Shown here: positions 1 to 64,000 of the stretch, in pieces
How the letters are laid out: each line of letters begins with the position of its first letter
Position numbering within the stretch: the stretch's first letter is position 1
Assembly (NCBI RefSeq): GCF_000621705.1
Contig: NZ_JHXO01000005.1
Coordinates: forward strand, 372,001-436,000
DNA length: 64,000 nt
Reading direction: 5' to 3'
Origin: Prolixibacter bellariivorans ATCC BAA-1284
GTDB taxonomy: Bacteria > Bacteroidota > Bacteroidia > Bacteroidales > Prolixibacteraceae
The notes under the pieces: model-generated
The model's database searches: none
Seen by the model: only the letters and a program-made list of their open reading frames with translations
Told to the model about the DNA's origin: nothing
Made by a program: the position numbers and the translations under genes

Positions 1-854
1 ACTACGGTATTGTTCCGGAAGATGTATACACCGGTCTTAACTACGGCGAGAAAAAGCACGTTCATGGTGAGATGGACGATGTGTTGAAAGGCATTGTTGA
101 TGCAGTGATCGAGAATAAAAACAAGAAGCTTTCTACTGCGTGGGAAGAATCTGTAACCGGAACGCTGGACGCGTATCTTGGTGACTTGCCGACAAAATTT
201 GAATACAAAGGGAAAGATTATACTCCGAAGACTTTTGCCAACGAATATTGTGGATTGAATCCTGATGATTATGTAGAAATTACTTCGTTTACGCATCATC
301 CTTTCTACTCGAAGTTCAAACTAGAGGTCCCCGATAACTGGGAGTGGGACGAAGTGTATAATGTTCCGCTGGACGAGATGATGAAGATTATCGACAATTC
401 GCTGAATACCGGTTATACCGTTGCCTGGGCTGCCGACGTGAGCGAGAAAGGATTTTCTACTTCGAAAAAAGGTGTGGCAGTTGTTCCGGATGCAGACGTG
501 AAGGATATGACAGACTCGGAGCTTTCAAAGTGGGAGAAACTGACCGCAAAAGAGAAAAAAGAGCAACTCTACAAACTGGATAAACCCGGAAAAGAGAAGC
601 ACATTACCCAGGCAATGCGCCAGGAAGCATTCGACGATTGGCAAACAACCGACGATCATGGAATGCATATTATTGGTTTGGCTAAAGATCAGAATGGCAC
701 CATGTACTACAAAGTGAAAAACTCGTGGGGTGATTACAATTCATACGATGGGTATTTTTATGCATCCAAACCTTATGTTCGTTATAAAACGACTTGTATC
801 ATGGTGAATAAGAACGCTATTCCACAAGATATCAGGAAGAAGCTTGGACTTTAA
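1..854 (+). CDS. C1-family aminopeptidase, bleomycin hydrolase/PepC-like (5' truncated)
   Basis: The frame is already open at base 3, so the gene starts before the window and only about 283 C-terminal residues are seen. The visible part carries two catalytic blocks of papain-like aminopeptidases: the His in DDHGMHIIGL (near base 660) and the Asn in KNSWGDYNSYDGYF (near base 720), followed by the family's typical C-terminal tail. The nucleophilic Cys would lie upstream. Such enzymes trim peptides from the N-terminus. A secretion signal cannot be judged because the start is missing. A strong hairpin terminator follows. Family call is secure; substrate is unknown. Confidence 0.85.
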   Translation, partial: YGIVPEDVYTGLNYGEKKHVHGEMDDVLKGIVDAVIENKNKKLSTAWEESVTGTLDAYLGDLPTKFEYKGKDYTPKTFANEYCGLNPDDYVEITSFTHHPFYSKFKLEVPDNWEWDEVYNVPLDEMMKIIDNSLNTGYTVAWAADVSEKGFSTSKKGVAVVPDADVKDMTDSELSKWEKLTAKEKKEQLYKLDKPGKEKHITQAMRQEAFDDWQTTDDHGMHIIGLAKDQNGTMYYKVKNSWGDYNSYDGYFYASKPYVRYKTTCIMVNKNAIPQDIRKKLGL

Positions 855-878
855 AATAAGGACCAAAAATATGCAGAA

Positions 879-914
879 GAGGTTGCAGGTTCAGATCCTG
901 CAACCTCTTTTTTT
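879..914 (+). terminator. Rho-independent terminator of the C1 peptidase gene
   Basis: An 11-bp perfect stem GAGGTTGCAGG / CCTGCAACCTC (879-889 with 897-907) is followed by seven T, 25 bp after the stop codon. Confidence 0.9.
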
Positions 915-924
915 ACATGAAAAA

Positions 925-951
925 GCCCGGTATGATTGCCGGGCCTTTTTT
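925..951. terminator. Second, probably bidirectional terminator
   Basis: Stem GCCCGG (925-930) / CCGGGC (939-944) with A's on the left and T's on the right. It can stop leftward transcription from the repeat-protein gene ending at 1020 as well as read-through from the left. Confidence 0.7.
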
Positions 952-1019
952 GAAGAAAATCGAAAAACTAACTCACTTGTGCTGTATGCTTACTAAAATC
1001 TCTGTATTGAAAATTATAT

Positions 1020-1475
1020 TTATTGTATTCCCCAGTATTTATTCGACGTCATCCAGTTTTCCAGTGCCAGTGTTTGGTCGGCTGCCTTATCAGAACCCAT
1101 CCAGTAGTCGTTAGAGGTCATCCAGTTTTGGACGGTCAGCGGGCTATCTGAAACTTCTTCATTTTCATTCACACCCCAGTAATTTTCATTGCTCATCCAG
1201 TTCTCAATATTCAGCTGGTTATCTTGTTCGCTTCCGGTCCAATAGTCGTCGTTACTCATCCATTCTTCTACCTCGAGATTATTATCGGTTTCTGCAGTAG
1301 TTTTCATATCGGAGAATAATTCTATTGAAGTATTGGTGAGACTGGCAGCAGGTGAAAGCATAGCGATGAATGCTGAAATTCCCTGAGCATTGGCAATACT
1401 TGTTACACTTACTGTTAAAACTATCATGATGGTAGCGATGACCTTTTTGGTTGATTTTAATACTTGTGCTTTCAT
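1020..1475 (-). CDS. Exported W-M-x4-Y-W repeat protein A (uncharacterised)
   Basis: This 151-residue protein has an N-terminal hydrophobic signal (about residues 11-30, ending near ANAQG), an Ala/Ser-rich linker, then four copies of an acidic unit with the pattern L-x(4)-W-M-[ST]-x(3)-Y-W at W72, W93, W118 and W141. Examples are LEVEEWMSNDDYW and LALENWMTSNKYW; unit spacing is 21-25 residues. I do not recognise a named family. The conserved Trp/Met/Tyr/Trp set suggests a surface-exposed binding or self-assembling repeat, which is inference. A sigma-54-type promoter element lies 57 bp before the start and tandem 16-bp dyads lie about 91 bp further upstream, the same arrangement as for the paralogue at 2027-2422. 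An ABC transporter and sigma-54 activator under the same signals are encoded nearby. Confidence 0.8.
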   Translation of the reverse strand: MKAQVLKSTKKVIATIMIVLTVSVTSIANAQGISAFIAMLSPAASLTNTSIELFSDMKTTAETDNNLEVEEWMSNDDYWTGSEQDNQLNIENWMSNENYWGVNENEEVSDSPLTVQNWMTSNDYWMGSDKAADQTLALENWMTSNKYWGIQ

Positions 1476-1518
1476 GGCTTTATTTTTTTACTTGCTTTTT
1501 GTCCGTTTGCCCAGATGC

Positions 1519-1535
1519 AACAGTTTGCGTGCCAA
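1519..1535 (-). promoter_or_regulatory. Candidate sigma-54 promoter P1 (repeat protein A)
   Basis: Minus strand reads TTGGCACGCAAACTGTTG. The -24 element TGGCACG is canonical. Ten bases after the GG comes TGT instead of the usual TTGC, so the -12 part is imperfect. Predicted start is near 1509, giving a leader of about 34 nt. Three other copies in this block have the same spacing. Confidence 0.6.
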
Positions 1536-1601
1536 ACATTGTATTGTGCTTATTTATAGGTGCTAGTGTGGTGTGGTAGATGTTTGTAGCGCGTATAATT
1601 T

Positions 1602-1638
1602 TGACCGATTTGGAACACGTCATGTACGATTTCGAACA
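1602..1638. promoter_or_regulatory. Tandem activator sites A1 and A2 (16-bp dyad)
   Basis: A2 at 1623-1638 reads TGTACGATTTCGAACA. A1 at 1602-1617 reads TGACCGATTTGGAACA, 13 of 16 identical and exactly 21 bp (two helical turns) away. A2 starts 91 bp upstream of the GG of P1. The dyad recurs upstream of P2 and P3, so these are most simply enhancer sites of the sigma-54 activator encoded at 6469-7842 (inference). Confidence 0.7.
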
Positions 1639-1747
1639 GAATGAATGGAGTTCTCGATCGTTATATACTGCCTTTTATAATCTGATTCGGGGTACGAACG
1701 TGATGGTGATGTGAGAGATCGTGAAAATGTTGGTTGTTTTAGCGAGG

Positions 1748-1773
1748 AAAAAAATGCCCGGAAACGCCGGGCA
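1748..1773 (-). terminator. Rho-independent terminator, minus strand, inside a gene-free stretch
   Basis: Stem TGCCCGG/CCGGGCA (1755-1761 with 1767-1773), followed on the minus strand by seven T. No coding gene ends just upstream of it on that strand, which points to a non-coding transcript. Confidence 0.8.
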
Positions 1774-1868
1774 CTCTTTCAATACAATTACTTAATAACT
1801 GGTGCTGTAATCAAAATTTAAAACCAATCTTTTTATATCTTGAAAATTATTTCTTGTTAAACGGTATA
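1750..1868 (-). ncRNA. Candidate small RNA, about 120 nt
   Basis: A -24-type promoter element (1879-1895) and a perfect terminator (1748-1773) bracket a stretch of the minus strand with no credible reading frame (only a 5-codon ATG frame near 1872). The start point near 1868 is extrapolated from the promoter spacing. No activator dyad precedes it, unlike P1 and P2; the A1/A2 sites lie on the other side of the terminator. Expression is not shown. Confidence 0.4.
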
Positions 1869-1878
1869 TTTCATGTTA

Positions 1879-1895
1879 TACATAAAGTGTGCCAT
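1879..1895 (-). promoter_or_regulatory. Candidate sigma-54 promoter P4 (small RNA)
   Basis: Minus strand reads TATGGCACACTTTATGTA: TGGCAC, then a TG exactly where P1, P2 and P3 have it. It does not precede a coding start. The rest of the gap between 1476 and 2026 shows only the A1/A2 sites and terminators. Confidence 0.45.
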
Positions 1896-1966
1896 AATTT
1901 GTCTTTTGCTGAGGTGAAATGTAGAATCATGAAGGAGGTTATTTCATTCATCGCATAAGAAAAATA

Positions 1967-1988
1967 AAACCCGGAATAATCCGGGTTT
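1967..1988 (-). terminator. Terminator of repeat protein B gene
   Basis: Perfect 8-bp stem AAACCCGG / CCGGGTTT (1967-1974 with 1981-1988), followed on the minus strand by a T-rich run, about 40 bp after the stop codon at 2027. Confidence 0.8.
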
Positions 1989-2026
1989 GGGGTATATTGA
2001 ATTACAGGAGAGGGCACGCTGGGTGT

Positions 2027-2422
2027 TTATTTTCCACTCCAGTAATGGTCATCTTGCATCCACTTTTCTACTTTGAGAGGTTCTTCCTCAATTACTGAGG
2101 GATTAAGTAATGCATCACATGGTTGACCTGTCCAGTAGTAGTCGCAATACATCCACAATTCAACGTTCAATTCATTATCTGTCTCGAAGCGGGTGAAGAC
2201 GACGTCCCGTCCGAAATTCTCTTCCATTTCAGCGTTACCCAGCTGAACGTTATTTTCAGATGCTTCGATGGCTGCCGAAGAGGTTTGAGATTCATTCAAA
2301 GCCAGTTGCTCAGATGAGCTTTGTGAATGAGCCTGAAAAACGAATGCCAGACTCAGAAGAACTGCCAAAAGGACTGCTGCCAGTTGGTGGTTCGTTTGTG
2401 TGGTTAATACTCTTGTTTTCAT
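2027..2422 (-). CDS. Exported W-M-x4-Y-W repeat protein B (uncharacterised)
   Basis: I start this at the ATG at 2422 rather than an in-frame ATG 75 bp earlier, because the protein then opens with a classical signal peptide (Lys/Arg, then LAAVLLAVLLSLAFVFQA) and the promoter lies at the same distance as in the paralogue. The 131-residue product has a Ser/Glu-rich linker and two repeats, LNVELWMYCDYYW and LKVEKWMQDDHYW, matching the unit of protein A. Two Cys (in the first repeat and just after it) could form a disulfide. No known family is recognised. Shared promoter and activator sites tie it to protein A and to the ABC transporter operon. Confidence 0.8.
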   Translation of the reverse strand: MKTRVLTTQTNHQLAAVLLAVLLSLAFVFQAHSQSSSEQLALNESQTSSAAIEASENNVQLGNAEMEENFGRDVVFTRFETDNELNVELWMYCDYYWTGQPCDALLNPSVIEEEPLKVEKWMQDDHYWSGK

Positions 2423-2464
2423 TTTATGGCCCTCTTTGTTTTGATTGTTAATCACCAACCATAA

Positions 2465-2481
2465 AACATGATGTGTGCCAT
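2465..2481 (-). promoter_or_regulatory. Candidate sigma-54 promoter P2 (repeat protein B)
   Basis: Minus strand reads ATGGCACACATCATGTTT. GG at 2478-2479 lies 56 bp before the chosen start codon, against 57 at P1 and 58 at P3. The -24 box is strong; the -12 box has TG but not GC. Confidence 0.6.
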
Positions 2482-2568
2482 AGTTTTTAACTATCACGTA
2501 GTTAATGTATTGTGAGTGCTCTGTGTTTTGTCTGCAGTATGAAAAGTGAACGGATTAGTTCGTTCGGT

Positions 2569-2584
2569 TGTGCGAATTCGAACA
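2569..2584. promoter_or_regulatory. Activator site B (16-bp dyad)
   Basis: TGTGCGAATTCGAACA, beginning 91 bp upstream of the GG of P2, exactly the distance of site A2 from P1. A weaker partner may lie near 2547. The rest of 2585-2877 shows nothing I can interpret. Confidence 0.7.
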
Positions 2585-2877
2585 AAATCTTCCTTTATGT
2601 TGAAATAGGTTTTTCTTTAATTGTCGTTGGCTAATTAGGTTATGGGACTAACTAAATTATACAACCCTGAAATTCGACAGGAAGAAGGCTAGGAGCGTTA
2701 AGGGGAAAAGTGCCTGTACCTGTCTTTTATTATATCGAATTACTTTTTGCATCATGTTACACAGAAATCTGTCTTCTATGCGAGTAAAATTTTGAGTTTA
2801 TAAGTTAGGTCGTATTGCTGTTGTTAATGGAGTGTGTGTGAGTCTGAGTCTGGATGGACTCCTGTAATAAACAGCAA

Positions 2878-2909
2878 AGGGGAGGAAAATCTTTATGGTT
2901 TCCTCCCCT
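2878..2909 (-). terminator. Terminator of the ABC transporter operon
   Basis: An 11-bp perfect stem AGGGGAGGAAA / TTTCCTCCCCT (2878-2888 with 2899-2909) lies 26 bp beyond the permease stop codon. The T tract after it on the minus strand is short. Confidence 0.65.
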
Positions 2910-2934
2910 GACTATTTGATGTGGCATCATGTTT

Positions 2935-5457
2935 TTATTCGTAACGAAGAGATTCGGCCGGATCGGCATTAATTGTTCTCCATAACTGACGGTAAACAGT
3001 GAATATGGCAATAGCAAACACAGCTGCTGAAACGAACAGATAATTGGTGACGCTAAGATTAACCTGGTAGGCGAACCTCGATAGCCATAATCTGGATATT
3101 TGGTAAGCGAGCGGAAGCGCAAGCAGACTGGCAAGTATGACTAATTGAAGCGTCTCCTTCGACAGAAGGAAAACCAATTCGCGTGTACCAGCCCCTAATA
3201 CCTTCCTGATACCGATCTCTTTGGTCCGGTAAACGGTTATTAGTGCCATCAATGAATATAAGCCCATGCAGGCAATAAAAATGGCGAAGAATGAGAATGC
3301 AACGGCTACCTCACCAGTTGAGCGTTCTTCGGTGTACTGTTTTTGCAGGTTATCCGACATGGAGAACTCACTAAATAGTGTGGTTGGGTTTTCCTCTTCC
3401 CATATCTTTTGAACTTGAGCAATGTCTTTATCGGTAGGTGGTGATGAAAACCGTATAGAGGTAAATCTGCTGAATCTTGGGACTTCCGGTAGAAAAACCA
3501 TGGGCTGTACTTCCTCGTGAAATGATTCGAAGTGAAAATTCCGCACTACACCCTTAATGGTATATTCAACTTGATCGCCATTTTGAAGAAGCCTGATGAG
3601 ATGTGCCCCAACCGGATTTTTTAATCCCATGTATTGAACTGCTTTTTCATTGACGACTACATTGATTGGTTGAGCTACTTGCTTCGAATTTTTGTGACGA
3701 AGAGTATCGTTGCTGTGGCTGATCGGCTGTTTGGGTTCAGCCGATTCTCCCGGAATAGATTTTGTCGAATCGATAAAATGCATCCCATAGGTCTTCAGAA
3801 AATGATTATCTGCCCAGTTAACCTGCAATAAATAATTCTGGTTGGTTGAATCGTTCGTTTTGTGGAAGGTATACATGTCAATAAGTTGCCCCGGCACCGA
3901 ACTTGAGTACGACAGATCTGTAACATGCGGCAAATCTTTTATTCGTTCAGTGAATTGTGCACGATTGTCGCCTAGTCCGGTTGAATTATCGAGTACCAGC
4001 AAATTATTCTTATCAAAACCAATACTCTTTGATTGGATGAAGTTGAGCTGCCGATAGATAGTTGAGGTTGAGTAGATGATGACAATGGAAAAAAGGAATT
4101 GAAGAATTACTAAAACACCTCGTAATCCTTTGGCACGCGGCCCCAGTTTTTTCTGGTTTTGCAAAATGGTTGCCGGTGTAAAGCGTGTAACATAAAAGGC
4201 TGGATACAAACCAGCAAGTATGCCGGTAATTAATGCAATTCCAAATATGATTGGTGAGAGTTTGAGCAACGATTGAGATAATGACGGACTCGAAAATTGA
4301 TACATCTTTTCGAGCTGAGGAAAAGCCAGTTCAACAATTACCAGGGCCAGAAATAGTGAAATAAAACTTATGGTAATTGATTCAGCCAGAAATTGACGGG
4401 CCATATCTCTCCGGTGCGATCCCAGGAGTTTTCGAATACCTATTTCGCGCGTTCTTCCAGCTAATCTTGCCGTTGATAGGTTGGCATAATTGATGGCAGC
4501 GATAAGAATGATAAGTAATGAAATTGCCCCAAGGACAATGAGGGTTTCAATATTCGCATTCTTCGACATTTCGTAGTTAAGATGCGAGAATAGGTGTATT
4601 CTTCTGATTTGTTGTAGTTTAATAACAAAATTATTCCCCATGTTGTGGAATTCCTGGGGTGTCATTTTAGTGTTTTGTTCAATTTCTGGTGTAGCCGCAT
4701 CCAGGAATGCGCTTTGAAGTTTCATTTCAATGTTGGTCACTCCGCCTATGTCATTTTGCGGAGCGGGCTTATTCATATCAACTCCGGGTTTGAACCGGTA
4801 ATATGTGTAAAGAAAGCTGGTCAGCCATGAATTATCTGGAAGCTCTAATGTGGACAGAGAAACCAGTGCACTGTATTGCATGTGCGTATTGTAGGGGCAG
4901 TCTTGCACCACACCGGTAATGGTCCATTCCGTGTCATTTTCCGAAATAATCTTTTTGCCTATGGCACCTTCCGGGTAGTAGGTTTTTGCCATTGACTCCG
5001 GAATAACAATGCTTTTCTCTTTTGACAAACAGGTGGCCGGATTGCCTTGCAGTAGTTTGAAGCCAAACATGTCGAAGAAGGTGGAATCGACGAACAGAAG
5101 GGATGGAGCATTCAGTATTTCTCCGTTTTGGGTCTTTAACAGTATTTTTCGTTCACTTTTACTAACACGGCATGCCTGCTCAATTTCCGGAACACGCTTT
5201 TTTAAACCAAAGGCAAACTTCGGGGAGGTAACTGCAAAATTGGTTCCGATGCTTCCCATTTTTGATTCGATGATGACCCGGTAAAGCCTGTCATCATCCG
5301 GATGAAAATCATCAAAGTGGGTTTGGGTCCACACATGAAGCATGACCAGGATGGCGCACGCCATACCTATAGCTAATCCAAAAGTATTGATGAAAAAATA
5401 ATCCTTGTTTCGACGCAGGTTGCGGATAGCCAGCTTTATGTAGTTTTTGGTCATCAT
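2935..5457 (-). CDS. FtsX/MacB-type ABC transporter permease
   Basis: An 840-residue inner-membrane protein with duplicated architecture: an N-terminal membrane segment (about 22-45), a periplasmic MacB-like domain, an FtsX core with three segments around residues 300-430, a further segment near 445, a second periplasmic domain, and a C-terminal FtsX core near 695-840. Both cores carry the coupling motif REIGIRKLLG / KEIGIRKVLG. Such permeases work with a LolD/MacB-like ATPase as mechanotransmission machines rather than passing substrate through the membrane. The ATPase gene lies 13 bp upstream on the same strand. The pair shares regulatory sites with the two exported repeat proteins, which could be its cargo or effectors (inference). 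The start has two consecutive ATGs. Confidence 0.9.
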   Translation of the reverse strand: MMTKNYIKLAIRNLRRNKDYFFINTFGLAIGMACAILVMLHVWTQTHFDDFHPDDDRLYRVIIESKMGSIGTNFAVTSPKFAFGLKKRVPEIEQACRVSKSERKILLKTQNGEILNAPSLLFVDSTFFDMFGFKLLQGNPATCLSKEKSIVIPESMAKTYYPEGAIGKKIISENDTEWTITGVVQDCPYNTHMQYSALVSLSTLELPDNSWLTSFLYTYYRFKPGVDMNKPAPQNDIGGVTNIEMKLQSAFLDAATPEIEQNTKMTPQEFHNMGNNFVIKLQQIRRIHLFSHLNYEMSKNANIETLIVLGAISLLIILIAAINYANLSTARLAGRTREIGIRKLLGSHRRDMARQFLAESITISFISLFLALVIVELAFPQLEKMYQFSSPSLSQSLLKLSPIIFGIALITGILAGLYPAFYVTRFTPATILQNQKKLGPRAKGLRGVLVILQFLFSIVIIYSTSTIYRQLNFIQSKSIGFDKNNLLVLDNSTGLGDNRAQFTERIKDLPHVTDLSYSSSVPGQLIDMYTFHKTNDSTNQNYLLQVNWADNHFLKTYGMHFIDSTKSIPGESAEPKQPISHSNDTLRHKNSKQVAQPINVVVNEKAVQYMGLKNPVGAHLIRLLQNGDQVEYTIKGVVRNFHFESFHEEVQPMVFLPEVPRFSRFTSIRFSSPPTDKDIAQVQKIWEEENPTTLFSEFSMSDNLQKQYTEERSTGEVAVAFSFFAIFIACMGLYSLMALITVYRTKEIGIRKVLGAGTRELVFLLSKETLQLVILASLLALPLAYQISRLWLSRFAYQVNLSVTNYLFVSAAVFAIAIFTVYRQLWRTINADPAESLRYE

Positions 5458-5470
5458 GATACTATGACGA

Positions 5471-6160
5471 TTAAATACCGGTTGGAACAGTAAAATTTTC
5501 GGTCACAACATGGCCATCGAACAAATGAATAATGCGCTGAGCTCGCTGAGCCTGCATTTTTGAATGAGTGACCATGACAACGGTAGTTCCTTCTTCGTTT
5601 AAACTGGTCAGCAGTTGCATGATTTCTTCACCATGCGTACTGTCGAGGTTTCCTGTCGGCTCATCTGCCAAAATGATGCGTGGACGGCTGATGATTGCTC
5701 TGGCGACAGCTACTCTTTGCTGTTGACCTCCTGAAAGTTGTTGAGGAAAGTAGTCAGAGCGGTGCCCCAGATTAAAGCGGTCAAGCAGATTATTTACTCT
5801 TTTCGTGCGCTCTCCGGAATGTATTTTCTGATAAATTAATGGTAATTCGATGTTCTCTCTCACGGTCAGTTCATCGATAAGGTTGAAGCTTTGAAAAACA
5901 TATGAGAAACTTTCTTTTCGGATATCGGTGCGTTGACGTTCGGTTAGATGTGACACTTTTCTGTTGTCAAGGTAATAGGTGCCTGATGTTGGGGTTTCTA
6001 TTAATCCAATGATATTCAATAGGGTAGTTTTTCCACAACCGGAAGGTCCCATTACACTGACAAATTCTCCTTCATCGATTTTTAGGTTTATGTTAGTTAA
6101 TGCTCTGGTTTCCACTTCTCTTGCAGTGAAAATCTTAGAGATATCTTGTAAGTTTATCAT
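5471..6160 (-). CDS. ABC transporter ATPase, MacB/LolD-like
   Basis: A complete 229-residue ATPase: Walker A GPSGCGKTT (residues 38-46), signature LSGGQQQRVAVARA, Walker B IILADEPTGNLDS, and a switch His in MVTHS. It powers the FtsX-type permease encoded 13 bp downstream, and the two genes form one operon. The promoter element P3 lies 58 bp before the start codon, and tandem activator sites lie farther upstream in the region shared with the divergent sigma-54 activator gene. Confidence 0.92.
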   Translation of the reverse strand: MINLQDISKIFTAREVETRALTNINLKIDEGEFVSVMGPSGCGKTTLLNIIGLIETPTSGTYYLDNRKVSHLTERQRTDIRKESFSYVFQSFNLIDELTVRENIELPLIYQKIHSGERTKRVNNLLDRFNLGHRSDYFPQQLSGGQQQRVAVARAIISRPRIILADEPTGNLDSTHGEEIMQLLTSLNEEGTTVVMVTHSKMQAQRAQRIIHLFDGHVVTENFTVPTGI

Positions 6161-6204
6161 AAGTTATATAGTTCGAATGCTTTTATCGCTTTATGACTGA
6201 TGCA

Positions 6205-6221
6205 ACCATGAATTGTGCCAA
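6205..6221 (-). promoter_or_regulatory. Candidate sigma-54 promoter P3 (ABC transporter operon)
   Basis: Minus strand reads ATTGGCACAATTCATGGTTG. Canonical TGGCAC, and a TG at the position shared by P1, P2 and P4. The leader to the ATPase start would be about 35 nt. Confidence 0.6.
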
Positions 6222-6272
6222 TTTACAACAGTCATATAATCAGTTAAATATATTTTTGTGTTTCATTTTTTG

Positions 6273-6309
6273 TGTGCGATTACGTACAGTCCCTGTTCGA
6301 ATTCGTACA
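6273..6309. promoter_or_regulatory. Tandem activator sites C1 and C2 (16-bp dyads, 21 bp apart)
   Basis: C1 (6273-6288) is TGTGCGATTACGTACA; C2 (6294-6309) is TGTTCGAATTCGTACA. Start-to-start distance is 21 bp, so both lie on one helix face. They sit between the ABC operon and the activator gene and could serve both. The remainder of the gap between 6161 and 6468 shows only P3. Confidence 0.75.
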
Positions 6310-6468
6310 TTTATTTCAGTTCCTGAAAGTACAGAAAATTTATTTTAGTAAATTGCATCTATTGAGTATGTGTTGATAGTTACCTGATTAGGATTAAGAA
6401 ATAATTTGACTGCGCTACACGGTCTGAATTGTGGCTTAATACTTGTGAATGCCAGTAAAAAACTACCT

Positions 6469-7842
6469 ATGGAAAAATTTGGGAAGATTCTTGTTGTAGA
6501 TGACAATGAGGATATTTTATTCTCTCTTCGCCTGCTGTTAAGGCAACATGTCGAAAAGGTAACCACTGAAAGTGATCCTGGGAATATTCCCGTTTTACTG
6601 AAAAAAGAGGAGTTTGATGTCATTCTGCTTGACATGAATTTTACTAAGGATGCCATCAGCGGACAGGAAGGTTTTTTCTGGTTGCAGAAAATCCTGGAAA
6701 TTGAACCATCGGCAGTTGTCCTTTTCATTACGGCCTATGGTGATGTGGAAAAGAGTGTCAGGGCAATTAAAGAAGGTGCGACTGATTTTATTCTGAAACC
6801 CTGGCAAAATGAGAAGCTTCTGGCAACCGTCAATTCAGCCCTAAACCTTTGTAAATCGAAAAGAGAACTGGCCCAGCTGCGTATTCGCCAGCAAGCGATA
6901 AACCGGGTGATGAATAAATCATTTGCCGATTTCGTGGGTAAATCACCAGAGATGCAGGACGTTTACGATTCCATCAGTAAGGTGGCCGAAACGGATGCCA
7001 GCGTGTTGATTCTCGGTGAAAATGGTACGGGAAAAGAGCTGGTGGCGCGTGCGTTACATGCGAATTCACTTCGGAAAGATGAAACCTTTATTAGTGTGGA
7101 CCTGGGTGCTATCAGTGAGACACTGTTCGAAAGTGAACTTTTCGGACATGTGAAAGGCTCATTTACGGATGCGAAAGTGGACCGGCCCGGACGTTTCGAA
7201 ATAGCTTCCGGAGGAACCCTGTTCCTGGACGAGATAGGCAACCTTTCGCTCCCTTTGCAGGCCAAGCTACTGACAGTGCTTGAACGAAGAGAAGTATTGC
7301 GTGTGGGCTCAAATAAACCCAAGCCAATTGATGTCAGACTGATTTGTGCGACAAATATGAATTTACCGCAGATGATAGCCGAAGGCAAATTCAGGCAGGA
7401 TTTACTTTATCGTATCAACACGGTTGAGGTCGATTTACCTCCGTTACGCGAACGCGATGGCGATATTCCGTTGTTGGCGAATCACTTTTTTGCGGTTTAT
7501 GTCCGGAAGTATAAAAAGGCTGTTCGGGGGATAACTAAAGATGCCATGCAGCGGCTTGAAGAATATAAATGGCCTGGAAACGTTCGGGAACTCCAACATG
7601 TGGTTGAAAGGGCGGTGATTATGAGTGAAGGTGAATGGATTAGCGCGGATGACCTTCAGTTACGTACCGTGTCCCAATCTAGTGAAGGGCTTGATCTGGA
7701 CAATTATAACCTTGATGAGGTAGAAAAAACAGTTATCCTGAAGGTGATGAAGATGCATCATGGTAATATATCCAAGGCTGCTTCGGAACTTGGCCTGACA
7801 CGAACCTCTCTTTATCGAAGACTTGAAAAATATGGGCTCTAG
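6469..7842 (+). CDS. Sigma-54-dependent response regulator (NtrC family)
   Basis: I start at the ATG at 6469 (MEKFGKILVVDDNED) because the receiver domain begins there; an upstream TTG would add 21 unrelated residues. Domains: receiver about 5-125 (acidic pair D11/D12, phosphoacceptor D55, T88, K110), AAA+ about 155-385 (Walker A GENGTGKE 183-190, Walker B LFLDEIG 251-257), and a Fis-type helix-turn-helix in the last 25 residues. The sigma-54-contacting loop reads GSFTDA (230-235) rather than the classical GAFTGA. The kinase gene overlaps its 3' end. I infer that it binds the dyads at 1602-1638, 2569-2584 and 6273-6309 and drives the neighbouring -24 type promoters. Confidence 0.93.
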   Translation: MEKFGKILVVDDNEDILFSLRLLLRQHVEKVTTESDPGNIPVLLKKEEFDVILLDMNFTKDAISGQEGFFWLQKILEIEPSAVVLFITAYGDVEKSVRAIKEGATDFILKPWQNEKLLATVNSALNLCKSKRELAQLRIRQQAINRVMNKSFADFVGKSPEMQDVYDSISKVAETDASVLILGENGTGKELVARALHANSLRKDETFISVDLGAISETLFESELFGHVKGSFTDAKVDRPGRFEIASGGTLFLDEIGNLSLPLQAKLLTVLERREVLRVGSNKPKPIDVRLICATNMNLPQMIAEGKFRQDLLYRINTVEVDLPPLRERDGDIPLLANHFFAVYVRKYKKAVRGITKDAMQRLEEYKWPGNVRELQHVVERAVIMSEGEWISADDLQLRTVSQSSEGLDLDNYNLDEVEKTVILKVMKMHHGNISKAASELGLTRTSLYRRLEKYGL

Positions 7843-9193
7843 GAATTTTCGACTTTCCGTTGTACTAAGGGTATTGGCCCTGATTGCTACTATCGTGCTG
7901 ATGGTGGTTCTCTTTCTGTTGACAGATTACTATCTGACCAGCTTATTGGTACTGATAGTGCTGATTTATGAGGTATATTCACTGATATCGTTTGTCGAGA
8001 CAACCAATACCTTACTGACTAACTTTCTGGAATCCCTTCGGTATTCCGATTTTTCGCGCACATACGAAATTTCCGGTGCCGGGAAATCATTTGACCGGTT
8101 AAACGAATCATTTAATCAGGTTATCAGTGATTTTAGAAAAGTTCGTGAAGAGCGGGAGCAAAATTATTTCTATTTGCGGACAGTAGTTGAACATATAGGT
8201 ATTGGGTTAATCGCTTATCGTCAGAATGGTGAGGTTGAGTTGATAAATAATGCCACAAAAAAATTATTTCAGCTTGTGCAGTTGAATAATCTGAAGGAAT
8301 TGGAATCGGTTTCACCGGAACTGATGAATGGTCTAATGAATATTAGTAATGGCGATAATATTCTGGTTCGGATAAGGGCGAAAGATGAAATTTTGCAATT
8401 GGCTATTTATGCCACAGAGTTCAAAGTGTCTGATAAGAATATTCGTCTCGTTTCCATCAAAGATATCCAAAGCGAGTTAGAAGAGAAGGAGATGGAGAGT
8501 TGGCAGAAACTTATCAGGGTGCTGACGCACGAAATCATGAACTCCATCACGCCCATTGCTTCGTTGACTCAAACGCTTGATTATTTGATTAAGGATGTTC
8601 GTGAACGATATGATAATATTTTTTCTGACGAAGGGGAAGCCGAAGTCGTTGAGGAGGTTGAAATGGCGTTGAAAACGATTCATAAGAGAAGTACGGGTTT
8701 GCTTCATTTCGTCGAATCGTACCGGAACCTGACACGGATTCCCAATCCGAATTATTCCATATTTTCAGTGAGTCGATTGTTCGAGACGATTTCATCGTTG
8801 ATGAAAGAAGAAATTCACCGGAAGGGAATTACCTGTGAGGTGAATGTAGAACCACCCAACCTGGAGCTTTCGGCCGACGAACAACTCATCGAACAGGTTA
8901 TTATTAACCTTGTCCGGAATTCCATTCAGGCGCTTGAAAAAACGGATAATCCGCGAATTTCGATGAAGTCGTTACTGGATCAACGCGGTCGGATTTTGAT
9001 ACAGATTTCTGATAACGGACAAGGAATTCTACCTGAAGTATTGGATAGAATTTTTGTACCTTTCTTCACTACGAAACCAAAGGGTAGCGGCATCGGGTTA
9101 AGTTTGTCAAGACAGATTCTGCGACTTCATGGCGGAACATTAACAGTGCATTCCGAACCGGACGTGGAGACAATTTTTACCCTCCGGTTTTAA
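7832..9193 (+). CDS. Sensor histidine kinase, cognate of the sigma-54 regulator
   Basis: Starting at the ATG at 7832 gives 453 residues and an 11-bp overlap with the regulator gene, which signals translational coupling. Two membrane segments (about 10-30 and 34-54) leave almost no periplasmic loop, so the signal is probably sensed in the membrane or cytoplasm. A PAS-like region follows (about 100-210), then a His box LTHEIMNSITPIASLTQ, N box INLVRNSIQAL, and ATP-lid motifs DNGQGI and GSGIGLSLS. The HEIMNSI His box and the gene pairing with an NtrC-type regulator are a common Bacteroidota layout next to FtsX-type transporters, where cell-envelope stress is a suspected input (inference). Confidence 0.9.
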   Translation: MGSRNFRLSVVLRVLALIATIVLMVVLFLLTDYYLTSLLVLIVLIYEVYSLISFVETTNTLLTNFLESLRYSDFSRTYEISGAGKSFDRLNESFNQVISDFRKVREEREQNYFYLRTVVEHIGIGLIAYRQNGEVELINNATKKLFQLVQLNNLKELESVSPELMNGLMNISNGDNILVRIRAKDEILQLAIYATEFKVSDKNIRLVSIKDIQSELEEKEMESWQKLIRVLTHEIMNSITPIASLTQTLDYLIKDVRERYDNIFSDEGEAEVVEEVEMALKTIHKRSTGLLHFVESYRNLTRIPNPNYSIFSVSRLFETISSLMKEEIHRKGITCEVNVEPPNLELSADEQLIEQVIINLVRNSIQALEKTDNPRISMKSLLDQRGRILIQISDNGQGILPEVLDRIFVPFFTTKPKGSGIGLSLSRQILRLHGGTLTVHSEPDVETIFTLRF

Positions 9194-9205
9194 CCGAAAA
9201 AATTT

Positions 9206-9859
9206 ATGATGGGACGTTGGTGGTGGAAAAATTTGATAAAGTGGCTATCGGGGATGCTCCTTGCCGGATTTTTGCTTCTGATAGCTGGTTATTTTATTAT
9301 TTCTGCGTATTCCCAGCCCTATCTGTATCAGTCGCTGACTGAAATTCCCGAAAATAAATGCGGGCTTGTTCTGGGAACGAGTAAATATGTTGCGGAAGGG
9401 ACCGAAAATCTGTTCTATCGTTACCGGATAGAAGCTGCTGTTCGGCTCTACAAAAGCAAGAAGGTTCGATATCTGATTGTGAGTGGCGATAACCGTTACC
9501 GGAATTACAACGAGCCGGTAACCATGCAAAAAGATTTGGTGGAGGCTGGTGTTCCGGTTAATCATATCTATCTTGATTATGCCGGTTTTCGGACTTTTGA
9601 TTCCGTGGTACGCTGCCGCGAAATTTTTGGTCAACAGAAATTTACCATCATCAGTCAGCCTTTTCATAACGAGCGGGCCGTTTTTATTGCCCGTACAAAG
9701 GGGATAGAAGCCATTGGTTACAATGCACGCGAAGTCTCCGGAGTGCCGGCCTGGAAAGTGCACATACGCGAAGCTGGTGCGAGAATACGGGGATATTTTG
9801 ATTTGTTGACGGGCGCTCAACCCCATTTTCTGGGTAAAAAAGTGACTATTCCTGATTGA
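9206..9859 (+). CDS. SanA/YdcF-like membrane-anchored DUF218 protein
   Basis: A 217-residue protein with one N-terminal membrane segment (about 14-34) and a DUF218 core: GLVLGTSKYVAEG, YLIVSGDNRYRNYNEP, VPVNHIYLDYAGFRT and FTIISQPFHNERAVFIAR. This matches SanA, a periplasmic-facing protein linked in enterobacteria to envelope barrier function and vancomycin resistance at high temperature; the reaction is unknown. It begins 12 bp after the kinase stop, so it is probably co-transcribed with the two-component genes, consistent with an envelope-stress role. Confidence 0.85.
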   Translation: MMGRWWWKNLIKWLSGMLLAGFLLLIAGYFIISAYSQPYLYQSLTEIPENKCGLVLGTSKYVAEGTENLFYRYRIEAAVRLYKSKKVRYLIVSGDNRYRNYNEPVTMQKDLVEAGVPVNHIYLDYAGFRTFDSVVRCREIFGQQKFTIISQPFHNERAVFIARTKGIEAIGYNAREVSGVPAWKVHIREAGARIRGYFDLLTGAQPHFLGKKVTIPD

Positions 9860-9967
9860 GTTATTTCTCCGATATCTTTGTAATTGTTACATTTAAGGTT
9901 AGTAAACCAAACGTAAAAGTGGAGTTGCCCAACTTTCTGCTTTTTCACTACCATCTAACTAAAGACA

Positions 9968-11344
9968 ATGAAAAAATATTCCGTTGTACATTTTCTAACT
10001 ATGTCGGTTGCGACAGGAGCTCTGGTGGCATCCTGTTCGAGTGCAAAAACACAGCCCACGGAAGATAACAACAAACATTCGCCCAATTTCATTATTCTGT
10101 TTGCCGACGATTTAGGTTACGGAGATTTAGCCTGTTATGGGCATCCAACGATTAAAACGCCTAATCTGGATAAAATGGCGTCCGAAGGGATTCGCTTGAC
10201 TTCCTTTTATGTTGCAGCGCCATCCTGTACTCCGTCGAGGGCGAGCCTGCTAACCGGGCGATTGCCCATGCGAACCGGATTACCGCGTGTGATTGGACCG
10301 GAAGCTTCCATTGGTCTGCCTGCTTCAGAGATAACGATTGCCGAGGCCTTGAAAGAGAAAAGGTATGCTACCATGTGCATCGGGAAATGGCACCTGGGCG
10401 ATCAGGAGAAGTTCAATCCGGTTAACAATGGATTTGATGAGTATTACGGACTTCTCTACTCGAATGATATGCAGCCGCCCTGGGTGAATACCGATAAACC
10501 GCTGGCACTTTATCACAATACTGAAGCGATTGAGCATCCGGTTATTCAACAAACACTAACGAAACGCTACACGGAATGGGGAACGAAGTTTATTCGCACA
10601 CATGCTGACAAACCTTTTTTTCTGTACCTGGCTTATTCCATGCCACACGTTCCCATTTTTGCATCGGATGAGTTTAAGGGACATTCGCGGGCAGGAGAGT
10701 ATGGTGATGTGATTGAAGAAATCGATTGGAGTGTCGGGCAGATTCTGGCTACGTTAAAAGAGCTGGGACTCGATGAACGCACGATGGTTGTATTTTCGTC
10801 TGACAACGGACCATGGCAGGAGATGCCTGACCGGATGTTTGGCAATGACTCTGTCCAGCCATGGGATTGCGGAAATACCGCTGGATTACGTGGGCATAAG
10901 CACCTGACTTTTGATGGCGGCCAGCGAGTGCCGGGTATTTTTAGGTGGCCGGGAACGATTCCGGCGGGACAGGTTTCTGCTGATATGGCTTCAACGCTGG
11001 ATATTTTTCCGACCCTGTTATCTCTAGCGGATATTTCTATTCCGGAAGACAGGGTGATTGACGGTGTTAATATTATCGATTTTCTGGAAGGAAAAACTCC
11101 TTCACCAGTGCATCAGTTTTACTTTTACCGGCACGAAATGTTGCAGGCATACCGGAGGGATAGCTGGAAATTGCGATATCTTCCAAATGAAAAAAATCCT
11201 GAGAAATCAACTCTTCAACTTTTTAACATGGATTCAGATCCGTATGAGATGTATAACCGGGCGAAGGAATTCCCTGAAAAAGTCGAGGAAATGACTCGTA
11301 CGATGAGTGATTTCGATGAACAATTAAGGGAGTCTCTGCAATAG
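9968..11344 (+). CDS. Sulfatase (S1 family), lipoprotein
   Basis: 458 residues. A lipobox-type signal LVASC places a lipidated Cys at residue 23. The metal-binding start FADDLGYGD (D47, D48), the formylglycine site C87-T-P-S-R, GKWHLG and SSDNGPW are all present. The Cys-type motif means it needs a formylglycine-generating enzyme or anaerobic maturase, not seen in this window. It would remove sulfate from a glycan or small sulfate ester; the substrate cannot be read from sequence alone. A TATCTTTG box (9873-9880), the Bacteroidota -7 consensus, precedes it. The esterase gene 96 bp downstream may share its transcript. Confidence 0.9.
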   Translation: MKKYSVVHFLTMSVATGALVASCSSAKTQPTEDNNKHSPNFIILFADDLGYGDLACYGHPTIKTPNLDKMASEGIRLTSFYVAAPSCTPSRASLLTGRLPMRTGLPRVIGPEASIGLPASEITIAEALKEKRYATMCIGKWHLGDQEKFNPVNNGFDEYYGLLYSNDMQPPWVNTDKPLALYHNTEAIEHPVIQQTLTKRYTEWGTKFIRTHADKPFFLYLAYSMPHVPIFASDEFKGHSRAGEYGDVIEEIDWSVGQILATLKELGLDERTMVVFSSDNGPWQEMPDRMFGNDSVQPWDCGNTAGLRGHKHLTFDGGQRVPGIFRWPGTIPAGQVSADMASTLDIFPTLLSLADISIPEDRVIDGVNIIDFLEGKTPSPVHQFYFYRHEMLQAYRRDSWKLRYLPNEKNPEKSTLQLFNMDSDPYEMYNRAKEFPEKVEEMTRTMSDFDEQLRESLQ

Positions 11345-11440
11345 TTTTGTCGGCTTTTTGAGTTCATAATTCTTGTTAAAACAGTCTGCAGGCTGCCAGG
11401 AATCATTATTTTTATCCATTCAATACGTAATAGTTATCCT

Positions 11441-12568
11441 ATGAATTTCCGAAAAGCTCAGCTCTCTCTCGTTTTCACCATTGTAATTCTCTTTCATTTT
11501 AAGGCTTTTGCCGGACAACCGGAGAAGCAATTTATCGATGCCGCTAATCCGGCTATTCGGTATGTAGGGCGGATTGATTTTTCAAACAAGGAGAACCCTC
11601 GGTTTGACTGGCCCGGAGTCTATATCCAGTTTCAGTTTACCGGAAAATCATGTGCGGTGAAAATGAGTGATACACGACATGATTATTTTCAAGTGTTGGT
11701 TGATGATTTATCTGCTAAGGTAATGAAGGTGAATAGCGATACGGTTTTGGTGATTGCTGAAGAACTAAAAAATGGGCTACACAGGGTTCAGATAGTTAAG
11801 AGGACAGAAGGTGAGCAGGGAACGGCAACTTTCAGTGGGATTTATTTGGATAAAGGCGCTAAAGTCTCTCCATGGCCTGAGATACCGAAACACAAGATTC
11901 AGTTCATCGGGAATTCCATTACCTGTGGCTATGGTGTGGAAGGAAAATCGAAAAATGAGCACTTCAAACCGGAGACGGAAAATAGTTATGAAAGTTATGC
12001 ACCCATAACGGCTCGAGCATTTGATGCCGATTATCACCTGGTATCTCATTCGGGCTATGGAGTCGTTCGGAATTATGGCTATAAAGAGAAAACTTCGCCC
12101 AACCCAATGCCTTCGAAATATGATCAGGTGTATGATATGAAGGAGGAGCCCAAGTGGGATTTCTCATCATGGATACCGGATGCAGTGGTGATTAACCTGG
12201 GAACTAACGATTTTTCCACCCATCCTTTTCCTGATAAGGCTGTATTTCAAAGAGGTTATGAGAATATGATTTTACAGGTGAAAAAGAACTATCCGGGGGT
12301 GCCGGTTTTCTGCATCGTTGGTCCCATGACAGACGAACCTTGTTATTCCTACGTAAAGGAGATGGTCGAAGCCTTCCGGGAGGTTCACAAAGTCAATAAT
12401 GTTTATTTTGTCGGTATTCCTACCTATTTGATGGTTTCTGACCATGATTTGGGGGCCGACTCTCATCCAAATTATTCCGGGCAAAAAAAATCAGCTGCAT
12501 TTTTAGTTCCGGTAATGGCTTCCGTTTTGGGGTGGTCGTACAGCGAGGATGAATTCAGACATAAATAG
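11441..12568 (+). CDS. CE2-like SGNH/GDSL carbohydrate esterase, secreted
   Basis: 375 residues with a signal peptide (to about residue 25, ending FAG). The N-terminal beta-sandwich (about 35-150: RFDWPGVYIQFQFTGKSC) is followed by an SGNH hydrolase domain with the nucleophile block IQFIGNSITCGYG, the Asn block VVINLGTNDF and the catalytic DSHPNYSGQ near the C-terminus. This two-domain order is that of carbohydrate esterase family 2, which removes acetyl groups from sugars. It sits between a sulfatase and a sialate O-acetylesterase, so a role in deacetylating a decorated polysaccharide is likely, though these genes are not in one clear cluster. Confidence 0.85.
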   Translation: MNFRKAQLSLVFTIVILFHFKAFAGQPEKQFIDAANPAIRYVGRIDFSNKENPRFDWPGVYIQFQFTGKSCAVKMSDTRHDYFQVLVDDLSAKVMKVNSDTVLVIAEELKNGLHRVQIVKRTEGEQGTATFSGIYLDKGAKVSPWPEIPKHKIQFIGNSITCGYGVEGKSKNEHFKPETENSYESYAPITARAFDADYHLVSHSGYGVVRNYGYKEKTSPNPMPSKYDQVYDMKEEPKWDFSSWIPDAVVINLGTNDFSTHPFPDKAVFQRGYENMILQVKKNYPGVPVFCIVGPMTDEPCYSYVKEMVEAFREVHKVNNVYFVGIPTYLMVSDHDLGADSHPNYSGQKKSAAFLVPVMASVLGWSYSEDEFRHK

Positions 12569-12697
12569 CTGAAATAGCAGAAGAATATATGGGTATAGCC
12601 TTGAGAATAGTTGGATTGATAGCAAATGTTTTTCTTCAACTGTATGTAATCAATCGATAAGTGTTAATAATATATGTAAGAATATATATTACTGGTA

Positions 12698-12727
12698 TTT
12701 GAATCTCTGAAAAAATATGTATTTTTG
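12698..12727 (+). promoter_or_regulatory. Bacteroidota-type promoter (TTTG-N18-TATTTTTG)
   Basis: TTTG at 12698-12701, 18 bp, then TATTTTTG at 12720-12727, close to the primary sigma consensus TTTG-N19-TAnnTTTG. It would give a leader of about 165 nt for the gene at 12898. The rest of the gap between 12569 and 12897 shows no other feature. Confidence 0.55.
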
Positions 12728-12897
12728 TGATATGGATTACCGTTTAGGTCTATCAGTTTTTTTTGGGAAAGCTACTTAAAATAGGGGTTTAATTTTATTG
12801 AAAGCTATCATCTTCCTGGAATAGAACAGTGACCTTTACTTATGCATGTGTATTATTTTGTGTGGATAGTTAACGTATTTCGAGAAATTCACTACTT

Positions 12898-13428
12898 ATG
12901 GATGAGTTTTTTTCGCCGGATGATGTGCGTAATTTTATGAACAGAAGTACAACCGATCGGCAACGGTTAATACTGTTTCTCTTATATAATTACGGTATTA
13001 CTGTACCTGAGATGATTCAGATAACTTCGGCCCAGTTTATGGTCAAGCGTGAATTTATTATTTTCAAATTTATCAGGGAGAGTACAAAGAAGGAACACCA
13101 CTATAAAATCCAATTTGAAAATTATCGCTTGTTTTATCGGGTTTTAAAGGGCCTTCAGGATCATGAGACTTTGTTACACAAAGATAAAAATATGCCAGTA
13201 TCGGAAGCATTGATTAAGAATGATTTATTTGATGTGGCTGTTACCATGAATCAAAAAATTACTCCCGGCAGTTTATTCGACAGTCATCTGTTTTGGCTGT
13301 TCCGAAAGGGGGTATCATTTCCGCAGGCTGTTGCTGAATATGGTATCTCGATGTCAGGGAAACCTTATAAAATATGGGAGAAAGCAATGCTAGCAGGTAT
13401 GCAATGGCCCTATTTGCTTGAACCATAG
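12898..13428 (+). CDS. Degenerate tyrosine-recombinase-like protein
   Basis: A 176-residue soluble protein without signal or membrane segment. Residues about 21-45 (RLILFLLYNYGITVPEMIQI) match the box I region of phage integrase/Xer catalytic domains, which reads LLYxTGLRxSEL, but the catalytic Arg is replaced by Thr. A later segment DSHLFWLFRKGVSFPQAVAE resembles box II (HxLRHTFAT) without its Arg, and a Tyr near the end (GKPYKIWEKA) falls where the nucleophile region would be. It is likely an inactivated recombinase fold that may still bind DNA; it is not a fragment, since start, stop and terminator are intact. No known name. Confidence 0.5.
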   Translation: MDEFFSPDDVRNFMNRSTTDRQRLILFLLYNYGITVPEMIQITSAQFMVKREFIIFKFIRESTKKEHHYKIQFENYRLFYRVLKGLQDHETLLHKDKNMPVSEALIKNDLFDVAVTMNQKITPGSLFDSHLFWLFRKGVSFPQAVAEYGISMSGKPYKIWEKAMLAGMQWPYLLEP

Positions 13429-13446
13429 ATTTGCATTGAACAAAAT

Positions 13447-13482
13447 AAAAACGGCTCGCATTTTATCGTGTGAGCCGTTTTT
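13447..13482. terminator. Bidirectional terminator
   Basis: Stem AAAAACGGCTC / GAGCCGTTTTT (13447-13457 with 13472-13482), A-rich on one side and T-rich on the other, between two convergent genes. Confidence 0.9.
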
Positions 13483-13496
13483 ATTTTGCTTTTTAA

Positions 13497-15473
13497 TTAC
13501 CAGTTATCCGTTCGAAAGGGAGATGCCGGTAAATCAGCGCTGTTATACAGGTTAGCGTCATCCGGATTGTCTGCCCAGCCATAGCGAACTGCCACTGGAT
13601 TTTTTACGTCGGAGCTGAAGACCACAACCGTGGCGGAATTGACTAAAACAGCTTTCGCCCAGTGAAACTTCTTATCGGCTCCGGCTACGGCAAAGCCTTT
13701 CAGATAGCCATATTTATCATGAACTTTAAGCCCGTCACCCACATGGTCGAATGTGAGGAAAACTCTCGATTTATCAATATCCATGTGGTCAAACATCGGT
13801 CCGGAATATACCAAATCCTTGTTGTATGCAATCTTCAGCGCCGGCAACGACAGTCTGTAACCAACGGATTGCTTATCCTTCGGATGAATATTTCCTCCTT
13901 CACCGACGTCGATAGCTACTGCCATTCCGGTATTCGGTAATTCCAACGCTTTGGTTTGAGCTTCGCGTAAGCGTGCCCAGTTACTGTCACCTGGTTGTTT
14001 TTGAGGAGCCATGTAATTTGCCAACTGAACAAAAAGGAAGGGAAAATCTCCTTCATTCCAATGCATCCGCCAGTCTTTGATCAAATTTGGGAAAATCCGT
14101 TGATATTGAGTCGGACGGTCAGCGTTCGACTCACCCTGGTACCAGATTACTCCTTTAATTCCGTAAGGTATAATTGGATTGACCATCCCATTGTACAACA
14201 ACGTAGGATAGTCGTTGGGGCCAGGCGAAATGGCATTGGCGTTTATCTTGCCGAATCTGAATTTCCAGTTGCCTGCCAGCGGAATGTTTTCACCATCAAT
14301 CTGCAGATTTAATTGGTTTGCGCTGCCATATATTCCGCCGCCACCACCGGTATCTTCTACCCGAACAGTAATTACATTCTTGCCACTTTTCAGCACGCCC
14401 TCTGGAATTTCGTAATGCCGGTCCTTGTCGTAGGCGTTCATGGTTTTTCCTACCGGGACACCGTTGACCCAGGTTTGGTCAGAGTCATCAATTTTCTGGA
14501 GGTTCAGTTTGGCTGGTTTGCCAGCATCCTCCGGCGAAATCTCGATCGTTTTTCGGAACCATGCAACACCATCGATTGACTCATAGCCACGACTTTCCCA
14601 TAATCCCGGGAGTTGCATCGACTTCCAGCCTGAGTCGTCATAGCTGGTAGCAGCCCAGAGTGCTTTTCCATCGACAAGGCCTTCGTCCTTCACCGGGAAT
14701 TCACCCAGTTTAGCTTTGATTTCAGCTTCTTTGCTCTCCTTGTATTTCTTCAGATCCAGTTTGTGCAATGCGGCCAGCATTGGGGCAAAATCAGAATCGT
14801 TTGCCATGGTTTCCGCACTGGTCCATGATTCGGCAACGGTACCTCCCCATGAGGTGCAAATGATACCGACGGGGACACCCAGTTTTTTGTACAAATCGCG
14901 GGCGAAAAAATATCCTACTGCCGAGAAATCTCCTACGGTTGCTGACGAACATTCGAGCCATTCACCATCTTCCAAATCCTTTTGCGGAGTCTGGGCAATC
15001 TTTTTCGGAACTGTGAAAAGTCTTATTTCGGGATAGTTGTCAGCATCAGATATTTCTTGCTGATAGTTATTTACTCCGCGGTAGCTTTGATTGATGCTGT
15101 CGACCGGAAACTCCATATTGGATTGTCCGGAACAAACCCACACTTCACCCACCATGATGTTTTCGAAAACCATCGTGTTTTTGCCTTTGATGGTCATCGA
15201 GTAAGGACCTCCGGCATTCATTTCCGGAAGTTTTAATTTCCATTTTCCGTCATTGCCGGCCCGGGTTTTAACGGTATTTCCATCTATGGAAACACTTACT
15301 TTTTCATGTGGTGAGGCCCAGCCCCAAACCGGTATTTCCATGCCTTGTTGCAGCACCATACCGCAGTTGAATATGCGCGGCATCGTTATCTGTGCTTTTC
15401 CCTGGAAAGAAAAAGACATGGCGATCAACATTACCAGCATTGTCCTGGTAAGATTGTGTGAAAAAATTTTCAT
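13497..15473 (-). CDS. Sialate O-acetylesterase family protein, secreted
   Basis: 658 residues with a signal peptide (cut near GKAQ, residue 28). The SGNH-type active site is split as usual in this family: VCSGQSNMEFPVDS (about 110-125), GVIWYQGESNADRP (about 440) and the His in NIHPKDKQSVGYRL. A beta-galactosidase-like jelly roll is inserted at about 265-405 (WFRKTIEI, TWVNGVPVG). Family members remove O-acetyl groups from sialic acid or xylan-type glycans in the periplasm. The gene stands alone before a bidirectional terminator. The family is clear; the substrate is open. Confidence 0.88.
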   Translation of the reverse strand: MKIFSHNLTRTMLVMLIAMSFSFQGKAQITMPRIFNCGMVLQQGMEIPVWGWASPHEKVSVSIDGNTVKTRAGNDGKWKLKLPEMNAGGPYSMTIKGKNTMVFENIMVGEVWVCSGQSNMEFPVDSINQSYRGVNNYQQEISDADNYPEIRLFTVPKKIAQTPQKDLEDGEWLECSSATVGDFSAVGYFFARDLYKKLGVPVGIICTSWGGTVAESWTSAETMANDSDFAPMLAALHKLDLKKYKESKEAEIKAKLGEFPVKDEGLVDGKALWAATSYDDSGWKSMQLPGLWESRGYESIDGVAWFRKTIEISPEDAGKPAKLNLQKIDDSDQTWVNGVPVGKTMNAYDKDRHYEIPEGVLKSGKNVITVRVEDTGGGGGIYGSANQLNLQIDGENIPLAGNWKFRFGKINANAISPGPNDYPTLLYNGMVNPIIPYGIKGVIWYQGESNADRPTQYQRIFPNLIKDWRMHWNEGDFPFLFVQLANYMAPQKQPGDSNWARLREAQTKALELPNTGMAVAIDVGEGGNIHPKDKQSVGYRLSLPALKIAYNKDLVYSGPMFDHMDIDKSRVFLTFDHVGDGLKVHDKYGYLKGFAVAGADKKFHWAKAVLVNSATVVVFSSDVKNPVAVRYGWADNPDDANLYNSADLPASPFRTDNW

Positions 15474-15515
15474 AATGTGCGTTTTAATATAATAGCTTGA
15501 ATCGTATTGGATGAT

Positions 15516-16301
15516 TTACAGCGTGATGGTTCCTTCAAGGAATGTTTTGGCCTGCCCGGAAAGCAAAACGCGGTCGCCGGTAAGGTGACACCGCATTTTC
15601 CCGCCACGTTCACTAAGTTGGATGGCTTCAAATTCGAGCTGGTTCATCCGGTGTGCCCAGAAAGGAGTCAAGGATGTATGCGCAGAGCCAGTCACCGGAT
15701 CTTCGTTGACTCCTACAGCCGGAGCAAAGAAACGGGATACGAAGTCACTATTGTAGCCCGGAGCCGTTACGATAACGCCTCGTGCTTCTACATCGGCCAG
15801 ACGGGAAAAGTCAGGGGTCATTTCTTCAATGTCTTCCTGTGCCGGGTAATAGAGCAAATAGTCGGTTTTTCCTTTCCAGATTTCTTCCGGTTTTTTGCCC
15901 AAAGCTTCAATTAATCCTTTAGGAGGTATTGCCGGTTCCAGTTTATCAGCCGGGAAATTGAGGGTCAGAAGACCTTTGTCTTTTTTTACCTGTAGTTCGC
16001 CGCTTTTGCGCGTTTTGAAAACGAGTGGATTCTTGGTGCATCCCATGTGATGGAAAAGAACATGGGCCGTTGCCAGCGTGGCATGTCCACATAAGGCTAC
16101 TTCCACTTTAGGTGTAAACCACCGGAGTTCGTAGTCATGTAGGCTGCGCACGAAAAAGGCCGTTTCCGATAAATTATTCTCCATGGCAATTTGTTGTAGG
16201 ACATTATCTTCGGGCCACTCTTCCAGCGGGCAAACAGCAGCCGGATTTCCTTCAAATAACTTGGAGGTAAAGGCGTCGACCTGAAAAACGGGTATTTTCA
16301 T
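15516..16301 (-). CDS. PhzF-family isomerase-like protein
   Basis: Started at the ATG at 16301 (MKIPVFQVDAFT), the conserved family N-terminus; an upstream ATG would add 18 unrelated residues. The 261-residue protein has the catalytic Glu block NNLSETAFF, CGHATLATAHVLF and the C-terminal GVNEDPVTGSAHTSLTPFW, so both repeats of the diaminopimelate-epimerase-like fold are intact. The closest characterised member, PhzF, isomerises a dihydro-hydroxyanthranilate; most bacterial relatives have no known substrate. No biosynthetic cluster surrounds it. Confidence 0.9.
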   Translation of the reverse strand: MKIPVFQVDAFTSKLFEGNPAAVCPLEEWPEDNVLQQIAMENNLSETAFFVRSLHDYELRWFTPKVEVALCGHATLATAHVLFHHMGCTKNPLVFKTRKSGELQVKKDKGLLTLNFPADKLEPAIPPKGLIEALGKKPEEIWKGKTDYLLYYPAQEDIEEMTPDFSRLADVEARGVIVTAPGYNSDFVSRFFAPAVGVNEDPVTGSAHTSLTPFWAHRMNQLEFEAIQLSERGGKMRCHLTGDRVLLSGQAKTFLEGTITL

Positions 16302-16468
16302 GTGTTTGTTTTTAACGATACTGTATTCAACCTTAACAGGAATGAAGGTTAGCAACTGGTCATCAGCATGGCGGTTTTCTCATCGAAATGAAACGTGATT
16401 TCTACCACAATCCGCCGAGAACCAAAGATAATAACTTTTGGTATCGGTTGAACTCTTCTGTTTTCGGT

Positions 16469-17587
16469 CTAACTCCAAACCCCGGGAACCGGAGCGTGGC
16501 AGAACTGACATTTTCCTTCCGTCAGATTGTTTTTCATGATACGAAAACCTTTTCGTTCAATAACCACCTGATGGCATTTGGGACAAAGCGTATTGGAGGC
16601 ATTGCTTCCCGGCAGGTTCCCGATATAGACAAACTTCAGGCCTTCCTGAAGCGCGATATTCCTTGCTTTTGTGAGTGTATTGGCGGGGGTTGCCGGCAGT
16701 TGCTGTAATTTATATTGAGGAAAAAACCGGCTGAAGTGTATCGGCGTTTCATCAAAGCTGTTTTTTGTCAGCCAGCCACACATCTCTTTTACCATATCCA
16801 TGTCGTCGGTCCACCCGGGAATGACCAGGTTGGTGATTTCGAGCCAAACTCCTTCCTCTTTCAATATTTTCAGGGTACGAAGAACGGGCTCGAGCGAACC
16901 GGTGTTCAACCGGACGTAAATATCATCGCTAAAGGATTTCAGGTCGATGTTGGCCGCATCGATGACTTTGGTGAGTTTTCGCAGTGGTTCTTCATTTACG
17001 TAGCCATTGGAAACGAGGATGTTTTTAATGCCTTCCTGGTGAGCTTTTTCCGATGAATCGTAAGTGTATTCATAGAAAACAAGCGGCTCGGCATATGTGT
17101 AAGCAATCGATTGGCAGTTGTTGCCGATGGATGAAGCAACCACTTGCTCCGGAAACAGTTCCTGATTCCGGGTTTCTGCCGGAGTTGCCTGTGAAATTTG
17201 CCAGTTCTGGCAGTTCAGGCAAACAAGATTACATCCCGCTGTAGCGATGGAAAAGGAACGGCTTCCCGGCAGGAAATGATACAACGGTTTTTTTTCCACC
17301 GGATCGATGTGAATAGCGCACGGGTTTCCATAGGCCGTTGTATAAAGCTTGTTGTCCCGGTTGATTCTCGTTCGGCAGTCACCGGTATCGTTCAGGCTGA
17401 TGTTGCATTCATTCGGGCAAAGAGTACATTTCACACCGCGACCTGTTACCTTGTAATAACGAGCTTCGCGCTGGTATTTTTTCGGCACTGAGTTATTGGC
17501 TGCCAGTGTCGGAATAAAGGCCATTCCCAGCGTTCCCATCAACCCGGTTTTGATGCATTTGCGTCTGGATATCGAAGGCGGTTTCAT
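16469..17587 (-). CDS. AmmeMemoRadiSam system radical SAM protein, Tat-type signal
   Basis: 372 residues. The N-terminus SRRKCIKTG (residues 7-15) followed by a hydrophobic stretch looks like a twin-arginine signal, so the folded Fe-S enzyme may be exported, which is unusual for radical SAM proteins. The radical SAM cluster motif C-N-L-V-C-L-N-C is present near residue 120. Further Cys pairs lie before it (CTLCPNEC) and at the C-terminus (CPKC, CQFC). It forms an operon with the Memo-AMMECR1 fusion and a large membrane protein; the three proteins define the AmmeMemoRadiSam system, whose product is unknown. The gap from the membrane-protein gene is 32 bp. Confidence 0.9.
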   Translation of the reverse strand: MKPPSISRRKCIKTGLMGTLGMAFIPTLAANNSVPKKYQREARYYKVTGRGVKCTLCPNECNISLNDTGDCRTRINRDNKLYTTAYGNPCAIHIDPVEKKPLYHFLPGSRSFSIATAGCNLVCLNCQNWQISQATPAETRNQELFPEQVVASSIGNNCQSIAYTYAEPLVFYEYTYDSSEKAHQEGIKNILVSNGYVNEEPLRKLTKVIDAANIDLKSFSDDIYVRLNTGSLEPVLRTLKILKEEGVWLEITNLVIPGWTDDMDMVKEMCGWLTKNSFDETPIHFSRFFPQYKLQQLPATPANTLTKARNIALQEGLKFVYIGNLPGSNASNTLCPKCHQVVIERKGFRIMKNNLTEGKCQFCHAPVPGVWS

Positions 17588-17619
17588 GACGAAAGTTTTT
17601 GGCGTTTACGTTTTCAGGT

Positions 17620-20055
17620 TCAGACCGAAGAGATTCTGCGTTTCGACACGAAGGTCAGGAAGAGATGCATCACTAAAAGTACTAAGAGCGTCAGGTTAAT
17701 TCCAAGTAATGGAACCAAAAAAACCGATACCAGCATGGCGCCTCCGGCTGACCCATATAAATCGGCTTTGTAAACCATTGACGGAGCTTCTGATCTGGGG
17801 TGAAATTGGCTGGAAATTAATTGGAACATACGTCCGGTCAGCCATCCGCTACCTGCAATCAATAGCAGTTCCGAGGAAATGTAGATGACCGTTCTACCGG
17901 GCGAAAGCCATTGGACAACTACCCATTGGGATATCAGCAACAGCATAAACCAGATATGATGCCGGGAAACTTCAGTCTCTTCAACTATCTTCCATCGGGC
18001 TCCCAGTGTCAATCCAGCCATAAAGAGGGTGAAAATAATGCCAATCAGGTAGTAGGAATACCCAAATGCGGATTGTATCAGTACCAACGGAATAATTTCC
18101 ATGGTCGAAGCGGTAAAACCTGCAGCAAACATACTTCTGGAAATTCCCCGGACGAAACTTATCAGGAAGATGAAGATGACGAAAAGTATCGTTCCGAAAA
18201 GAATGTACGAAAGACCGTGTTTTTTTAGCCAGAAACCCGTAAAATAACTTACCGCGATGGGATGATTGACCGAGACCATTTGTGCTCCATCTGTCATCAA
18301 TTCCGCATATTCATGACTTCGGGTAACCAGATCCGTTTCATCAATAAAATAAGCAATGTAATTGGTCATGATACCTAAATCTTCGATCCGGGTCAAAATG
18401 TTGGCGTGTATTTGTTCATTGGAAACCAGTAAAATATCATAGTTTCCCGGAAGGATGAGCCAATTTCTGAAATAAGGCTGAATCGTAGCAATGAGGGTTT
18501 GGTATAGATGAACAGTGGTTGGTTCGAGATAATTGACGGTGGATAGCAAAGGAATGGCAACTACTCCGCTATCGGAAAGATTTTTTCGGATGTTGTGGAA
18601 GAATTCTCTGGTATAGTACCGACTGGCCGATGGCGTTTCCGGAGGCGGAATGTTTAAAATTACACCATCATATCGGAACGGATGTTTGGAAATCCAGCGT
18701 TGAAAATCGGTTCGGTGGATGTGAAGGATTGAATCATCCGGAATCGAATGGCTTTGTTTTTCCAACTCTAGTAACTTCCCGTTCACTTCAAAGTAATCTA
18801 TCCGGGTTGGATGGTATTTTAGGCATTCCGTGAGAACTCCTGTTAATGCACCGGAAACAACGGCTATTTGATGGACATGGTCACGTTGAGATAAAGTATA
18901 ATGAACGGGCTCTTCAGCGGCTGAAGGACTCCCTTGCGAATAGAGCAGCCTGCTGTTTTCGAAAACGTTGGATTGGTTCTCGGCCCGGGTAATCACCAAT
19001 TCTCCGGAAGTGCTTTGAATAATGCTTTGAATTTGCTGCCCAGGGTAAAGGGAGGCCCGTGTTAATTTTTCAGGTGGGAAGATGAACAGGAGGACCAGAA
19101 GGAATGTGATGAGAGTGGTCGAATAGAGGGGAATCTCCTTTACCTTTTTTCGAAGAAATAGCAAAAGCATCAGACTGATAGTACCAGTGAGCGCCAGCGT
19201 TTGGATGGGAGAGAAGAGGAATACCCAGACAAAACTGAATAACATACCGGCAAGCAAACTTCCTGCCGACTCCCATGAATAAATCAGCCCCGTGGTTTCT
19301 CCCGGCCGGTGCTGACTTAGCACAGGAAACAATAATCCGCCTGCCAGACATAGTGGTGAAAGTGTAAACAAGGCGAAGAAAGCAAAGCTTAATGGCCCGG
19401 TTTCGGCTCCCGTTTCGAAAAGCCAGCCATGTGCCACCCGAATGACGAGAATGCTGATAGGGGGAAGCAAAGACAGTAACAATAACAATCGAATTATCGT
19501 GGTGATGGAGAACGTTCTGTTTCGGGCAAGCTGCGTACCGAATCCGGTGAGTATTAACCAAAGGGAAAGTAATATGCCGACATACAACGCATTGCCTCCG
19601 AAAATAGCCAGATAGTCGCGGAAAAGGACCAGTTGTCCGGTGAGGGTGATGAATCCCAGAAGGAACGGAAAAAGTAAAGGTGTTTTCCGGACGTCAATAT
19701 GTTTCTCCTCTTGTGTCTCCGGTGATTTTCTTTCTTTCTCTTTTCCAAACAGTCGTTTGAAATAATTGACGTGCCAGAAAATATGCAGCAATCCAATTAT
19801 GCTCATAGCGATACCAAAATCGACATGCACCGGTAACGCTTCGTCGAGAAAGGAAAATTTCAGGTTGTAATTGGCTTTTAGTGCTAGTAAAAGTCCTAAA
19901 ATACCAGTAAATAGAAAAGTAATCAGCAGCAGTGTGTTCCAGATTTGTCGGTGAATATTACGGGAAATCCATTTCTGACGGCTCAGCATCCAGGTAGTAA
20001 AATAAGCCAGTAAAGTACCTGACAAGATGGGTATGATGCTGTAAGGCGTATTCAT
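17620..20055 (-). CDS. Polytopic membrane protein with spermidine-synthase-like domain (AmmeMemoRadiSam operon)
   Basis: 811 residues. The N-terminal four-helix part (about 1-105: HVDFGIAMSIIGLLHIFWH) resembles small membrane cytochrome-like domains. A transporter-like bundle follows (about 125-350), then a soluble Rossmann domain (about 365-560) resembling spermidine synthase: GALTGVLTECL, IDYFEVNGKLLELE, DGVILNIPPP, YYTREFFHNIRKNLSDSGVVAIPL. More membrane helices follow to the end. Key polyamine-binding Asp residues are not obvious, so a methyltransferase-fold sensor or enzyme of other kind is possible. Its start overlaps the stop of the Memo-AMMECR1 gene by 4 bp (ATGA), showing translational coupling. 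Confidence 0.75.
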   Translation of the reverse strand: MNTPYSIIPILSGTLLAYFTTWMLSRQKWISRNIHRQIWNTLLLITFLFTGILGLLLALKANYNLKFSFLDEALPVHVDFGIAMSIIGLLHIFWHVNYFKRLFGKEKERKSPETQEEKHIDVRKTPLLFPFLLGFITLTGQLVLFRDYLAIFGGNALYVGILLSLWLILTGFGTQLARNRTFSITTIIRLLLLLSLLPPISILVIRVAHGWLFETGAETGPLSFAFFALFTLSPLCLAGGLLFPVLSQHRPGETTGLIYSWESAGSLLAGMLFSFVWVFLFSPIQTLALTGTISLMLLLFLRKKVKEIPLYSTTLITFLLVLLFIFPPEKLTRASLYPGQQIQSIIQSTSGELVITRAENQSNVFENSRLLYSQGSPSAAEEPVHYTLSQRDHVHQIAVVSGALTGVLTECLKYHPTRIDYFEVNGKLLELEKQSHSIPDDSILHIHRTDFQRWISKHPFRYDGVILNIPPPETPSASRYYTREFFHNIRKNLSDSGVVAIPLLSTVNYLEPTTVHLYQTLIATIQPYFRNWLILPGNYDILLVSNEQIHANILTRIEDLGIMTNYIAYFIDETDLVTRSHEYAELMTDGAQMVSVNHPIAVSYFTGFWLKKHGLSYILFGTILFVIFIFLISFVRGISRSMFAAGFTASTMEIIPLVLIQSAFGYSYYLIGIIFTLFMAGLTLGARWKIVEETEVSRHHIWFMLLLISQWVVVQWLSPGRTVIYISSELLLIAGSGWLTGRMFQLISSQFHPRSEAPSMVYKADLYGSAGGAMLVSVFLVPLLGINLTLLVLLVMHLFLTFVSKRRISSV

Positions 20056-21527
20056 GGTTCTTTTTCATGAAAGACAATGGCTTCGTACGTATAGAGTTCG
20101 GCGTTTTTCCAACCATTCCATCCAATACCGGCTTTGTCGCGGGCGCAATGTCCCAGCATGGTTTCGCGGTCCCAACCGGTTTGTTCGGCCACCTGCGGCA
20201 GATACGTACCGCCACGATTACCTTTTTTGATGTAGATTCCCTGCTTCCTGGGAAGGAATTCTTCAGCGTTGTCAATTTTGAGCAAAGGGGTCAATACCGA
20301 AATTTCTATTTCAATCGAATTCATTTCGGAAAGCTGCACGGGCTGAAACCGGGAGTCCTTCGTGGCAGCGGCAATGGCCATGTTCCTGACGACTTCCACC
20401 AGCGGGATAGGAGGATTGAATTGCCCGATGCAACCGCGCAGTTTTCCCTCTTTGGTTAAAGTCACAAAAGCACCACAATGTTGCTGCAGGTTCTTAGGAT
20501 AATTCGCGGCAATTTTCGGTGGCATACCGGTTCTCAAATACGTTTCAATGGTATTTCGGGCCAACTTTAGTAAATAGCTTTTGTCCCTGTCAGTCAAATG
20601 GAATGCCTGAGCTTTGTCTCTCGTTACGGAAATCGCATAGTAGCCAACTACCCGGTTGGGATCGCCTGCCGAACTACCACTAGAGTTCTGATACATAATT
20701 TGATGGTAGTGATACTCCGGTTTCCCGGAAATCATTTCCATCAGTGTGAGAACACCACTTTCGCCGCAAAGGCGGGTCAAAACATTTTCCGGTAGGTTTG
20801 GCTCTAGCATCTGACAAACCTTTTGTAACTGTTCCGGTTTTCCCGAAAGAATAGCATTAGCTGTTTCCTTGTCCACTTTTTGTGCGGTTGCATTAGCTGG
20901 ATAATGGGAAAAATCGGTGCTAATGATGAAAAGGTTATCGCTGGTAAAGTAAGGTAAAAGTGCCTCCGCCAGTTTTCGGGTGGTTGCCGGATTGGAATCG
21001 CCGGTCAGAATGGGAATAATACGAAATCCTTTCTTTAAATGATACTGAAGGAAAGGCAACTGAACTTCGATAGAGTGTTCACTTTGGTGCGCTTCGGGAA
21101 TAAAATGAATGATTCGATTCTCATTTATCAACTTTTGGGACAGCGTTTCATTCACCGGAATTCTTCCAAATGGTGTGACGTAATTACCGTGAGGATAAAT
21201 AGAAACTCCGTTGAACCGAATACGATGTGAGACCCCAATGACAAATACATTTTTGTATGCTTTTTCGGTAGGAATTTGAGCATAGCCTGTGGCTGCTACT
21301 TTTCCCGAAAAGATATAACCGGCGTGAGGAATAATTAGCGCGGCAACGGAAGAATCAGTTTGGGGGCTTGTATTCTGAAAAAGCTGTCGAAGCTCTTTTT
21401 TCAACGCTTCAGCATTTCCCGGATAGAACGAACCGGCCACAGCAGGTTGCCTGTCCTGTGCCTTTAGGTATCCCGAAAATAGCAATAGCAAAACCACGAT
21501 GACCCGAAACGGAATGTTTGTTTTCAT
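20052..21527 (-). CDS. Memo-AMMECR1 fusion protein (AmmeMemoRadiSam system)
   Basis: 491 residues: a signal peptide or anchor (about 6-24), a Memo domain (about 27-300: RQPAVAGSFYPGNAEAL, IIPHAGYIFSG, ISTDFSHY) and a C-terminal AMMECR1 domain (about 310-480: GAFVTLTKEGKLRGCIGQF, AAATKDSRF). Memo proteins are metal-binding relatives of extradiol dioxygenases. The AMMECR1 motif LRGCIG is intact. Fusion of the two parts fixes the stoichiometry of systems A and B of the AmmeMemoRadiSam set. It is the first gene of the operon. The exported location matches the Tat-like signal of the radical SAM partner. Confidence 0.92.
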   Translation of the reverse strand: MKTNIPFRVIVVLLLLFSGYLKAQDRQPAVAGSFYPGNAEALKKELRQLFQNTSPQTDSSVAALIIPHAGYIFSGKVAATGYAQIPTEKAYKNVFVIGVSHRIRFNGVSIYPHGNYVTPFGRIPVNETLSQKLINENRIIHFIPEAHQSEHSIEVQLPFLQYHLKKGFRIIPILTGDSNPATTRKLAEALLPYFTSDNLFIISTDFSHYPANATAQKVDKETANAILSGKPEQLQKVCQMLEPNLPENVLTRLCGESGVLTLMEMISGKPEYHYHQIMYQNSSGSSAGDPNRVVGYYAISVTRDKAQAFHLTDRDKSYLLKLARNTIETYLRTGMPPKIAANYPKNLQQHCGAFVTLTKEGKLRGCIGQFNPPIPLVEVVRNMAIAAATKDSRFQPVQLSEMNSIEIEISVLTPLLKIDNAEEFLPRKQGIYIKKGNRGGTYLPQVAEQTGWDRETMLGHCARDKAGIGWNGWKNAELYTYEAIVFHEKEP

Positions 21528-21739
21528 TGCTCAGGTAGTATTGGTTTACCTTTAAAATTAAGAAATAGCCTGAATCATTCATCAAAAATCGCTGAAGATT
21601 ATGGTTGGAAATTGTTTGTATGAAGCTGATTATAATAAGTATAAATAGTGTTTGTCGAAAATCATCCATCGGTTTTGTATCGGATGATGAATGGCATTCT
21701 TTCTTGAAAATGACTATTTTCGGGAAAAACTAACGAGCT

Positions 21740-22516
21740 ATGAGACCGTATATTCTTGCTGAAACCAATTGGAAAACTGTTCGTGAAATCGATTATGAAC
21801 TGGCTATTCTGCCCTGGGGGGCAGTTGAAGCGCACAATCTCCATCTTCCCTATGCTACTGATGTTTTCGAATCGGAATACTTTGCCTGGGAATCGGCTAA
21901 AATTGCCTGGGAAAAGGGAGCCAAAGTGATCGTCCTTCCAGTGATGGCTTATGGGGTGAATACCGGCCAGCCGGACGTGAAACTGGATATGAACCTGAAT
22001 CCTTCTACTCAATTGGCTATTCTCGATGACTTAATTACCGTGTTAAATCGCCAGGGAATAAAGAAACTGGTGATCCTCAATTCGCATGGGGGTAACGATT
22101 TTAAAATGCACATACGGGAACTGAATCTTCGTTTTCCGGAAATGTTGTTGTCGCAATGTCATTGGTTCAAGATGCCGGGAATTGAAGCCTTTTTCGAGGA
22201 AACGGGCGAACATGCCGGTGAGATGGAAACCAGCCTGATGCAACTGTTTCGGCCCGATTTGGTGCGCTCGCTGGATGAGGCTGGCGAAGGTAAAGCAAAA
22301 GTTCCCCGCATTCCGGCGTTGCGCGAAGGTTGGGCCTGGTCCGAACGTAAATGGACGCAGGTTACTTCCGATACGGGAATAGGAAACCCTAAACAGGCTA
22401 CACGAGAAAAGGGAGAACAGTTTTTCCGCTATGTCACCGAAAAGGTTGGAACCTTCTTTTATGATATGGCAACGACACCACCGGAAGATATGTACATTGA
22501 TCCGGATTTACTTTAA
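21740..22516 (+). CDS. Creatininase-family amidohydrolase
   Basis: 258 residues with the metal-binding blocks of the creatininase family: LPWGAVEAHNLHLPYATD (Glu and His ligands near residues 36-46), NSHGGNDFKMH and GEHAGEMETSL. Family members are cytoplasmic zinc or manganese hydrolases acting on cyclic amides, including creatininase and mycofactocin MftE; the substrate is not readable here. No cofactor genes are adjacent. Intact, alone on this strand, with the next gene convergent 11 bp downstream. Confidence 0.9.
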   Translation: MRPYILAETNWKTVREIDYELAILPWGAVEAHNLHLPYATDVFESEYFAWESAKIAWEKGAKVIVLPVMAYGVNTGQPDVKLDMNLNPSTQLAILDDLITVLNRQGIKKLVILNSHGGNDFKMHIRELNLRFPEMLLSQCHWFKMPGIEAFFEETGEHAGEMETSLMQLFRPDLVRSLDEAGEGKAKVPRIPALREGWAWSERKWTQVTSDTGIGNPKQATREKGEQFFRYVTEKVGTFFYDMATTPPEDMYIDPDLL

Positions 22517-22527
22517 TCTGCAACCAA

Positions 22528-22875
22528 TCAAAATGTGAGCACTTTCCAGCCATCTTTTAGGTAGCTGGTCAACGGTACGCCCATCGGACGCACGTCGATG
22601 CCCAGCTGATGGAGCTGATCGGTTATGCCGTACATGCTGGCACAGGTGGCACATGCTTCAACGGTCAGTCCGTTGTTCAGCATGTCGCGTATCTGGTTTT
22701 GTAGACTGTCGTTTTCGGTCAGCAACTTTGCCGATGGTCCCCATACAACTAATCGCACTTCCTGAAACCAATGTTGAAGATGCGCATTGTGAGTGTACAT
22801 GAGACATACCTTTTCGGCAACGTCCGGATCGCCGCTGGCCCAGATTACTGCTAAATGATCATTGTGGTCTTTCAT
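22528..22875 (-). CDS. DsrE-family protein
   Basis: Started at the ATG at 22875 (MKDHNDHLAVIWASGD), where the conserved fold begins; an ATG 39 bp upstream would add a basic tail. The 115-residue protein shows the DsrE/YchN pattern: LAVIWASGDPDVAEKVC, VRLVVWGPSAKLL and the two-Cys block VEACATCASMYG. Members act in sulfur relay or as small redox or regulatory proteins. It ends 11 bp from the convergent creatininase gene with no obvious terminator between them. The function is unassigned. Confidence 0.8.
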   Translation of the reverse strand: MKDHNDHLAVIWASGDPDVAEKVCLMYTHNAHLQHWFQEVRLVVWGPSAKLLTENDSLQNQIRDMLNNGLTVEACATCASMYGITDQLHQLGIDVRPMGVPLTSYLKDGWKVLTF

Positions 22876-23073
22876 CTTTTTGTATTTTATAGTTGTCTTA
22901 TTTGAACGATTCAAGGGGAAAGAGCTCTATTCCCTTAAATTTACGATAAAGCAGCCACGGCTAAAAGAATTTCCTGTTTAATAATGTGAAGAGATGTCAC
23001 TTAATCTTTATACCGGGAAAACGGGTGAAATCTTTTTTTAACTTCGAAAGAAGAAACCAAACTAACTAACATC

Positions 23074-24765
23074 ATGTCTGTTAAAATTCTTCCGGCGATT
23101 ATCGGTCTGACCGGAATTGTTTCCACTTCCGCGCACGCGGAGATACCGCAGCAAAAATCGAATGATACGCACTACAATATTTTATGGCTGAGCTGCGAAG
23201 ACATCAATCCTGGTTTGGGTTGTTACGGCGCGACCGGTGTCAAGACGCCTAATCTCGATCGGTTAGCTGCCGAAGGGATTCGTTATACACATGTTTATTC
23301 AACAGTGGGGGTTTGTGCGCCAAGCCGTTCTTCTATCATTACCGGGATGTATCCGGTGAGCATCGGAACGCAGAATATGCGCACCGGGCCGCATTGGGCT
23401 TACCGACCAGCTGAAAAGGAAACCTACGAAACTTATTGGGGAGTACGGGATGTCAGGGGGCGCAATGTTCCGCAATATGCGGCTGTTCTTCCAGAAGATG
23501 TGAGATGTTTTCCGGAGTATCTTCGGGCGGCCGGCTATTTCTGTACCAACAATGCCAAAACGGATTATCAGTTCAATGCACCGATTACTGCCTGGGATGA
23601 ATGCAATCATCAGGCGCACTGGCGCAACCGGCCTGATGGAAAGCCGTTCTTTTCAGTGTTCAATTTTGAGGTGACGCATGAGTCGCGGATTTGGTTGAAG
23701 AAAGATGACCCAATGCTGGCAGATACAGCAGCCGTGCGGATTCCTGCTTACTATCCCGATATTCCGGTCGTCCGGAAAGACGTTTCCCGGAACTATTCCA
23801 ACATCATGGAATTGGATCAGCAAATCGGTGCTTTTCTCGACTCCCTGAAAAAGGATGGACTACTGGATAAAACCATTATTGTGTTCTGGTCCGATCATGG
23901 AGGACCGCTCTTACGACAGAAAAGGGATGTGGGAAATGCCGGGTTGCATGTTCCGCTTATTATCCGGTTTCCTGATAAGCGAATGGCCGGAACGGTCGAC
24001 GACCGATTGGTTTCGTTGATGGATTTAGGACCGACGACGTTGTCACTGGTCGGTATTAAACCTCCGGCATACATGCAGGGAAAACCTTTTCTGGGCGAAT
24101 ATGCTGTCGAAAAACCACATGAATACATTTTTGGTTCGGCCGATCGTTTCGATGAAGCTGTTGATATGAGGCGTTCTGTGATAGATGGGCGTTTTGTATA
24201 TATCAGGAATTTTTATCCCGAGTTACCGCTGATATTCAGGAATAAATACCGCGAGCAGATTGATATGACGCGCGATCTGATAGAAATGAGCCGGTTGGGC
24301 GAACTTCACGGTGATGCAGCTTACATTTGGAAGCCGACCAAACCCGCCGAAGAATTGTACGATTTATCTACCGATCCGGACGAGGTGCATAATCTGGCGG
24401 GTAATCCTGAATACGAAGCAAAGTTGAAGGAACTGAGAAAGGCGTTATCGCACTGGCAACTCGAAGTAGCAGACAAGGGGTTTATTCCGGAACGTGATTT
24501 AGTGGAGATGATGTGGCCGGGAGGAATTCAGCCGGTTACCCAACCCGTGAGTTTTCATCCGGATAATAAAAGCCAGTTGGTATTATCGAGTGAGACTCCC
24601 GGTGCTTCCATCGCCTATCAATCGGGCGATTCCATCGGTACAAAACACTGGTCATTGTATCATAAACCGGTGAAAATGACGCCGGGCAAGCAAATTCGTG
24701 CTGTTGCCATACGGATTGGATACCGTCAAAGTGGTGAAACGACTTTTATGGTGCCTGAAAAATAG
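23074..24765 (+). CDS. Sulfatase (S1 family) with C-terminal chitobiase-like domain, secreted
   Basis: 563 residues. Signal peptide to about residue 22 (STSAHA). The catalytic start ILWLSCEDINPGLGCYG resembles sulfamidase/heparan-sulfatase-like subfamilies, with the formylglycine Cys C81-A-P-S-R; FWSDHGGPL supplies late metal ligands. The last 75 residues (VLSSETPGASIAYQSGD) resemble the small beta-sandwich found at the end of chitobiases and other secreted glycan enzymes. A nearby GH97 gene suggests glycan breakdown, but the two are convergent. Substrate uncertain. Confidence 0.88.
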   Translation: MSVKILPAIIGLTGIVSTSAHAEIPQQKSNDTHYNILWLSCEDINPGLGCYGATGVKTPNLDRLAAEGIRYTHVYSTVGVCAPSRSSIITGMYPVSIGTQNMRTGPHWAYRPAEKETYETYWGVRDVRGRNVPQYAAVLPEDVRCFPEYLRAAGYFCTNNAKTDYQFNAPITAWDECNHQAHWRNRPDGKPFFSVFNFEVTHESRIWLKKDDPMLADTAAVRIPAYYPDIPVVRKDVSRNYSNIMELDQQIGAFLDSLKKDGLLDKTIIVFWSDHGGPLLRQKRDVGNAGLHVPLIIRFPDKRMAGTVDDRLVSLMDLGPTTLSLVGIKPPAYMQGKPFLGEYAVEKPHEYIFGSADRFDEAVDMRRSVIDGRFVYIRNFYPELPLIFRNKYREQIDMTRDLIEMSRLGELHGDAAYIWKPTKPAEELYDLSTDPDEVHNLAGNPEYEAKLKELRKALSHWQLEVADKGFIPERDLVEMMWPGGIQPVTQPVSFHPDNKSQLVLSSETPGASIAYQSGDSIGTKHWSLYHKPVKMTPGKQIRAVAIRIGYRQSGETTFMVPEK

Positions 24766-24955
24766 CCCTAAACGTTACGTTATATAATTCTTTCAGGGGT
24801 ATCTTAATGAGAAGTTGATCAAGTAATGTTTATTATTAAGAATTATTCTTAAAAACGAGCAAGTTCGTAAACTATGGAGCTTGCCTGTTGTTTATTAAAG
24901 TGAAAATGTTGCGGGAAAATGGTCATGATATCCCGATGACAATTTTCGTTAAAAA

Positions 24956-25017
24956 GCATTTATCAAAATTCTATCAGGTGTTGATTTGGTTGATGATTAA
25001 AGTTGCTTGATAAATGC
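24956..25017. repeat. 11-bp inverted repeat with 40-bp loop
   Basis: GCATTTATCAA (24956-24966) is matched exactly by TTGATAAATGC (25007-25017). It sits in the gap after the sulfatase gene, just before a terminator, and could be the folded end of a non-coding RNA or an operator. Nothing else is visible between 24766 and 24955. Confidence 0.5.
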
Positions 25018-25027
25018 CTTTAACACG

Positions 25028-25062
25028 GAGAGGATGTTCTGAAAAGGACATCCTCTCTTTTT
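25028..25062 (+). terminator. Rho-independent terminator
   Basis: Stem GAGAGGATGT / ACATCCTCTC (25028-25037 with 25048-25057) followed by five T. It lies 260 bp after the sulfatase stop, so the sulfatase mRNA would have a long 3' region or a separate short transcript ends here. Confidence 0.85.
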
Positions 25063-25093
25063 GTATGTGTGAATGAGCTGGTTGACTGAATTT

Positions 25094-27115
25094 TTAACGG
25101 ACAGGAGTAAACCGGATGGCTGCACCTCCGCCGGGAGCCAAATCCAGGCGCAATGTGGTGCGACGGTTCACTTCTTTCTGTGTAATTTCAATGGATCCCG
25201 GATTGTTGTTGTAGTTCGCGCCCGGACCATCAAGATACATTTCAGCGGTATATTTTCGTCCCTTTGACAGGAAATCTAACGGGATTTCTATCTTCCGCGG
25301 GTCTTCATCCGTAATGGCTCCCAGGTACCAATCCCGGCTGTTTCTATCCTTTCGGATAATGGTCACATAATCGCCGATTTCACCATTGATGGCTTCGGAA
25401 TATTCCCAATCGACCGGAACATCATGAATAAACTGAAACGCCGAATGTCCCTGGTAGTTTTCCGGCAAATCAGGAACCATTTGCAGAGGACTGTATATCA
25501 CCACATAAAGTGCCAGTTGCTTGGCCAATGTTGTATTCACCCGGTTGTTGGGTTTGTCTTTCAGCGTAAGCTCGAAAATACCAGGCGTAAAGTCCATCGG
25601 ACCTGCCAATAAACGGGTGAAAGGCAGAATCGTGGTGTGTTCCGGAGGATTGCCACCGTCTTCGCTCCATGCATTGTATTCCTGGCCGCGTGCTCCTTCG
25701 CCTGACATCAGATTGGGATACGTTCGCCGTAAACCGGTGGGAATAATGGGTTCATGAACATCGAGCATGATGTGCCGTTTAGCTGCTTCCTTAACAACAG
25801 ACATATAATGGTTAACCATAAACTGTCCATGATGCCATTCCTTTGCATTTACCCGCGAGCCAACGTAACCGGTTTTCACATAGTGGACGCCGTACCGTTG
25901 ATAAAAGTTGAAAGCCGAATCGAGTTGTTGTTCATAGTTGGCGACATCGGCACCCGTTTCGTTGTGACCGATTAGCTGAACACCTTTTTTGCGCGCGTAA
26001 TCGGTTATTTTTTTGATATCGAAATTCGGGTACGGTTCAGTAAAACTGAATTTCCAGTCTTCCCATCCTTTGTTCCAGCCCTCTACCAGCACCGCTCCAA
26101 TACCAGCCTTTGCGGCAAAGTCGATGTATTTCATCACATTTGGGGTATTGGCGCCATGAGTCGGCGAGTATTGCCAGGTTTCTTTTCCCAGGTGTAATGA
26201 CCACCAGACACCCAAAAATTTGGTCGGTTTTATCCACGACACATCGCCCAGTTTATTTGGCTCATTCAGATTCAGAATCATACGCGAGTTCAGTAAGCCG
26301 GCAGCGTTCGAAGAAACCAAAACCGTCCGCCAGGGAGTGAATCGCGGAGCCGAGGTCTTTACTTTCACACCATCGGACCAGGGAACCAAATCGCAGCGCA
26401 GTTTATTGTTTCCTGAATGGTACAGCGACATGGAAGCATAATCAACCAGCGCCGCTTCATGAATGCTGATGTAGTTGCCACTTTTGGTTTCCAGCGTTAG
26501 CGGTGTGCAAACGGTATCCGTCAGTTCGGACAGCGGATGACTAGTATAGAGATATTCGTACCGGTTGTCGCCATAAGCCGGAATCGACCAGGCAGTGTGG
26601 TCGCCACTAAAAGCGAACCCTGTCACTTCGTTGGAAATTTCAAAATCCTTCAGGTTTTCCTGCTCCGGAAACTCATAGCGGAAAGCAAACCCTTCGTTAT
26701 ATACTCTGAAAATAATGTTCATCTTCCGGTGCAAACCGTGTTGCTCTTTTAGCTCAATTTTCAATTCACGGTAGTGATTCTTGATTTCTTTTTGTTCTCC
26801 CCAGGGCTGTGTCCAGGTTTGGTCGACCTGGTTGCGGTCAAAGCGTGTCGCTATAAAATCGTCCAGCAGGTTTGGGGCGCCTTTTAGTTCGAAACCAAGT
26901 TGTGACTTGTAGAACAGCGGTTTTTCGCCAAGCTTTGCCGAATAGTAGGGCTTTCCTTCGTGATCGAGATAAAACGTCACGTTCAACTTTTCGTCGGGAG
27001 CAATCACCGTCCGGGAAGTGGTTGGATTCTCATCACAGCCACTCAAAAGGAATACTGTTGTTATGATTAAAAAGACAGTACTGATGGCAGGAAATATATT
27101 AAGATACTTTCTCAT
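25094..27115 (-). CDS. Glycoside hydrolase family 97 (SusB-like), lipoprotein
   Basis: 673 residues with a lipobox LLSGC (Cys about 27). The N-terminal beta-sandwich (to about 300), the catalytic barrel and the C-terminal sheet domain are all present at normal family length. Typical barrel signatures are AVLVEGWNKGWEDWKF, VHYVKTGYVGSR, MLDVHEPIIPTGLRRTYPNLMSGEGARGQEYNAW and LPFTRLLAGPMDFTPG. GH97 enzymes are Ca2+-dependent exo-acting alpha-glucosidases or alpha-galactosidases, split into inverting and retaining clades; I cannot assign the clade with certainty. No SusC/SusD pair adjoins it, so it is outside a classic PUL here. Confidence 0.92.
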   Translation of the reverse strand: MRKYLNIFPAISTVFLIITTVFLLSGCDENPTTSRTVIAPDEKLNVTFYLDHEGKPYYSAKLGEKPLFYKSQLGFELKGAPNLLDDFIATRFDRNQVDQTWTQPWGEQKEIKNHYRELKIELKEQHGLHRKMNIIFRVYNEGFAFRYEFPEQENLKDFEISNEVTGFAFSGDHTAWSIPAYGDNRYEYLYTSHPLSELTDTVCTPLTLETKSGNYISIHEAALVDYASMSLYHSGNNKLRCDLVPWSDGVKVKTSAPRFTPWRTVLVSSNAAGLLNSRMILNLNEPNKLGDVSWIKPTKFLGVWWSLHLGKETWQYSPTHGANTPNVMKYIDFAAKAGIGAVLVEGWNKGWEDWKFSFTEPYPNFDIKKITDYARKKGVQLIGHNETGADVANYEQQLDSAFNFYQRYGVHYVKTGYVGSRVNAKEWHHGQFMVNHYMSVVKEAAKRHIMLDVHEPIIPTGLRRTYPNLMSGEGARGQEYNAWSEDGGNPPEHTTILPFTRLLAGPMDFTPGIFELTLKDKPNNRVNTTLAKQLALYVVIYSPLQMVPDLPENYQGHSAFQFIHDVPVDWEYSEAINGEIGDYVTIIRKDRNSRDWYLGAITDEDPRKIEIPLDFLSKGRKYTAEMYLDGPGANYNNNPGSIEITQKEVNRRTTLRLDLAPGGGAAIRFTPVR

Positions 27116-27324
27116 ACGTTTGTTAGATTAGGCTACATTTATTAGTACAGATAATTTAATGAAAAAGTTTGAAACCGCCTCGGTGATTTTGATTTGATAC
27201 GTCAGTTGAGGCAATCCGAAACTGCTTTGAGAATCGAATTTGCCTTAACGTTATGATTCATGTTCAACGAAAAATGTTTTTCTTTACGCGAGACAGATAG
27301 GTTCAGAATTTCCGCGTGAATCCT

Positions 27325-27332
27325 TACATTTG
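27325..27332 (+). promoter_or_regulatory. TAnnTTTG -7 box
   Basis: TACATTTG, a perfect Bacteroidota -7 element 22 bp before the TTG start of the kinase fusion gene. No good TTTG -33 box is seen at the right distance. Confidence 0.4.
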
Positions 27333-27354
27333 AATTGCTAAAACCATTGATACT

Positions 27355-28785
27355 TTGAAAAAGACGACACAAGAACATATTATCGGATTATTTGAGAAAA
27401 CGTTTGGTGAAAAAGTAACAGATATCGAGGTATTGCCTCCTTCCGGTTCCTACCGGGAATATTGCCGGTTGATTTCAGAAAACCGGAGGGTAATTGGCGC
27501 CTGGAATGAGGATGATAAGGAAAACCGCGCGTTTATCGAATTCTCAAAAGCGTTGAGAGGTAGCGGCATTAATGTGCCTGAGATTTACGGTGAAGAAACC
27601 GGAAAGCATATATACCTGCAACAGGATTTGGGCAATACTACATTGTTTCAGTTTTTGAGTGATGTGCGTGAAAAGGATGGATTTTCGCCGGAAATTATTG
27701 ATGTATATCGCAAAGTTGTGGCTCAGTTGCCGCATATTCAGGTAAAGGCAGGTGGAAACATCAATTACGACTACTGTTATCCGCGCGATGCGTTCGATCG
27801 GCAATCGATGATGTGGGACCTGAATTATTTCAAATATTATTTTCTCAAGTTGGCCAAGATTTCGTTTGACGAACAATCGCTCGAAGATGATTTTCAGCGT
27901 TTCACCGACTATCTGCTGGAGGTTGAGAGAGACTTCTTCCTGTATCGTGATTTTCAGAGCCGGAACGTGATGTTGATGGATGGCGAGCCTTGGTTTATCG
28001 ATTACCAGGGAGGACGAAAAGGAGCTTTGCAGTACGATTTGGCTTCGTTGCTATACGATTCTAAGGCTGATATTCCGCAACCGGTTCGTGATGAATTGCT
28101 GGAATCATACCTTGATGAATTAGAAAAATATCATCCGGTTAACCGGAAGGATTTCCGTGAATATTTCTACGGCTATGTGCTGATTCGTATGATGCAGTCG
28201 ATGGGTGCTTACGGATTCCGTGGATTTTATGAAAAGAAAGAGCATTTTCTGAAAAGTATTCCATACGCATTGGAAAACCTGGTCGTAGTACTCGATAAAT
28301 TTTCATTCCCGGTTGAATTACCGGAATTGGAAAAAGTGCTTCGTTCATTACCGCAATCGGAAACGCTGAAAAAAATTGCGTCGAAGCAGGATGAGATGAC
28401 GGTTCGGATTACTAGTTTTTCATACAAAAAAGGGGTTCCACAAGATCCTTCAGGTAACGGAGGTGGTTACGTTTTCGACTGCCGCGCGGTTCATAATCCT
28501 GGTCGGTACGAGCAATACAAAACGCTTACGGGAAAAGACCCTGAGGTGATTGCTTTTTTCGAAGAGGAATCGGAAATGGAGAATTTTCTGCGGCCGGTAT
28601 TCAATTTGGTAGACCAAAGTGTGGAGAAATATTTGGAACGTAAGTTCAATCATTTAATGGTCAATTTCGGGTGTACCGGTGGACAACACCGTTCGGTATA
28701 CGCAGCAGAGCGCCTTTCGGAACATCTGAAAAACAAATATCCGGTCCGTGTTGTTACTTTCCACAGAGAGCAGGAAGCTCTGTGA
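27355..28785 (+). CDS. Sugar kinase (APH fold) fused to RapZ C-terminal domain
   Basis: 476 residues from a TTG start; the next Met is inside the kinase core, so TTG is the best choice. Residues about 1-330 form an aminoglycoside-phosphotransferase-like kinase with FLYRDFQSRNVML (catalytic Asp, Asn) and WFIDYQGGRKGALQYDLASLLYD (metal Asp), the pattern of AmgK-type N-acetylmuramate/GlcNAc kinases. Residues about 348-476 match the C-terminal domain of RapZ (FDCRAVHNPGRY, VNFGCTGGQHRSVYAAERL), which in E. coli binds glucosamine-6-phosphate; the RapZ ATPase half is absent. With the MurU-like gene downstream this suggests cell-wall sugar salvage whose kinase may be tuned by hexosamine level (inference). 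Confidence 0.88.
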   Translation: MKKTTQEHIIGLFEKTFGEKVTDIEVLPPSGSYREYCRLISENRRVIGAWNEDDKENRAFIEFSKALRGSGINVPEIYGEETGKHIYLQQDLGNTTLFQFLSDVREKDGFSPEIIDVYRKVVAQLPHIQVKAGGNINYDYCYPRDAFDRQSMMWDLNYFKYYFLKLAKISFDEQSLEDDFQRFTDYLLEVERDFFLYRDFQSRNVMLMDGEPWFIDYQGGRKGALQYDLASLLYDSKADIPQPVRDELLESYLDELEKYHPVNRKDFREYFYGYVLIRMMQSMGAYGFRGFYEKKEHFLKSIPYALENLVVVLDKFSFPVELPELEKVLRSLPQSETLKKIASKQDEMTVRITSFSYKKGVPQDPSGNGGGYVFDCRAVHNPGRYEQYKTLTGKDPEVIAFFEEESEMENFLRPVFNLVDQSVEKYLERKFNHLMVNFGCTGGQHRSVYAAERLSEHLKNKYPVRVVTFHREQEAL

Positions 28786-28804
28786 TTAGTAGCAAAAAGT
28801 AGTT

Positions 28805-28936
28805 ATGTCAAAAACTTTGTGTAAGTCGAAGAAGGAGTATCAACCTCCGGAGAATCCGAAGTACGAGTGCAAGAAATGCGGCAAGGTTACCATGAAAGAA
28901 AAAAAGGTCTGCAAGCCTCGGAAGGTAAAAAGTTAA
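28805..28936 (+). CDS. 43-residue Lys/Cys-rich zinc-ribbon-like protein
   Basis: An ATG 19 bp after the kinase stop opens a 43-codon frame with Cys at 6, 22, 25 and 36. The segment YECKKCGKVTMKEKKVCKP carries a CxxCG knuckle. The protein is very basic (about one third Lys/Arg) and could bind zinc and nucleic acid. It lies between the kinase fusion and its terminator, so it is probably translated from the same mRNA. No family name is recognised. Confidence 0.6.
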   Translation: MSKTLCKSKKEYQPPENPKYECKKCGKVTMKEKKVCKPRKVKS

Positions 28937-28958
28937 TTTATTCAATAGAATACATGAT

Positions 28959-28995
28959 ATCGGCGGTTTACTCTGTGAACCGCCGATGTTTTTTT
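28959..28995 (+). terminator. Rho-independent terminator
   Basis: A 10-bp perfect stem ATCGGCGGTT / AACCGCCGAT (28959-28968 with 28978-28987), then seven T. It separates the kinase/zinc-ribbon transcript from the nucleotidyltransferase gene, so part of the downstream expression must be read-through or separate. Confidence 0.9.
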
Positions 28996-29043
28996 ATTTT
29001 CGTGAAGAAATAAAAAGTCAGTTTTTAAATATTGCCGAAACTT

Positions 29044-29766
29044 ATGAAAGCCATGATTTTTGCAGCGGGGCTGGGAACCAGGCTTCGTCCGTTCACCGAT
29101 AACAAGCCCAAAGCCCTGGTGGAAGTCGCGGGAAAAACGTTGCTCCAGCGGGCCATCGAAAAAGTGAGTGGCGCCGGCTTCGAAGAAATTGTGGTGAACA
29201 TTCATCATTATGGCGACCAGATTATTGACTTCCTGGAAGGGAATAACAACTTTGGGTTGGATATTCAAATTTCCGATGAGCGCGATGAGTTGCTCGATAC
29301 GGGTGGTGGCATACTCAAGGCCCGGCCGTTGTTAGAAGGTTCGGAACCTTTCCTGGTGTACAACGTGGATGTGTTGTGTTCGCTAGATTTGAAGAAGTTG
29401 CTGCGATGGCACCGGGAACATCAGGCGCTGGCAACGCTCGTTGTACGGAAACGTGAAACTGCCCGCTACCTCCTGTTTGATAAAGAAATGCAGCTCTCCG
29501 GATGGACCAACATCAAAACCGGCGAAGTGAAGATGGCCAGGCAAACACCGGAAGTCGGTAAGTTTGCTTTCAGTGGCATTCACATCATCGAGCCTTCTGT
29601 TTTCCCTTTGATTACAGAAACCGGCAAGTTCCCGATTATTCCGATGTATTTACATTTGGCCGCGCAAAATGCCATTTATGGTTTTGAGGATACTTCGGAT
29701 TTATGGATGGATTTGGGTAAGCTGGAGCAATTGAAAGTGGCAGAAGAAATGCTTCAGAATAGATGA
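29044..29766 (+). CDS. MurU-like sugar-phosphate nucleotidyltransferase
   Basis: Started at the ATG at 29044 (MKAMIFAAGLGTRLRP), which places the nucleotide-binding motif at the N-terminus as usual; an in-frame TTG 12 bp earlier is possible. The 240-residue protein has GLGTRLRPFTDNKPKALVEV, the metal-binding FLVYNVDVL and a C-terminal DLWMDLGKLEQL. The family joins a sugar-1-phosphate to UTP or another NTP. Pairing with an AmgK-like kinase, as in the Pseudomonas and Tannerella salvage route, favours MurNAc-1-phosphate uridylyltransferase. The specificity is inferred from context. Confidence 0.85.
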   Translation: MKAMIFAAGLGTRLRPFTDNKPKALVEVAGKTLLQRAIEKVSGAGFEEIVVNIHHYGDQIIDFLEGNNNFGLDIQISDERDELLDTGGGILKARPLLEGSEPFLVYNVDVLCSLDLKKLLRWHREHQALATLVVRKRETARYLLFDKEMQLSGWTNIKTGEVKMARQTPEVGKFAFSGIHIIEPSVFPLITETGKFPIIPMYLHLAAQNAIYGFEDTSDLWMDLGKLEQLKVAEEMLQNR

Positions 29767-29885
29767 AACGAGCAAGACAGCAATTTTTGACTCACACGTA
29801 AGGAATTAAATATCATGCAAGTTCCATCTTATGCCAATTTGAGTTAACAATTTTAATAAGATGAAATCATAAGTCGGATTAGAAA

Positions 29886-29918
29886 AAAAGGCCTTTGCAG
29901 CTAGTGCAGAGGCCTTTT
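29886..29918. terminator. Bidirectional terminator
   Basis: A 14-bp stem with one mismatch, AAAAGGCCTTTGCA / TGCAGAGGCCTTTT, between two convergent genes. Confidence 0.85.
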
Positions 29919-29938
29919 CTAATTTATGATCTTATTGT

Positions 29939-32755
29939 TTATTCGTCTTTGGTTCCTTTTTCAGGAAGCAGGGCAACACTTACGTAGTTGTTCAAATCCC
30001 AAACCCATTTTGCTGCTTTTTGCAACTCCTCCGGGTTCAGTGCATTCACTTCCGTGTTAAACTGGTTGAAGGTAGAGAAATCGCCATCGTGATTCAGATA
30101 GTACGATTTCAATGCAGTCAGCCAATAGCTGTTTTCACGCAAATTGGTTTCCCGTTCACGCAGCATTTTTTCCATTGCTTTGTGTACTTCTTCCTGGGTC
30201 GGACCATTCTTAATCAAATCCTTGATTTCATCGAAAACAGCCGCTTTCAATGTGTCAATTTTCTTCGGATCGGTACCATAATAAATAGTCATGGTGTATT
30301 CCGGTTCCGGAAGTTTATTAAACGAGGGCTGTGCTCCGATGTAATATACGCTGGATTTGTCCTCACGAATGCTTTCCAGCAAACGGGTGGTCAGAATCTT
30401 GGACAGTGCATCGAGTTCAACAATATCCTTCGTATCGTAGTTCAGCGGACCATGGAACTGGATGTACTGAATACTCTTGGGTTCGGTTCCCTTGTATACT
30501 TTTTTCACAACAGCACCTTTCGGCGGACGAATACCCAAATCTTTCCAATGCTCGGTTTTACCGGTTGTCGGTAACGAAGCCAGGTAGGTTTTTACCAGTG
30601 GTTTCATCTTGTCGAAGTCGACATTACCGACAAAAATGAATTTGAAATCACCGGCGTTGGAGAAACGGTCCTTATCGATGGCTTTGATGCGATCGAAATT
30701 CGCTTCTTTCAAGGTTTCTTTAGTCAAAGGACGAACCCACGGGCTGTAATTGCTGGTCACTACGCGGAAGGTATCAGAGAAGGCTGCTTCCGGCGACGCT
30801 TTCCGGTTATCAAGCTGACTTTCCATTCGGGTCATGAATGAATTAAATGCCGATTGGTCAAGACGCGGATGAGTGAAATAAAGGTTCACCAATTGCATTA
30901 GCGTTTCAACATCCTTCTTGGACGAAGAACCCTGGAAGCCTTGTGTAATCTGACGGATAAAAGGCTCGACGCTTGCTACTTTGCCAGCCAGTTTTTTGTC
31001 CAGCTCGGGAGCTGTGAAATCGGAAAGTCCGCTCATTTGCAGAATAGTTGCTGCAAAATCGGTGGAAACGTCGTCAGAAGACGGGTAAACCGAATATCCG
31101 CCCGGTCCGTAAGCACTAAACAGAATTTCGTCATCTTTGAAATCTGTTTTCTTCAGAATCACTTTGGCACCGTTCGAAAGGGTCCATTCTACAGCATTTA
31201 CTTCCGGTATTTTCTTTTCGCTGACAATCTTACCCGGAGTAGGCTGTTTAGGCATCAGTGGCGCATCCGAAACCTGGTCTTTGTATGGCTTGATTTTGGC
31301 CGTATCTACCTCTGCCAACAGTTTCTTGATATCGTCGTTCGTCGGAACCGGAACACCTTTTACATCCGGAGCAGTAATAATAACCACCCGGTTGTCCTCG
31401 GTCAACCACTTTTTCGCCAGCGCGTTTACGTCAGCTAACTTGATGGTCGGCATCAGTTCTTTGTAATACTGATACTCTTTGTCAAGTCCTGGAACCGGCT
31501 CTTTCCGCATCAGGAAATTACGGCTGTATTCGTTGGCGATGCTGATGGATTGACGTTTGTCCCGATCGTTGTAAGCAGTTTCCATGGAACTCATCATGGA
31601 TGCTTTCGCACGTTTTAACTCACTATCGGTGAAGCCATAATCTTTTACACGCTGATTCTCGATTAGAGCAGCTTTCAAACCTTCCGGAATTTTCCCGGGA
31701 TGGGTAACCACCATGGAAGAATAAACATCAACCGGTCCAACCAGACCTCCATAACTGGAGCGGGCGAATACAAACGGCGGATTTTCTTTCTGCGTGATCT
31801 CCGACAAACGGGCATTGATCATGCTGTTGTAGAGGCTATGCATCATCATTTCGCGGTAGCCACCAACGGTTGTATCAAGTTCCATCGGGTGCTTGATGTA
31901 CAGGGTGGCTGAAGAATAGCGTGCTTCCGGATCGGTTACAACTTTGATAAGCGTGCCTTTCTGAGAAGGAACATCATACGAAGGTTTTTTGCGTTCGGGT
32001 TTGTGGACGGGAATGTTGGAGAATTTCTCTTTCACTTCCTGAACCATTTTCTTTTGGTCAAAATCACCCACTACAATTATTGCCTGCAGATCGGGACGAT
32101 ACCAATCGTTGCGGAAGCGACGAAGGGCCGACGGCGGGCAGCTGTCTACTACCGACATTTTCCCGATAGGTAACCGGTCGGCGTAGTGCGAATCTTTGAA
32201 GAATACCGGCAACCATTGCTTCATCATACGCTGCTGTGCACCTTGACCACCGCGCCATTCTTCATGAATCACTCCACGTTCTTTGTTGATTTCATCATTC
32301 GAATCGGTAACCTGGCAAGCCCAGTCGTAAAGAACCTGTAGGCCTTTGTCCATGAATTTAGTGCTGTCAAGCGGCACTTTCAACATGTAAACTGTCTGGT
32401 CGAACCCGGTGTAGGCATTGATTTCCGGTCCGAACTCCATACCAATGGATTCGAAATAGTTGACGAGCTCATTTTTTGGGAAATTTTTGGTTCCGTTAAA
32501 GCTCATGTGCTCGCAAAAGTGGGCGAGCCCCTGTTGGTCGTTGTCTTCGAGAATGGAGCCAGCCGATACAACGAGCATTAGTTCTGCGCGGTTTTTAGGT
32601 GTGTGGTTAGCCCTGACATAGTAGGTTAGTCCGTTTTTCAATACACCTTTGTCTGTCTGGGGATCGAAAGGAATTTTTGAATTTAAGTCCGGCATTTGGG
32701 CATAAGCGCCCGTTACCATAAAAATGGTCAGCAGACCAAAGAGTAACTTTTTCAT
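29939..32755 (-). CDS. M16-family zinc protease (PqqL-like), secreted
   Basis: 938 residues: signal peptide to about A19, then two tandem M16 halves. The N-terminal half carries the inverted zinc motif H79-F-C-E82-H83, with a distal Glu in ERGVIHEEWRG. The C-terminal half (from about 515) has the fold but no zinc motif, as expected for the inactive partner half. Such clam-shell proteases degrade short or unfolded peptides in the periplasm. The gene is alone between a terminator and the HAD phosphatase gene 78 bp upstream on the same strand. Confidence 0.93.
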   Translation of the reverse strand: MKKLLFGLLTIFMVTGAYAQMPDLNSKIPFDPQTDKGVLKNGLTYYVRANHTPKNRAELMLVVSAGSILEDNDQQGLAHFCEHMSFNGTKNFPKNELVNYFESIGMEFGPEINAYTGFDQTVYMLKVPLDSTKFMDKGLQVLYDWACQVTDSNDEINKERGVIHEEWRGGQGAQQRMMKQWLPVFFKDSHYADRLPIGKMSVVDSCPPSALRRFRNDWYRPDLQAIIVVGDFDQKKMVQEVKEKFSNIPVHKPERKKPSYDVPSQKGTLIKVVTDPEARYSSATLYIKHPMELDTTVGGYREMMMHSLYNSMINARLSEITQKENPPFVFARSSYGGLVGPVDVYSSMVVTHPGKIPEGLKAALIENQRVKDYGFTDSELKRAKASMMSSMETAYNDRDKRQSISIANEYSRNFLMRKEPVPGLDKEYQYYKELMPTIKLADVNALAKKWLTEDNRVVIITAPDVKGVPVPTNDDIKKLLAEVDTAKIKPYKDQVSDAPLMPKQPTPGKIVSEKKIPEVNAVEWTLSNGAKVILKKTDFKDDEILFSAYGPGGYSVYPSSDDVSTDFAATILQMSGLSDFTAPELDKKLAGKVASVEPFIRQITQGFQGSSSKKDVETLMQLVNLYFTHPRLDQSAFNSFMTRMESQLDNRKASPEAAFSDTFRVVTSNYSPWVRPLTKETLKEANFDRIKAIDKDRFSNAGDFKFIFVGNVDFDKMKPLVKTYLASLPTTGKTEHWKDLGIRPPKGAVVKKVYKGTEPKSIQYIQFHGPLNYDTKDIVELDALSKILTTRLLESIREDKSSVYYIGAQPSFNKLPEPEYTMTIYYGTDPKKIDTLKAAVFDEIKDLIKNGPTQEEVHKAMEKMLRERETNLRENSYWLTALKSYYLNHDGDFSTFNQFNTEVNALNPEELQKAAKWVWDLNNYVSVALLPEKGTKDE

Positions 32756-32833
32756 AAGTAATTCGTCTTGGAGTAAATAATTTATATGTATTTAGTGGGT
32801 GTTTTTCAATTTGTATCGTGTTTCTTCAATTCG

Positions 32834-33661
32834 TTACAAATGTTGTCGAACAGCATACGAAAATCCGTCCTCATGGTGAGCCAGACTATTCCTGTATCGA
32901 AATTTGAGTTCGTCCGGAGCGTTGTCTACAACATATGAATGTTGGGTATAATCGAGTAATTCCATATCGTTAAAATCGTTTCCAACACCCAGGGTATTTT
33001 CTTTCGCGATTCCGGTAATGCGGCAAACTTCTTCCACTCCATGTGCTTTGGTAACTCCTTCGGGAAAAATTTCCATCCAGGTGAAATCGGGATGTAGCGG
33101 GGAAGTGGCCCTAATAACACTGACGTGCGGGAAATGGTTCAGCACCTTTTGTTTGATAATCTCAAACTCTTCAGAACCTTGCGGCAGAAATATCAGAACC
33201 TGCGAGATGGGAAAAGCATCGCCCTGTTTTAACGGAACTGCATCGCCCAACGCTTTGTGGTAATTCAGGTAACGTTCAAATTCTTCGCACGGGGTACTTC
33301 TCCACCAGGCAAAATGGTGATTGTCCGGTATCTCTCTTGATACTTTAAAATTCAGTTTCTCTTCCATCAGAAAACGAACAATTTTACCAGTTTCCTGAGA
33401 AGGGATACTCATGGCCATCAGCAGTTGTTGCTTATTCCAATCCATCAGACCAGCGCCTGAGCTGAAAATGACAAAATCGAACGGCATGCCTGGAGTAAGA
33501 ACCTGTTTTACTTTCATCAGGTTTCTTCCCGTGGCGGCCACCCGACAAATTCCCAGCTTCCCCAAATTTTCCAGTGTTTCGTAGTCTGTTGTGCTGATAG
33601 TATGATCTGCCTGCAACAGCGTGCCGTCCAGGTCGGTTATCACCATTTTTATTCCTGTCAT
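32834..33661 (-). CDS. Cof-type HAD-superfamily phosphatase
   Basis: 275 residues. Motif I is MVITDLDGTLLQADH, motif II AATGRN, and motif III/IV lies in TKAHGVEEVC...LGVGNDFNDMELL; the C2-type cap is in the middle. These cytoplasmic phosphatases act on sugar phosphates, nucleotides or pyridoxal phosphate. Either Met1 or Met6 could be the start. It may be co-transcribed with the downstream protease (78 bp gap). Confidence 0.9.
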   Translation of the reverse strand: MTGIKMVITDLDGTLLQADHTISTTDYETLENLGKLGICRVAATGRNLMKVKQVLTPGMPFDFVIFSSGAGLMDWNKQQLLMAMSIPSQETGKIVRFLMEEKLNFKVSREIPDNHHFAWWRSTPCEEFERYLNYHKALGDAVPLKQGDAFPISQVLIFLPQGSEEFEIIKQKVLNHFPHVSVIRATSPLHPDFTWMEIFPEGVTKAHGVEEVCRITGIAKENTLGVGNDFNDMELLDYTQHSYVVDNAPDELKFRYRNSLAHHEDGFSYAVRQHL

Positions 33662-34245
33662 CTCAAAAAAATAATCAAAATTATATTAGATAATCAATGG
33701 GTTAAGAATTTTGTGCTGGAAAAGTTAAAATTTCCCAAAACCAATAGTCCGTCCGGATGTTTATCTGACGCCGGCTTGCGTCACGCAGCCAGCAAACAGT
33801 GTGCCGAAAAACGAATTGCCGGCAGAATGCTTGAAGTTACAATTACTGAAGAAGGTTTGAAAGTGAATTACTGAAAATTTAAAAGTGGTGTAATTATGTA
33901 ACATAATTTGAGAGATTTAGCCTCGAAAAAAGGGGAAGTCTTTTCGGAGGAAATATGTTTTTAGGTTGTTAAAAAATTGTTAAATTCGGGCGCCGAATGA
34001 AATTAGGTTGTCGTGTTTTATTATTCCTTTGTCTGTGTTTTTCCGGGCCAGAGGTGAGGCGGCAGTGGTATTTGACAGAAGTAGGCCCGGAGCGTATAGA
34101 TTTTAAAGGATGTTGTTCGGTTAGTTGATGACATTACAACCTGTATTTTCTCTTCTTTTTTTTGTCGGGGGAATTGTATCTTTCGAATTCAACTTTTGGC
34201 GTGTAGACAACCAAAATCAATGCATACAACAAATAACTAATAGAT
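33662..34245. other. Long leader region of the V-ATPase operon
   Basis: No convincing gene. A 55-codon GTG frame (33710-33874) has no recognisable content. Two inverted repeats are seen: ATTCGG/CCGAAT around 33984-33998 and CCGGGCC/GGCCCGG (34043-34049 with 34084-34090). A TATCTTTC box at 34177 is a weak -7 candidate. The GC-rich hairpin may form in the leader RNA of the ATPase operon. Confidence 0.4.
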
Positions 34246-34860
34246 ATGGACAACAGACTTCAAGAGCTGACTGATAAGATTTATCAGGAAGGAATCTCGA
34301 AAGGAAACGAGGAGGCCGAAAAAATTGTGTCCGATGCCCGTGCAGAGGCGGAGAAAATTTTGGCTGAAGCAAAGAAAGATGCTGAGAATATCGTTTCTGA
34401 CGCCGAGAAAAAATCAGCCGAATTTGATCAGAATACTAAATCCGAACTCAAGCTGGCTTCCCGTCAGGCAGTTGATGCCCTGAAGCAGGAACTCGTCGGT
34501 ATCATTAACGGCACCATTACTACTTCCGAGATCAAAGCAGCGATGGGGGATACCAAGTTTATCCAGAAAGCCATCGAAACGGCTGTGAAAAACTGGGCTG
34601 CACATAACGATGAAGCTATCGACATGCAGGTTCTCATTCCACAAGAGGACGAAAAAGCCATCGGTGATTATTTCGCAGGTGCTGCCAAAAGTGTGCTCGA
34701 TAAAGGCTTTTCCATCGAAACTGTGAACGATCTGAAAGCTGGTTTCCATGTGGCTCCGGCTGACGGAAGCTACAAGGTCAGTTTTACTGATGAGGATTTC
34801 ATCAACTTCTTTAAAGAGTTCCTGCGTCCGAAAATCGTTGAACTTCTTTTCGAAAAGTAA
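34246..34860 (+). CDS. atpE: V-type ATPase subunit E
   Basis: 204 residues. The N-terminal half is a long charged alpha-helix with heptad-like Ala/Glu/Lys pattern (AEKIVSDARAEAEKILAEA), the C-terminal half a globular domain: the peripheral-stalk subunit that braces the catalytic head against the membrane part. It is the first gene of the seven-subunit operon. No partner subunit G/H gene is seen, as usual in Bacteroidota. A 166-bp gap without features precedes the next gene. Confidence 0.88.
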   Translation: MDNRLQELTDKIYQEGISKGNEEAEKIVSDARAEAEKILAEAKKDAENIVSDAEKKSAEFDQNTKSELKLASRQAVDALKQELVGIINGTITTSEIKAAMGDTKFIQKAIETAVKNWAAHNDEAIDMQVLIPQEDEKAIGDYFAGAAKSVLDKGFSIETVNDLKAGFHVAPADGSYKVSFTDEDFINFFKEFLRPKIVELLFEK

Positions 34861-35026
34861 TTAAAACACCGGGTCATTTCCCAGTGCTTTTGGATGAGAA
34901 CCTTTTACGAATAAAACAATCAACCGAGCCAGGATTTCTATTTCCGGACTTTTGCCATGGCAAATCAGGAATAAAAATCATTTCCATTGAATCCGGCAGG
35001 CTGTTTGTTTTGGAAAACCGTTTCGA

Positions 35027-35878
35027 ATGAAAAAATATTACTGTCTGGTTGCCGGGCTTCCCGAAATTCGCATAGATGACAATAAGCAGAACTTTGATTT
35101 GAAAGAGTTCAAGGAAGAGTTGCGTGCGAACCTGTCGGAAGACGACTTTGAGTTGATTAAACTCTTTTACCGGAAATTCGACAACCTGAACCTGATAGCA
35201 TACCTGAAAGATGCGGAGGCAAAACTCGACGACCGCGGTAATCTTACCGAGGATGATTTCGCCGAGATTCTGCAAAAGGTGAAGGAGGAAGAAAATCCGA
35301 AAGATGAGCGAATTCCTGTGTATTTTAAGGAGTTTATTCCTGCCTGGCTCGAAGAGAAACCGCTGTTTCCGGATATGGCCTGGGAAGATCAGTTGGCAAC
35401 ACTTTATTACGATGATGCCCTGAACAGCCGGAATGAGTTTGTCAGCAGTTGGTTCGCCTTTAACCTGAATGTGCAGAATATTCTGACGGCAATCAATTGT
35501 CGGAATTATGACCTGGATTTAGGCCCCGCGATTGTCGGAAACAGCGAAATCGCCAATACCATCCGCGAAAGCAATTCGAAAGATTTCGGTCTGGCAGCTA
35601 TCTTCCCCTATCTGGACGATGTATTGCATATCGCCGAAGAGGCCAATCTTTACGAACGCGAACGTCGTATTGATGCGCTGCGCTGGAAATGGCTCGAAGA
35701 AAATTCCTTCTTCAAGTATTTCACTGTTGAGAAAGTCTTTGCTTACCTGTTGCAACTCGAAATGATTGAGCGATGGGTGAAACTGAGCCAGGAAACCGGC
35801 CTGAAGATTTTCCGCGATTTTGTTCAGGAACTGCAACACTCGTTCGAATTCCCCGATGAATTTAAATTAAACAAGTAA
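35027..35878 (+). CDS. DUF2764 protein of the V-ATPase operon (probable C/d-like subunit)
   Basis: 283 mainly helical residues, acidic, without signal or membrane segment (start MKKYYCLVAGLPEIRID). DUF2764 proteins are found at this position in Bacteroidota and some other V-ATPase operons, which lack a recognisable subunit C. The position and helical content make it a candidate for the central-axle collar subunit (C, or d in eukaryotes); this is inference. It ends 9 bp before subunit A. Confidence 0.85.
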   Translation: MKKYYCLVAGLPEIRIDDNKQNFDLKEFKEELRANLSEDDFELIKLFYRKFDNLNLIAYLKDAEAKLDDRGNLTEDDFAEILQKVKEEENPKDERIPVYFKEFIPAWLEEKPLFPDMAWEDQLATLYYDDALNSRNEFVSSWFAFNLNVQNILTAINCRNYDLDLGPAIVGNSEIANTIRESNSKDFGLAAIFPYLDDVLHIAEEANLYERERRIDALRWKWLEENSFFKYFTVEKVFAYLLQLEMIERWVKLSQETGLKIFRDFVQELQHSFEFPDEFKLNK

Positions 35879-35887
35879 ACAACGAAT

Positions 35888-37645
35888 ATGTCTACGCAAG
35901 GTAAAGTCAAAGGAATTATTGCCAACCTGGTGACAGTGGAAGCCGACGGTCCGGTAGCGCAGAACGAAATCTGCTACCTTCAGACCCGCGGTACCGACCT
36001 GATGGCAGAGGTGATTAAGGTGAACGGAGCCAACGCCTTTGTACAGGTTTTCGAAAGCACCAGGGGACTGAAAATCGGTGATTCTGTTCGTTTCACCGGA
36101 CATATGCTCGAAGTGACACTCGGGCCAGGCATCCTCTCCAAAAACTACGATGGTCTGCAAAACGACCTCGACAAAATGGATGGCGTCTTCCTGAAAAGGG
36201 GAGATTATACCAATCCGTTGGATGATGATACACTCTGGGACTTCAAACCGCTGGCCAAATCGGGCGACGAAGTGGAAGCTGCCGACTGGCTGGGTGAGGT
36301 AAACGAAAACGGTAAACCTCACCGCATCATGGTGCCATTTGTGTTTGAAGGTAAATACACCGTTAAATCGGTCGTCGAAGCAGGCGAATATAAAATAAAC
36401 GACATCATTGCTGTGTTGGTCGATGCCAACGGCAAGGAGCATAATGTGACGATGGTTCAGAAATGGCCGGTGAAAAAAGCCATCACGGCCTACCGGGAAA
36501 AACCCCGTCCGTTTAAATTGCTCGAAACCGGTGTTCGTACCATTGATACCATTAACCCGATTGTAGAAGGTGGAACCGGATTTATTCCCGGACCTTTCGG
36601 AACGGGTAAAACGGTATTGCAGCATGCCATCTCGAAACAGGCCGAGGCCGACATCGTAGTGATTGCTGCCTGTGGTGAGCGTGCCAACGAGGTGGTGGAA
36701 ATCTTTACCGAATTCCCCGAACTGGATGACCCGCATACAGGTCGTAAATTGATGGAGCGTACCATCATTGTGGCGAATACTTCGAACATGCCGGTTGCCG
36801 CTCGTGAAGCTTCGGTTTACACCGCGATGACCCTTTCGGAATATTACCGCTCCATGGGACTGAAGGTTTTGATGATGGCCGACTCTACTTCCCGTTGGGC
36901 TCAGGCCTTGCGTGAGATGTCGAACCGTTTGGAAGAGCTGCCCGGACAGGACGCTTTCCCGATGGACCTTTCGGCTGTTATTGCCAACTTCTACGCCCGT
37001 GCCGGTTTCGTTTACCTGAACAATGGAGAATCAGGTTCAGTAACCTTTATCGGTACCGTATCACCTGCCGGTGGTAACCTGAAAGAGCCGGTAACCGAGT
37101 CGACCAAAAAAGTGGCCCGTTGTTTCTACGCACTGCAGCAGAGCCGCGCCGACGGAAAACGTTACCCGGCCATCAACCCAATTGAATCGTACTCCAAATA
37201 CCTGGAATATCCCGAGTTCGAAGAATATATTGCCAAACGTATTGGCGACAAGTGGATTGCTTCCATTAATGAGCTGAAAACGATTCTGCTTCGTGGCCAG
37301 GAAGTTAGTGAGCAGATCAACATCCTTGGTGATGATGGTGTACCGGTTGAATATCACATCCGTTTCTGGAAGTCGGAAGTTATCGACTTTGTGATTCTTC
37401 AGCAGGATGCATTCGATAAGGTCGATATGAATACTCCGCTCGAACGGCAGGAATATATGTTGAATAAGGTAATGGGCATCTGTCATACCGATTTTCAGTT
37501 TGAATCATTCAACGAAGTGGGTAGCTACTTCAAACGTGTGATCAACAACCTGCGCCAAATGAACTACTCGGAGTTTGAAACTGACGAGTTTAAGAAGTTT
37601 GAAGAAGAATTGAATCAGATCATTAACGAAAGAAAAGTAGCATAA
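35888..37645 (+). CDS. atpA: V-type ATPase catalytic subunit A
   Basis: 585 residues with the P-loop GPFGTGKT (about residue 238), the V-type non-homologous insertion before it (about 110-190), CGERANEV, and DSTSRWAQALREMSNRLEE. It hydrolyses or makes ATP in the soluble head. The stop and the start of subunit B share one base (TAATG). Length and motifs are standard. Confidence 0.97.
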   Translation: MSTQGKVKGIIANLVTVEADGPVAQNEICYLQTRGTDLMAEVIKVNGANAFVQVFESTRGLKIGDSVRFTGHMLEVTLGPGILSKNYDGLQNDLDKMDGVFLKRGDYTNPLDDDTLWDFKPLAKSGDEVEAADWLGEVNENGKPHRIMVPFVFEGKYTVKSVVEAGEYKINDIIAVLVDANGKEHNVTMVQKWPVKKAITAYREKPRPFKLLETGVRTIDTINPIVEGGTGFIPGPFGTGKTVLQHAISKQAEADIVVIAACGERANEVVEIFTEFPELDDPHTGRKLMERTIIVANTSNMPVAAREASVYTAMTLSEYYRSMGLKVLMMADSTSRWAQALREMSNRLEELPGQDAFPMDLSAVIANFYARAGFVYLNNGESGSVTFIGTVSPAGGNLKEPVTESTKKVARCFYALQQSRADGKRYPAINPIESYSKYLEYPEFEEYIAKRIGDKWIASINELKTILLRGQEVSEQINILGDDGVPVEYHIRFWKSEVIDFVILQQDAFDKVDMNTPLERQEYMLNKVMGICHTDFQFESFNEVGSYFKRVINNLRQMNYSEFETDEFKKFEEELNQIINERKVA

Positions 37646-38970
37646 TGGCAACGAAAGCTTTTCAGAAAATATATACCAAAGTCACACAGATTACGAAAGC
37701 AACCTGTACCCTGAAAGCCGAAGGGATTGGCTACGATGAGCTGGCCGAAATTAACGGCCGGCTGGCACAGGTGGTGAAAATCATTGGTGACGATGTGACC
37801 CTGCAGGTGTTTGGTGGTACCGAAGGTATCCCGACCAATGCAGAGGTAACTTTCCTGGGGAAATCGCCTTCGCTGAAAGTAAGTGACCAGCTTGCCGGAC
37901 GCTTTTTCAACGCTTTTGGCGACCCAATCGATGGCGGACCTGCTATTGAAGGGCAGGAAGTCGCAATTGGCGGACCGTCAGTAAACCCCGTACGTCGTAA
38001 GCAACCGTCCGAATTGATTGCTACCGGTATTGCTGGTATCGACCTGAACAACACGCTGGTATCGGGACAGAAGATTCCGTTCTTCGCCGACCCGGATCAG
38101 CCGTTCAACCAGGTAATGGCGATGGTAGCGCTTCGTGCGAAAGCCGATAAAATTATCCTTGGCGGGATGGGACTGACGAACGACGACTACCTCTTTTTCC
38201 GTAACGTCTTCGATAATGCCGGTGCACTCGACCGTATCGTATCGTTTGTGAATACGACGGAGAATCCTCCGGTAGAACGTCTGCTGGTTCCTGATATGGC
38301 GCTGACAGCTGCCGAATATTTCGCGGTAGAGAAAAATGAGAGTGTGCTGGTACTGTTGACCGACATGACGCTGTACGCGGATGCGCTTTCGATTGTATCG
38401 AACCGTATGGACCAGATTCCGTCGAAAGACTCAATGCCGGGTTCGCTCTATTCCGACCTCGCGAAGATTTACGAGAAAGCGGTGCAGTTCCCGAGTGGTG
38501 GTTCGATTACCATTATTGCGGTAACTACGCTGTCTGGCGGCGATATTACCCACGCGATTCCGGATAATACTGGTTACATTACGGAAGGACAGTTGTTCCT
38601 GCGCCGTGACTCGGATGTAGGTAAAGTAATTGTTGACCCGTTCCGTTCGCTGTCGCGACTGAAGCAGTTGGTTATCGGCGATAAAACCCGAGAGGATCAC
38701 CCGCAGGTAATGAACGCAGCCATCCGGCTTTACGCCGATGCAGCCAGCGCCAAAACGAAACTGGAGAACGGTTTCGACCTGACGGAATATGACCAGCGTA
38801 CGCTTGATTTTGCTAAAGAGTACTCCAACGATTTGCTGGCGATTGACGTGAACATTGGTACAACCGAAATGTTGGATACCGGCTGGAAACTTCTTGGCAG
38901 ACACTTCAAGCCTGAAGAGGTTGGTATCAAGCAGGAGCTGATGAACAAGTACTGGCCGAAAGAGGCGTAG
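37645..38970 (+). CDS. atpB: V-type ATPase subunit B
   Basis: 441 residues, non-catalytic head subunit: no P-loop, but the conserved KIPFFADPDQPFNQVMAMVALRA, LTDMTLYADALSIVSNRMDQIPSKDSMPGSLYSDLA and SGGDITHAIPDNTGYITEGQ are present. It alternates with A in the hexamer. The following gene (four-helix bundle) is foreign to the operon. Confidence 0.97.
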   Translation: MATKAFQKIYTKVTQITKATCTLKAEGIGYDELAEINGRLAQVVKIIGDDVTLQVFGGTEGIPTNAEVTFLGKSPSLKVSDQLAGRFFNAFGDPIDGGPAIEGQEVAIGGPSVNPVRRKQPSELIATGIAGIDLNNTLVSGQKIPFFADPDQPFNQVMAMVALRAKADKIILGGMGLTNDDYLFFRNVFDNAGALDRIVSFVNTTENPPVERLLVPDMALTAAEYFAVEKNESVLVLLTDMTLYADALSIVSNRMDQIPSKDSMPGSLYSDLAKIYEKAVQFPSGGSITIIAVTTLSGGDITHAIPDNTGYITEGQLFLRRDSDVGKVIVDPFRSLSRLKQLVIGDKTREDHPQVMNAAIRLYADAASAKTKLENGFDLTEYDQRTLDFAKEYSNDLLAIDVNIGTTEMLDTGWKLLGRHFKPEEVGIKQELMNKYWPKEA

Positions 38971-39002
38971 AAATTTTGAATTCTGAATTATAAATGTTGA
39001 AT
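38971..39002 (+). repeat. Left terminal inverted repeat of the four-helix-bundle cassette
   Basis: This AT-rich 32-bp segment starts right after the subunit B stop and is matched at 27 of 32 positions by the reverse complement of 39377-39408. The start codon of the small gene (38994) lies inside it. Confidence 0.75.
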
Positions 39003-39377
39003 GAAGCTTTGAAGACAACGAATCTCATACAGCAACGGTCTTTCGATTTTGCGAAGCAGATCATTGATTTGTATTCGAAGCTTCAGCATGAGAATGAATT
39101 TGTTCTTTCGCGGCAACTTCTAAAGAGTGGTACCTCTGTGGGAGCAAATGTGGAAGAGGCTATTGCCGGTCAGTCCCGAAAGGATTTTGCGGCGAAAATG
39201 GCCATCGCTTCCAAAGAAGCCCGAGAGACAAGGTATTGGTTACGATTATTAAAGGAAACTGATTTGTCAAATATCGATGTGACGGATTATATAACTGAGA
39301 TAGAGGCTATCATTAATATTCTGACCAAAATCGTCAAGACAACTCAATCTCATATTCAGAACCCGGTTCAGGATTAA
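38994..39377 (+). CDS. Four-helix-bundle protein (23S rRNA intervening-sequence type)
   Basis: 127 residues of all-helical sequence with the family blocks FDFAKQIIDLYSKL, SRQLLKSGTSVGANVEEA and SKDFAAKMAIASKEARETRYWLRLL-like. Such proteins were first seen in insertions within 23S rRNA genes and occur widely as solitary genes; the role is unknown. It is inserted between subunits B and D of the V-ATPase operon. Its start and stop lie at the inner ends of a 32-bp imperfect inverted repeat, so the whole unit 38971-39408 looks like a small inserted element that leaves the operon readable. Whether it moves actively is unknown. Confidence 0.88.
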   Translation: MLNEALKTTNLIQQRSFDFAKQIIDLYSKLQHENEFVLSRQLLKSGTSVGANVEEAIAGQSRKDFAAKMAIASKEARETRYWLRLLKETDLSNIDVTDYITEIEAIINILTKIVKTTQSHIQNPVQD

Positions 39378-39408
39378 TTCAAAATGTAGCATTCAAAATT
39401 CAAAATTT
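39377..39408 (-). repeat. Right terminal inverted repeat of the four-helix-bundle cassette
   Basis: Reverse complement of the left repeat at 27 of 32 positions; it begins at the last base of the gene's stop codon and ends 7 bp before the GTG start of subunit D. Confidence 0.75.
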
Positions 39409-39415
39409 TGAAACA

Positions 39416-40018
39416 GTGGCAATAAATTTTCAATACAATAAAACCGCTTTACAGGGACTCGAGAAGCAACTCAAGGTTCGGGTGAAGGCATTGCCTACCA
39501 TCAAGAACAAGGAGTCGGCGCTGCGGGTCGAAGTAAAGAGGGCAAAAGATGAGGTGAAAAGGCTGAACAAACTCCTCGAAGAAACCATCGAAGAATACGA
39601 TTCGATGATGGCACTTTGGGGCGAGTTCGATGTTTCACTCGTCAGGGTAAAGGATGTGAAGATGTCGGTGAAAAAGATTGCCGGTGTACAGACACCTATC
39701 CTTGACGGTGTGGAGTTCGATATTGCGCCGTTCAGCGTTTTCAGCAAGCCTAAATGGTTCCTCGATGGCATCAAAGTGGTGAAAGAACTGGCCGAAATTG
39801 GGATCGAACAGGAGTTTTTCAATCAGAAAATGGTTCTGTTGGATCATGCCCGTAAGAAGACCACCCAAAAGGTGAACCTCTTCGAAAAGGTACAGATTCC
39901 CGGCTACGAAGATGCCATTCGAAAAATCAAACGATTCCTGGAAGACAAGGAAAACCTTTCCAAGTCGGCCCAGAAGATTGTGAAATCTCGTCAGGAAGCA
40001 AGGGAGGTGGAATCATGA
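39416..40018 (+). CDS. atpD: V-type ATPase subunit D
   Basis: 200 residues, two long antiparallel helices (about 5-75 and 120-195) with a short middle part: the central rotor axle. I use the GTG at 39416 because the sequence after it (AINFQYNKTALQGLEKQL) matches family N-termini and no ATG is near. The insertion of the four-helix-bundle cassette directly upstream may have replaced the original start region or ribosome site. Its stop overlaps subunit I by 4 bp. Confidence 0.9.
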   Translation: MAINFQYNKTALQGLEKQLKVRVKALPTIKNKESALRVEVKRAKDEVKRLNKLLEETIEEYDSMMALWGEFDVSLVRVKDVKMSVKKIAGVQTPILDGVEFDIAPFSVFSKPKWFLDGIKVVKELAEIGIEQEFFNQKMVLLDHARKKTTQKVNLFEKVQIPGYEDAIRKIKRFLEDKENLSKSAQKIVKSRQEAREVES

Positions 40019-41841
40019 TTATACGGATGAAAAAATACACTTTTCTCGTCTATCACAGGGAGTATGAAACGTTTCTGGATGCTGTCCGGGAACGCGGATT
40101 ATTGCATGTGAAAGAGCGGAAAGGTGGAGGAATGGATGATGCTGCACTGCGCGAAAAAATGCAGTTGCTGAAGCGCGTTTCAGATGCGATGCGATTTTTG
40201 CACACACGCGAAGCTCAACCGTTAGAAAATGCCGGAACTGACATCGACAGCCTGAAGGTCCTTCACGATTTCGAAGCCATGCGGCGCGAACGGGAAGTGG
40301 CAGAGCAGGAAGTGCAGTCGCTGCAGAAGGATATCCATCAATTGGAGCCCTGGGGCGACTTTTCCTGGGAGTCTGTCGATCGCTTAGCGGAAGATGGTTG
40401 GGAGATTAATTTCTTCTCCACATCATCACGTCGCTGGGAGAAAGACTGGCCCGAGAAATACAATGCCTTTATCATTTCAGAGTTGGGTACTACCACCTAT
40501 TTTGTGACGGTAACTCATAAGGGTGAAAAGGTCGAAGTTGATGCCGATCCGGTTCGCTTGCCCGAGCATTCCATTAGCTACGTTCGCAGTGAACTGAAAA
40601 AGATGGAAGATAAGATGGCTGAAATTGATGCCTCTTATGACCAATATGCTGCGTCCTATATGCCGGCATTGGAGCAATTGCATCTTAAGGTTCAGCAGGA
40701 ATTCGACTTTGATAAAGTGGTGCTTAGTTCACCGCGTTCTGCAGAAGATAAGGTGGTGATTCTGGAGGGATTTATTCCGGAAAATGCATCGGAAGAATTC
40801 GATCAATTCCTGGAATCACAGGGCGTTTACTACGAATCGGTTTATCCCGACTTGAAAGAAAAGGTACCGGTATTGCTGAAAAACAACTGGTTTACCCGGA
40901 TGTTCGAAACGATTGGCGATTTGTATGCCTTGCCCAATTACAAGGAATTGGATTTGACACCATACTACGCACCATTTTATTGGGTCTTTTTCGGATTCTG
41001 TCTTGGTGACGCAGGGTACGGTTTGGTACTGACGTTGATTGGATTCCTCATGGTCGGTCGTGTAAAGCCTTCGATGAAAGGGCCGATGAAGCTTCTTGGC
41101 TCACTGGGATTGGCGACCATTATTTTTGGTCTCATCAGTGGTACCGTTTTCGGGATGAGTCTGTACGAAATGCATTTCTCCTTTTACGGCACACTAGCTG
41201 ATCGTATGGCTGCGCAGGGAAAAACCATCAACGATCAACTTTTCACACTGGCGCTGTTGCTGGGAGCCATTCAGATCATCTTCGGGATGTTCATAAAAGT
41301 GGCGAACGAAAAGCATCAGTTTGGGTGGAAATATGCTTTTGGAACGGCTGGGTGGCTGGTCCTGATAGTTGGTGGATTGCTTGTATACCTAATGAAATAT
41401 TTGGGTGTCAATCCGCTGGTGACGAACATTGTGATGTACGTAGTGCTGGGAGTCGGTTTTGCCGGTGCTTTCCTGTTCAATAACCCGGAGCGAAATGTAT
41501 TTGCTAATTTCGGTGTTGGTCTGTGGGATGCATACAATATGGTAACCGGTGTGATGGGCGACTTATTGTCATACATTCGTCTGTTTGCGCTGGGTGTTTC
41601 CAGTGCAATTCTCGGGTATGTATTCAATAGTTTGGCCATGCAGTTGTCACCCGATATTCCGGTACTGAAAATTGTGGTAATGATTATTATTTTACTCATT
41701 GGCCACGGTATCACGATATTCATGTCAACATTGGGAGCCTTTGTACACCCCATGCGTTTAACATTTGTAGAGTTTTACAAGAATTCCGGTTTTGCTGGCG
41801 GTGGTTTACGCTACACGCCTTTCAAAAAGAAAATATCATAA
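40015..41841 (+). CDS. atpI: V-type ATPase subunit I (a-type)
   Basis: 608 residues: a soluble helical N-terminal half (to about 305) that links to the peripheral stalks and a C-terminal half with about seven membrane segments (from PYYAPFYWVFFGFCLGDAGYGL). The essential half-channel region with the Arg in LLSYIRLFALGVSSAILG is present. It guides ions to and from the K ring. The start could also be the second ATG at 40027 (MKKYTFLVYH). Confidence 0.95.
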   Translation: MIIRMKKYTFLVYHREYETFLDAVRERGLLHVKERKGGGMDDAALREKMQLLKRVSDAMRFLHTREAQPLENAGTDIDSLKVLHDFEAMRREREVAEQEVQSLQKDIHQLEPWGDFSWESVDRLAEDGWEINFFSTSSRRWEKDWPEKYNAFIISELGTTTYFVTVTHKGEKVEVDADPVRLPEHSISYVRSELKKMEDKMAEIDASYDQYAASYMPALEQLHLKVQQEFDFDKVVLSSPRSAEDKVVILEGFIPENASEEFDQFLESQGVYYESVYPDLKEKVPVLLKNNWFTRMFETIGDLYALPNYKELDLTPYYAPFYWVFFGFCLGDAGYGLVLTLIGFLMVGRVKPSMKGPMKLLGSLGLATIIFGLISGTVFGMSLYEMHFSFYGTLADRMAAQGKTINDQLFTLALLLGAIQIIFGMFIKVANEKHQFGWKYAFGTAGWLVLIVGGLLVYLMKYLGVNPLVTNIVMYVVLGVGFAGAFLFNNPERNVFANFGVGLWDAYNMVTGVMGDLLSYIRLFALGVSSAILGYVFNSLAMQLSPDIPVLKIVVMIIILLIGHGITIFMSTLGAFVHPMRLTFVEFYKNSGFAGGGLRYTPFKKKIS

Positions 41842-41853
41842 GTAAGTAAATAA

Positions 41854-42345
<492 letters not shown>

Positions 42346-42368
42346 GTAAAATATTTGTTGATACATGG

Positions 42369-42397
42369 AGCCCGGGCCATTGGTCCGGGCTTTTTTG
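42369..42397 (+). terminator. Terminator of the V-ATPase operon
   Basis: Stem AGCCCGG / CCGGGCT followed by T's, 24 bp after the subunit K stop. The next 285 bp to the sigma gene show only short AT-rich palindromes (AACAAATTTGTT at 42607). Confidence 0.85.
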
Positions 42398-42682
42398 TGC
42401 TCTATTATTTCTATGATTTTGACGAAGAAGGGAAGGAAAATGAAAGAATAATGAACTAAAGCGTCATTTGTCATGATGGACACGAGACACTGAACAGAGT
42501 TGATGTTCTTGAACATCTGATTAAAACAAAATTTGTTTCGTTGTTGTTACAAATTGAAATATAAATAGTTACATTTAAGCGGGGAACATTCTGTTAATAC
42601 TGGCTTAACAAATTTGTTTAAAAAATCGTTGAGGTCTGTTTAAATAATTACTTATTTAGTCCAAATATAAGCCTGACTTAAA

Positions 42683-43231
42683 ATGAAACAACAGACTAGT
42701 CCGGATGGCGTATTATGGAACCAGATTATCCGGGATGATAAAAAAGCGTTGGAGTCGTTGTTTGCAAAGTATTTTGCTCCTTTATGCCGTTTTGCTGATT
42801 CTTTTGTAGAGAATCAGATGACGGCCGAAGAGTTGGTGGCTGATATTTTTTTCAGCATGTGGACCAAACGGAAGGAGCTTATTATTCACACATCAGTGCG
42901 GGCCTATCTTTTTGCTGCTGCCCGCAATACTGCTCTGAACCATCTTCGTGGTAATACAAAAGGAAAAATCGTCTATTTGCATGAACAAGCTGTTGAACCG
43001 GGATTTGTAGAGGGTGTTGATGCCGGCCTTGAATATTACGAATTGCTGGAACAAGTGGAAGGCATTATCGATAAGATGCCGAAAAAACGACAGGAAATCT
43101 TTCGGTTAAATAAACTGGAAGGTTTGAAATACCATGAGATTGCCGATCGACTTTCCATTTCTGTTCATACCGTACAGAATCAGATGCTCGAAGCAAAAAG
43201 ATTTATGTCACGTTTCAATGTATTCCTTTGA
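42683..43231 (+). CDS. ECF sigma factor (FecI-like, SusCD-linked)
   Basis: 182 residues with region 2 (LFAKYFAPLCRFADSFV, AEELVADIFFSMWTKR) and region 4 (IIDKMPKKRQEIFRLNKLEGLKYHEIADRLSISVHTVQNQM). It is the first gene of the classical Bacteroidota order sigma, FecR, SusC, SusD. The anti-sigma gene begins 106 bp downstream. It is expected to turn on the SusC/SusD pair when the ligand is transported. No signal peptide, cytoplasmic. Confidence 0.93.
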   Translation: MKQQTSPDGVLWNQIIRDDKKALESLFAKYFAPLCRFADSFVENQMTAEELVADIFFSMWTKRKELIIHTSVRAYLFAAARNTALNHLRGNTKGKIVYLHEQAVEPGFVEGVDAGLEYYELLEQVEGIIDKMPKKRQEIFRLNKLEGLKYHEIADRLSISVHTVQNQMLEAKRFMSRFNVFL

Positions 43232-43337
43232 TAATCTGATGAATTAAGTTTAATTCCGTCGCTTAACAATTAATTAACATTCGAAAGTAGTAGGTTGATT
43301 TACTCATTTGTGTCTCACTTATGAGAAACACAACCTA

Positions 43338-44366
43338 ATGAGTACGACGGAATTTTATGAGCTTGCTATCCGGTGCCTAACAGAAGAAGGCACGGACGAA
43401 GACTGGAAAGAACTTGAAGTGTTCCTCCAGAAAAAGGAATACCGTCAACTCTACGGGAAACTAGCTACCTCATTTTCATCCGACGAAAAATCCTCCCAAC
43501 AATACAATCTTGAAAGAGGTCTGAATCTTCTCCGCCAGCGTATGTCTTTTCTTGACAAGAATAAAAGAAGAGGTAGGTCAACGTTGTTTAAACGAAGTCT
43601 TGTTGCTGCATCCGTTGCAGCGGTAATTGCGGTGGTTATGGTGCTAAAGTTCCATTCAGGTAAAGAAGATGCTCAGCCCAAAATTGAGCAGGTTGCCTGG
43701 CTCGAGAAATCAGCGCCTGCCGGACAGCAAATTAGTGTTGTGCTCTCCGATGGAACCCGTATTGTATTAAACGGTAATAGTAAACTTCGTTACGCTGCTG
43801 ATTATTCTTCTCAATCCGTCCGAAAAGTATATTTGAGTGGCGAGGCATTCTTCAGTGTAAAGCATAATGATCAACAGGAATTTGAAGTAGTCACCGGTCA
43901 TGTTGTTACCCGCGATTTGGGTACACGTTTTAATATCGAAGCGTATGCGAAAGATTCGGTTATTACTGTGGCATTGGTCGATGGCGCTATCGAAGTGAAT
44001 TCACCGGTAACCAGGCACCTGCAACTGAAGCCTCTTCAGAAGCTTACTTACCATATGGATGAAAATCGTCAGGAAGTGAATTCCTTCAATGTGGCCGAAT
44101 TGACCGGCTGGAAAGATCAGCTTCTGATGTTTCATAATAAACCCCTTCCGGTTGTGCTGGAAAAAATTTCCCGGTATTACGGAAAGCCAATTGTTTTCAG
44201 TGACAGTTCATTAAATAGTATCGTTCTAACTACGCAGTTTAAGCAAAAATCATTGAATCAGGTGCTTGAGGTGTTATCGTATGCAGTGGGGGTCAGATTT
44301 ATCGATAAAGGGGACAGCATATTGGCTGTTAAAGATAATAGCATGAAAAAGAGAAATCAATACTAA
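43338..44366 (+). CDS. FecR-family anti-sigma factor
   Basis: Started at the ATG at 43338 (MSTTEFYELAIRC); an upstream GTG would add ten unlikely residues. 342 residues: a cytoplasmic sigma-binding part, one membrane helix (LVAASVAAVIAVVMVLKF, near residue 90), the periplasmic FecR domain (LSDGTRIVLNGNSKLRY, VYLSGEAFFSVKHN) and a C-terminal STN-interacting domain (VLEKISRYYGKPIVF). It relays the occupied state of the neighbouring TonB-dependent receptor to the sigma factor. Confidence 0.92.
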   Translation: MSTTEFYELAIRCLTEEGTDEDWKELEVFLQKKEYRQLYGKLATSFSSDEKSSQQYNLERGLNLLRQRMSFLDKNKRRGRSTLFKRSLVAASVAAVIAVVMVLKFHSGKEDAQPKIEQVAWLEKSAPAGQQISVVLSDGTRIVLNGNSKLRYAADYSSQSVRKVYLSGEAFFSVKHNDQQEFEVVTGHVVTRDLGTRFNIEAYAKDSVITVALVDGAIEVNSPVTRHLQLKPLQKLTYHMDENRQEVNSFNVAELTGWKDQLLMFHNKPLPVVLEKISRYYGKPIVFSDSSLNSIVLTTQFKQKSLNQVLEVLSYAVGVRFIDKGDSILAVKDNSMKKRNQY

Positions 44367-44432
44367 ATGGAATATATGGTTTAACTAATGGGTCCGGATT
44401 CTTTCAGGGCTTAAAAAAATGAGCACAAAAAA

Positions 44433-44471
44433 AGAGTAAAAATGAAGTTTGGCGACCGTCACTTTTACTCT
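44433..44471 (+). promoter_or_regulatory. Leader hairpin before the SusC gene
   Basis: AGAGTAAAAATGA (44433-44445) pairs with TCACTTTTACTCT (44459-44471) at 12 of 13 positions, 40 bp before the SusC start. There is no T tract. It may control mRNA processing or translation between fecR and susC (inference). Confidence 0.5.
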
Positions 44472-44510
44472 GGAGAGAATTAGTAATTAATTCAAAACTG
44501 TTACAAAATT

Positions 44511-47500
44511 ATGAAAAAAAAATTGTTCCTGACAATTTTCAGGCTGGGATTGTTTGTCCTAACCAGTCTGTTGTTCTTAGACACTCCGGCTTCGGCCAGT
44601 GATTTATCCAAACGGATAAATATCGATGAAGGCTCGTATACACTGGGTCAGTTCATTAATATGATTACTGATCAGTCGGGCTATGACTTCACCTACCAGG
44701 CAACTGAGCTGCCTTTGACGAAGAAAGCCAGCATTCCGATGCAAGATGAAACTGTTGATAAAGCAACAGAGAAACTGGCTAAAACCTTTCAATTAAAAGT
44801 TAACATCCTTAACAACAACATTATCCTGAAACCAGGCGATGCCAAGGGGAAACAGGATACCAAAACCATTAAAGGGAAAGTGCTGGACGATAGTGGTCAG
44901 CCGCTTCCCGGAGCAACCGTGGTTATTAAAGGTACAACGACTGGTACAGTTACTGGTCTCGATGGTACCTTTTCACTGACTGCGCCGGCCGATGCAACTA
45001 TGCTGTCGGTTACATTTATTGGCATGCAGAGCCAGGACCTCACACTTGACGGACGCGCCAGCTATACCATTAATATGCGTCCGGAAACAGTTGGCCTGGA
45101 CGAAGTAGTAGCCATTGGTTACGGAACCGTGAAAAAGAAAGACCTGACCGGAGCCGTTGGAATTGTTAAGTCAAGCGATATAGAGACGCAGCCAACCGAA
45201 AGTGTCGATAAGATGCTGCAGGGACGTATGGCTGGTGTGGATGTGGTTGCTGATAACTCACCGGGTGGCGGTGTTGCCGTCCGTGTGCGTGGTTACAGTA
45301 CCATCAGGAACAATGAGCCGCTTTATATTATCGACGGAGTTCCGGTTTCGGAGGGAATCAATATGGTTAACCCCAACGATATCGCCTCCATTCAGGTGCT
45401 GAAAGATGCTTCATCAGCTTCCATTTACGGAGCGCGTGCTGCGAATGGTGTCGTTATTATTACTACCCGTCAGGGAAAATCAAAAGACCCTTCCATTCGG
45501 TTGGATGCTTATGTTGGTTTGCAGCAGGCAGCCAATAAATTGACTATGCTGAATGCACAACAATATGGCGATATGCTGTGGCAGGCCGTGAAAAATGATG
45601 GTGCAACTCCGGCTAGCGAAATTTATGGAAGCGGAGCAACACCGGTTATTCCGCAATACCTCGATGCCGCTCAAACGGAACCTTCAGCCAACACTAACTG
45701 GGTGGATGAAATCTTCCGTATAGCTCCGGTACAGTCCTATAATGTTTCCTTTTCGAAAGGAGATGATAAGTCGAGACAAGCCTGGTCACTCGGTTACTTT
45801 AATCAGGACGGTATTATTAAGTATACCGGTTTCGAGCGTATTTCAGGACGGTTGAATTCGGAATATAATTTCTTCGACAAGAAACTGAAAGTTGGTGAGA
45901 ATATAAGCCTTTCACATACCTGGAGCAATGTGGCCGAGAATAACTCGGCATTGGGAGGTGTTGTGTACGAAGCCTATAAAATGCCATCCATTGCGCCGAT
46001 AAAAGACCTGAACGGCGAATATGCCAGTTCTCCGCTGAACGATATCCAGAATCCCATGGGGAAACTCTACCGGAATAAGGATAATAAAGGCAAGACACTT
46101 AAATTGTTTGGTAACGGCTACGTTGAGTACAAAATTATTGAGGGGCTGACAGCCAAAACCAATTTCGGTATCGATTATACCAACTTCTACGAGCGCAATT
46201 ACAGCCCCAAATATGTGGAGACCTATACCCAGCAGAATCTGAGTTCGTTGACAACCAGTAATAACTGGAAGTTCGACTGGGTTTGGACCAATACCTTGAA
46301 TTACGTTCACCAGTTTGGTAAACACTCACTGAACGTGTTGGCTGGTATGGAAACGCTGAAATCGCAAATGGAAGGATTTACCGGTTTCCGTGAAGGATTT
46401 GCTTATGATGATCCTAACTTCCGCTACCTGGACGCCGGCGATGGTGGTTCGCAGAAAAATACAGGTACAGGTATTGAGTGGAGCATGATTTCCTATATCA
46501 GTAAAGTAGACTATAGCTACGATAACCGTTACCTGTTGTCGGCTACTTTCCGTCGTGACGGTTCTTCGAAACTGGGTAACAACAAATGGGGAAACTTTCC
46601 GGCTATTTCTGCCGGATGGCGTGTAAGTGAAGAGAAATTCTTCAATGTCGACGCTATTAGTAACCTGAAACTGCGTTTTGGATGGGGACAGAACGGTAAC
46701 CAGGATGTACCGGCTTACAGCACGGTTTCGTCCTATTACAGCAATCCCTACTATTCCAATTATGCCATGGATGGTGCACAAAATTCGGTATATACCGGTT
46801 TTACACCAAGTAGAAATGGTAACCCGAATTTGAAATGGGAAACAACCACCCAAACCAACTTTGGAGTTGACCTCGGACTTCTCAGTAACCGGATCGAGTT
46901 TACCGGCGATTATTTCATCAAGACAACCAAAGATCTGTTGATGGAGCGTCCGCTACCTCCAACCATTGGTGGTACAACGCAGACGGTTTGGACCAACGCA
47001 GGTGAAATGCAGAACAAAGGTTTTGAGATGACCATCAATTACCGGAGCAAGAAAGTGAACGACCTGCAATGGAATGTTGGTTTAAATCTGGCGCATGTGA
47101 CCAATAAACTGACTTCGTTGCCACAAGATATCGAATACATCGGCTTGCCGGGTTCGTATCTGCATAGTGTCAACTTCGATCAGGAGACGTCGCGTTCCGC
47201 AGTGGGTGAACCGATTTCGTCTTTCTATGGATACAAGGCGCTGGGTCTGTTTAAAACGCAGGCAGAAGTGGATGCATGGGGAAAACAACCCAATGCTCAG
47301 CCAGGTGATATCAAGTTTGCTGACCTGAACAACGACGGTACGATCGACGCTAGCGACCGTACATTTATTGGTAGCCCTCACCCCGATTTAACGTTCGGCC
47401 TGAATTTCAGTCTGAACTACCGCAGCTGGGACTTCTCCCTGTTCGCACGGGGAAGCGTGGGTGCCCAGATTTACGACCTGACCCGTTACTACGGCGATTT

Positions 47501-47888
47501 CTTCGACCTGTCGGCTTACAACAAGCAGTCGCGTACGTTGAATGCCTGGACAACGGATAATCCGAATGCTACCGTTCCGCGTTTGTCGCTTGACGACCCG
47601 AACAACAATATTCGTCCTTCGAGCTATTACGTTCAGGACGCCGATTATGTCCGCTTGCAGAATGTGAAGCTGGGATACACACTCCCGGCAGGAAAACTGC
47701 ACAGCAAGCGGTTCTACCTCTATGTACAGGCACAAAACCTGTTCACTATTACCAATTACAAAGGTTTGGATCCGGAAGTCGGATTGCAGAACTACAGTTC
47801 AGCTCACAAAAACCTGGATATCGGTGTCGACCGCGGTATTTATCCTGCAGCGCGTACCTATACACTGGGTGTGAATCTGGAATTTTAA
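44511..47888 (+). CDS. SusC/RagA-like TonB-dependent receptor with STN signalling domain
   Basis: 1125 residues: signal peptide (to about 30, ASAS), STN domain (about 35-105, SYTLGQFINMITDQSGYDFTYQ), carboxypeptidase-regulatory-like domain (about 118-190, KGKVLDDSGQPLPGATVVIKG), plug (AIGYGTVKKKDLTGAVG, VRVRGYSTIRNNEPLYIIDGVP) and a large beta-barrel ending in LGVNLEF. The STN domain matches the presence of the FecI/FecR pair, which would be activated through it. It imports a ligand captured by the SusD protein. The ligand is not identifiable: no hydrolase is in this operon. Confidence 0.95.
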   Translation: MKKKLFLTIFRLGLFVLTSLLFLDTPASASDLSKRINIDEGSYTLGQFINMITDQSGYDFTYQATELPLTKKASIPMQDETVDKATEKLAKTFQLKVNILNNNIILKPGDAKGKQDTKTIKGKVLDDSGQPLPGATVVIKGTTTGTVTGLDGTFSLTAPADATMLSVTFIGMQSQDLTLDGRASYTINMRPETVGLDEVVAIGYGTVKKKDLTGAVGIVKSSDIETQPTESVDKMLQGRMAGVDVVADNSPGGGVAVRVRGYSTIRNNEPLYIIDGVPVSEGINMVNPNDIASIQVLKDASSASIYGARAANGVVIITTRQGKSKDPSIRLDAYVGLQQAANKLTMLNAQQYGDMLWQAVKNDGATPASEIYGSGATPVIPQYLDAAQTEPSANTNWVDEIFRIAPVQSYNVSFSKGDDKSRQAWSLGYFNQDGIIKYTGFERISGRLNSEYNFFDKKLKVGENISLSHTWSNVAENNSALGGVVYEAYKMPSIAPIKDLNGEYASSPLNDIQNPMGKLYRNKDNKGKTLKLFGNGYVEYKIIEGLTAKTNFGIDYTNFYERNYSPKYVETYTQQNLSSLTTSNNWKFDWVWTNTLNYVHQFGKHSLNVLAGMETLKSQMEGFTGFREGFAYDDPNFRYLDAGDGGSQKNTGTGIEWSMISYISKVDYSYDNRYLLSATFRRDGSSKLGNNKWGNFPAISAGWRVSEEKFFNVDAISNLKLRFGWGQNGNQDVPAYSTVSSYYSNPYYSNYAMDGAQNSVYTGFTPSRNGNPNLKWETTTQTNFGVDLGLLSNRIEFTGDYFIKTTKDLLMERPLPPTIGGTTQTVWTNAGEMQNKGFEMTINYRSKKVNDLQWNVGLNLAHVTNKLTSLPQDIEYIGLPGSYLHSVNFDQETSRSAVGEPISSFYGYKALGLFKTQAEVDAWGKQPNAQPGDIKFADLNNDGTIDASDRTFIGSPHPDLTFGLNFSLNYRSWDFSLFARGSVGAQIYDLTRYYGDFFDLSAYNKQSRTLNAWTTDNPNATVPRLSLDDPNNNIRPSSYYVQDADYVRLQNVKLGYTLPAGKLHSKRFYLYVQAQNLFTITNYKGLDPEVGLQNYSSAHKNLDIGVDRGIYPAARTYTLGVNLEF

Positions 47889-47910
47889 AAGGTAAAACGG
47901 AGTGTATAAA

Positions 47911-49563
47911 ATGAATAGAAAAATGAGACGTATATATTTATTTATCATCATAATCGGCTTTGCTTTTTCTTCCTGTAGCAAAAGCTTTCTCAACGATACT
48001 CCCATCGGGGAATTATCGGAAACTCAGGTTCAGACGCCTGATAACCTGGAAGGGCTCGTCGTTTCAGCCTATTCGGTTTTGAACGGTCAGTTCGATGAGG
48101 CGTCGAATGCCTTTAACTCTCCGGCTTCGAACTGGAGCTTCGGTGACGTCGTTTCGGACGATGCTTATAAAGGTGGTGGTGGTACTGGTGACCAAAACCA
48201 GATTCACCTGATGGAAATTTTCCAGACCAATCCGTCTATCATTGATATGGACCGGAAATGGATGGCGCTTTACGAAGGTGTGAAACGCGCTAATCTCGCC
48301 ATCAGGGAACTGAATCAATCAGAAACTTTCGACCCGACATTAAAGACACAACGTATTGCTGAAATGCGTTTCCTGCGTGGTCACTATTACTTCGAACTGA
48401 AGAAGATTTACAATCGCATTCCGTGGATTGATGAGACTGCCGAAAGCACTGATGCCTATTATAAATCTAATACGGAATTGACATCAGATCAGCTCTGGCA
48501 GAAAATTCTGGATGATTTCGATGCGGCCTACAAAGTATTGCCCGCCACCCAGGATGAGCCGGCTCGCCCCACCAAGTGGGCTGCCCGTGCCTACATGGCG
48601 AAGTGTTACATCTTCATGCAGGATTGGAACGATGCCATTACCGCGGCCGACGATGTAATCAGTTCAGGGAAATACCATCTGATGGACAATTTCCGCGATG
48701 TTTTCCTTCCGGATAACGACAATGGTCCGGAGGTTGTTTTTGCCGTGCAGAACTCCATCAACGATGGTTCGCCCGATAACTACAATGGTTCCATTGGCGA
48801 CCGTTTGTTGACTCCCGGAGGTCCTTATCCGAACTACGGTTTCCTGCGTCCTTCGCAAAACCTGGTGAATTCATTTAAAACCAATGCATCGGGTATGCCT
48901 GTTGAGGACAACGTTAACGTAACGGATAACGATTATGTCGATCCGCGTCTCGATCATACGGTTGGTCGTCACGGAATTCCGTATCTCGATATGGGAATCT
49001 ACAACTGGGAACCTCGTGATCCGGTAACTTATGGCGAATTCATTCAAAAGAAACGTCAGGTTTCGAAGAACTCACCAGCATATCTGCAGGTTTGGCCTTA
49101 TGTAACTTCGATGAACTATTACATTATTCGCTATGCCGATGTACTGTTGTGGAGAGCAGAAGCTGCCATCGAGACCGGCGATCTGGAAACCGGACGTACC
49201 TATATCAATATGGTTCGCGGACGGGCTAAAAACAGCGAAGTGGTGAAATTTGACGATGGAACACCGGCTGCCAACTACAGCATCGACACGTACAACACGC
49301 CGTTCGCCGACAAGGCGGAAGCTACTACGGCTCTGCGTACGGAGCGCCGTCTGGAGTTTGCGCTGGAAGGACATCGCTTCTTTGACCTCGTTCGTTGGGG
49401 TATCGCTGACAGCGTGATGAATAACTACTTCGCGGTAGAGAAAACACGTCGTACACACTTGTCTAATGCCCACTTTACGGCTGGTAAGAATGAGTACGAC
49501 CCCATTCCGCAGGCAATGGTTGACCTGGGTAAAGGCATGATTACGCAAAATCCCGGTTATTAA
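47911..49563 (+). CDS. SusD/RagB-like surface glycan-binding lipoprotein
   Basis: Started at the ATG at 47911, where the basic N-terminus and lipobox follow (IIIIGFAFSSC). 550 residues with SusD-fold signatures: MRFLRGHYYFELKKIYNRIPWI, WAARAYMAKCYIFMQDWNDAI, YIIRYADVLLWRAEAAIETGD and LRTERRLEFALEGHRFFDLVRWG. It forms the lid of the SusC barrel. The SusC stop lies 22 bp upstream, a tight pair. A terminator follows, so the locus ends here. Confidence 0.95.
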   Translation: MNRKMRRIYLFIIIIGFAFSSCSKSFLNDTPIGELSETQVQTPDNLEGLVVSAYSVLNGQFDEASNAFNSPASNWSFGDVVSDDAYKGGGGTGDQNQIHLMEIFQTNPSIIDMDRKWMALYEGVKRANLAIRELNQSETFDPTLKTQRIAEMRFLRGHYYFELKKIYNRIPWIDETAESTDAYYKSNTELTSDQLWQKILDDFDAAYKVLPATQDEPARPTKWAARAYMAKCYIFMQDWNDAITAADDVISSGKYHLMDNFRDVFLPDNDNGPEVVFAVQNSINDGSPDNYNGSIGDRLLTPGGPYPNYGFLRPSQNLVNSFKTNASGMPVEDNVNVTDNDYVDPRLDHTVGRHGIPYLDMGIYNWEPRDPVTYGEFIQKKRQVSKNSPAYLQVWPYVTSMNYYIIRYADVLLWRAEAAIETGDLETGRTYINMVRGRAKNSEVVKFDDGTPAANYSIDTYNTPFADKAEATTALRTERRLEFALEGHRFFDLVRWGIADSVMNNYFAVEKTRRTHLSNAHFTAGKNEYDPIPQAMVDLGKGMITQNPGY

Positions 49564-49600
49564 GTTCATACATTCTCTATTTAGATAACACCAAAGTACC

Positions 49601-49638
49601 CGGCCCCCTGAATTGCATCGACGGGGGCCGTTTTTTTT
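49601..49638 (+). terminator. Terminator of the sigma/FecR/SusC/SusD locus
   Basis: Stem CGGCCCCC (49601-49608) / GGGGGCCG (49623-49630) followed by eight T. Confidence 0.9.
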
Positions 49639-49769
49639 CCTTTCGGGAAAATGTGTTGACAGGTTGTGTGGAACGAATAGTAGCGTGGGAAAATCTTCGC
49701 ATCACTGAATTTCACACAACGGATATGTGTTACAACCAATTCCGGTATGCCGGAAAACATTTTCAACTT

Positions 49770-51074
49770 ATGAGCAAGCGAAAAATAGTATTGATGGCCA
49801 TCCTGGTGTTGTTCACACTGGGGGGAAAGGCGCAGTCCACTTCCACGAAGGTTGATTTTCAGCCGGGATACCGATGGATTTTATCGGGAAACTATGTGCA
49901 GGATAAGAACTTTTACCTGCTGACCCTGATGGAGAAATTACCGGCGGTACAGCAAAAACTCGCAGCCGACCCGGTATTGAAATCACTATTGGCCGAACAC
50001 GTGAAAAGCATTAAAGAAGCTACTGGCTATGATTTGCCGAACCAGTCCATGGAATCGGTGCGGGAGAAAACTTCCCGTTGGGCCGATCTATTCCTGCTAA
50101 GCAATGACGAAATTGAAAAGGTAGGCGCTGAGCTGAAAAAAATATACCAGTCGGATGCCGCTCTGCAGGCTCTGGTGAATGAACAGATTCGCCCCAGCGG
50201 AGCTTACGAACACTTTGCCGGTTTGGATGATGCCGCATTACTGGCGCAGGCCTGGAAAAGTGCAGCCGAAGGAATGAATGGTATTATCCGGACGTATGCG
50301 CTGGGTGAAAAGCCGCTCTATCCGAAAATCGATTCGGTGAGCTACGATGTGAATTCGCAGTATTACCGGATGCTGATCAATATGCTGGCCTGCAATGTAG
50401 GCGATGATACGAAACAAATGACGCTGTTCTTTCAACCATCCCTTTCCTTTTCGCTGTGGCTGTTGAAGATGAACCACCGTGATGAGGCGGCCCGTTTTGA
50501 ACCGATGATGACCGGCGAAAACAGCAAAGCATACGAACAGGTACAGCGAACGAACTTCGATGATTATCCCTATACGGTTATCATGTTGCCCGGATACGGC
50601 CCTGAAAAGAAAGGCGTCGATTTAAGCCCGGCCGGCATGTTGCGCTGCAAACTGGCTGCCGAACGATACTTTGAGAAAAAGGCGCCGTTTATCATCGCTT
50701 CCGGTGGCTATGTGCATCCCGACCAGACGCCTTTCTGCGAAGCGATAGAGATGAAGAAAGAGTTGATGAAGCAATACGGTGTCCCGGAAAGCGCAATCAT
50801 CATCGAACCCCATGCACGGCATACCACCACGAATTACCGGAATGCTGCACGTTTGATGATTCATTATGGAATACCGATCAATAAAAAAGCGCTTTGCACT
50901 ACTACGAAAGGGCAGAGTTACTACATCACCAATATGGGATTTGAAAAGCGCTGTGTGGAAGCGTTTGGCTACATGCCTTATGTGCCCGGCAAACGGTTAA
51001 GCCGGAACGATACAGAGTTTACTCCCCGCATGGAATCGTTGACTATCGATCCGAAAGACCCACTTGATCCGTAA
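49770..51074 (+). CDS. YdcF/DUF218-domain protein, secreted
   Basis: Started at the ATG at 49770 (MSKRKIVLMAILVLFTLGGKAQ), where a signal peptide begins; the frame is open 117 bp earlier. 434 residues: an uncharacterised helical N-terminal half and a C-terminal DUF218 domain (VIMLPGYGPEKKGVDLSPAGMLRC, IIASGGYVHPDQ, IIIEPHARHTTTNYRNAARLM). The family includes SanA and ElyC, envelope proteins of unclear chemistry. A second DUF218 protein lies at 9206. A terminator follows. Confidence 0.8.
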   Translation: MSKRKIVLMAILVLFTLGGKAQSTSTKVDFQPGYRWILSGNYVQDKNFYLLTLMEKLPAVQQKLAADPVLKSLLAEHVKSIKEATGYDLPNQSMESVREKTSRWADLFLLSNDEIEKVGAELKKIYQSDAALQALVNEQIRPSGAYEHFAGLDDAALLAQAWKSAAEGMNGIIRTYALGEKPLYPKIDSVSYDVNSQYYRMLINMLACNVGDDTKQMTLFFQPSLSFSLWLLKMNHRDEAARFEPMMTGENSKAYEQVQRTNFDDYPYTVIMLPGYGPEKKGVDLSPAGMLRCKLAAERYFEKKAPFIIASGGYVHPDQTPFCEAIEMKKELMKQYGVPESAIIIEPHARHTTTNYRNAARLMIHYGIPINKKALCTTTKGQSYYITNMGFEKRCVEAFGYMPYVPGKRLSRNDTEFTPRMESLTIDPKDPLDP

Positions 51075-51102
51075 AATATTACATAGGTTTGGATTGGAAA
51101 GG

Positions 51103-51129
51103 GCCCGGCTGCTATCAGTCGGGCTTTTT
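51103..51129 (+). terminator. Terminator after the YdcF-like gene
   Basis: Stem GCCCGGCTG / CAGTCGGGC (one mismatch) plus five T. Confidence 0.8.
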
Positions 51130-51140
51130 CTTTTTTCATC

Positions 51141-51167
51141 CCGTCAGTGGTTGCCAAACCCTGACGG
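51141..51167. repeat. Dispersed palindrome, type A
   Basis: CCGTCAG ... CTGACGG with inner GGTT/AACC. Further copies at 58037-58060 and 63443-63468. The rest of the gap 51168-51578 has GC-rich remnants (CCCCGGCCGGGT near 51270) but no gene. Confidence 0.6.
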
Positions 51168-51578
51168 TGATGAATATTTATCCCATCCGGGATACACCCC
51201 GGAAGCGGTTTGAATGAGGATTCCGGAGGAGTCGTATATTGTTTGAACTGAAATACCCTTGCGTCTGTGGGACCCCGGCCGGGTCCTATGTTTCTGTCTG
51301 GACTTCCTGTAGCTAACAACATGTCATCCCGCCGGGGTAAAAGCTGAAAATAGAATTCGTTCAATGTCCTTCAGGTGTCTACTCATCGTAGGATGTCCAA
51401 CCCCGACGTTGGTCTAAATTGACCCGAAAAAAATACTTTGCTTATAGGCTACCTAATTTAAATTCATTCAAAGATGCCTGAAAAAAGGACGAATTGTTTA
51501 GAACGATATCTTTAAACGAAAGTCATATCTCTGAAAAGAGCTTTTGATAAGCCGAAGAATAATTTGTGGATAAAAATT

Positions 51579-52316
51579 ATGCGTGTGATGATTCGAAGTA
51601 AAATTGCAGAGGCCATCGGGTTAAAAAATCATCCGGTTGCCGCATTCCGTTCAACGGTTAAACCCGATAATGCCTCCCAGTTTAAGGAAGGACGATGGGG
51701 ATGTGTCGTTTCATTGTTGAACAATGCTGCGAAAGGTCGAACAGCGGTATTCGATGAAAAATCGACCCCTTGTATGGGCGGACAGGTTGGACTGGGACTG
51801 GGCTGTTTCGATATGGATTTTATTAAACGACTTTTATCAACCGGTTGGCCCGAAGGTGAGGGACGGGAAGGCGAATATTATCTGAAAAACACCGAGCTTG
51901 CCGAAAAATTTGCTATGGGTTTACCTGAGATTGTGACCGAGAAGTACATGGTGTTTAAACCTCTTTCGGAATTGCAGGAAGATGAAACTCCGGAAGTGAT
52001 TATTTTTCTGGTCAATGCCGATCAGCTTTCTGCGCTGGTAACCCTCGCCAACTACGATAAAGAGACGCAGGATAACGTGAAAATAGACTTTGCGGCGGGA
52101 TGCCAGCAAACCATATTGTATCCGCTGGCGGAGGCTGAAAAAGGAGGTTCAACGTGCTTTATCGGGCTGACAGATATTTCTGTGCGAAAACTGGTTGACA
52201 AAGATACGCTTTCCTTCGCCCTTCCGTATCAACGCTTTTTAGAGTTGGAAGAGCAGGTTGAAGAGAGCTTCCTGACCAAAGGAACGTGGGAACAGATTAC
52301 ATCGAGAATTAATTGA
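51579..52316 (+). CDS. DUF169-family protein
   Basis: Started at the first ATG (51579); a TTG 15 bp upstream is less likely. 245 residues with the family blocks [26 protein letters not shown] and [13 protein letters not shown]. The conserved Cys residues (CVVSLL, CMGG, GLGCFD, AAGCQQT) suggest a metal or redox centre. Function unknown; members are often found in anaerobes. It stands alone. Confidence 0.8.
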
Positions 52317-52409
52317 TTGGTAGGTCCGTGAGGGGAGATGTGACGCGAAAAGTAAAAACTCCCTCTTGCTTTCATCTGGTGCCCAACAGATATGATTAAA
52401 ATGAACGTT

Positions 52410-55400
52410 CTATGTTCTAACCGGGTTGTATGGGATTGAGAAACTGAACTGGCTTCCTTTGTTTTTCTCCGTTTTTACCTTCATCGTTCCGCCCAACATT
52501 TCTACATATGATTTTGCAATCGAAAGCCCTAAGCCTATTCCCTCGTACTGTCTGTTCAGTGAAAGTGATATTTGAACAAAAGGCTGAAAGACCGCTTCGC
52601 ATTGTTCTGAAGTCATTCCAATGCCCGTGTCATGAACATAAAAGTTTATGGTATGGTCAGTCGCGGTATAACCGCATTGTATCATTCCCTCGGGGGTGAA
52701 TTTCATCGCGTTGTCGAGGAGATTAAGGAGGATTTGTTCCAGCTTTCTCGTATCGGAAATTATGGTTGCTTTCTCGTCAGGTAATCCTTTGAGGAATGTG
52801 AGCTCAAGGTCAAGGAATTCGGCCTTCCCATGATAGGTTTTGTGGAGTTTATCAAGCAATTGATTTAAGTGAACCTCATTTTGGTTCACCTGCTCCTGGC
52901 CTGCGTCGATACGCGAAATTTCAACGATTTTCGTAATGGTATCGAGCATGCGTTGCCCGCTTTGTTCGATGAGCGCAGTGAATTCTTCTTTTTCTTCATT
53001 GGTGAGTTCAGCCGATCTGAGTAACTCGGTAAAGCCCAGAATGCCGTTCATTGGGGTGCGAATCTCATGGCTGATATTGGCCAGAAAGGCCGTTTTTAAT
53101 CTGCTGCTCTCTTCTGCCTTTTCTTTGGCTTCCACCAGTTCGTCAAAAAGCTTTTTCTTCTCGCTGATATCTTCCTGTAGCACTACATAGTGACTTATAT
53201 TCCCTGACTTTTGCTGGACAGGAGTGATGATAACGTTTTCCCACAACACCTCTCCGTTTTTTTTCTTAGTCAGAATCTCTCCGTTCCAAATCTTGCCGGC
53301 CCGGATGGTGTTCAGCATGTGTTCAAAAAATTCGTCGGAATGTTCCTCTGTTCGCAGGATAAAGGGTGTCTCGCCAATGACTTCTTCCTGCGAATAACCT
53401 GTAACCCGGGTAAAGTTAGGATTTGCATATTCGATTTGCCCGTCATTATTCAGTATCAAGACACTAACCTGGCTTTGGTCAACGGCCTGATTTAAGATAT
53501 TAAGAAGTGATTCAGTTTCTTTTTTTCCCGTTATGTCAACATTGATACCTTTAAGCAATACTAATTTATTGCCCTTAAAGACCGGGATGATTTTATCAAG
53601 TAGCCATTTAATCTTGCCTTCGGGAAAAACAATACGCAGCTCTATTTCCTGCGGCTCCCTTGTGTCGTGAGTTACCCGGGAATAATTGTCAACCAGATGC
53701 AGATCGTCAGGATGAATACGACTCCTGAAATACTCATAAGTAGGTTCTATTTCGTACGGCTCCAACCCGAAGAGACGGAAACAGTTTTCAGACCAGAACG
53801 ATTTATTGTTGACCAAATCGAATTCCCATGATCCCATTTGGGCAAGCTCCTGGGATTCATTTAATGATAATTCACTTTTCTGCAAGGCTTCTTGCACCTT
53901 AAGCCGTTCTGTTACATCATCAACTAGTACCAGTCGTGCTTGTTTCCCTTCAAAATCGAATAGATGAGAAGTTACCTCTACATCTATTATTTCTCCGTTC
54001 TTTAGCATGTGTTGCCACCTTCCTTCGCAGGCAGCTGAACCTCCTTGTTCCCGAATTTTTCTTATTTTTTTCGCATTTTCCGGGGTATGGATATCCAAAA
54101 CAGTCATGTCGAGAAATTCCTCTCGGGAGAAACCATAGTGTTGAATGGCACTTTTGTTTGCTTCCAGGAATTGCAAGGTTTCACGTTCACAAATCCACAT
54201 AATTTGCGGATTGTTTAAGAATAAGTAACGATACTTTTCTTCACTTCGTCTGATCAATTCCTCTGTGGTCTTTTGTTCGGTGATATCAGTGATAGTACCA
54301 ACATAACCTACCAACTTACCATGCTCATTGAATTCAGGGGTAGCCTGCCACAATACCCAAACAATTCTCCCGTCGGGATGCAGAAATCTGTATTCGGTCA
54401 CTGATGAATGATGCTGGCTGCTTTCGTGTTGCCATAAATCCATCAACCATTTACGATCCTTAGGATGAACGGCCGTTATCCAGGCATTACCTTTGGCCAG
54501 ATTCCCTGGCATACCGGATAGTTCCGACCATTTTGGATTAACATACGTGGTATAACCATCAGGAAGGGTACGAAAAATGCCTACGGGGGCCGATTCGGCC
54601 ATTGTATAGAAAAGCTTTTCGTTGCGTTTAACTTCTTCTTCCGCCCGCTTTCTGGCTGTAATGTCGGTCGCTGTCAGGATGACGGCATCATGGCCTTTCC
54701 ACTTAATGGGGCCCAGGGTATAATCAAGCCATATATCATCGTCGGGCCCGGAATGGTAATGAAATTCTTTATGCCTTCCTTCGTTTAGCGCAATTACGTT
54801 GGGATTCGTCTTAACAAAATCGCTGATTTCTTCGGCCAGTTGAGGGAGAAGAAGTGAGCTTACCGACCTTCTTGTTATTCTTTCCAGGGCCGTATTTTTG
54901 TATACAAATTTACCATTCTGGAAGATTAATATCGTTGATGTTGTCATTCCGGCCAAATCCGAAAAACGTTTTTCAGACTCGGTTAATTCCTTGAAATGTC
55001 GTTTTACTCTAAAACGAAGGATAATGTTAAAAACAAAGATCAGTAAGGCGATTCCGGCAATGATTGATGTTAGGCGGGCATAGAATAAGGGAGTCCGATG
55101 CAATTGTTTCAGATCATCTTCTGTGCGAGGCCATATTTGATAAACACGGTCGGGAGACTTGCGGCTGTCACATTGCGCAAGAATCCCTGTTACTTTTACA
55201 CTTTCACCAATTTTAAAACCATCGAATAAGTGCGAATTCTTCTGCAAAATTGAATTGAAAACATATATTGCCGTATCTCTTCCGGCATGCGGAGCTACCA
55301 ACATATAATGTCCGGCTTTATTAAACCCTGTATTGGTAATAATTCCCGTCAAAAAAACCAATTTGCCTTCCTCGGATTCCAGGTTACTGCTCAATAGTGG

Positions 55401-55829
55401 AGCCGGGACTGGAATATATCGGTTAATGGTGTCGAGAAATTCAATTTGTGGATGAATCAATCTGGTGAGGCCATTCTTCTGGTCTATGATACCCGTAACT
55501 TGTATGCTGTCTCCTGCTGTTACGGCTATTTGCTGTTCGCTGTCTTCCAATACAAAAATGCCAGCGGTGTGGTCTTGAAGTGTAAATACCTTCATATCGA
55601 AAATTCCCGACGAAGCACTAACCCTTCCGGCAATGCTCACAGTGTCACCCAAAAAATCCGGAATATCGTTGTTATCACCATCTGCCTTTATCTTACTTAT
55701 GGAATATTCATGGGGAAATGCCGTGGCGGGATAAATAATTCCACCCAGGAGCAGCACAATACCGTATATTAGGCCGGTACGGAATAATCTGTTTAAGGCG
55801 AAAAATATTTTGATAGATGTATGATGCAT
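52410..55829 (-). CDS. Multi-PAS sensor histidine kinase with periplasmic OB-like domains
   Basis: 1139 residues. An N-terminal hydrophobic segment (about 17-37), two OB-fold-like periplasmic modules (DTVSIAGRVSASSG, GDSIQVTGIID; GKLVFLTGIITNTG, GESVKVTGILAQ), a membrane helix (about 250-270), five PAS domains (PAC-type ends such as YVGTITDITEQK and YVVLQEDISEKK), then HisKA (FLANISHEIRTPMNGILGF) and an ATPase domain (LLNLLDNAMKFTP, VHDTGIGM, GIGLGLSIAKSYVEM). No receiver domain, so a separate regulator must exist. The OB-like extracytoplasmic part is unusual for a kinase and may bind an oligosaccharide or nucleic acid (inference). Confidence 0.9.
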   Translation of the reverse strand: MHHTSIKIFFALNRLFRTGLIYGIVLLLGGIIYPATAFPHEYSISKIKADGDNNDIPDFLGDTVSIAGRVSASSGIFDMKVFTLQDHTAGIFVLEDSEQQIAVTAGDSIQVTGIIDQKNGLTRLIHPQIEFLDTINRYIPVPAPLLSSNLESEEGKLVFLTGIITNTGFNKAGHYMLVAPHAGRDTAIYVFNSILQKNSHLFDGFKIGESVKVTGILAQCDSRKSPDRVYQIWPRTEDDLKQLHRTPLFYARLTSIIAGIALLIFVFNIILRFRVKRHFKELTESEKRFSDLAGMTTSTILIFQNGKFVYKNTALERITRRSVSSLLLPQLAEEISDFVKTNPNVIALNEGRHKEFHYHSGPDDDIWLDYTLGPIKWKGHDAVILTATDITARKRAEEEVKRNEKLFYTMAESAPVGIFRTLPDGYTTYVNPKWSELSGMPGNLAKGNAWITAVHPKDRKWLMDLWQHESSQHHSSVTEYRFLHPDGRIVWVLWQATPEFNEHGKLVGYVGTITDITEQKTTEELIRRSEEKYRYLFLNNPQIMWICERETLQFLEANKSAIQHYGFSREEFLDMTVLDIHTPENAKKIRKIREQGGSAACEGRWQHMLKNGEIIDVEVTSHLFDFEGKQARLVLVDDVTERLKVQEALQKSELSLNESQELAQMGSWEFDLVNNKSFWSENCFRLFGLEPYEIEPTYEYFRSRIHPDDLHLVDNYSRVTHDTREPQEIELRIVFPEGKIKWLLDKIIPVFKGNKLVLLKGINVDITGKKETESLLNILNQAVDQSQVSVLILNNDGQIEYANPNFTRVTGYSQEEVIGETPFILRTEEHSDEFFEHMLNTIRAGKIWNGEILTKKKNGEVLWENVIITPVQQKSGNISHYVVLQEDISEKKKLFDELVEAKEKAEESSRLKTAFLANISHEIRTPMNGILGFTELLRSAELTNEEKEEFTALIEQSGQRMLDTITKIVEISRIDAGQEQVNQNEVHLNQLLDKLHKTYHGKAEFLDLELTFLKGLPDEKATIISDTRKLEQILLNLLDNAMKFTPEGMIQCGYTATDHTINFYVHDTGIGMTSEQCEAVFQPFVQISLSLNRQYEGIGLGLSIAKSYVEMLGGTMKVKTEKNKGSQFSFSIPYNPVRT

Positions 55830-56183
55830 AAACTAATCCTAATGCAGTTTGCCGGGCCAGTCTTTTTATTTATAACGAAAATGGTGGGACAAAAGTATAC
55901 ACATGGAACCATAAAAAGGGAATCTAAAAATTTGCAAGTAATTCAATCCTTTCGGAAGACTTTTTGATGAAAGCGTAGTGGCTTGATGTTAGGAATATGT
56001 TTAATATCTCTATTATGTCTCCTATTCGGCATATAGGTCGACTATAATTTGAGAAATTTGATTCCTGTTTAGCAACCTGGAGCTTTTATCATAACAAAAT
56101 GAATGCTCTGTAGGGTATTGGGGCTTTGAGCCTGTAAAAAGAGGCAATCCGGTTTTTTTGTTTATGCTTTATTGTCTTAATTC

Positions 56184-56381
56184 TTAAGGGACAGGTTGTC
56201 CGGTGATGTTTCCTTCACGAACCACTACGCTATAAAATTTCATGTGCTTTAGGAGGTGATTGAATTTCGTTTTATTATCAAGCGGAACAGTTAAGCTGTT
56301 GCACCAGGGACAATTGACCGGTTCTGTTACCATGGAAAAATATTTGTGGGATATTTTGTCTTTGTTTTTATGCATGAGCAT
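56184..56381 (-). CDS. 65-residue protein with C2H2-like zinc-finger pattern
   Basis: The frame reads CPWC (C24, C27) and later FNHLLKHMK (H42, H46), giving C-x2-C-x14-H-x3-H. Basic, no signal. This spacing resembles zinc fingers, but no family is recognised and no terminator or promoter is clear, so it may be a chance frame. The flanking gap 55830-56183 contains nothing I can identify. Confidence 0.4.
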   Translation of the reverse strand: MLMHKNKDKISHKYFSMVTEPVNCPWCNSLTVPLDNKTKFNHLLKHMKFYSVVVREGNITGQPVP

Positions 56382-56681
56382 GACGAATGCATATGGTTGA
56401 CTTTTTAGATTGTTTCTTAACTATATAATGATTAAGTTAGGCTAACATTTTGGTTAAACCGGGTGACCATCCGGCTAACAACAGACAGAAAACAATAGCA
56501 TCAGTTTTTAGGGGAAAAAGAAAACAACCGGAATTTGAATATGATTCCCGGCTGAAAGAGTTAAGTATAACATCAAACCTAGACTGATGAAACGACCGAA
56601 GAACAACCGACTGACCCGACAGGGAAACCTCACTCCGGAGGTAACCTATTCCTGTGTTTATCCTATCAAAGAGAAAAATAT

Positions 56682-56700
56682 CCTGCCCGTTCCGGGCAGG
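56682..56700. repeat. Perfect hairpin upstream of the holin-like gene
   Basis: CCTGCCCG-TTC-CGGGCAGG with a 3-nt loop and no T tract, 44 bp before the holin start. The rest of 56382-56743 shows no gene. Confidence 0.55.
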
Positions 56701-56743
56701 CGAGACTAAGCCGATCAATCATTTACCTACCAATCCTATACAC

Positions 56744-57379
56744 ATGAAGAAAGACAAGAAAAGCGGCCTGCGAAAGCTGGGCGAAACCTTGCTCAAAAAG
56801 GGCCTTCCCCTGCTGGGGAGCATTGTTACCGGCGGAGCATCCGACCGGATTATTAACCTCGTGAAAGGCGCCACCGGCATCCTCGATGATGACCCGGAAG
56901 CCATCGAGCAACAGTTGAGCGACCATCCCGAGCTGCTGGTCAAACTGAAGGAATTGGAAGCGACCAACAAGGTGCAGCTGCAGGAACTGTTGCTGCAGTC
57001 GGCCCGTATCGAACTGGAAGAGACACAATCGTACCTTGGCGACGTACAAGATGCCCGTCGGCGCGAAATCCAGGTAACTAACGCTACGGGGCGTCGAGAC
57101 TGGCTTTTCCTGGCATTAGCCATTATCGTGGTGGTTGGCTTTTTCACCCTGGTGATGGTGGCTGTCATCGGTTCGTTCAACGGGAAGAGTTTCTCGACGA
57201 ATGGAGCCATTAACCAGCTGTTTGGCGCATTGGTCGCCGGTTTCACCATGGTACTCTCGTACTTCTTTGGTTCCAGCAAAGGCAGTGCCGACAAAACCAA
57301 CCTGATGGAACGTCGTTTCCAAACGCAGCCGACGGCTCTGCCGACTACTACCGAACCGTTTACCAACGCAAAAGGATAG
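56744..57379 (+). CDS. Holin-like phage-type membrane protein
   Basis: Started at the ATG at 56744 (MKKDKKSGLRKLGE); the open frame begins 90 bp earlier without a good start. 211 residues: an amphipathic basic N-terminus, an acidic coiled-coil-like middle (about 52-112, with ARRREIQVTNATGRRDW) and two membrane helices (120-142, 156-176), then a Ser/Thr-rich tail. This order is that of the 3TM/GTA-type holins of phages. The next gene, 3 bp downstream, is a DUF5675-SH3 protein, so together they look like a lysis cassette that survived from a prophage. No structural phage genes are visible. Confidence 0.7.
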   Translation: MKKDKKSGLRKLGETLLKKGLPLLGSIVTGGASDRIINLVKGATGILDDDPEAIEQQLSDHPELLVKLKELEATNKVQLQELLLQSARIELEETQSYLGDVQDARRREIQVTNATGRRDWLFLALAIIVVVGFFTLVMVAVIGSFNGKSFSTNGAINQLFGALVAGFTMVLSYFFGSSKGSADKTNLMERRFQTQPTALPTTTEPFTNAKG

Positions 57380-57382
57380 CCT

Positions 57383-58024
57383 ATGGAACTGCAAGTGATA
57401 CGGTACAGCACCGTCGGCGAATCGGCGTTGGGAATGTTGTTCATCAACGGCACCTTTGCCTGTTATACCCTCGAAGACCGGCCACGTGAGGCTAAAGTAA
57501 ACGGTAAAACCGGCATCCCGGCCGGACGTTACCGCGTCGAACTGTATACGCAGGGACGGCTGCATGCGAAATACCTCGAACGGTATGGTCCCGACTTCCA
57601 CAAGGGAATGCTGCACATTGTTGGTGTCCCGGGCTTCGAAGGGATTCTTATCCACACCGGGAATACCGATGACGACACCGACGGCTGCCTGCTGGTGGGC
57701 GATACCTCGCAGGTCAACATCAATCGCGATGGTTTTATCGGCGAAAGCCGGAAAGCCTATCAACGCATCTACCCAATGATAGCCAATGTGCTCGAACTGG
57801 GCGAGGCAGTATGGATAACCTACCGGGACAGCCTGAACGGCAAGTCGGAACCGGCAGAAGCGGACCAACTGGTGGTGGCCGACCAGCTCAACTTCCGCGC
57901 CTCGCCGGGCGGTAACCGGATGGGTGTTTTGTTCGAAAACACCGGCGTCGAAACCATTGAACAACGCGACGGCTGGTCCCGCATCTATGTCGAAGGCTGG
58001 GTGAGCGGCAAGTATTTGGGGTGA
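57383..58024 (+). CDS. DUF5675-SH3 protein (endolysin-like)
   Basis: 213 residues, no signal peptide. The DUF5675 domain (1-150) has GIPAGRYRVELY, the block GILIHTGNTDDDTDGCLLVG with H91 and C102, and a C-terminal SH3-type wall-binding domain (about 163-213: LNFRASPGG...WSRIYVEGWVSGKYL). The His/Cys pair resembles L,D-transpeptidase-like cysteine active sites, so peptidoglycan cutting or modification is plausible (inference). The lack of a signal fits a holin-dependent route using the gene 3 bp upstream. Confidence 0.75.
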   Translation: MELQVIRYSTVGESALGMLFINGTFACYTLEDRPREAKVNGKTGIPAGRYRVELYTQGRLHAKYLERYGPDFHKGMLHIVGVPGFEGILIHTGNTDDDTDGCLLVGDTSQVNINRDGFIGESRKAYQRIYPMIANVLELGEAVWITYRDSLNGKSEPAEADQLVVADQLNFRASPGGNRMGVLFENTGVETIEQRDGWSRIYVEGWVSGKYLG

Positions 58025-58036
58025 ATTTCCCCACCT

Positions 58037-58060
58037 CGTCAGTGGTCGTAGACCCTGACG
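58037..58060. repeat. Dispersed palindrome, type A
   Basis: CGTCAG (58037-58042) and CTGACG (58055-58060) with inner GGTC/GACC arms, between two small genes. Confidence 0.6.
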
Positions 58061-58083
58061 GGGTTCTGCAAAATTAACAACGG

Positions 58084-58434
58084 ATGAAAAACAATGAAGA
58101 CTACAACAGCGAAGATCTATTTAAAGCACTGAAACAGATAAAGGAAACGGTGCCCTGTCTGCTTGAGAGTATACAACAACTGGCCGGGCTGTCGTCGCGT
58201 ACACCCGGGGAGGAAGAGGAGTTGCAAAAGTTGCTGGGAATCTTCGACCAGTTGAAGTGGTCGCTGAGTGACCTGAGAGATTATCTCGATGGGAAGCTCT
58301 TCGATGCATCATTGACTTTTTATTGTGTGATAAAGGAAAAAGCTGCAGCGGGTGATGTACAGGCTCAGAAAATTGTCGATGATCTGGGACCATGGTATCA
58401 GCAAATCCTTATCGATCAAGTGAACCGGAATTAG
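58084..58434 (+). CDS. Hypothetical 116-residue acidic helical protein
   Basis: The sequence (MKNNEDYNSEDLFKALKQIK) is mostly helical with repeated Leu and Glu, with one Cys in the first helix (ETVPCLLES) and one near the middle (TFYCVIKEK). No signal or membrane segment. I do not recognise it. It follows the lysis-type pair by 59 bp with a palindrome between, and is probably part of the same remnant. Confidence 0.6.
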   Translation: MKNNEDYNSEDLFKALKQIKETVPCLLESIQQLAGLSSRTPGEEEELQKLLGIFDQLKWSLSDLRDYLDGKLFDASLTFYCVIKEKAAAGDVQAQKIVDDLGPWYQQILIDQVNRN

Positions 58435-58596
58435 TAGCCTTCTCCCCGTCGGTGGTGGAAGGCATAAAATGGAAACGCGACGCATAACCCTGACAGGGTA
58501 GACCAACGACGATATGACCAAACGAAAAACCAAATATCCTTTTAACGCTGGCAGCGTCGGAAATAAAGAAAAACTAAGACAATACAACCAACAACA

Positions 58597-58965
58597 ATGA
58601 ACCACACTACTTCCATAACGCCGACCGGTACCAAGGCGTTGGTGGCCGGCCCACACCCGGGTGTAACCACTGGTGGGGATCGTCCGCTAAGTGGTGGGCG
58701 ACGTCCGCTAAGTGGTGGGGACTGTCCGCTAAGTGGTGGGGACTGTCCGCTAAGTGGTGGGCGACGTCCGCTAAGTGGTGGGCGACGTCCGCTATGTGGT
58801 GGGGACCGTCCGCTAAGTGGTGGGTGACATCCGCTATGTGGTGGGGATTGTCCGCTAAGTGGTGGGCGACATCCGCTATGTGGTGGGGATTGTCCGCTAA
58901 GTGGTGGGCGACATCCGCTATGTGGTGGGGATTGTCCGCTATGCGGTGGGCGACATCCGCCATGA
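58597..58965 (+). pseudogene. Repeat-encoding frame with internal TGA
   Basis: An ATG at 58597 opens a frame that runs through the 21-bp repeats as heptads of the type R-P-L-S-G-G-[RD]. It stops at TGA 58825-58827, where all comparable repeats read CGA; one C-to-T change explains it. Without that stop the frame would continue to 58965 (about 122 codons). Either a degraded gene or a chance frame, since the repeat is open in three frames. Confidence 0.35.
58667..58960 (+). repeat. Minisatellite, 14 x 21 bp
   Basis: Fourteen contiguous units of 21 bp without any indel, consensus TAAGTGGTGGGCGACGTCCG plus C. Units 8-13 form three 42-bp dimers alternating TAAG...GACATCCGC and TATG...GATTGTCCGC, a higher-order repeat that implies recent expansion. 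Because 21 is a multiple of 3 and the units lack stops, the minus strand (heptad A-D-x-x-H-H-[IL]) and another plus frame are also open. Confidence 0.9.
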
Positions 58966-59095
58966 TACGGGCGTGACTGCCGGTGGCAGTAAAATGGGGC
59001 AGGCGGATGCAGTGGCGCATCTCCGGACAGGTTACTACGTTGTACATCCGCTCGGCCCCCTAATTAATTGAATTAATCATTTAAAATTAAGTAAA

Positions 59096-59791
59096 ATGAG
59101 CAAAAACGATCGAATGTATTCGACATCGGATGCCGAAATGCTGGAATCAGCCGAGGTTATTGCTGCGTCATTAAGTGATGATATCGGCGATTTTACCGCA
59201 TTTGATTCAACCATGACACCCGATTATGTAACAACGGTTCAGGGAGCTGTTGGCCGGGTGAAGGAAATCAAGCCGGACGCAGTTATCATCGACGAGATGA
59301 GTGAATGGACACAGAAGGTGGATGCTGCCATGAAAAAGTGCAGCAATGCCTACAATAACGTGGCCTATTTTATTCGAAAGGCTTACAATGGTAACACGGC
59401 TGTTCAGAACCAGTTTGGTTTGAACGACTATATGAAAGTTCGCGATAGTCAGGCTAAAATGGTGTTGTTCATGGAAACACTGGGCGACATGGGCACAGCG
59501 CATCACGACGAGTTGGTGGCCGCAGGATGCGGCGAAAGTGTGATTACTTCCATTACTGAAGTAGCCACCGAACTGCGCGAGGCCAATATCAATCAGGAGA
59601 AGTACAAAAAGGAGCGGGGCGTGTTGACCCAGGAACGGGTAAAACGGCTGAACGAGGTGTACCAGTTGCTGGTTCCCCTCAGCGACGCGGCACAAATTAT
59701 CTATCGCGACGACCCGGCCCGCCTGAGCAAGTATACACTGACCAGCGCAAAACCGGCAGGCGGCACAGACCAATCGTCTGACGAACTATAA
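59096..59791 (+). CDS. Hypothetical 231-residue helical protein
   Basis: A soluble, mainly helical, acidic protein with no signal, starting MSKNDRMYSTSDAEMLE. The middle (AMKKCSNAYNNVAYFIRKAYNG) and the end (LTQERVKRLNEVYQLLVPLSDAAQIIYRDDPARLSKY) look like a coiled or up-and-down helical bundle. I cannot name the family. It lies just downstream of the minisatellite and before a CCTGACAGG palindrome. Confidence 0.7.
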   Translation: MSKNDRMYSTSDAEMLESAEVIAASLSDDIGDFTAFDSTMTPDYVTTVQGAVGRVKEIKPDAVIIDEMSEWTQKVDAAMKKCSNAYNNVAYFIRKAYNGNTAVQNQFGLNDYMKVRDSQAKMVLFMETLGDMGTAHHDELVAAGCGESVITSITEVATELREANINQEKYKKERGVLTQERVKRLNEVYQLLVPLSDAAQIIYRDDPARLSKYTLTSAKPAGGTDQSSDEL

Positions 59792-59848
59792 ACTTTCATT
59801 CTCCGCCGGCCTGGTACCACCGGCGGGAAAGTGAAAGGACTACCTACT

Positions 59849-59879
59849 AACCTGACAGGTTTTTAAAACCTGTCAGGTT
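59849..59879. repeat. Dispersed palindrome, type B
   Basis: Perfect 15-bp arms AACCTGACAGGTTTT / AAAACCTGTCAGGTT around one base. Copies with small changes at 62446-62476 and 63557-63585. Confidence 0.85.
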
Positions 59880-59961
59880 GAAAAGGAACACACCCCGAAG
59901 TGGTTGATTGGAAATGTTTTGTTAACTTGGGATGGCTGGACAATTGAAGACTCAACATAAT

Positions 59962-60003
59962 AGGTGTTGTTATAACCCTGATTTTGGAGGAATAACAACA
60001 CCT
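59962..60003. promoter_or_regulatory. 12-bp perfect inverted repeat upstream of the restriction-modification genes
   Basis: AGGTGTTGTTAT (59962-59973) and ATAACAACACCT (59992-60003), 18-bp loop, with an extra half copy AATAACAAC near 60026. It lies 105 bp before the endonuclease start and could bind a regulator. The rest of the gap 59880-60107 shows nothing else. Confidence 0.5.
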
Positions 60004-60107
60004 GAGAATTTGTTAAAAGAGAAATAACAACCATGTTTGATACACATTCGTTAGCAACAAAGCTGAAAAACAAAAAAACAAGTACTGAAAAATTATAAAT
60101 TTGTAGA

Positions 60108-60746
60108 ATGAACAGAGATTTTAAAAGAGAAGAACACGTTTATTCATCAGAAGCCTTTGAGGAAATAATCAAAGACACCATACGATTCTTTAACGGTACT
60201 CCAGTAATAAAGCTACCGCCACCAGAAAAATTTCATGGAACTGGTGTTTATGCTATCTATTTTATTGGGAAAAGCAAATTATATTCAAAATTAGCTGCGC
60301 AAAATAGAATTGAATTTTCGATGCCTATCTATGTTGGGAAAGCTGTTCCAAGAGGTTGGAGACAGGCACGAATAGAAACACAAAGCAGCAAAAAGTCTTA
60401 TGAATTAAATGGAAGACTTAATGAGCATGGCAGAAGCATTGAACAAGTTAATAATCTATCGATTGAGGATTTTTATTGTCGTTTTATTATTTTAGAAAAT
60501 GCAGCAAGTAGCTTAATAAGCACAGTTGAAGCTGCACTTATTAGATATTACAAACCAATATGGAATACCCAAATAGATGGGTTTGGAAATCATGACCCCG
60601 GCAAGGGAAGATACAATCAAGCGAAATCAGAATGGGATGTACTTCACCCGGGAAGACCATGGGCTGATAAGTGTTTAGGAGATGCTCCAAATTTTGACAA
60701 AGTAGAAGAAAAAGCAATTGAATATTACTCAAAGAAAAAATCATAA
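60108..60746 (+). CDS. Eco29kI-like GIY-YIG type II restriction endonuclease
   Basis: 212 residues with the family order GTGVYAIYFIG, PIYVGKAVPRGWRQ, LNGRLNEHGRSIE, ISTVEAALIRYYKPIWNTQIDGFGNHDPGKGR. Catalytic residues known for Eco29kI (Tyr49, Tyr76, Arg104, His108, Glu142, Asn154, recalled from the literature) align with Y48, Y75, R103, H107, E141 and N153 here, an offset of one. The expected target is CCGCGG. The base composition is distinctly AT-rich compared with neighbours, indicating transfer. Its stop overlaps the methyltransferase start by one base. Confidence 0.92.
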   Translation: MNRDFKREEHVYSSEAFEEIIKDTIRFFNGTPVIKLPPPEKFHGTGVYAIYFIGKSKLYSKLAAQNRIEFSMPIYVGKAVPRGWRQARIETQSSKKSYELNGRLNEHGRSIEQVNNLSIEDFYCRFIILENAASSLISTVEAALIRYYKPIWNTQIDGFGNHDPGKGRYNQAKSEWDVLHPGRPWADKCLGDAPNFDKVEEKAIEYYSKKKS

Positions 60747-61885
60747 TGAAATCTTTTGAATTATTTTCTGGCGCAGGAGGTTTAGCCGAAGGATTAAAGA
60801 TTTCGGGATTTAATCATATTGCTTTACTCGAATATAATAAGGACGCTTGCAATACTTTAAAAGTTAATTTTCCAGAGTCAAAAGTTTTTGAGCAAGATGT
60901 TAGAGAGTTTAATTTTAGTGAAATTGGAAAAGTTGACTTAATTGGCGGTGGACCTCCATGTCAACCCTTTTCTTTGGGAGGTAAAGCTAAAGGGAATAAT
61001 GACCACAGAGATATGTTCCCGTTTGCAATAAAAGGGATAAAAGAATTAACTCCGAAAGCATTCATTTTTGAAAATGTAAAAGGTTTATTAAGGCAATCTT
61101 TTTCTTCATATTTCAATTACATAATTCTTCAACTCACTTATCCTGAAATAAATATTGAAAAAAAAGAGAGCTGGGAAAGCCATTTAACAAGACTTGAAAA
61201 AGTTCATACTGCTGGTTTGTATTCAGGGCTGAAATACAATATTGTTTTTCGGTTAGTAAATGCAGCAAATTATGGAGTTCCCCAGAAAAGAGAACGAGTT
61301 ATAATAGTTGGTATTAGAGACGATTTGGGCATTGATTGGTCTTTCCCTAAAGAGACACACTCAGAGGAAAGATTACTTTGGGATAAATTTGTTACTGGTG
61401 AATATTGGGATAGAAATAAAATTGAAAATAGGTTTAAAGAAATTCCAGATTTAAAACTTAAAAAACAAATTAACAAATTAAGATACCAATACGGCTTTTT
61501 TTCACCAGATACTAAGCCTTGGGTAACAATCAGAGAAGCACTATCTGGACTTCCTGACCCGAGAGAATCAAATTTTCATAGCGAACATATTTTTCGCGAC
61601 GGAGCAAGAATTTATCCGGGACATACAGGTAGTTATATTGACGAACCGTCAAAAACTATTAAAGCAGGAGACCATGGAGTTCCCGGAGGAGAAAATATGA
61701 TTCGCTTTGAGACAGGGAAAGTAAGATATTTGACTATTCTGGAAGCGAAAAGAATTCAAACTTTTCCTGACAATTACGAAATAACTGGTTCATGGACAGA
61801 AGGAATGCGTCAACTAGGAAATGCAGTACCAGTTAGATTAGCAAATATCATCGGAAACGAATTGAAGAAAAAGCTCAGTTGCTAA
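60746..61885 (+). CDS. C5-cytosine DNA methyltransferase, partner of the Eco29kI-like nuclease
   Basis: 379 residues with the C5 motifs: I (LFSGAGGLAEGL), IV with catalytic C72 (GGPPCQPFS), VI (FENVKGLL), VIII (PQKRERVIIVG), and X (RQLGNAVPVRLANIIG). It protects the cell's own target sites, presumably CCGCGG. It is one unit with the endonuclease gene (TAATG overlap). AT-rich like its partner. Its stop codon lies inside the start of an attC-like palindrome. Confidence 0.93.
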   Translation: MKSFELFSGAGGLAEGLKISGFNHIALLEYNKDACNTLKVNFPESKVFEQDVREFNFSEIGKVDLIGGGPPCQPFSLGGKAKGNNDHRDMFPFAIKGIKELTPKAFIFENVKGLLRQSFSSYFNYIILQLTYPEINIEKKESWESHLTRLEKVHTAGLYSGLKYNIVFRLVNAANYGVPQKRERVIIVGIRDDLGIDWSFPKETHSEERLLWDKFVTGEYWDRNKIENRFKEIPDLKLKKQINKLRYQYGFFSPDTKPWVTIREALSGLPDPRESNFHSEHIFRDGARIYPGHTGSYIDEPSKTIKAGDHGVPGGENMIRFETGKVRYLTILEAKRIQTFPDNYEITGSWTEGMRQLGNAVPVRLANIIGNELKKKLSC

Positions 61886-62008
61886 CACGCGGTATAGTTA
61901 ATAAGGGTTTCTTTGTTTTTCGGAGCGCAGTAGCCCGCCTCAAAATTTCCTGTTCTTTGACTGATAATTTGCCCGCAATCCTTTACTAACCATACCGCCA
62001 CCGTTAGC
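61881..62008 (+). repeat. attC-like imperfect palindrome, 128 bp
   Basis: The left arm GCTAACACGCGGTATAGTTA (from 61881) and the reverse complement of the right arm, CGCTAACGGTGGCGGTATGG (ending 62008), can pair along about 25 bases with a few bulges. The left end includes the methyltransferase stop codon and the right end is GTTAGC, near the GTTRRRY core of integron cassettes. No integrase gene is in the window. The size fits attC, but other Bacteroidota mobile palindromes are possible. Confidence 0.5.
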
Positions 62009-62035
62009 GTAAATTCTTAATAAAAGATTTAATAA

Positions 62036-62419
62036 ATGCTACAACACAGACTTACCGACACCAACGAATTTCGATTTTACTATTTTACGAATCGATATGC
62101 TGATACCGTAAATTTCTACAAAAGTGTTATGCAACTTGAAGAAGTGAGGTCGTGGGATCGGGGTCATTGCAACAAAGGAACCATCTTTAAATTTCCAAAA
62201 AGTGAATTCCTGTTAGAAGTTGAAGAAAGCGAAGAAGCACCTTCATTTTATGGAGCCGGCCTTTATATGGAGGTCGATGATGTCGATGATTGGTATCGCA
62301 AAGCAGTCGCTCAACGTATTCAAATCAAACAACCAATTTCCGACACATCCTACGGTCATCGCTCATTCAAGATGGAAGACCCTAACGGCTTAACAATCGG
62401 GTTGTTTCAATACATTTAA
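62036..62419 (+). CDS. VOC-superfamily (glyoxalase/bleomycin-resistance-like) protein
   Basis: 127 residues with the paired beta-alpha-beta modules of the vicinal-oxygen-chelate fold: FYYFTNRYADTVNFYKSVM at the N-terminus and YGHRSFKMEDPNGLTIGLFQ at the C-terminus. Cytoplasmic. Substrate unknown. It begins 28 bp after the attC-like site, so it may be a captured cassette gene. Confidence 0.85.
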   Translation: MLQHRLTDTNEFRFYYFTNRYADTVNFYKSVMQLEEVRSWDRGHCNKGTIFKFPKSEFLLEVEESEEAPSFYGAGLYMEVDDVDDWYRKAVAQRIQIKQPISDTSYGHRSFKMEDPNGLTIGLFQYI

Positions 62420-62445
62420 TTGTCCAAAATATGGAGATGATCTCT

Positions 62446-62482
62446 AACCTGACAGGTTTCCGAAACCTGTCAGGTTTTTTTT
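62446..62482 (+). terminator. Type B palindrome acting as terminator
   Basis: Arms AACCTGACAGGTTTC / GAAACCTGTCAGGTT (62446-62460, 62462-62476) followed by T's. A second short palindrome AGACCCC/GGGGTCT lies at 62493-62510. The remainder of 62511-62698 shows nothing further. Confidence 0.7.
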
Positions 62483-62698
62483 GCAGCGTCCCAGACCCCT
62501 GTCGGGGTCTGCGACCACCGAAAGGGTAGCGGGAGCAAATGAGATAAGGACCAGTTCTTCCCTGGCTATCGAATAACGTATCAGCATACGCTCTTGTGAC
62601 CGGAAATTCGTAATTTGAACTTCGAAAGACTGAGAGATATCCCAAAGTGCAAAGGGAAACCTGAGCGTATTTAATGATAGTAACCAAAAACGACCGTT

Positions 62699-63430
62699 AT
62701 GATTGACTTACCAAGTTTGCGTAAAGAAACCAGGTACGGGGCGCCGGCAGCCGACCAGATTCTTTTTAACCGATACTATGTTACCGGTTATTCCTATTAC
62801 TTTCGTCAACCCAAATGGACGCTGGAGATTGTTAACCCGCCGGTAATAAATGCTGAACCGGAAGGTGTTGCGCGTTCCGATAACTTTCGCCCTGATTACC
62901 GGATTCCCCAAATGTTCAGGGCCGATTTGGTGGACTTTAAAAGTTCGGGGTTCGACCGCGGGCATATGGTTCCCAGCGCTGACCAAAGAGGCCTGGATAT
63001 TCAAAACAGCGAGACCTTTCTTTTAACCAATATGTCTCCTCAAAAGCCCGGTTTGAACCGGCATATTTGGCGAAAGCTCGAAAATGAAGTGCGCGTTTTA
63101 AATAACGAAGAGGACATCCTGGAAACATATGTCGTTACCGGACCGGTCTTTAACTTTGACCTGCCTGTGTCGGTCATCGGGACGAATGATTCGAATGATG
63201 TGACCATCCCGGTACCGCATGCTTATTTCAAATCCATCCTAACGGAAGACAAGAGGGGAAATCTCAGGATGTGGTCGTTTATGATGAAAAATGAAGGGAG
63301 CGATCAACCGCTTTCTGATTTCCTTGTACCAACAGCTAAAGTGGAACGATATGCCGGAATAAAACTGTGGGACCGGCTGGTAGGTAGTGAGATTGAGAAG
63401 GAGAAGAGCCAAGTTCGTCCGATGTGGTAG
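62699..63430 (+). CDS. DNA/RNA non-specific endonuclease (NUC1 family)
   Basis: 243 residues with the beta-beta-alpha-metal motif FDRGHMVPSADQRG (catalytic His about residue 88), the metal Asn in NMSPQKPGLNRHIWRKLE and TYVVTGPVF. No signal peptide is visible at this start, so it would be cytoplasmic or the true start is different. Family members cut DNA and RNA without sequence specificity and may act in nutrition, phage defence or as toxins; no immunity gene is obvious. Unremarkable length. Confidence 0.88.
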   Translation: MIDLPSLRKETRYGAPAADQILFNRYYVTGYSYYFRQPKWTLEIVNPPVINAEPEGVARSDNFRPDYRIPQMFRADLVDFKSSGFDRGHMVPSADQRGLDIQNSETFLLTNMSPQKPGLNRHIWRKLENEVRVLNNEEDILETYVVTGPVFNFDLPVSVIGTNDSNDVTIPVPHAYFKSILTEDKRGNLRMWSFMMKNEGSDQPLSDFLVPTAKVERYAGIKLWDRLVGSEIEKEKSQVRPMW

Positions 63431-63442
63431 GATACTCCTTCC

Positions 63443-63468
63443 CCGTCAGTGGTTGTAAACCCTGACGG
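63443..63468. repeat. Dispersed palindrome, type A
   Basis: CCGTCAG / CTGACGG with inner GGTT/AACC, directly after the nuclease gene. Confidence 0.6.
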
Positions 63469-63556
63469 TGGTATAAGAACAGCCCGCAGATCGGTCAGCG
63501 TGGAAAGCACCTGACAGTGTCGGGAGATGAAAGGATAGCCGAATTGCTTCATCTAC

Positions 63557-63585
63557 CCCTGACAGGGTTCCAAACCCTGTCAGGG
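63557..63585. repeat. Dispersed palindrome, type B
   Basis: CCCTGACAGGGTT / AACCCTGTCAGGG around CCA, perfect 13-bp arms. Confidence 0.8.
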
Positions 63586-63601
63586 TTTTGAAACCCCGCA
63601 G

Positions 63602-63715
63602 GTTCTTTCCCATATAAATACCGGAGTATTTGCCGGTGCAGATAAGAACGAAGTACAGGCAAACCAGTTAACGGTTATTGTAAAAAAGGCAGTACCCAAT
63701 TATAGACAACCATAA
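63602..63715 (+). pseudogene. Possible C-terminal remnant of a lost gene
   Basis: After the palindrome a frame without start codon reads VLSHINTGVFAGADKNEV and ends QANQLTVIVKKAVPNYRQP before TAA at 63713. The composition is protein-like, but I do not recognise the family; it may also be chance. Confidence 0.25.
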
Positions 63716-63728
63716 AAAACAGAATCCG

Positions 63729-64000
63729 ATGAGAAAAATAATTTCATTTATGCACCTGTCGCTTGACGGTTTTGTGGCAGGACCGAACGGAGAAATGGAC
63801 TGGATTAATGTTGATGAGGAAATTTTTGATTATGTCGGTAAGCGGATAAGTGAGGGCGACACGGCATTATATGGTAGAGTAACGTACCAGATGATGGAAG
63901 ATTACTGGCCGACCGCAGGAGACCAGCTGACAGCTTCCAAACACGACATTGAACATTCAAAGTGGTATAGCAAAGTTCACAAGGTTGTTTTATCAAAATC
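63729..64000 (+). CDS. Dihydrofolate-reductase/RibD-C family protein (3' truncated)
   Basis: An ATG at 63729 opens a frame running off the window (about 90 residues seen). It begins MRKIISFMHLSLDGFVAGPNG, the hallmark N-terminus of the DHFR-like YyaP/RibD C-terminal family, and continues with GDTALYGRVTYQMMEDYWP. Members are small NADPH-binding reductases of unknown substrate. The end is missing. Confidence 0.85.
   Translation, partial: MRKIISFMHLSLDGFVAGPNGEMDWINVDEEIFDYVGKRISEGDTALYGRVTYQMMEDYWPTAGDQLTASKHDIEHSKWYSKVHKVVLSK

Follow-up and report, generated by a model that had tools for sequence, protein, structure and literature searches.

The left 9.2 kb of the window (here, the whole 64,000-nucleotide stretch of Prolixibacter bellariivorans DNA that we analysed) carries two repeat-protein genes and the genes of an ABC permease and its ATPase, with the genes of a regulator and a kinase running divergently from them (Table 1). 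A 16-bp dyad, TGTnCGAwTwCGnACA, recurs beside these genes, which raises the question of which protein reads it and which promoters it serves. Our answer, given with considerable confidence, is that the NtrC-type regulator whose gene lies at 6469-7842 is predicted to use the dyad as its enhancer (operator), and that the dyad defines a genome-wide regulon. The dyad copies, how they sit relative to promoters, how far they are conserved and which regulator helix goes with which dyad are all read from sequence; from them we infer binding, phosphorylation and activation as follows: the kinase (7832-9193) would phosphorylate the regulator, the active regulator would bind the dyads, mostly as tandem pairs 21-22 bp apart and ~70-160 bp upstream of -24/-12 promoters, and the bound regulator would drive sigma-54 transcription at nine promoters.

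Table 1. Genes, dyads and sigma-54-type promoter elements at the left end of the window
Feature	Position	Strand	Remarks
Repeat protein 1, 151 aa	1020..1475	-	signal peptide, four acidic repeats with WM....YW ends
Sigma-54-type element TGGCACGCAAACTGTT, repeat protein 1	1519..1534	-	
Weaker inner dyad TGACCGATTTGGAACA of repeat protein 1	1602..1617	+	21 bp from strong dyad
Strong dyad TGTACGATTTCGAACA of repeat protein 1	1623..1638	+	105 bp from outer start to GG
Repeat protein 2, 131 aa from ATG at 2422	2027..2422	-	exported, same family as repeat protein 1
Sigma-54-type element TGGCACACATCATGTT, repeat protein 2	2465..2480	-	
Strong dyad TGTGCGAATTCGAACA of repeat protein 2	2569..2584	+	105 bp from outer start to GG
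MacB/FtsX-type ABC permease, 840 aa	2935..5457	-	Pfam FtsX and MacB_PCD
ABC ATPase, 229 aa	5471..6160	-	Pfam ABC_tran
Sigma-54-type element TGGCACAATTCATGGT, ABC pair	6205..6220	-	20 bases identical in two congeners
Dyad TGTGCGATTACGTACA, inner site for ABC pair	6273..6288	+	
Dyad TGTTCGAATTCGTACA	6294..6309	+	21 bp from the 6273 dyad
Sigma-54-type element TGGCTTAATACTTGTG, before regulator gene	6432..6447	+	kept in two congeners
NtrC-type response regulator	6469..7842	+	receiver, sigma-54 ATPase, Fis-type HTH, helix LGLTRTSLYRR
Histidine kinase, 453 aa	7832..9193	+	two close hydrophobic segments, almost no loop

The dyads had been noticed in a sequence-only reading of the window, and pattern matching re-found them where that reading had placed them: four exact copies (starting at 1623, 2569, 6273 and 6294) and a weaker copy with two mismatches at 1602. 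Its spacing of exactly 21 bp within the pairs 1602/1623 and 6273/6294 is borne out by the coordinates, and the gene layout agrees with its statement that the sites flank the genes of two exported repeat proteins, an ABC transporter and the activator. The GG of the three leftward promoters lies on the minus strand at 1533/1532, 2479/2478 and 6219/6218; the distance from dyad start to GG comes to 91 bp at repeat protein 1 (1623-1532) and again at repeat protein 2 (2569-2478), as had been claimed for two genes, while the ABC gene gives 55 and 76 bp by the same measure. When up to three mismatches were allowed, the dyad was in no excess within the window (13 matches vs. a shuffle mean of 11.4).

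The regulator has Pfam matches to Response_reg, Sigma54_activat and HTH_8, each above its gathering score. The kinase shows hydrophobic segments at residues 10-28 and 39-57 only, as judged by hydropathy rather than by a dedicated predictor; intramembrane-sensing kinases have two close helices with hardly any loop. Repeat protein 1 belongs to no Pfam or NCBIfam family. Each repeat protein has several Trp-Met motifs and an apparent N-terminal signal peptide, and the family is strongly acidic (net charge -12 to -31 and pI 4.05-4.32 in 15 of 16 sequences; -18 for residues 31-151 of repeat protein 1, counted by eye). The family had no match among solved structures, and a structure prediction for repeat protein 1 from six sequences was uninformative (mean pLDDT 41). 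We found the family in 99 out of 140 genomes of the host's own family (E <= 0.01) and, with the stricter E <= 1e-5, in just one of 396 genomes sampled more widely across the class, namely that of the window.

Elements fitting TGGC(A/T)(C/T)-N6-TG precede both repeat-protein genes, the ABC pair and the regulator gene in the window. Their -12 half consists of TG followed by T or G rather than the textbook TTGCA; at all nine promoters of the proposed regulon the distance from the GG to the -12 G is constant, and the base after TG varies (TG[T/G/C/A]). The stretch TGGCACGCAAACTGT of the repeat protein 1 promoter is present in two congeners too. There is one sigma-54 gene in the genome (a single PF04552 match over the cut-off).

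The sequence-only reading had proposed a whole-genome search for the 16-mer with two mismatches allowed. We scanned the 5.15 Mb genome, scoring a place as promoter-linked when a correctly oriented TGGC element lay 40-180 bp away (TGGC-N8-TG, with the dyad upstream). The exact pattern gave 6 strand matches at 5 sites, four of which are those it was derived from and the fifth independent; the reversed pattern gave none, which puts the exact sites well in excess of chance. Two congeners, whose sites had no part in the derivation, contain 3 and 2 exact copies, with 0 for the reversed control in each. With up to two mismatches there were 79 strand matches (43+36) at 66 places, compared with 18+28 for the reversed control; of these places 64 were examined, the remaining two being the inner dyads paired with the repeat-1 and C8 sites. 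A promoter element was found at all five exact sites, at two of eight places with one mismatch and at 2/51 places with two mismatches (0/11 and 2/40), the last being the random rate (1.5% and 3.2%). Overall, 9 out of 64 distinct places had a promoter element, comprising seven regulon sites and two new ones at 105-bp spacing. The proposed link between dyad and TGGC element was thus upheld by the exact sites and by the search as a whole, and failed for the two-mismatch places taken alone. Among the 17 promoter-less places within L001-L024 (L006-L011, L014-L024), 14 lay inside a closed ORF of at least 100 aa.

Both new sites are intergenic, exactly 105 bp from the GG, and each precedes a gene for an exported protein on contig C2: one of 159 aa, which reached the cut-off of no Pfam family, and one of 240 aa with a TonB_C domain. 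The spacing was kept at 105-106 bp in 6/6 cases (own genome plus two congeners), and all seven paralogues examined had neither dyad nor promoter element. Since a looser 12-base dyad, TGTNCGNNNNCGNACA, with one mismatch was no commoner in the genome than its reversed control (92 strand matches each), weak single sites were left uncounted. The tandem 21-bp pattern occurred with 0-1 mismatch at six places, i.e., five regulon promoter regions and one place inside a gene, and with two mismatches none of the nine places examined (L225-L233, out of 16) had a promoter. Two chance-like tandem-dyad matches, near-identical to each other, lie 240 bp apart at a contig end (C7:87-115 and C7:327-355) and probably belong to a longer DNA repeat.

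Altogether the regulon comprises nine promoters at eight places. The sites had been described as a local regulon, and this did not hold; they also occur on contigs C2, C8 and C9, making the regulon genome-wide. All four repeat genes found in the genome (two on C3, one on C2 and one on C9) have dyad and promoter. The ABC targets are the window's ABC pair and an operon on C8 in which an ATPase, two MacB_PCD/FtsX permeases, an HlyD adaptor and a TolC-type channel (OEP) follow in a row; with ATPase, MacB-type permease, HlyD-type adaptor and TolC-type channel in one operon, this is a tripartite exporter of the MacAB-TolC type. The remaining targets are the regulator and kinase genes and the two exported-protein genes on C2.

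The dyad-promoter spacing recurs across these unrelated genes. Measured from the outer dyad to the GG, it is 105 bp at repeat proteins 1 and 2, 114 bp at both the C2 and the C9 repeat gene, 90 bp at the window's ABC pair, 104 bp at the C8 operon and 105 bp at each of the two new C2 genes, so that seven of the nine promoters fall at 104-105 bp (five) or 114 bp (two). The 6294 dyad, whose outer start gives the 90 bp to the ABC promoter, lies 139 bp from the GG of the regulator's own promoter, for which the two dyads are at 139 and 160 bp. An inner dyad 21-22 bp closer is detectable at seven of nine promoters, the exceptions being repeat protein 2 and the TonB_C gene; the weak copy at 1602 is an example of this second dyad, which is frequently degenerate. 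In congeners the spacing is 105 bp at both window repeat genes, 114-115 bp at the C2 and C9 orthologues and 90 bp at the ABC pair, and for the C8 operon it is 105 bp in G112, the only congener checked. With all five exact sites at promoters and this repeated spacing, the tie between dyad and sigma-54-type promoters that had been proposed from the window stands.

To follow the dyad beyond Prolixibacter, we used loci orthologous to the window's, with kinase identities of 65-70% in Mariniphaga-like bacteria and 55-59% in Marinilabiliaceae (Carboxylicivirga, Labilibacter). The scoring matrix was built from own-genome sites alone, with no Mariniphaga-like or Marinilabiliaceae-type site. The dyad lay between the ATPase and regulator genes in 12/12 Mariniphaga-like and 20/23 Marinilabiliaceae-type loci (8/12 and 18/23 at a stricter cut-off), counts that are not independent trials because the loci share ancestry; the other three of the 23 fell below the cut-off. 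In the Mariniphaga-like set there were 23 matches in 4,922 bp of this intergenic DNA vs. 1 in 170,519 bp outside it (~800 times denser), and in the Marinilabiliaceae-type set 37 in 10,132 bp vs. 4 in 358,624 bp (~330 times denser). None of 200 palindromic column shuffles of the matrix reached the Marinilabiliaceae-type count (18/23). The 23 loci include records titled Bacteroidales and Chlorobiota; of 45 loci collected with the kinase, 26 were mapped for dyads, 10 (L164-L172, L197) duplicate Prolixibacter or Mariniphaga-like loci, and nine (L193, L201-L208) were left out. Two dyad sites 21 bp apart were found in Rhodohalobacter, and the dyad is weakly present in Chryseolinea.

In favour of the regulon, repeat genes, exact dyads and a close orthologue of the kinase are all missing from one congener, G114. 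On the other side, among small exported-protein genes of Mariniphaga-like bacteria, two of nine have the window's dyad (the CG dyad) at 105 bp, whereas the other seven have a promoter and lack the CG dyad; in genus g6, dyad and promoter are both absent from the repeat genes at all 11 loci with a called gene. The repeat proteins are predicted to have joined the regulon in Prolixibacter and, to some extent, in Mariniphaga-like bacteria; given that these genes vary outside Prolixibacter, the constant core is formed by the regulator, the kinase and the ABC genes. Upstream of genes for exported proteins of 139-141 aa (L129-L135), a conserved AT-rich block, roughly TTTGTCAAnTTAATGTTACTAAT, precedes TGGCAC in place of the CG dyad and is perhaps the site of another activator.

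A sister NtrC-type system is common in the family. Its regulator has ~50% identity to the one studied here and is encoded divergently from a TolC-HlyD-ATPase-permease cluster; the regulator/TolC intergenic regions (L137-L163) contain a different dyad, TGTAAAA..TTTTACA (the AA dyad), in tandem 22-23 bp apart. Sister regulator and AA dyad make up a second, family-wide regulon to define.

Comparing the two systems bears on whether the neighbouring activator is incidental and the CG dyads are bound instead by a different enhancer-binding protein or by some unrelated dimeric regulator. The own genome does offer candidates, with six matches to the regulator at E <= 1e-20, i.e., five other activators, but none of these carries the helix LGLTRTSLYRR (two have LGITRQTLYNK, one LGIDRKTLYNK, one LGISERTLYRK and one no visible HTH). 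Moreover, the dyad tracks the regulator across families, and its type shifts with the helix. Loci whose regulator has the helix LGLTR[TSA]SLYRR show the CG dyad in 38 out of 41 cases and the AA dyad in one; those with RQTLYNK show the AA dyad in 22/26 cases and the CG dyad in none. For the latter, a strict expression found tandem AA dyads in 15/27 sister loci, and an AA matrix was built from these sites with the tested locus left out and applied to 26 loci (L152 dropped out because its stretch carries no regulator gene); the four below the cut-off were L155, L156, L158 and L137, whose dyad pair falls beyond the part scanned. We therefore regard binding by another protein as highly unlikely. 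The helix-dyad pairing is the best sequence-based evidence that the regulator reads the dyad: because the dyad is conserved beside it and dyad type pairs with helix, we consider it very probable that the activator works as an enhancer protein of the NtrC type for sigma-54, binding at the dyads. Conservation across genera and families together with this pairing supports the earlier assignment of the dyad to the neighbouring sigma-54 activator, as a prediction of binding. That the dyads are functionless, being chance matches or remnants inherited with duplicated promoters, can be practically dismissed: the four repeat genes include three paralogues (58-59% identity), whose promoters are hence not independent, but unrelated genes (two ABC operons, the TonB_C protein and the 159-aa protein) have the same dyad and spacing, and the dyad is kept in other families.

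With the neighbouring regulator as the probable reader of the dyad, the mechanism itself is a known one, while the regulon, the operator and the orphan exported protein family look new. In having a receiver, a sigma-54 ATPase, a Fis-type HTH, a neighbouring kinase and dyads ~70-160 bp upstream of -24/-12 promoters, the system resembles NtrC/ZraR/AtoC-type regulons; it differs from them in that the regulator scores below the curated cut-offs of the AtoC, ZraR, NtrC and other named models, the operator is different, and the targets are exported orphan proteins and MacB-type operons. To our knowledge, both operator and targets have been assigned for few sigma-54 activators of Bacteroidota. In the present case the regulator, its operator, nine promoters and the helix-to-operator pairing with the sister regulator are readable from sequence, and the regulon offers a directly testable way into this orphan family of acidic, exported repeat proteins. 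A regulon of this make-up was not found described in the literature searched, which was mostly without subscription papers and preprints.

Bce modules, which have OmpR-type regulators, are a second point of comparison. BceRS-BceAB and related systems are kinase/ABC peptide-detoxification modules of Firmicutes, according to the accessible part of PMC3023708. Common to both are an FtsX-type ABC transporter that counts among the targets and, next to it, a kinase with a scant extracytoplasmic part; the regulator here is of sigma-54 rather than OmpR type, for which reason we do not class the system as a Bce module, and exported repeat proteins are added. Sigma-54 control of MacB/FtsX-type permeases has been predicted in Bacteroidia (PMC12316311), i.e., for the same transporter class, sigma factor and taxonomic class; activator, operator and exported repeat proteins are given here and none in the part of that account available to us. 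The sigma-54 regulon of Flavobacterium psychrophilum, as outlined in the accessible text of PMC9723704, contains envelope-stress genes and exported proteins of unknown function; exported proteins under sigma-54 are thus shared with it, and in that text its activators are not assigned to sites.

As for the role of the regulon, we infer a response to envelope damage or membrane-active peptides, i.e., envelope stress, with the chances about evenly balanced. This appears the likeliest role because of the envelope and MacB-type targets, the kinase type, the PspC/PadR neighbours described below and the parallels in the accessible parts of PMC9723704 and PMC12316311. In other genera of the family, some repeat-family genes adjoin genes for a 110-aa PadR-type and a ~535-aa PspC/Toast-rack protein (L072, L077, L083, L139-L145 and others; assigned by Pfam for L142 only and at several other loci by gene length and order), hinting at a Psp-like envelope link.

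Alternatively, the repeat proteins may be modified-peptide precursors or substrates of the MacB-type transporters and no part of a stress response, which we consider unlikely. They do contain core-like repeats with aromatic residues, and the ATPase resembles those of the darobactin and lactococcin-972 exporters, although its scores of 278 bits (curated cut-off 375) and 235 bits (cut-off 255) fall short in each case; for the darobactin exporter DarBD the permease, too, stays below the cut-off, reaching 102 of 700 bits. Against a precursor role, the apparent signal peptide is found at the N-terminus of each repeat protein, no modifying enzyme was recognised by eye among ORFs of at least 90 aa at 1-14,000 (six window proteins were searched against families), and most repeat genes examined in the family sit away from the ABC pair. 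Returning to envelope stress, a more specific and rather improbable version is that the repeat proteins would be induced decoys trapping cationic membrane-active peptides in the envelope and would act together with two MacB-type transporters; a single sigma-54 switch would control them all, and its kinase would sense the transporter instead of an outside ligand. Such a system would amount to a Bce-like detoxification module that Bacteroidota have rebuilt with a sigma-54 activator at its centre. The strong acidity of the repeat proteins allows such trapping rather than demonstrating it.

Finally, the DNA between the two repeat genes of the window may encode a sigma-54-dependent small RNA (1748-1894, minus strand). 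This candidate matches no Rfam family over the gathering score, and the two congener loci have no upstream CG dyad at a matrix score of at least 11. The element TGGCACACTTTATGTA is identical in three Prolixibacter loci and is followed by a conserved stretch of ~120 bases in which no ORF is conserved and which finishes with a GC hairpin and a run of T, and the fold z-score of the candidate is -2.1.
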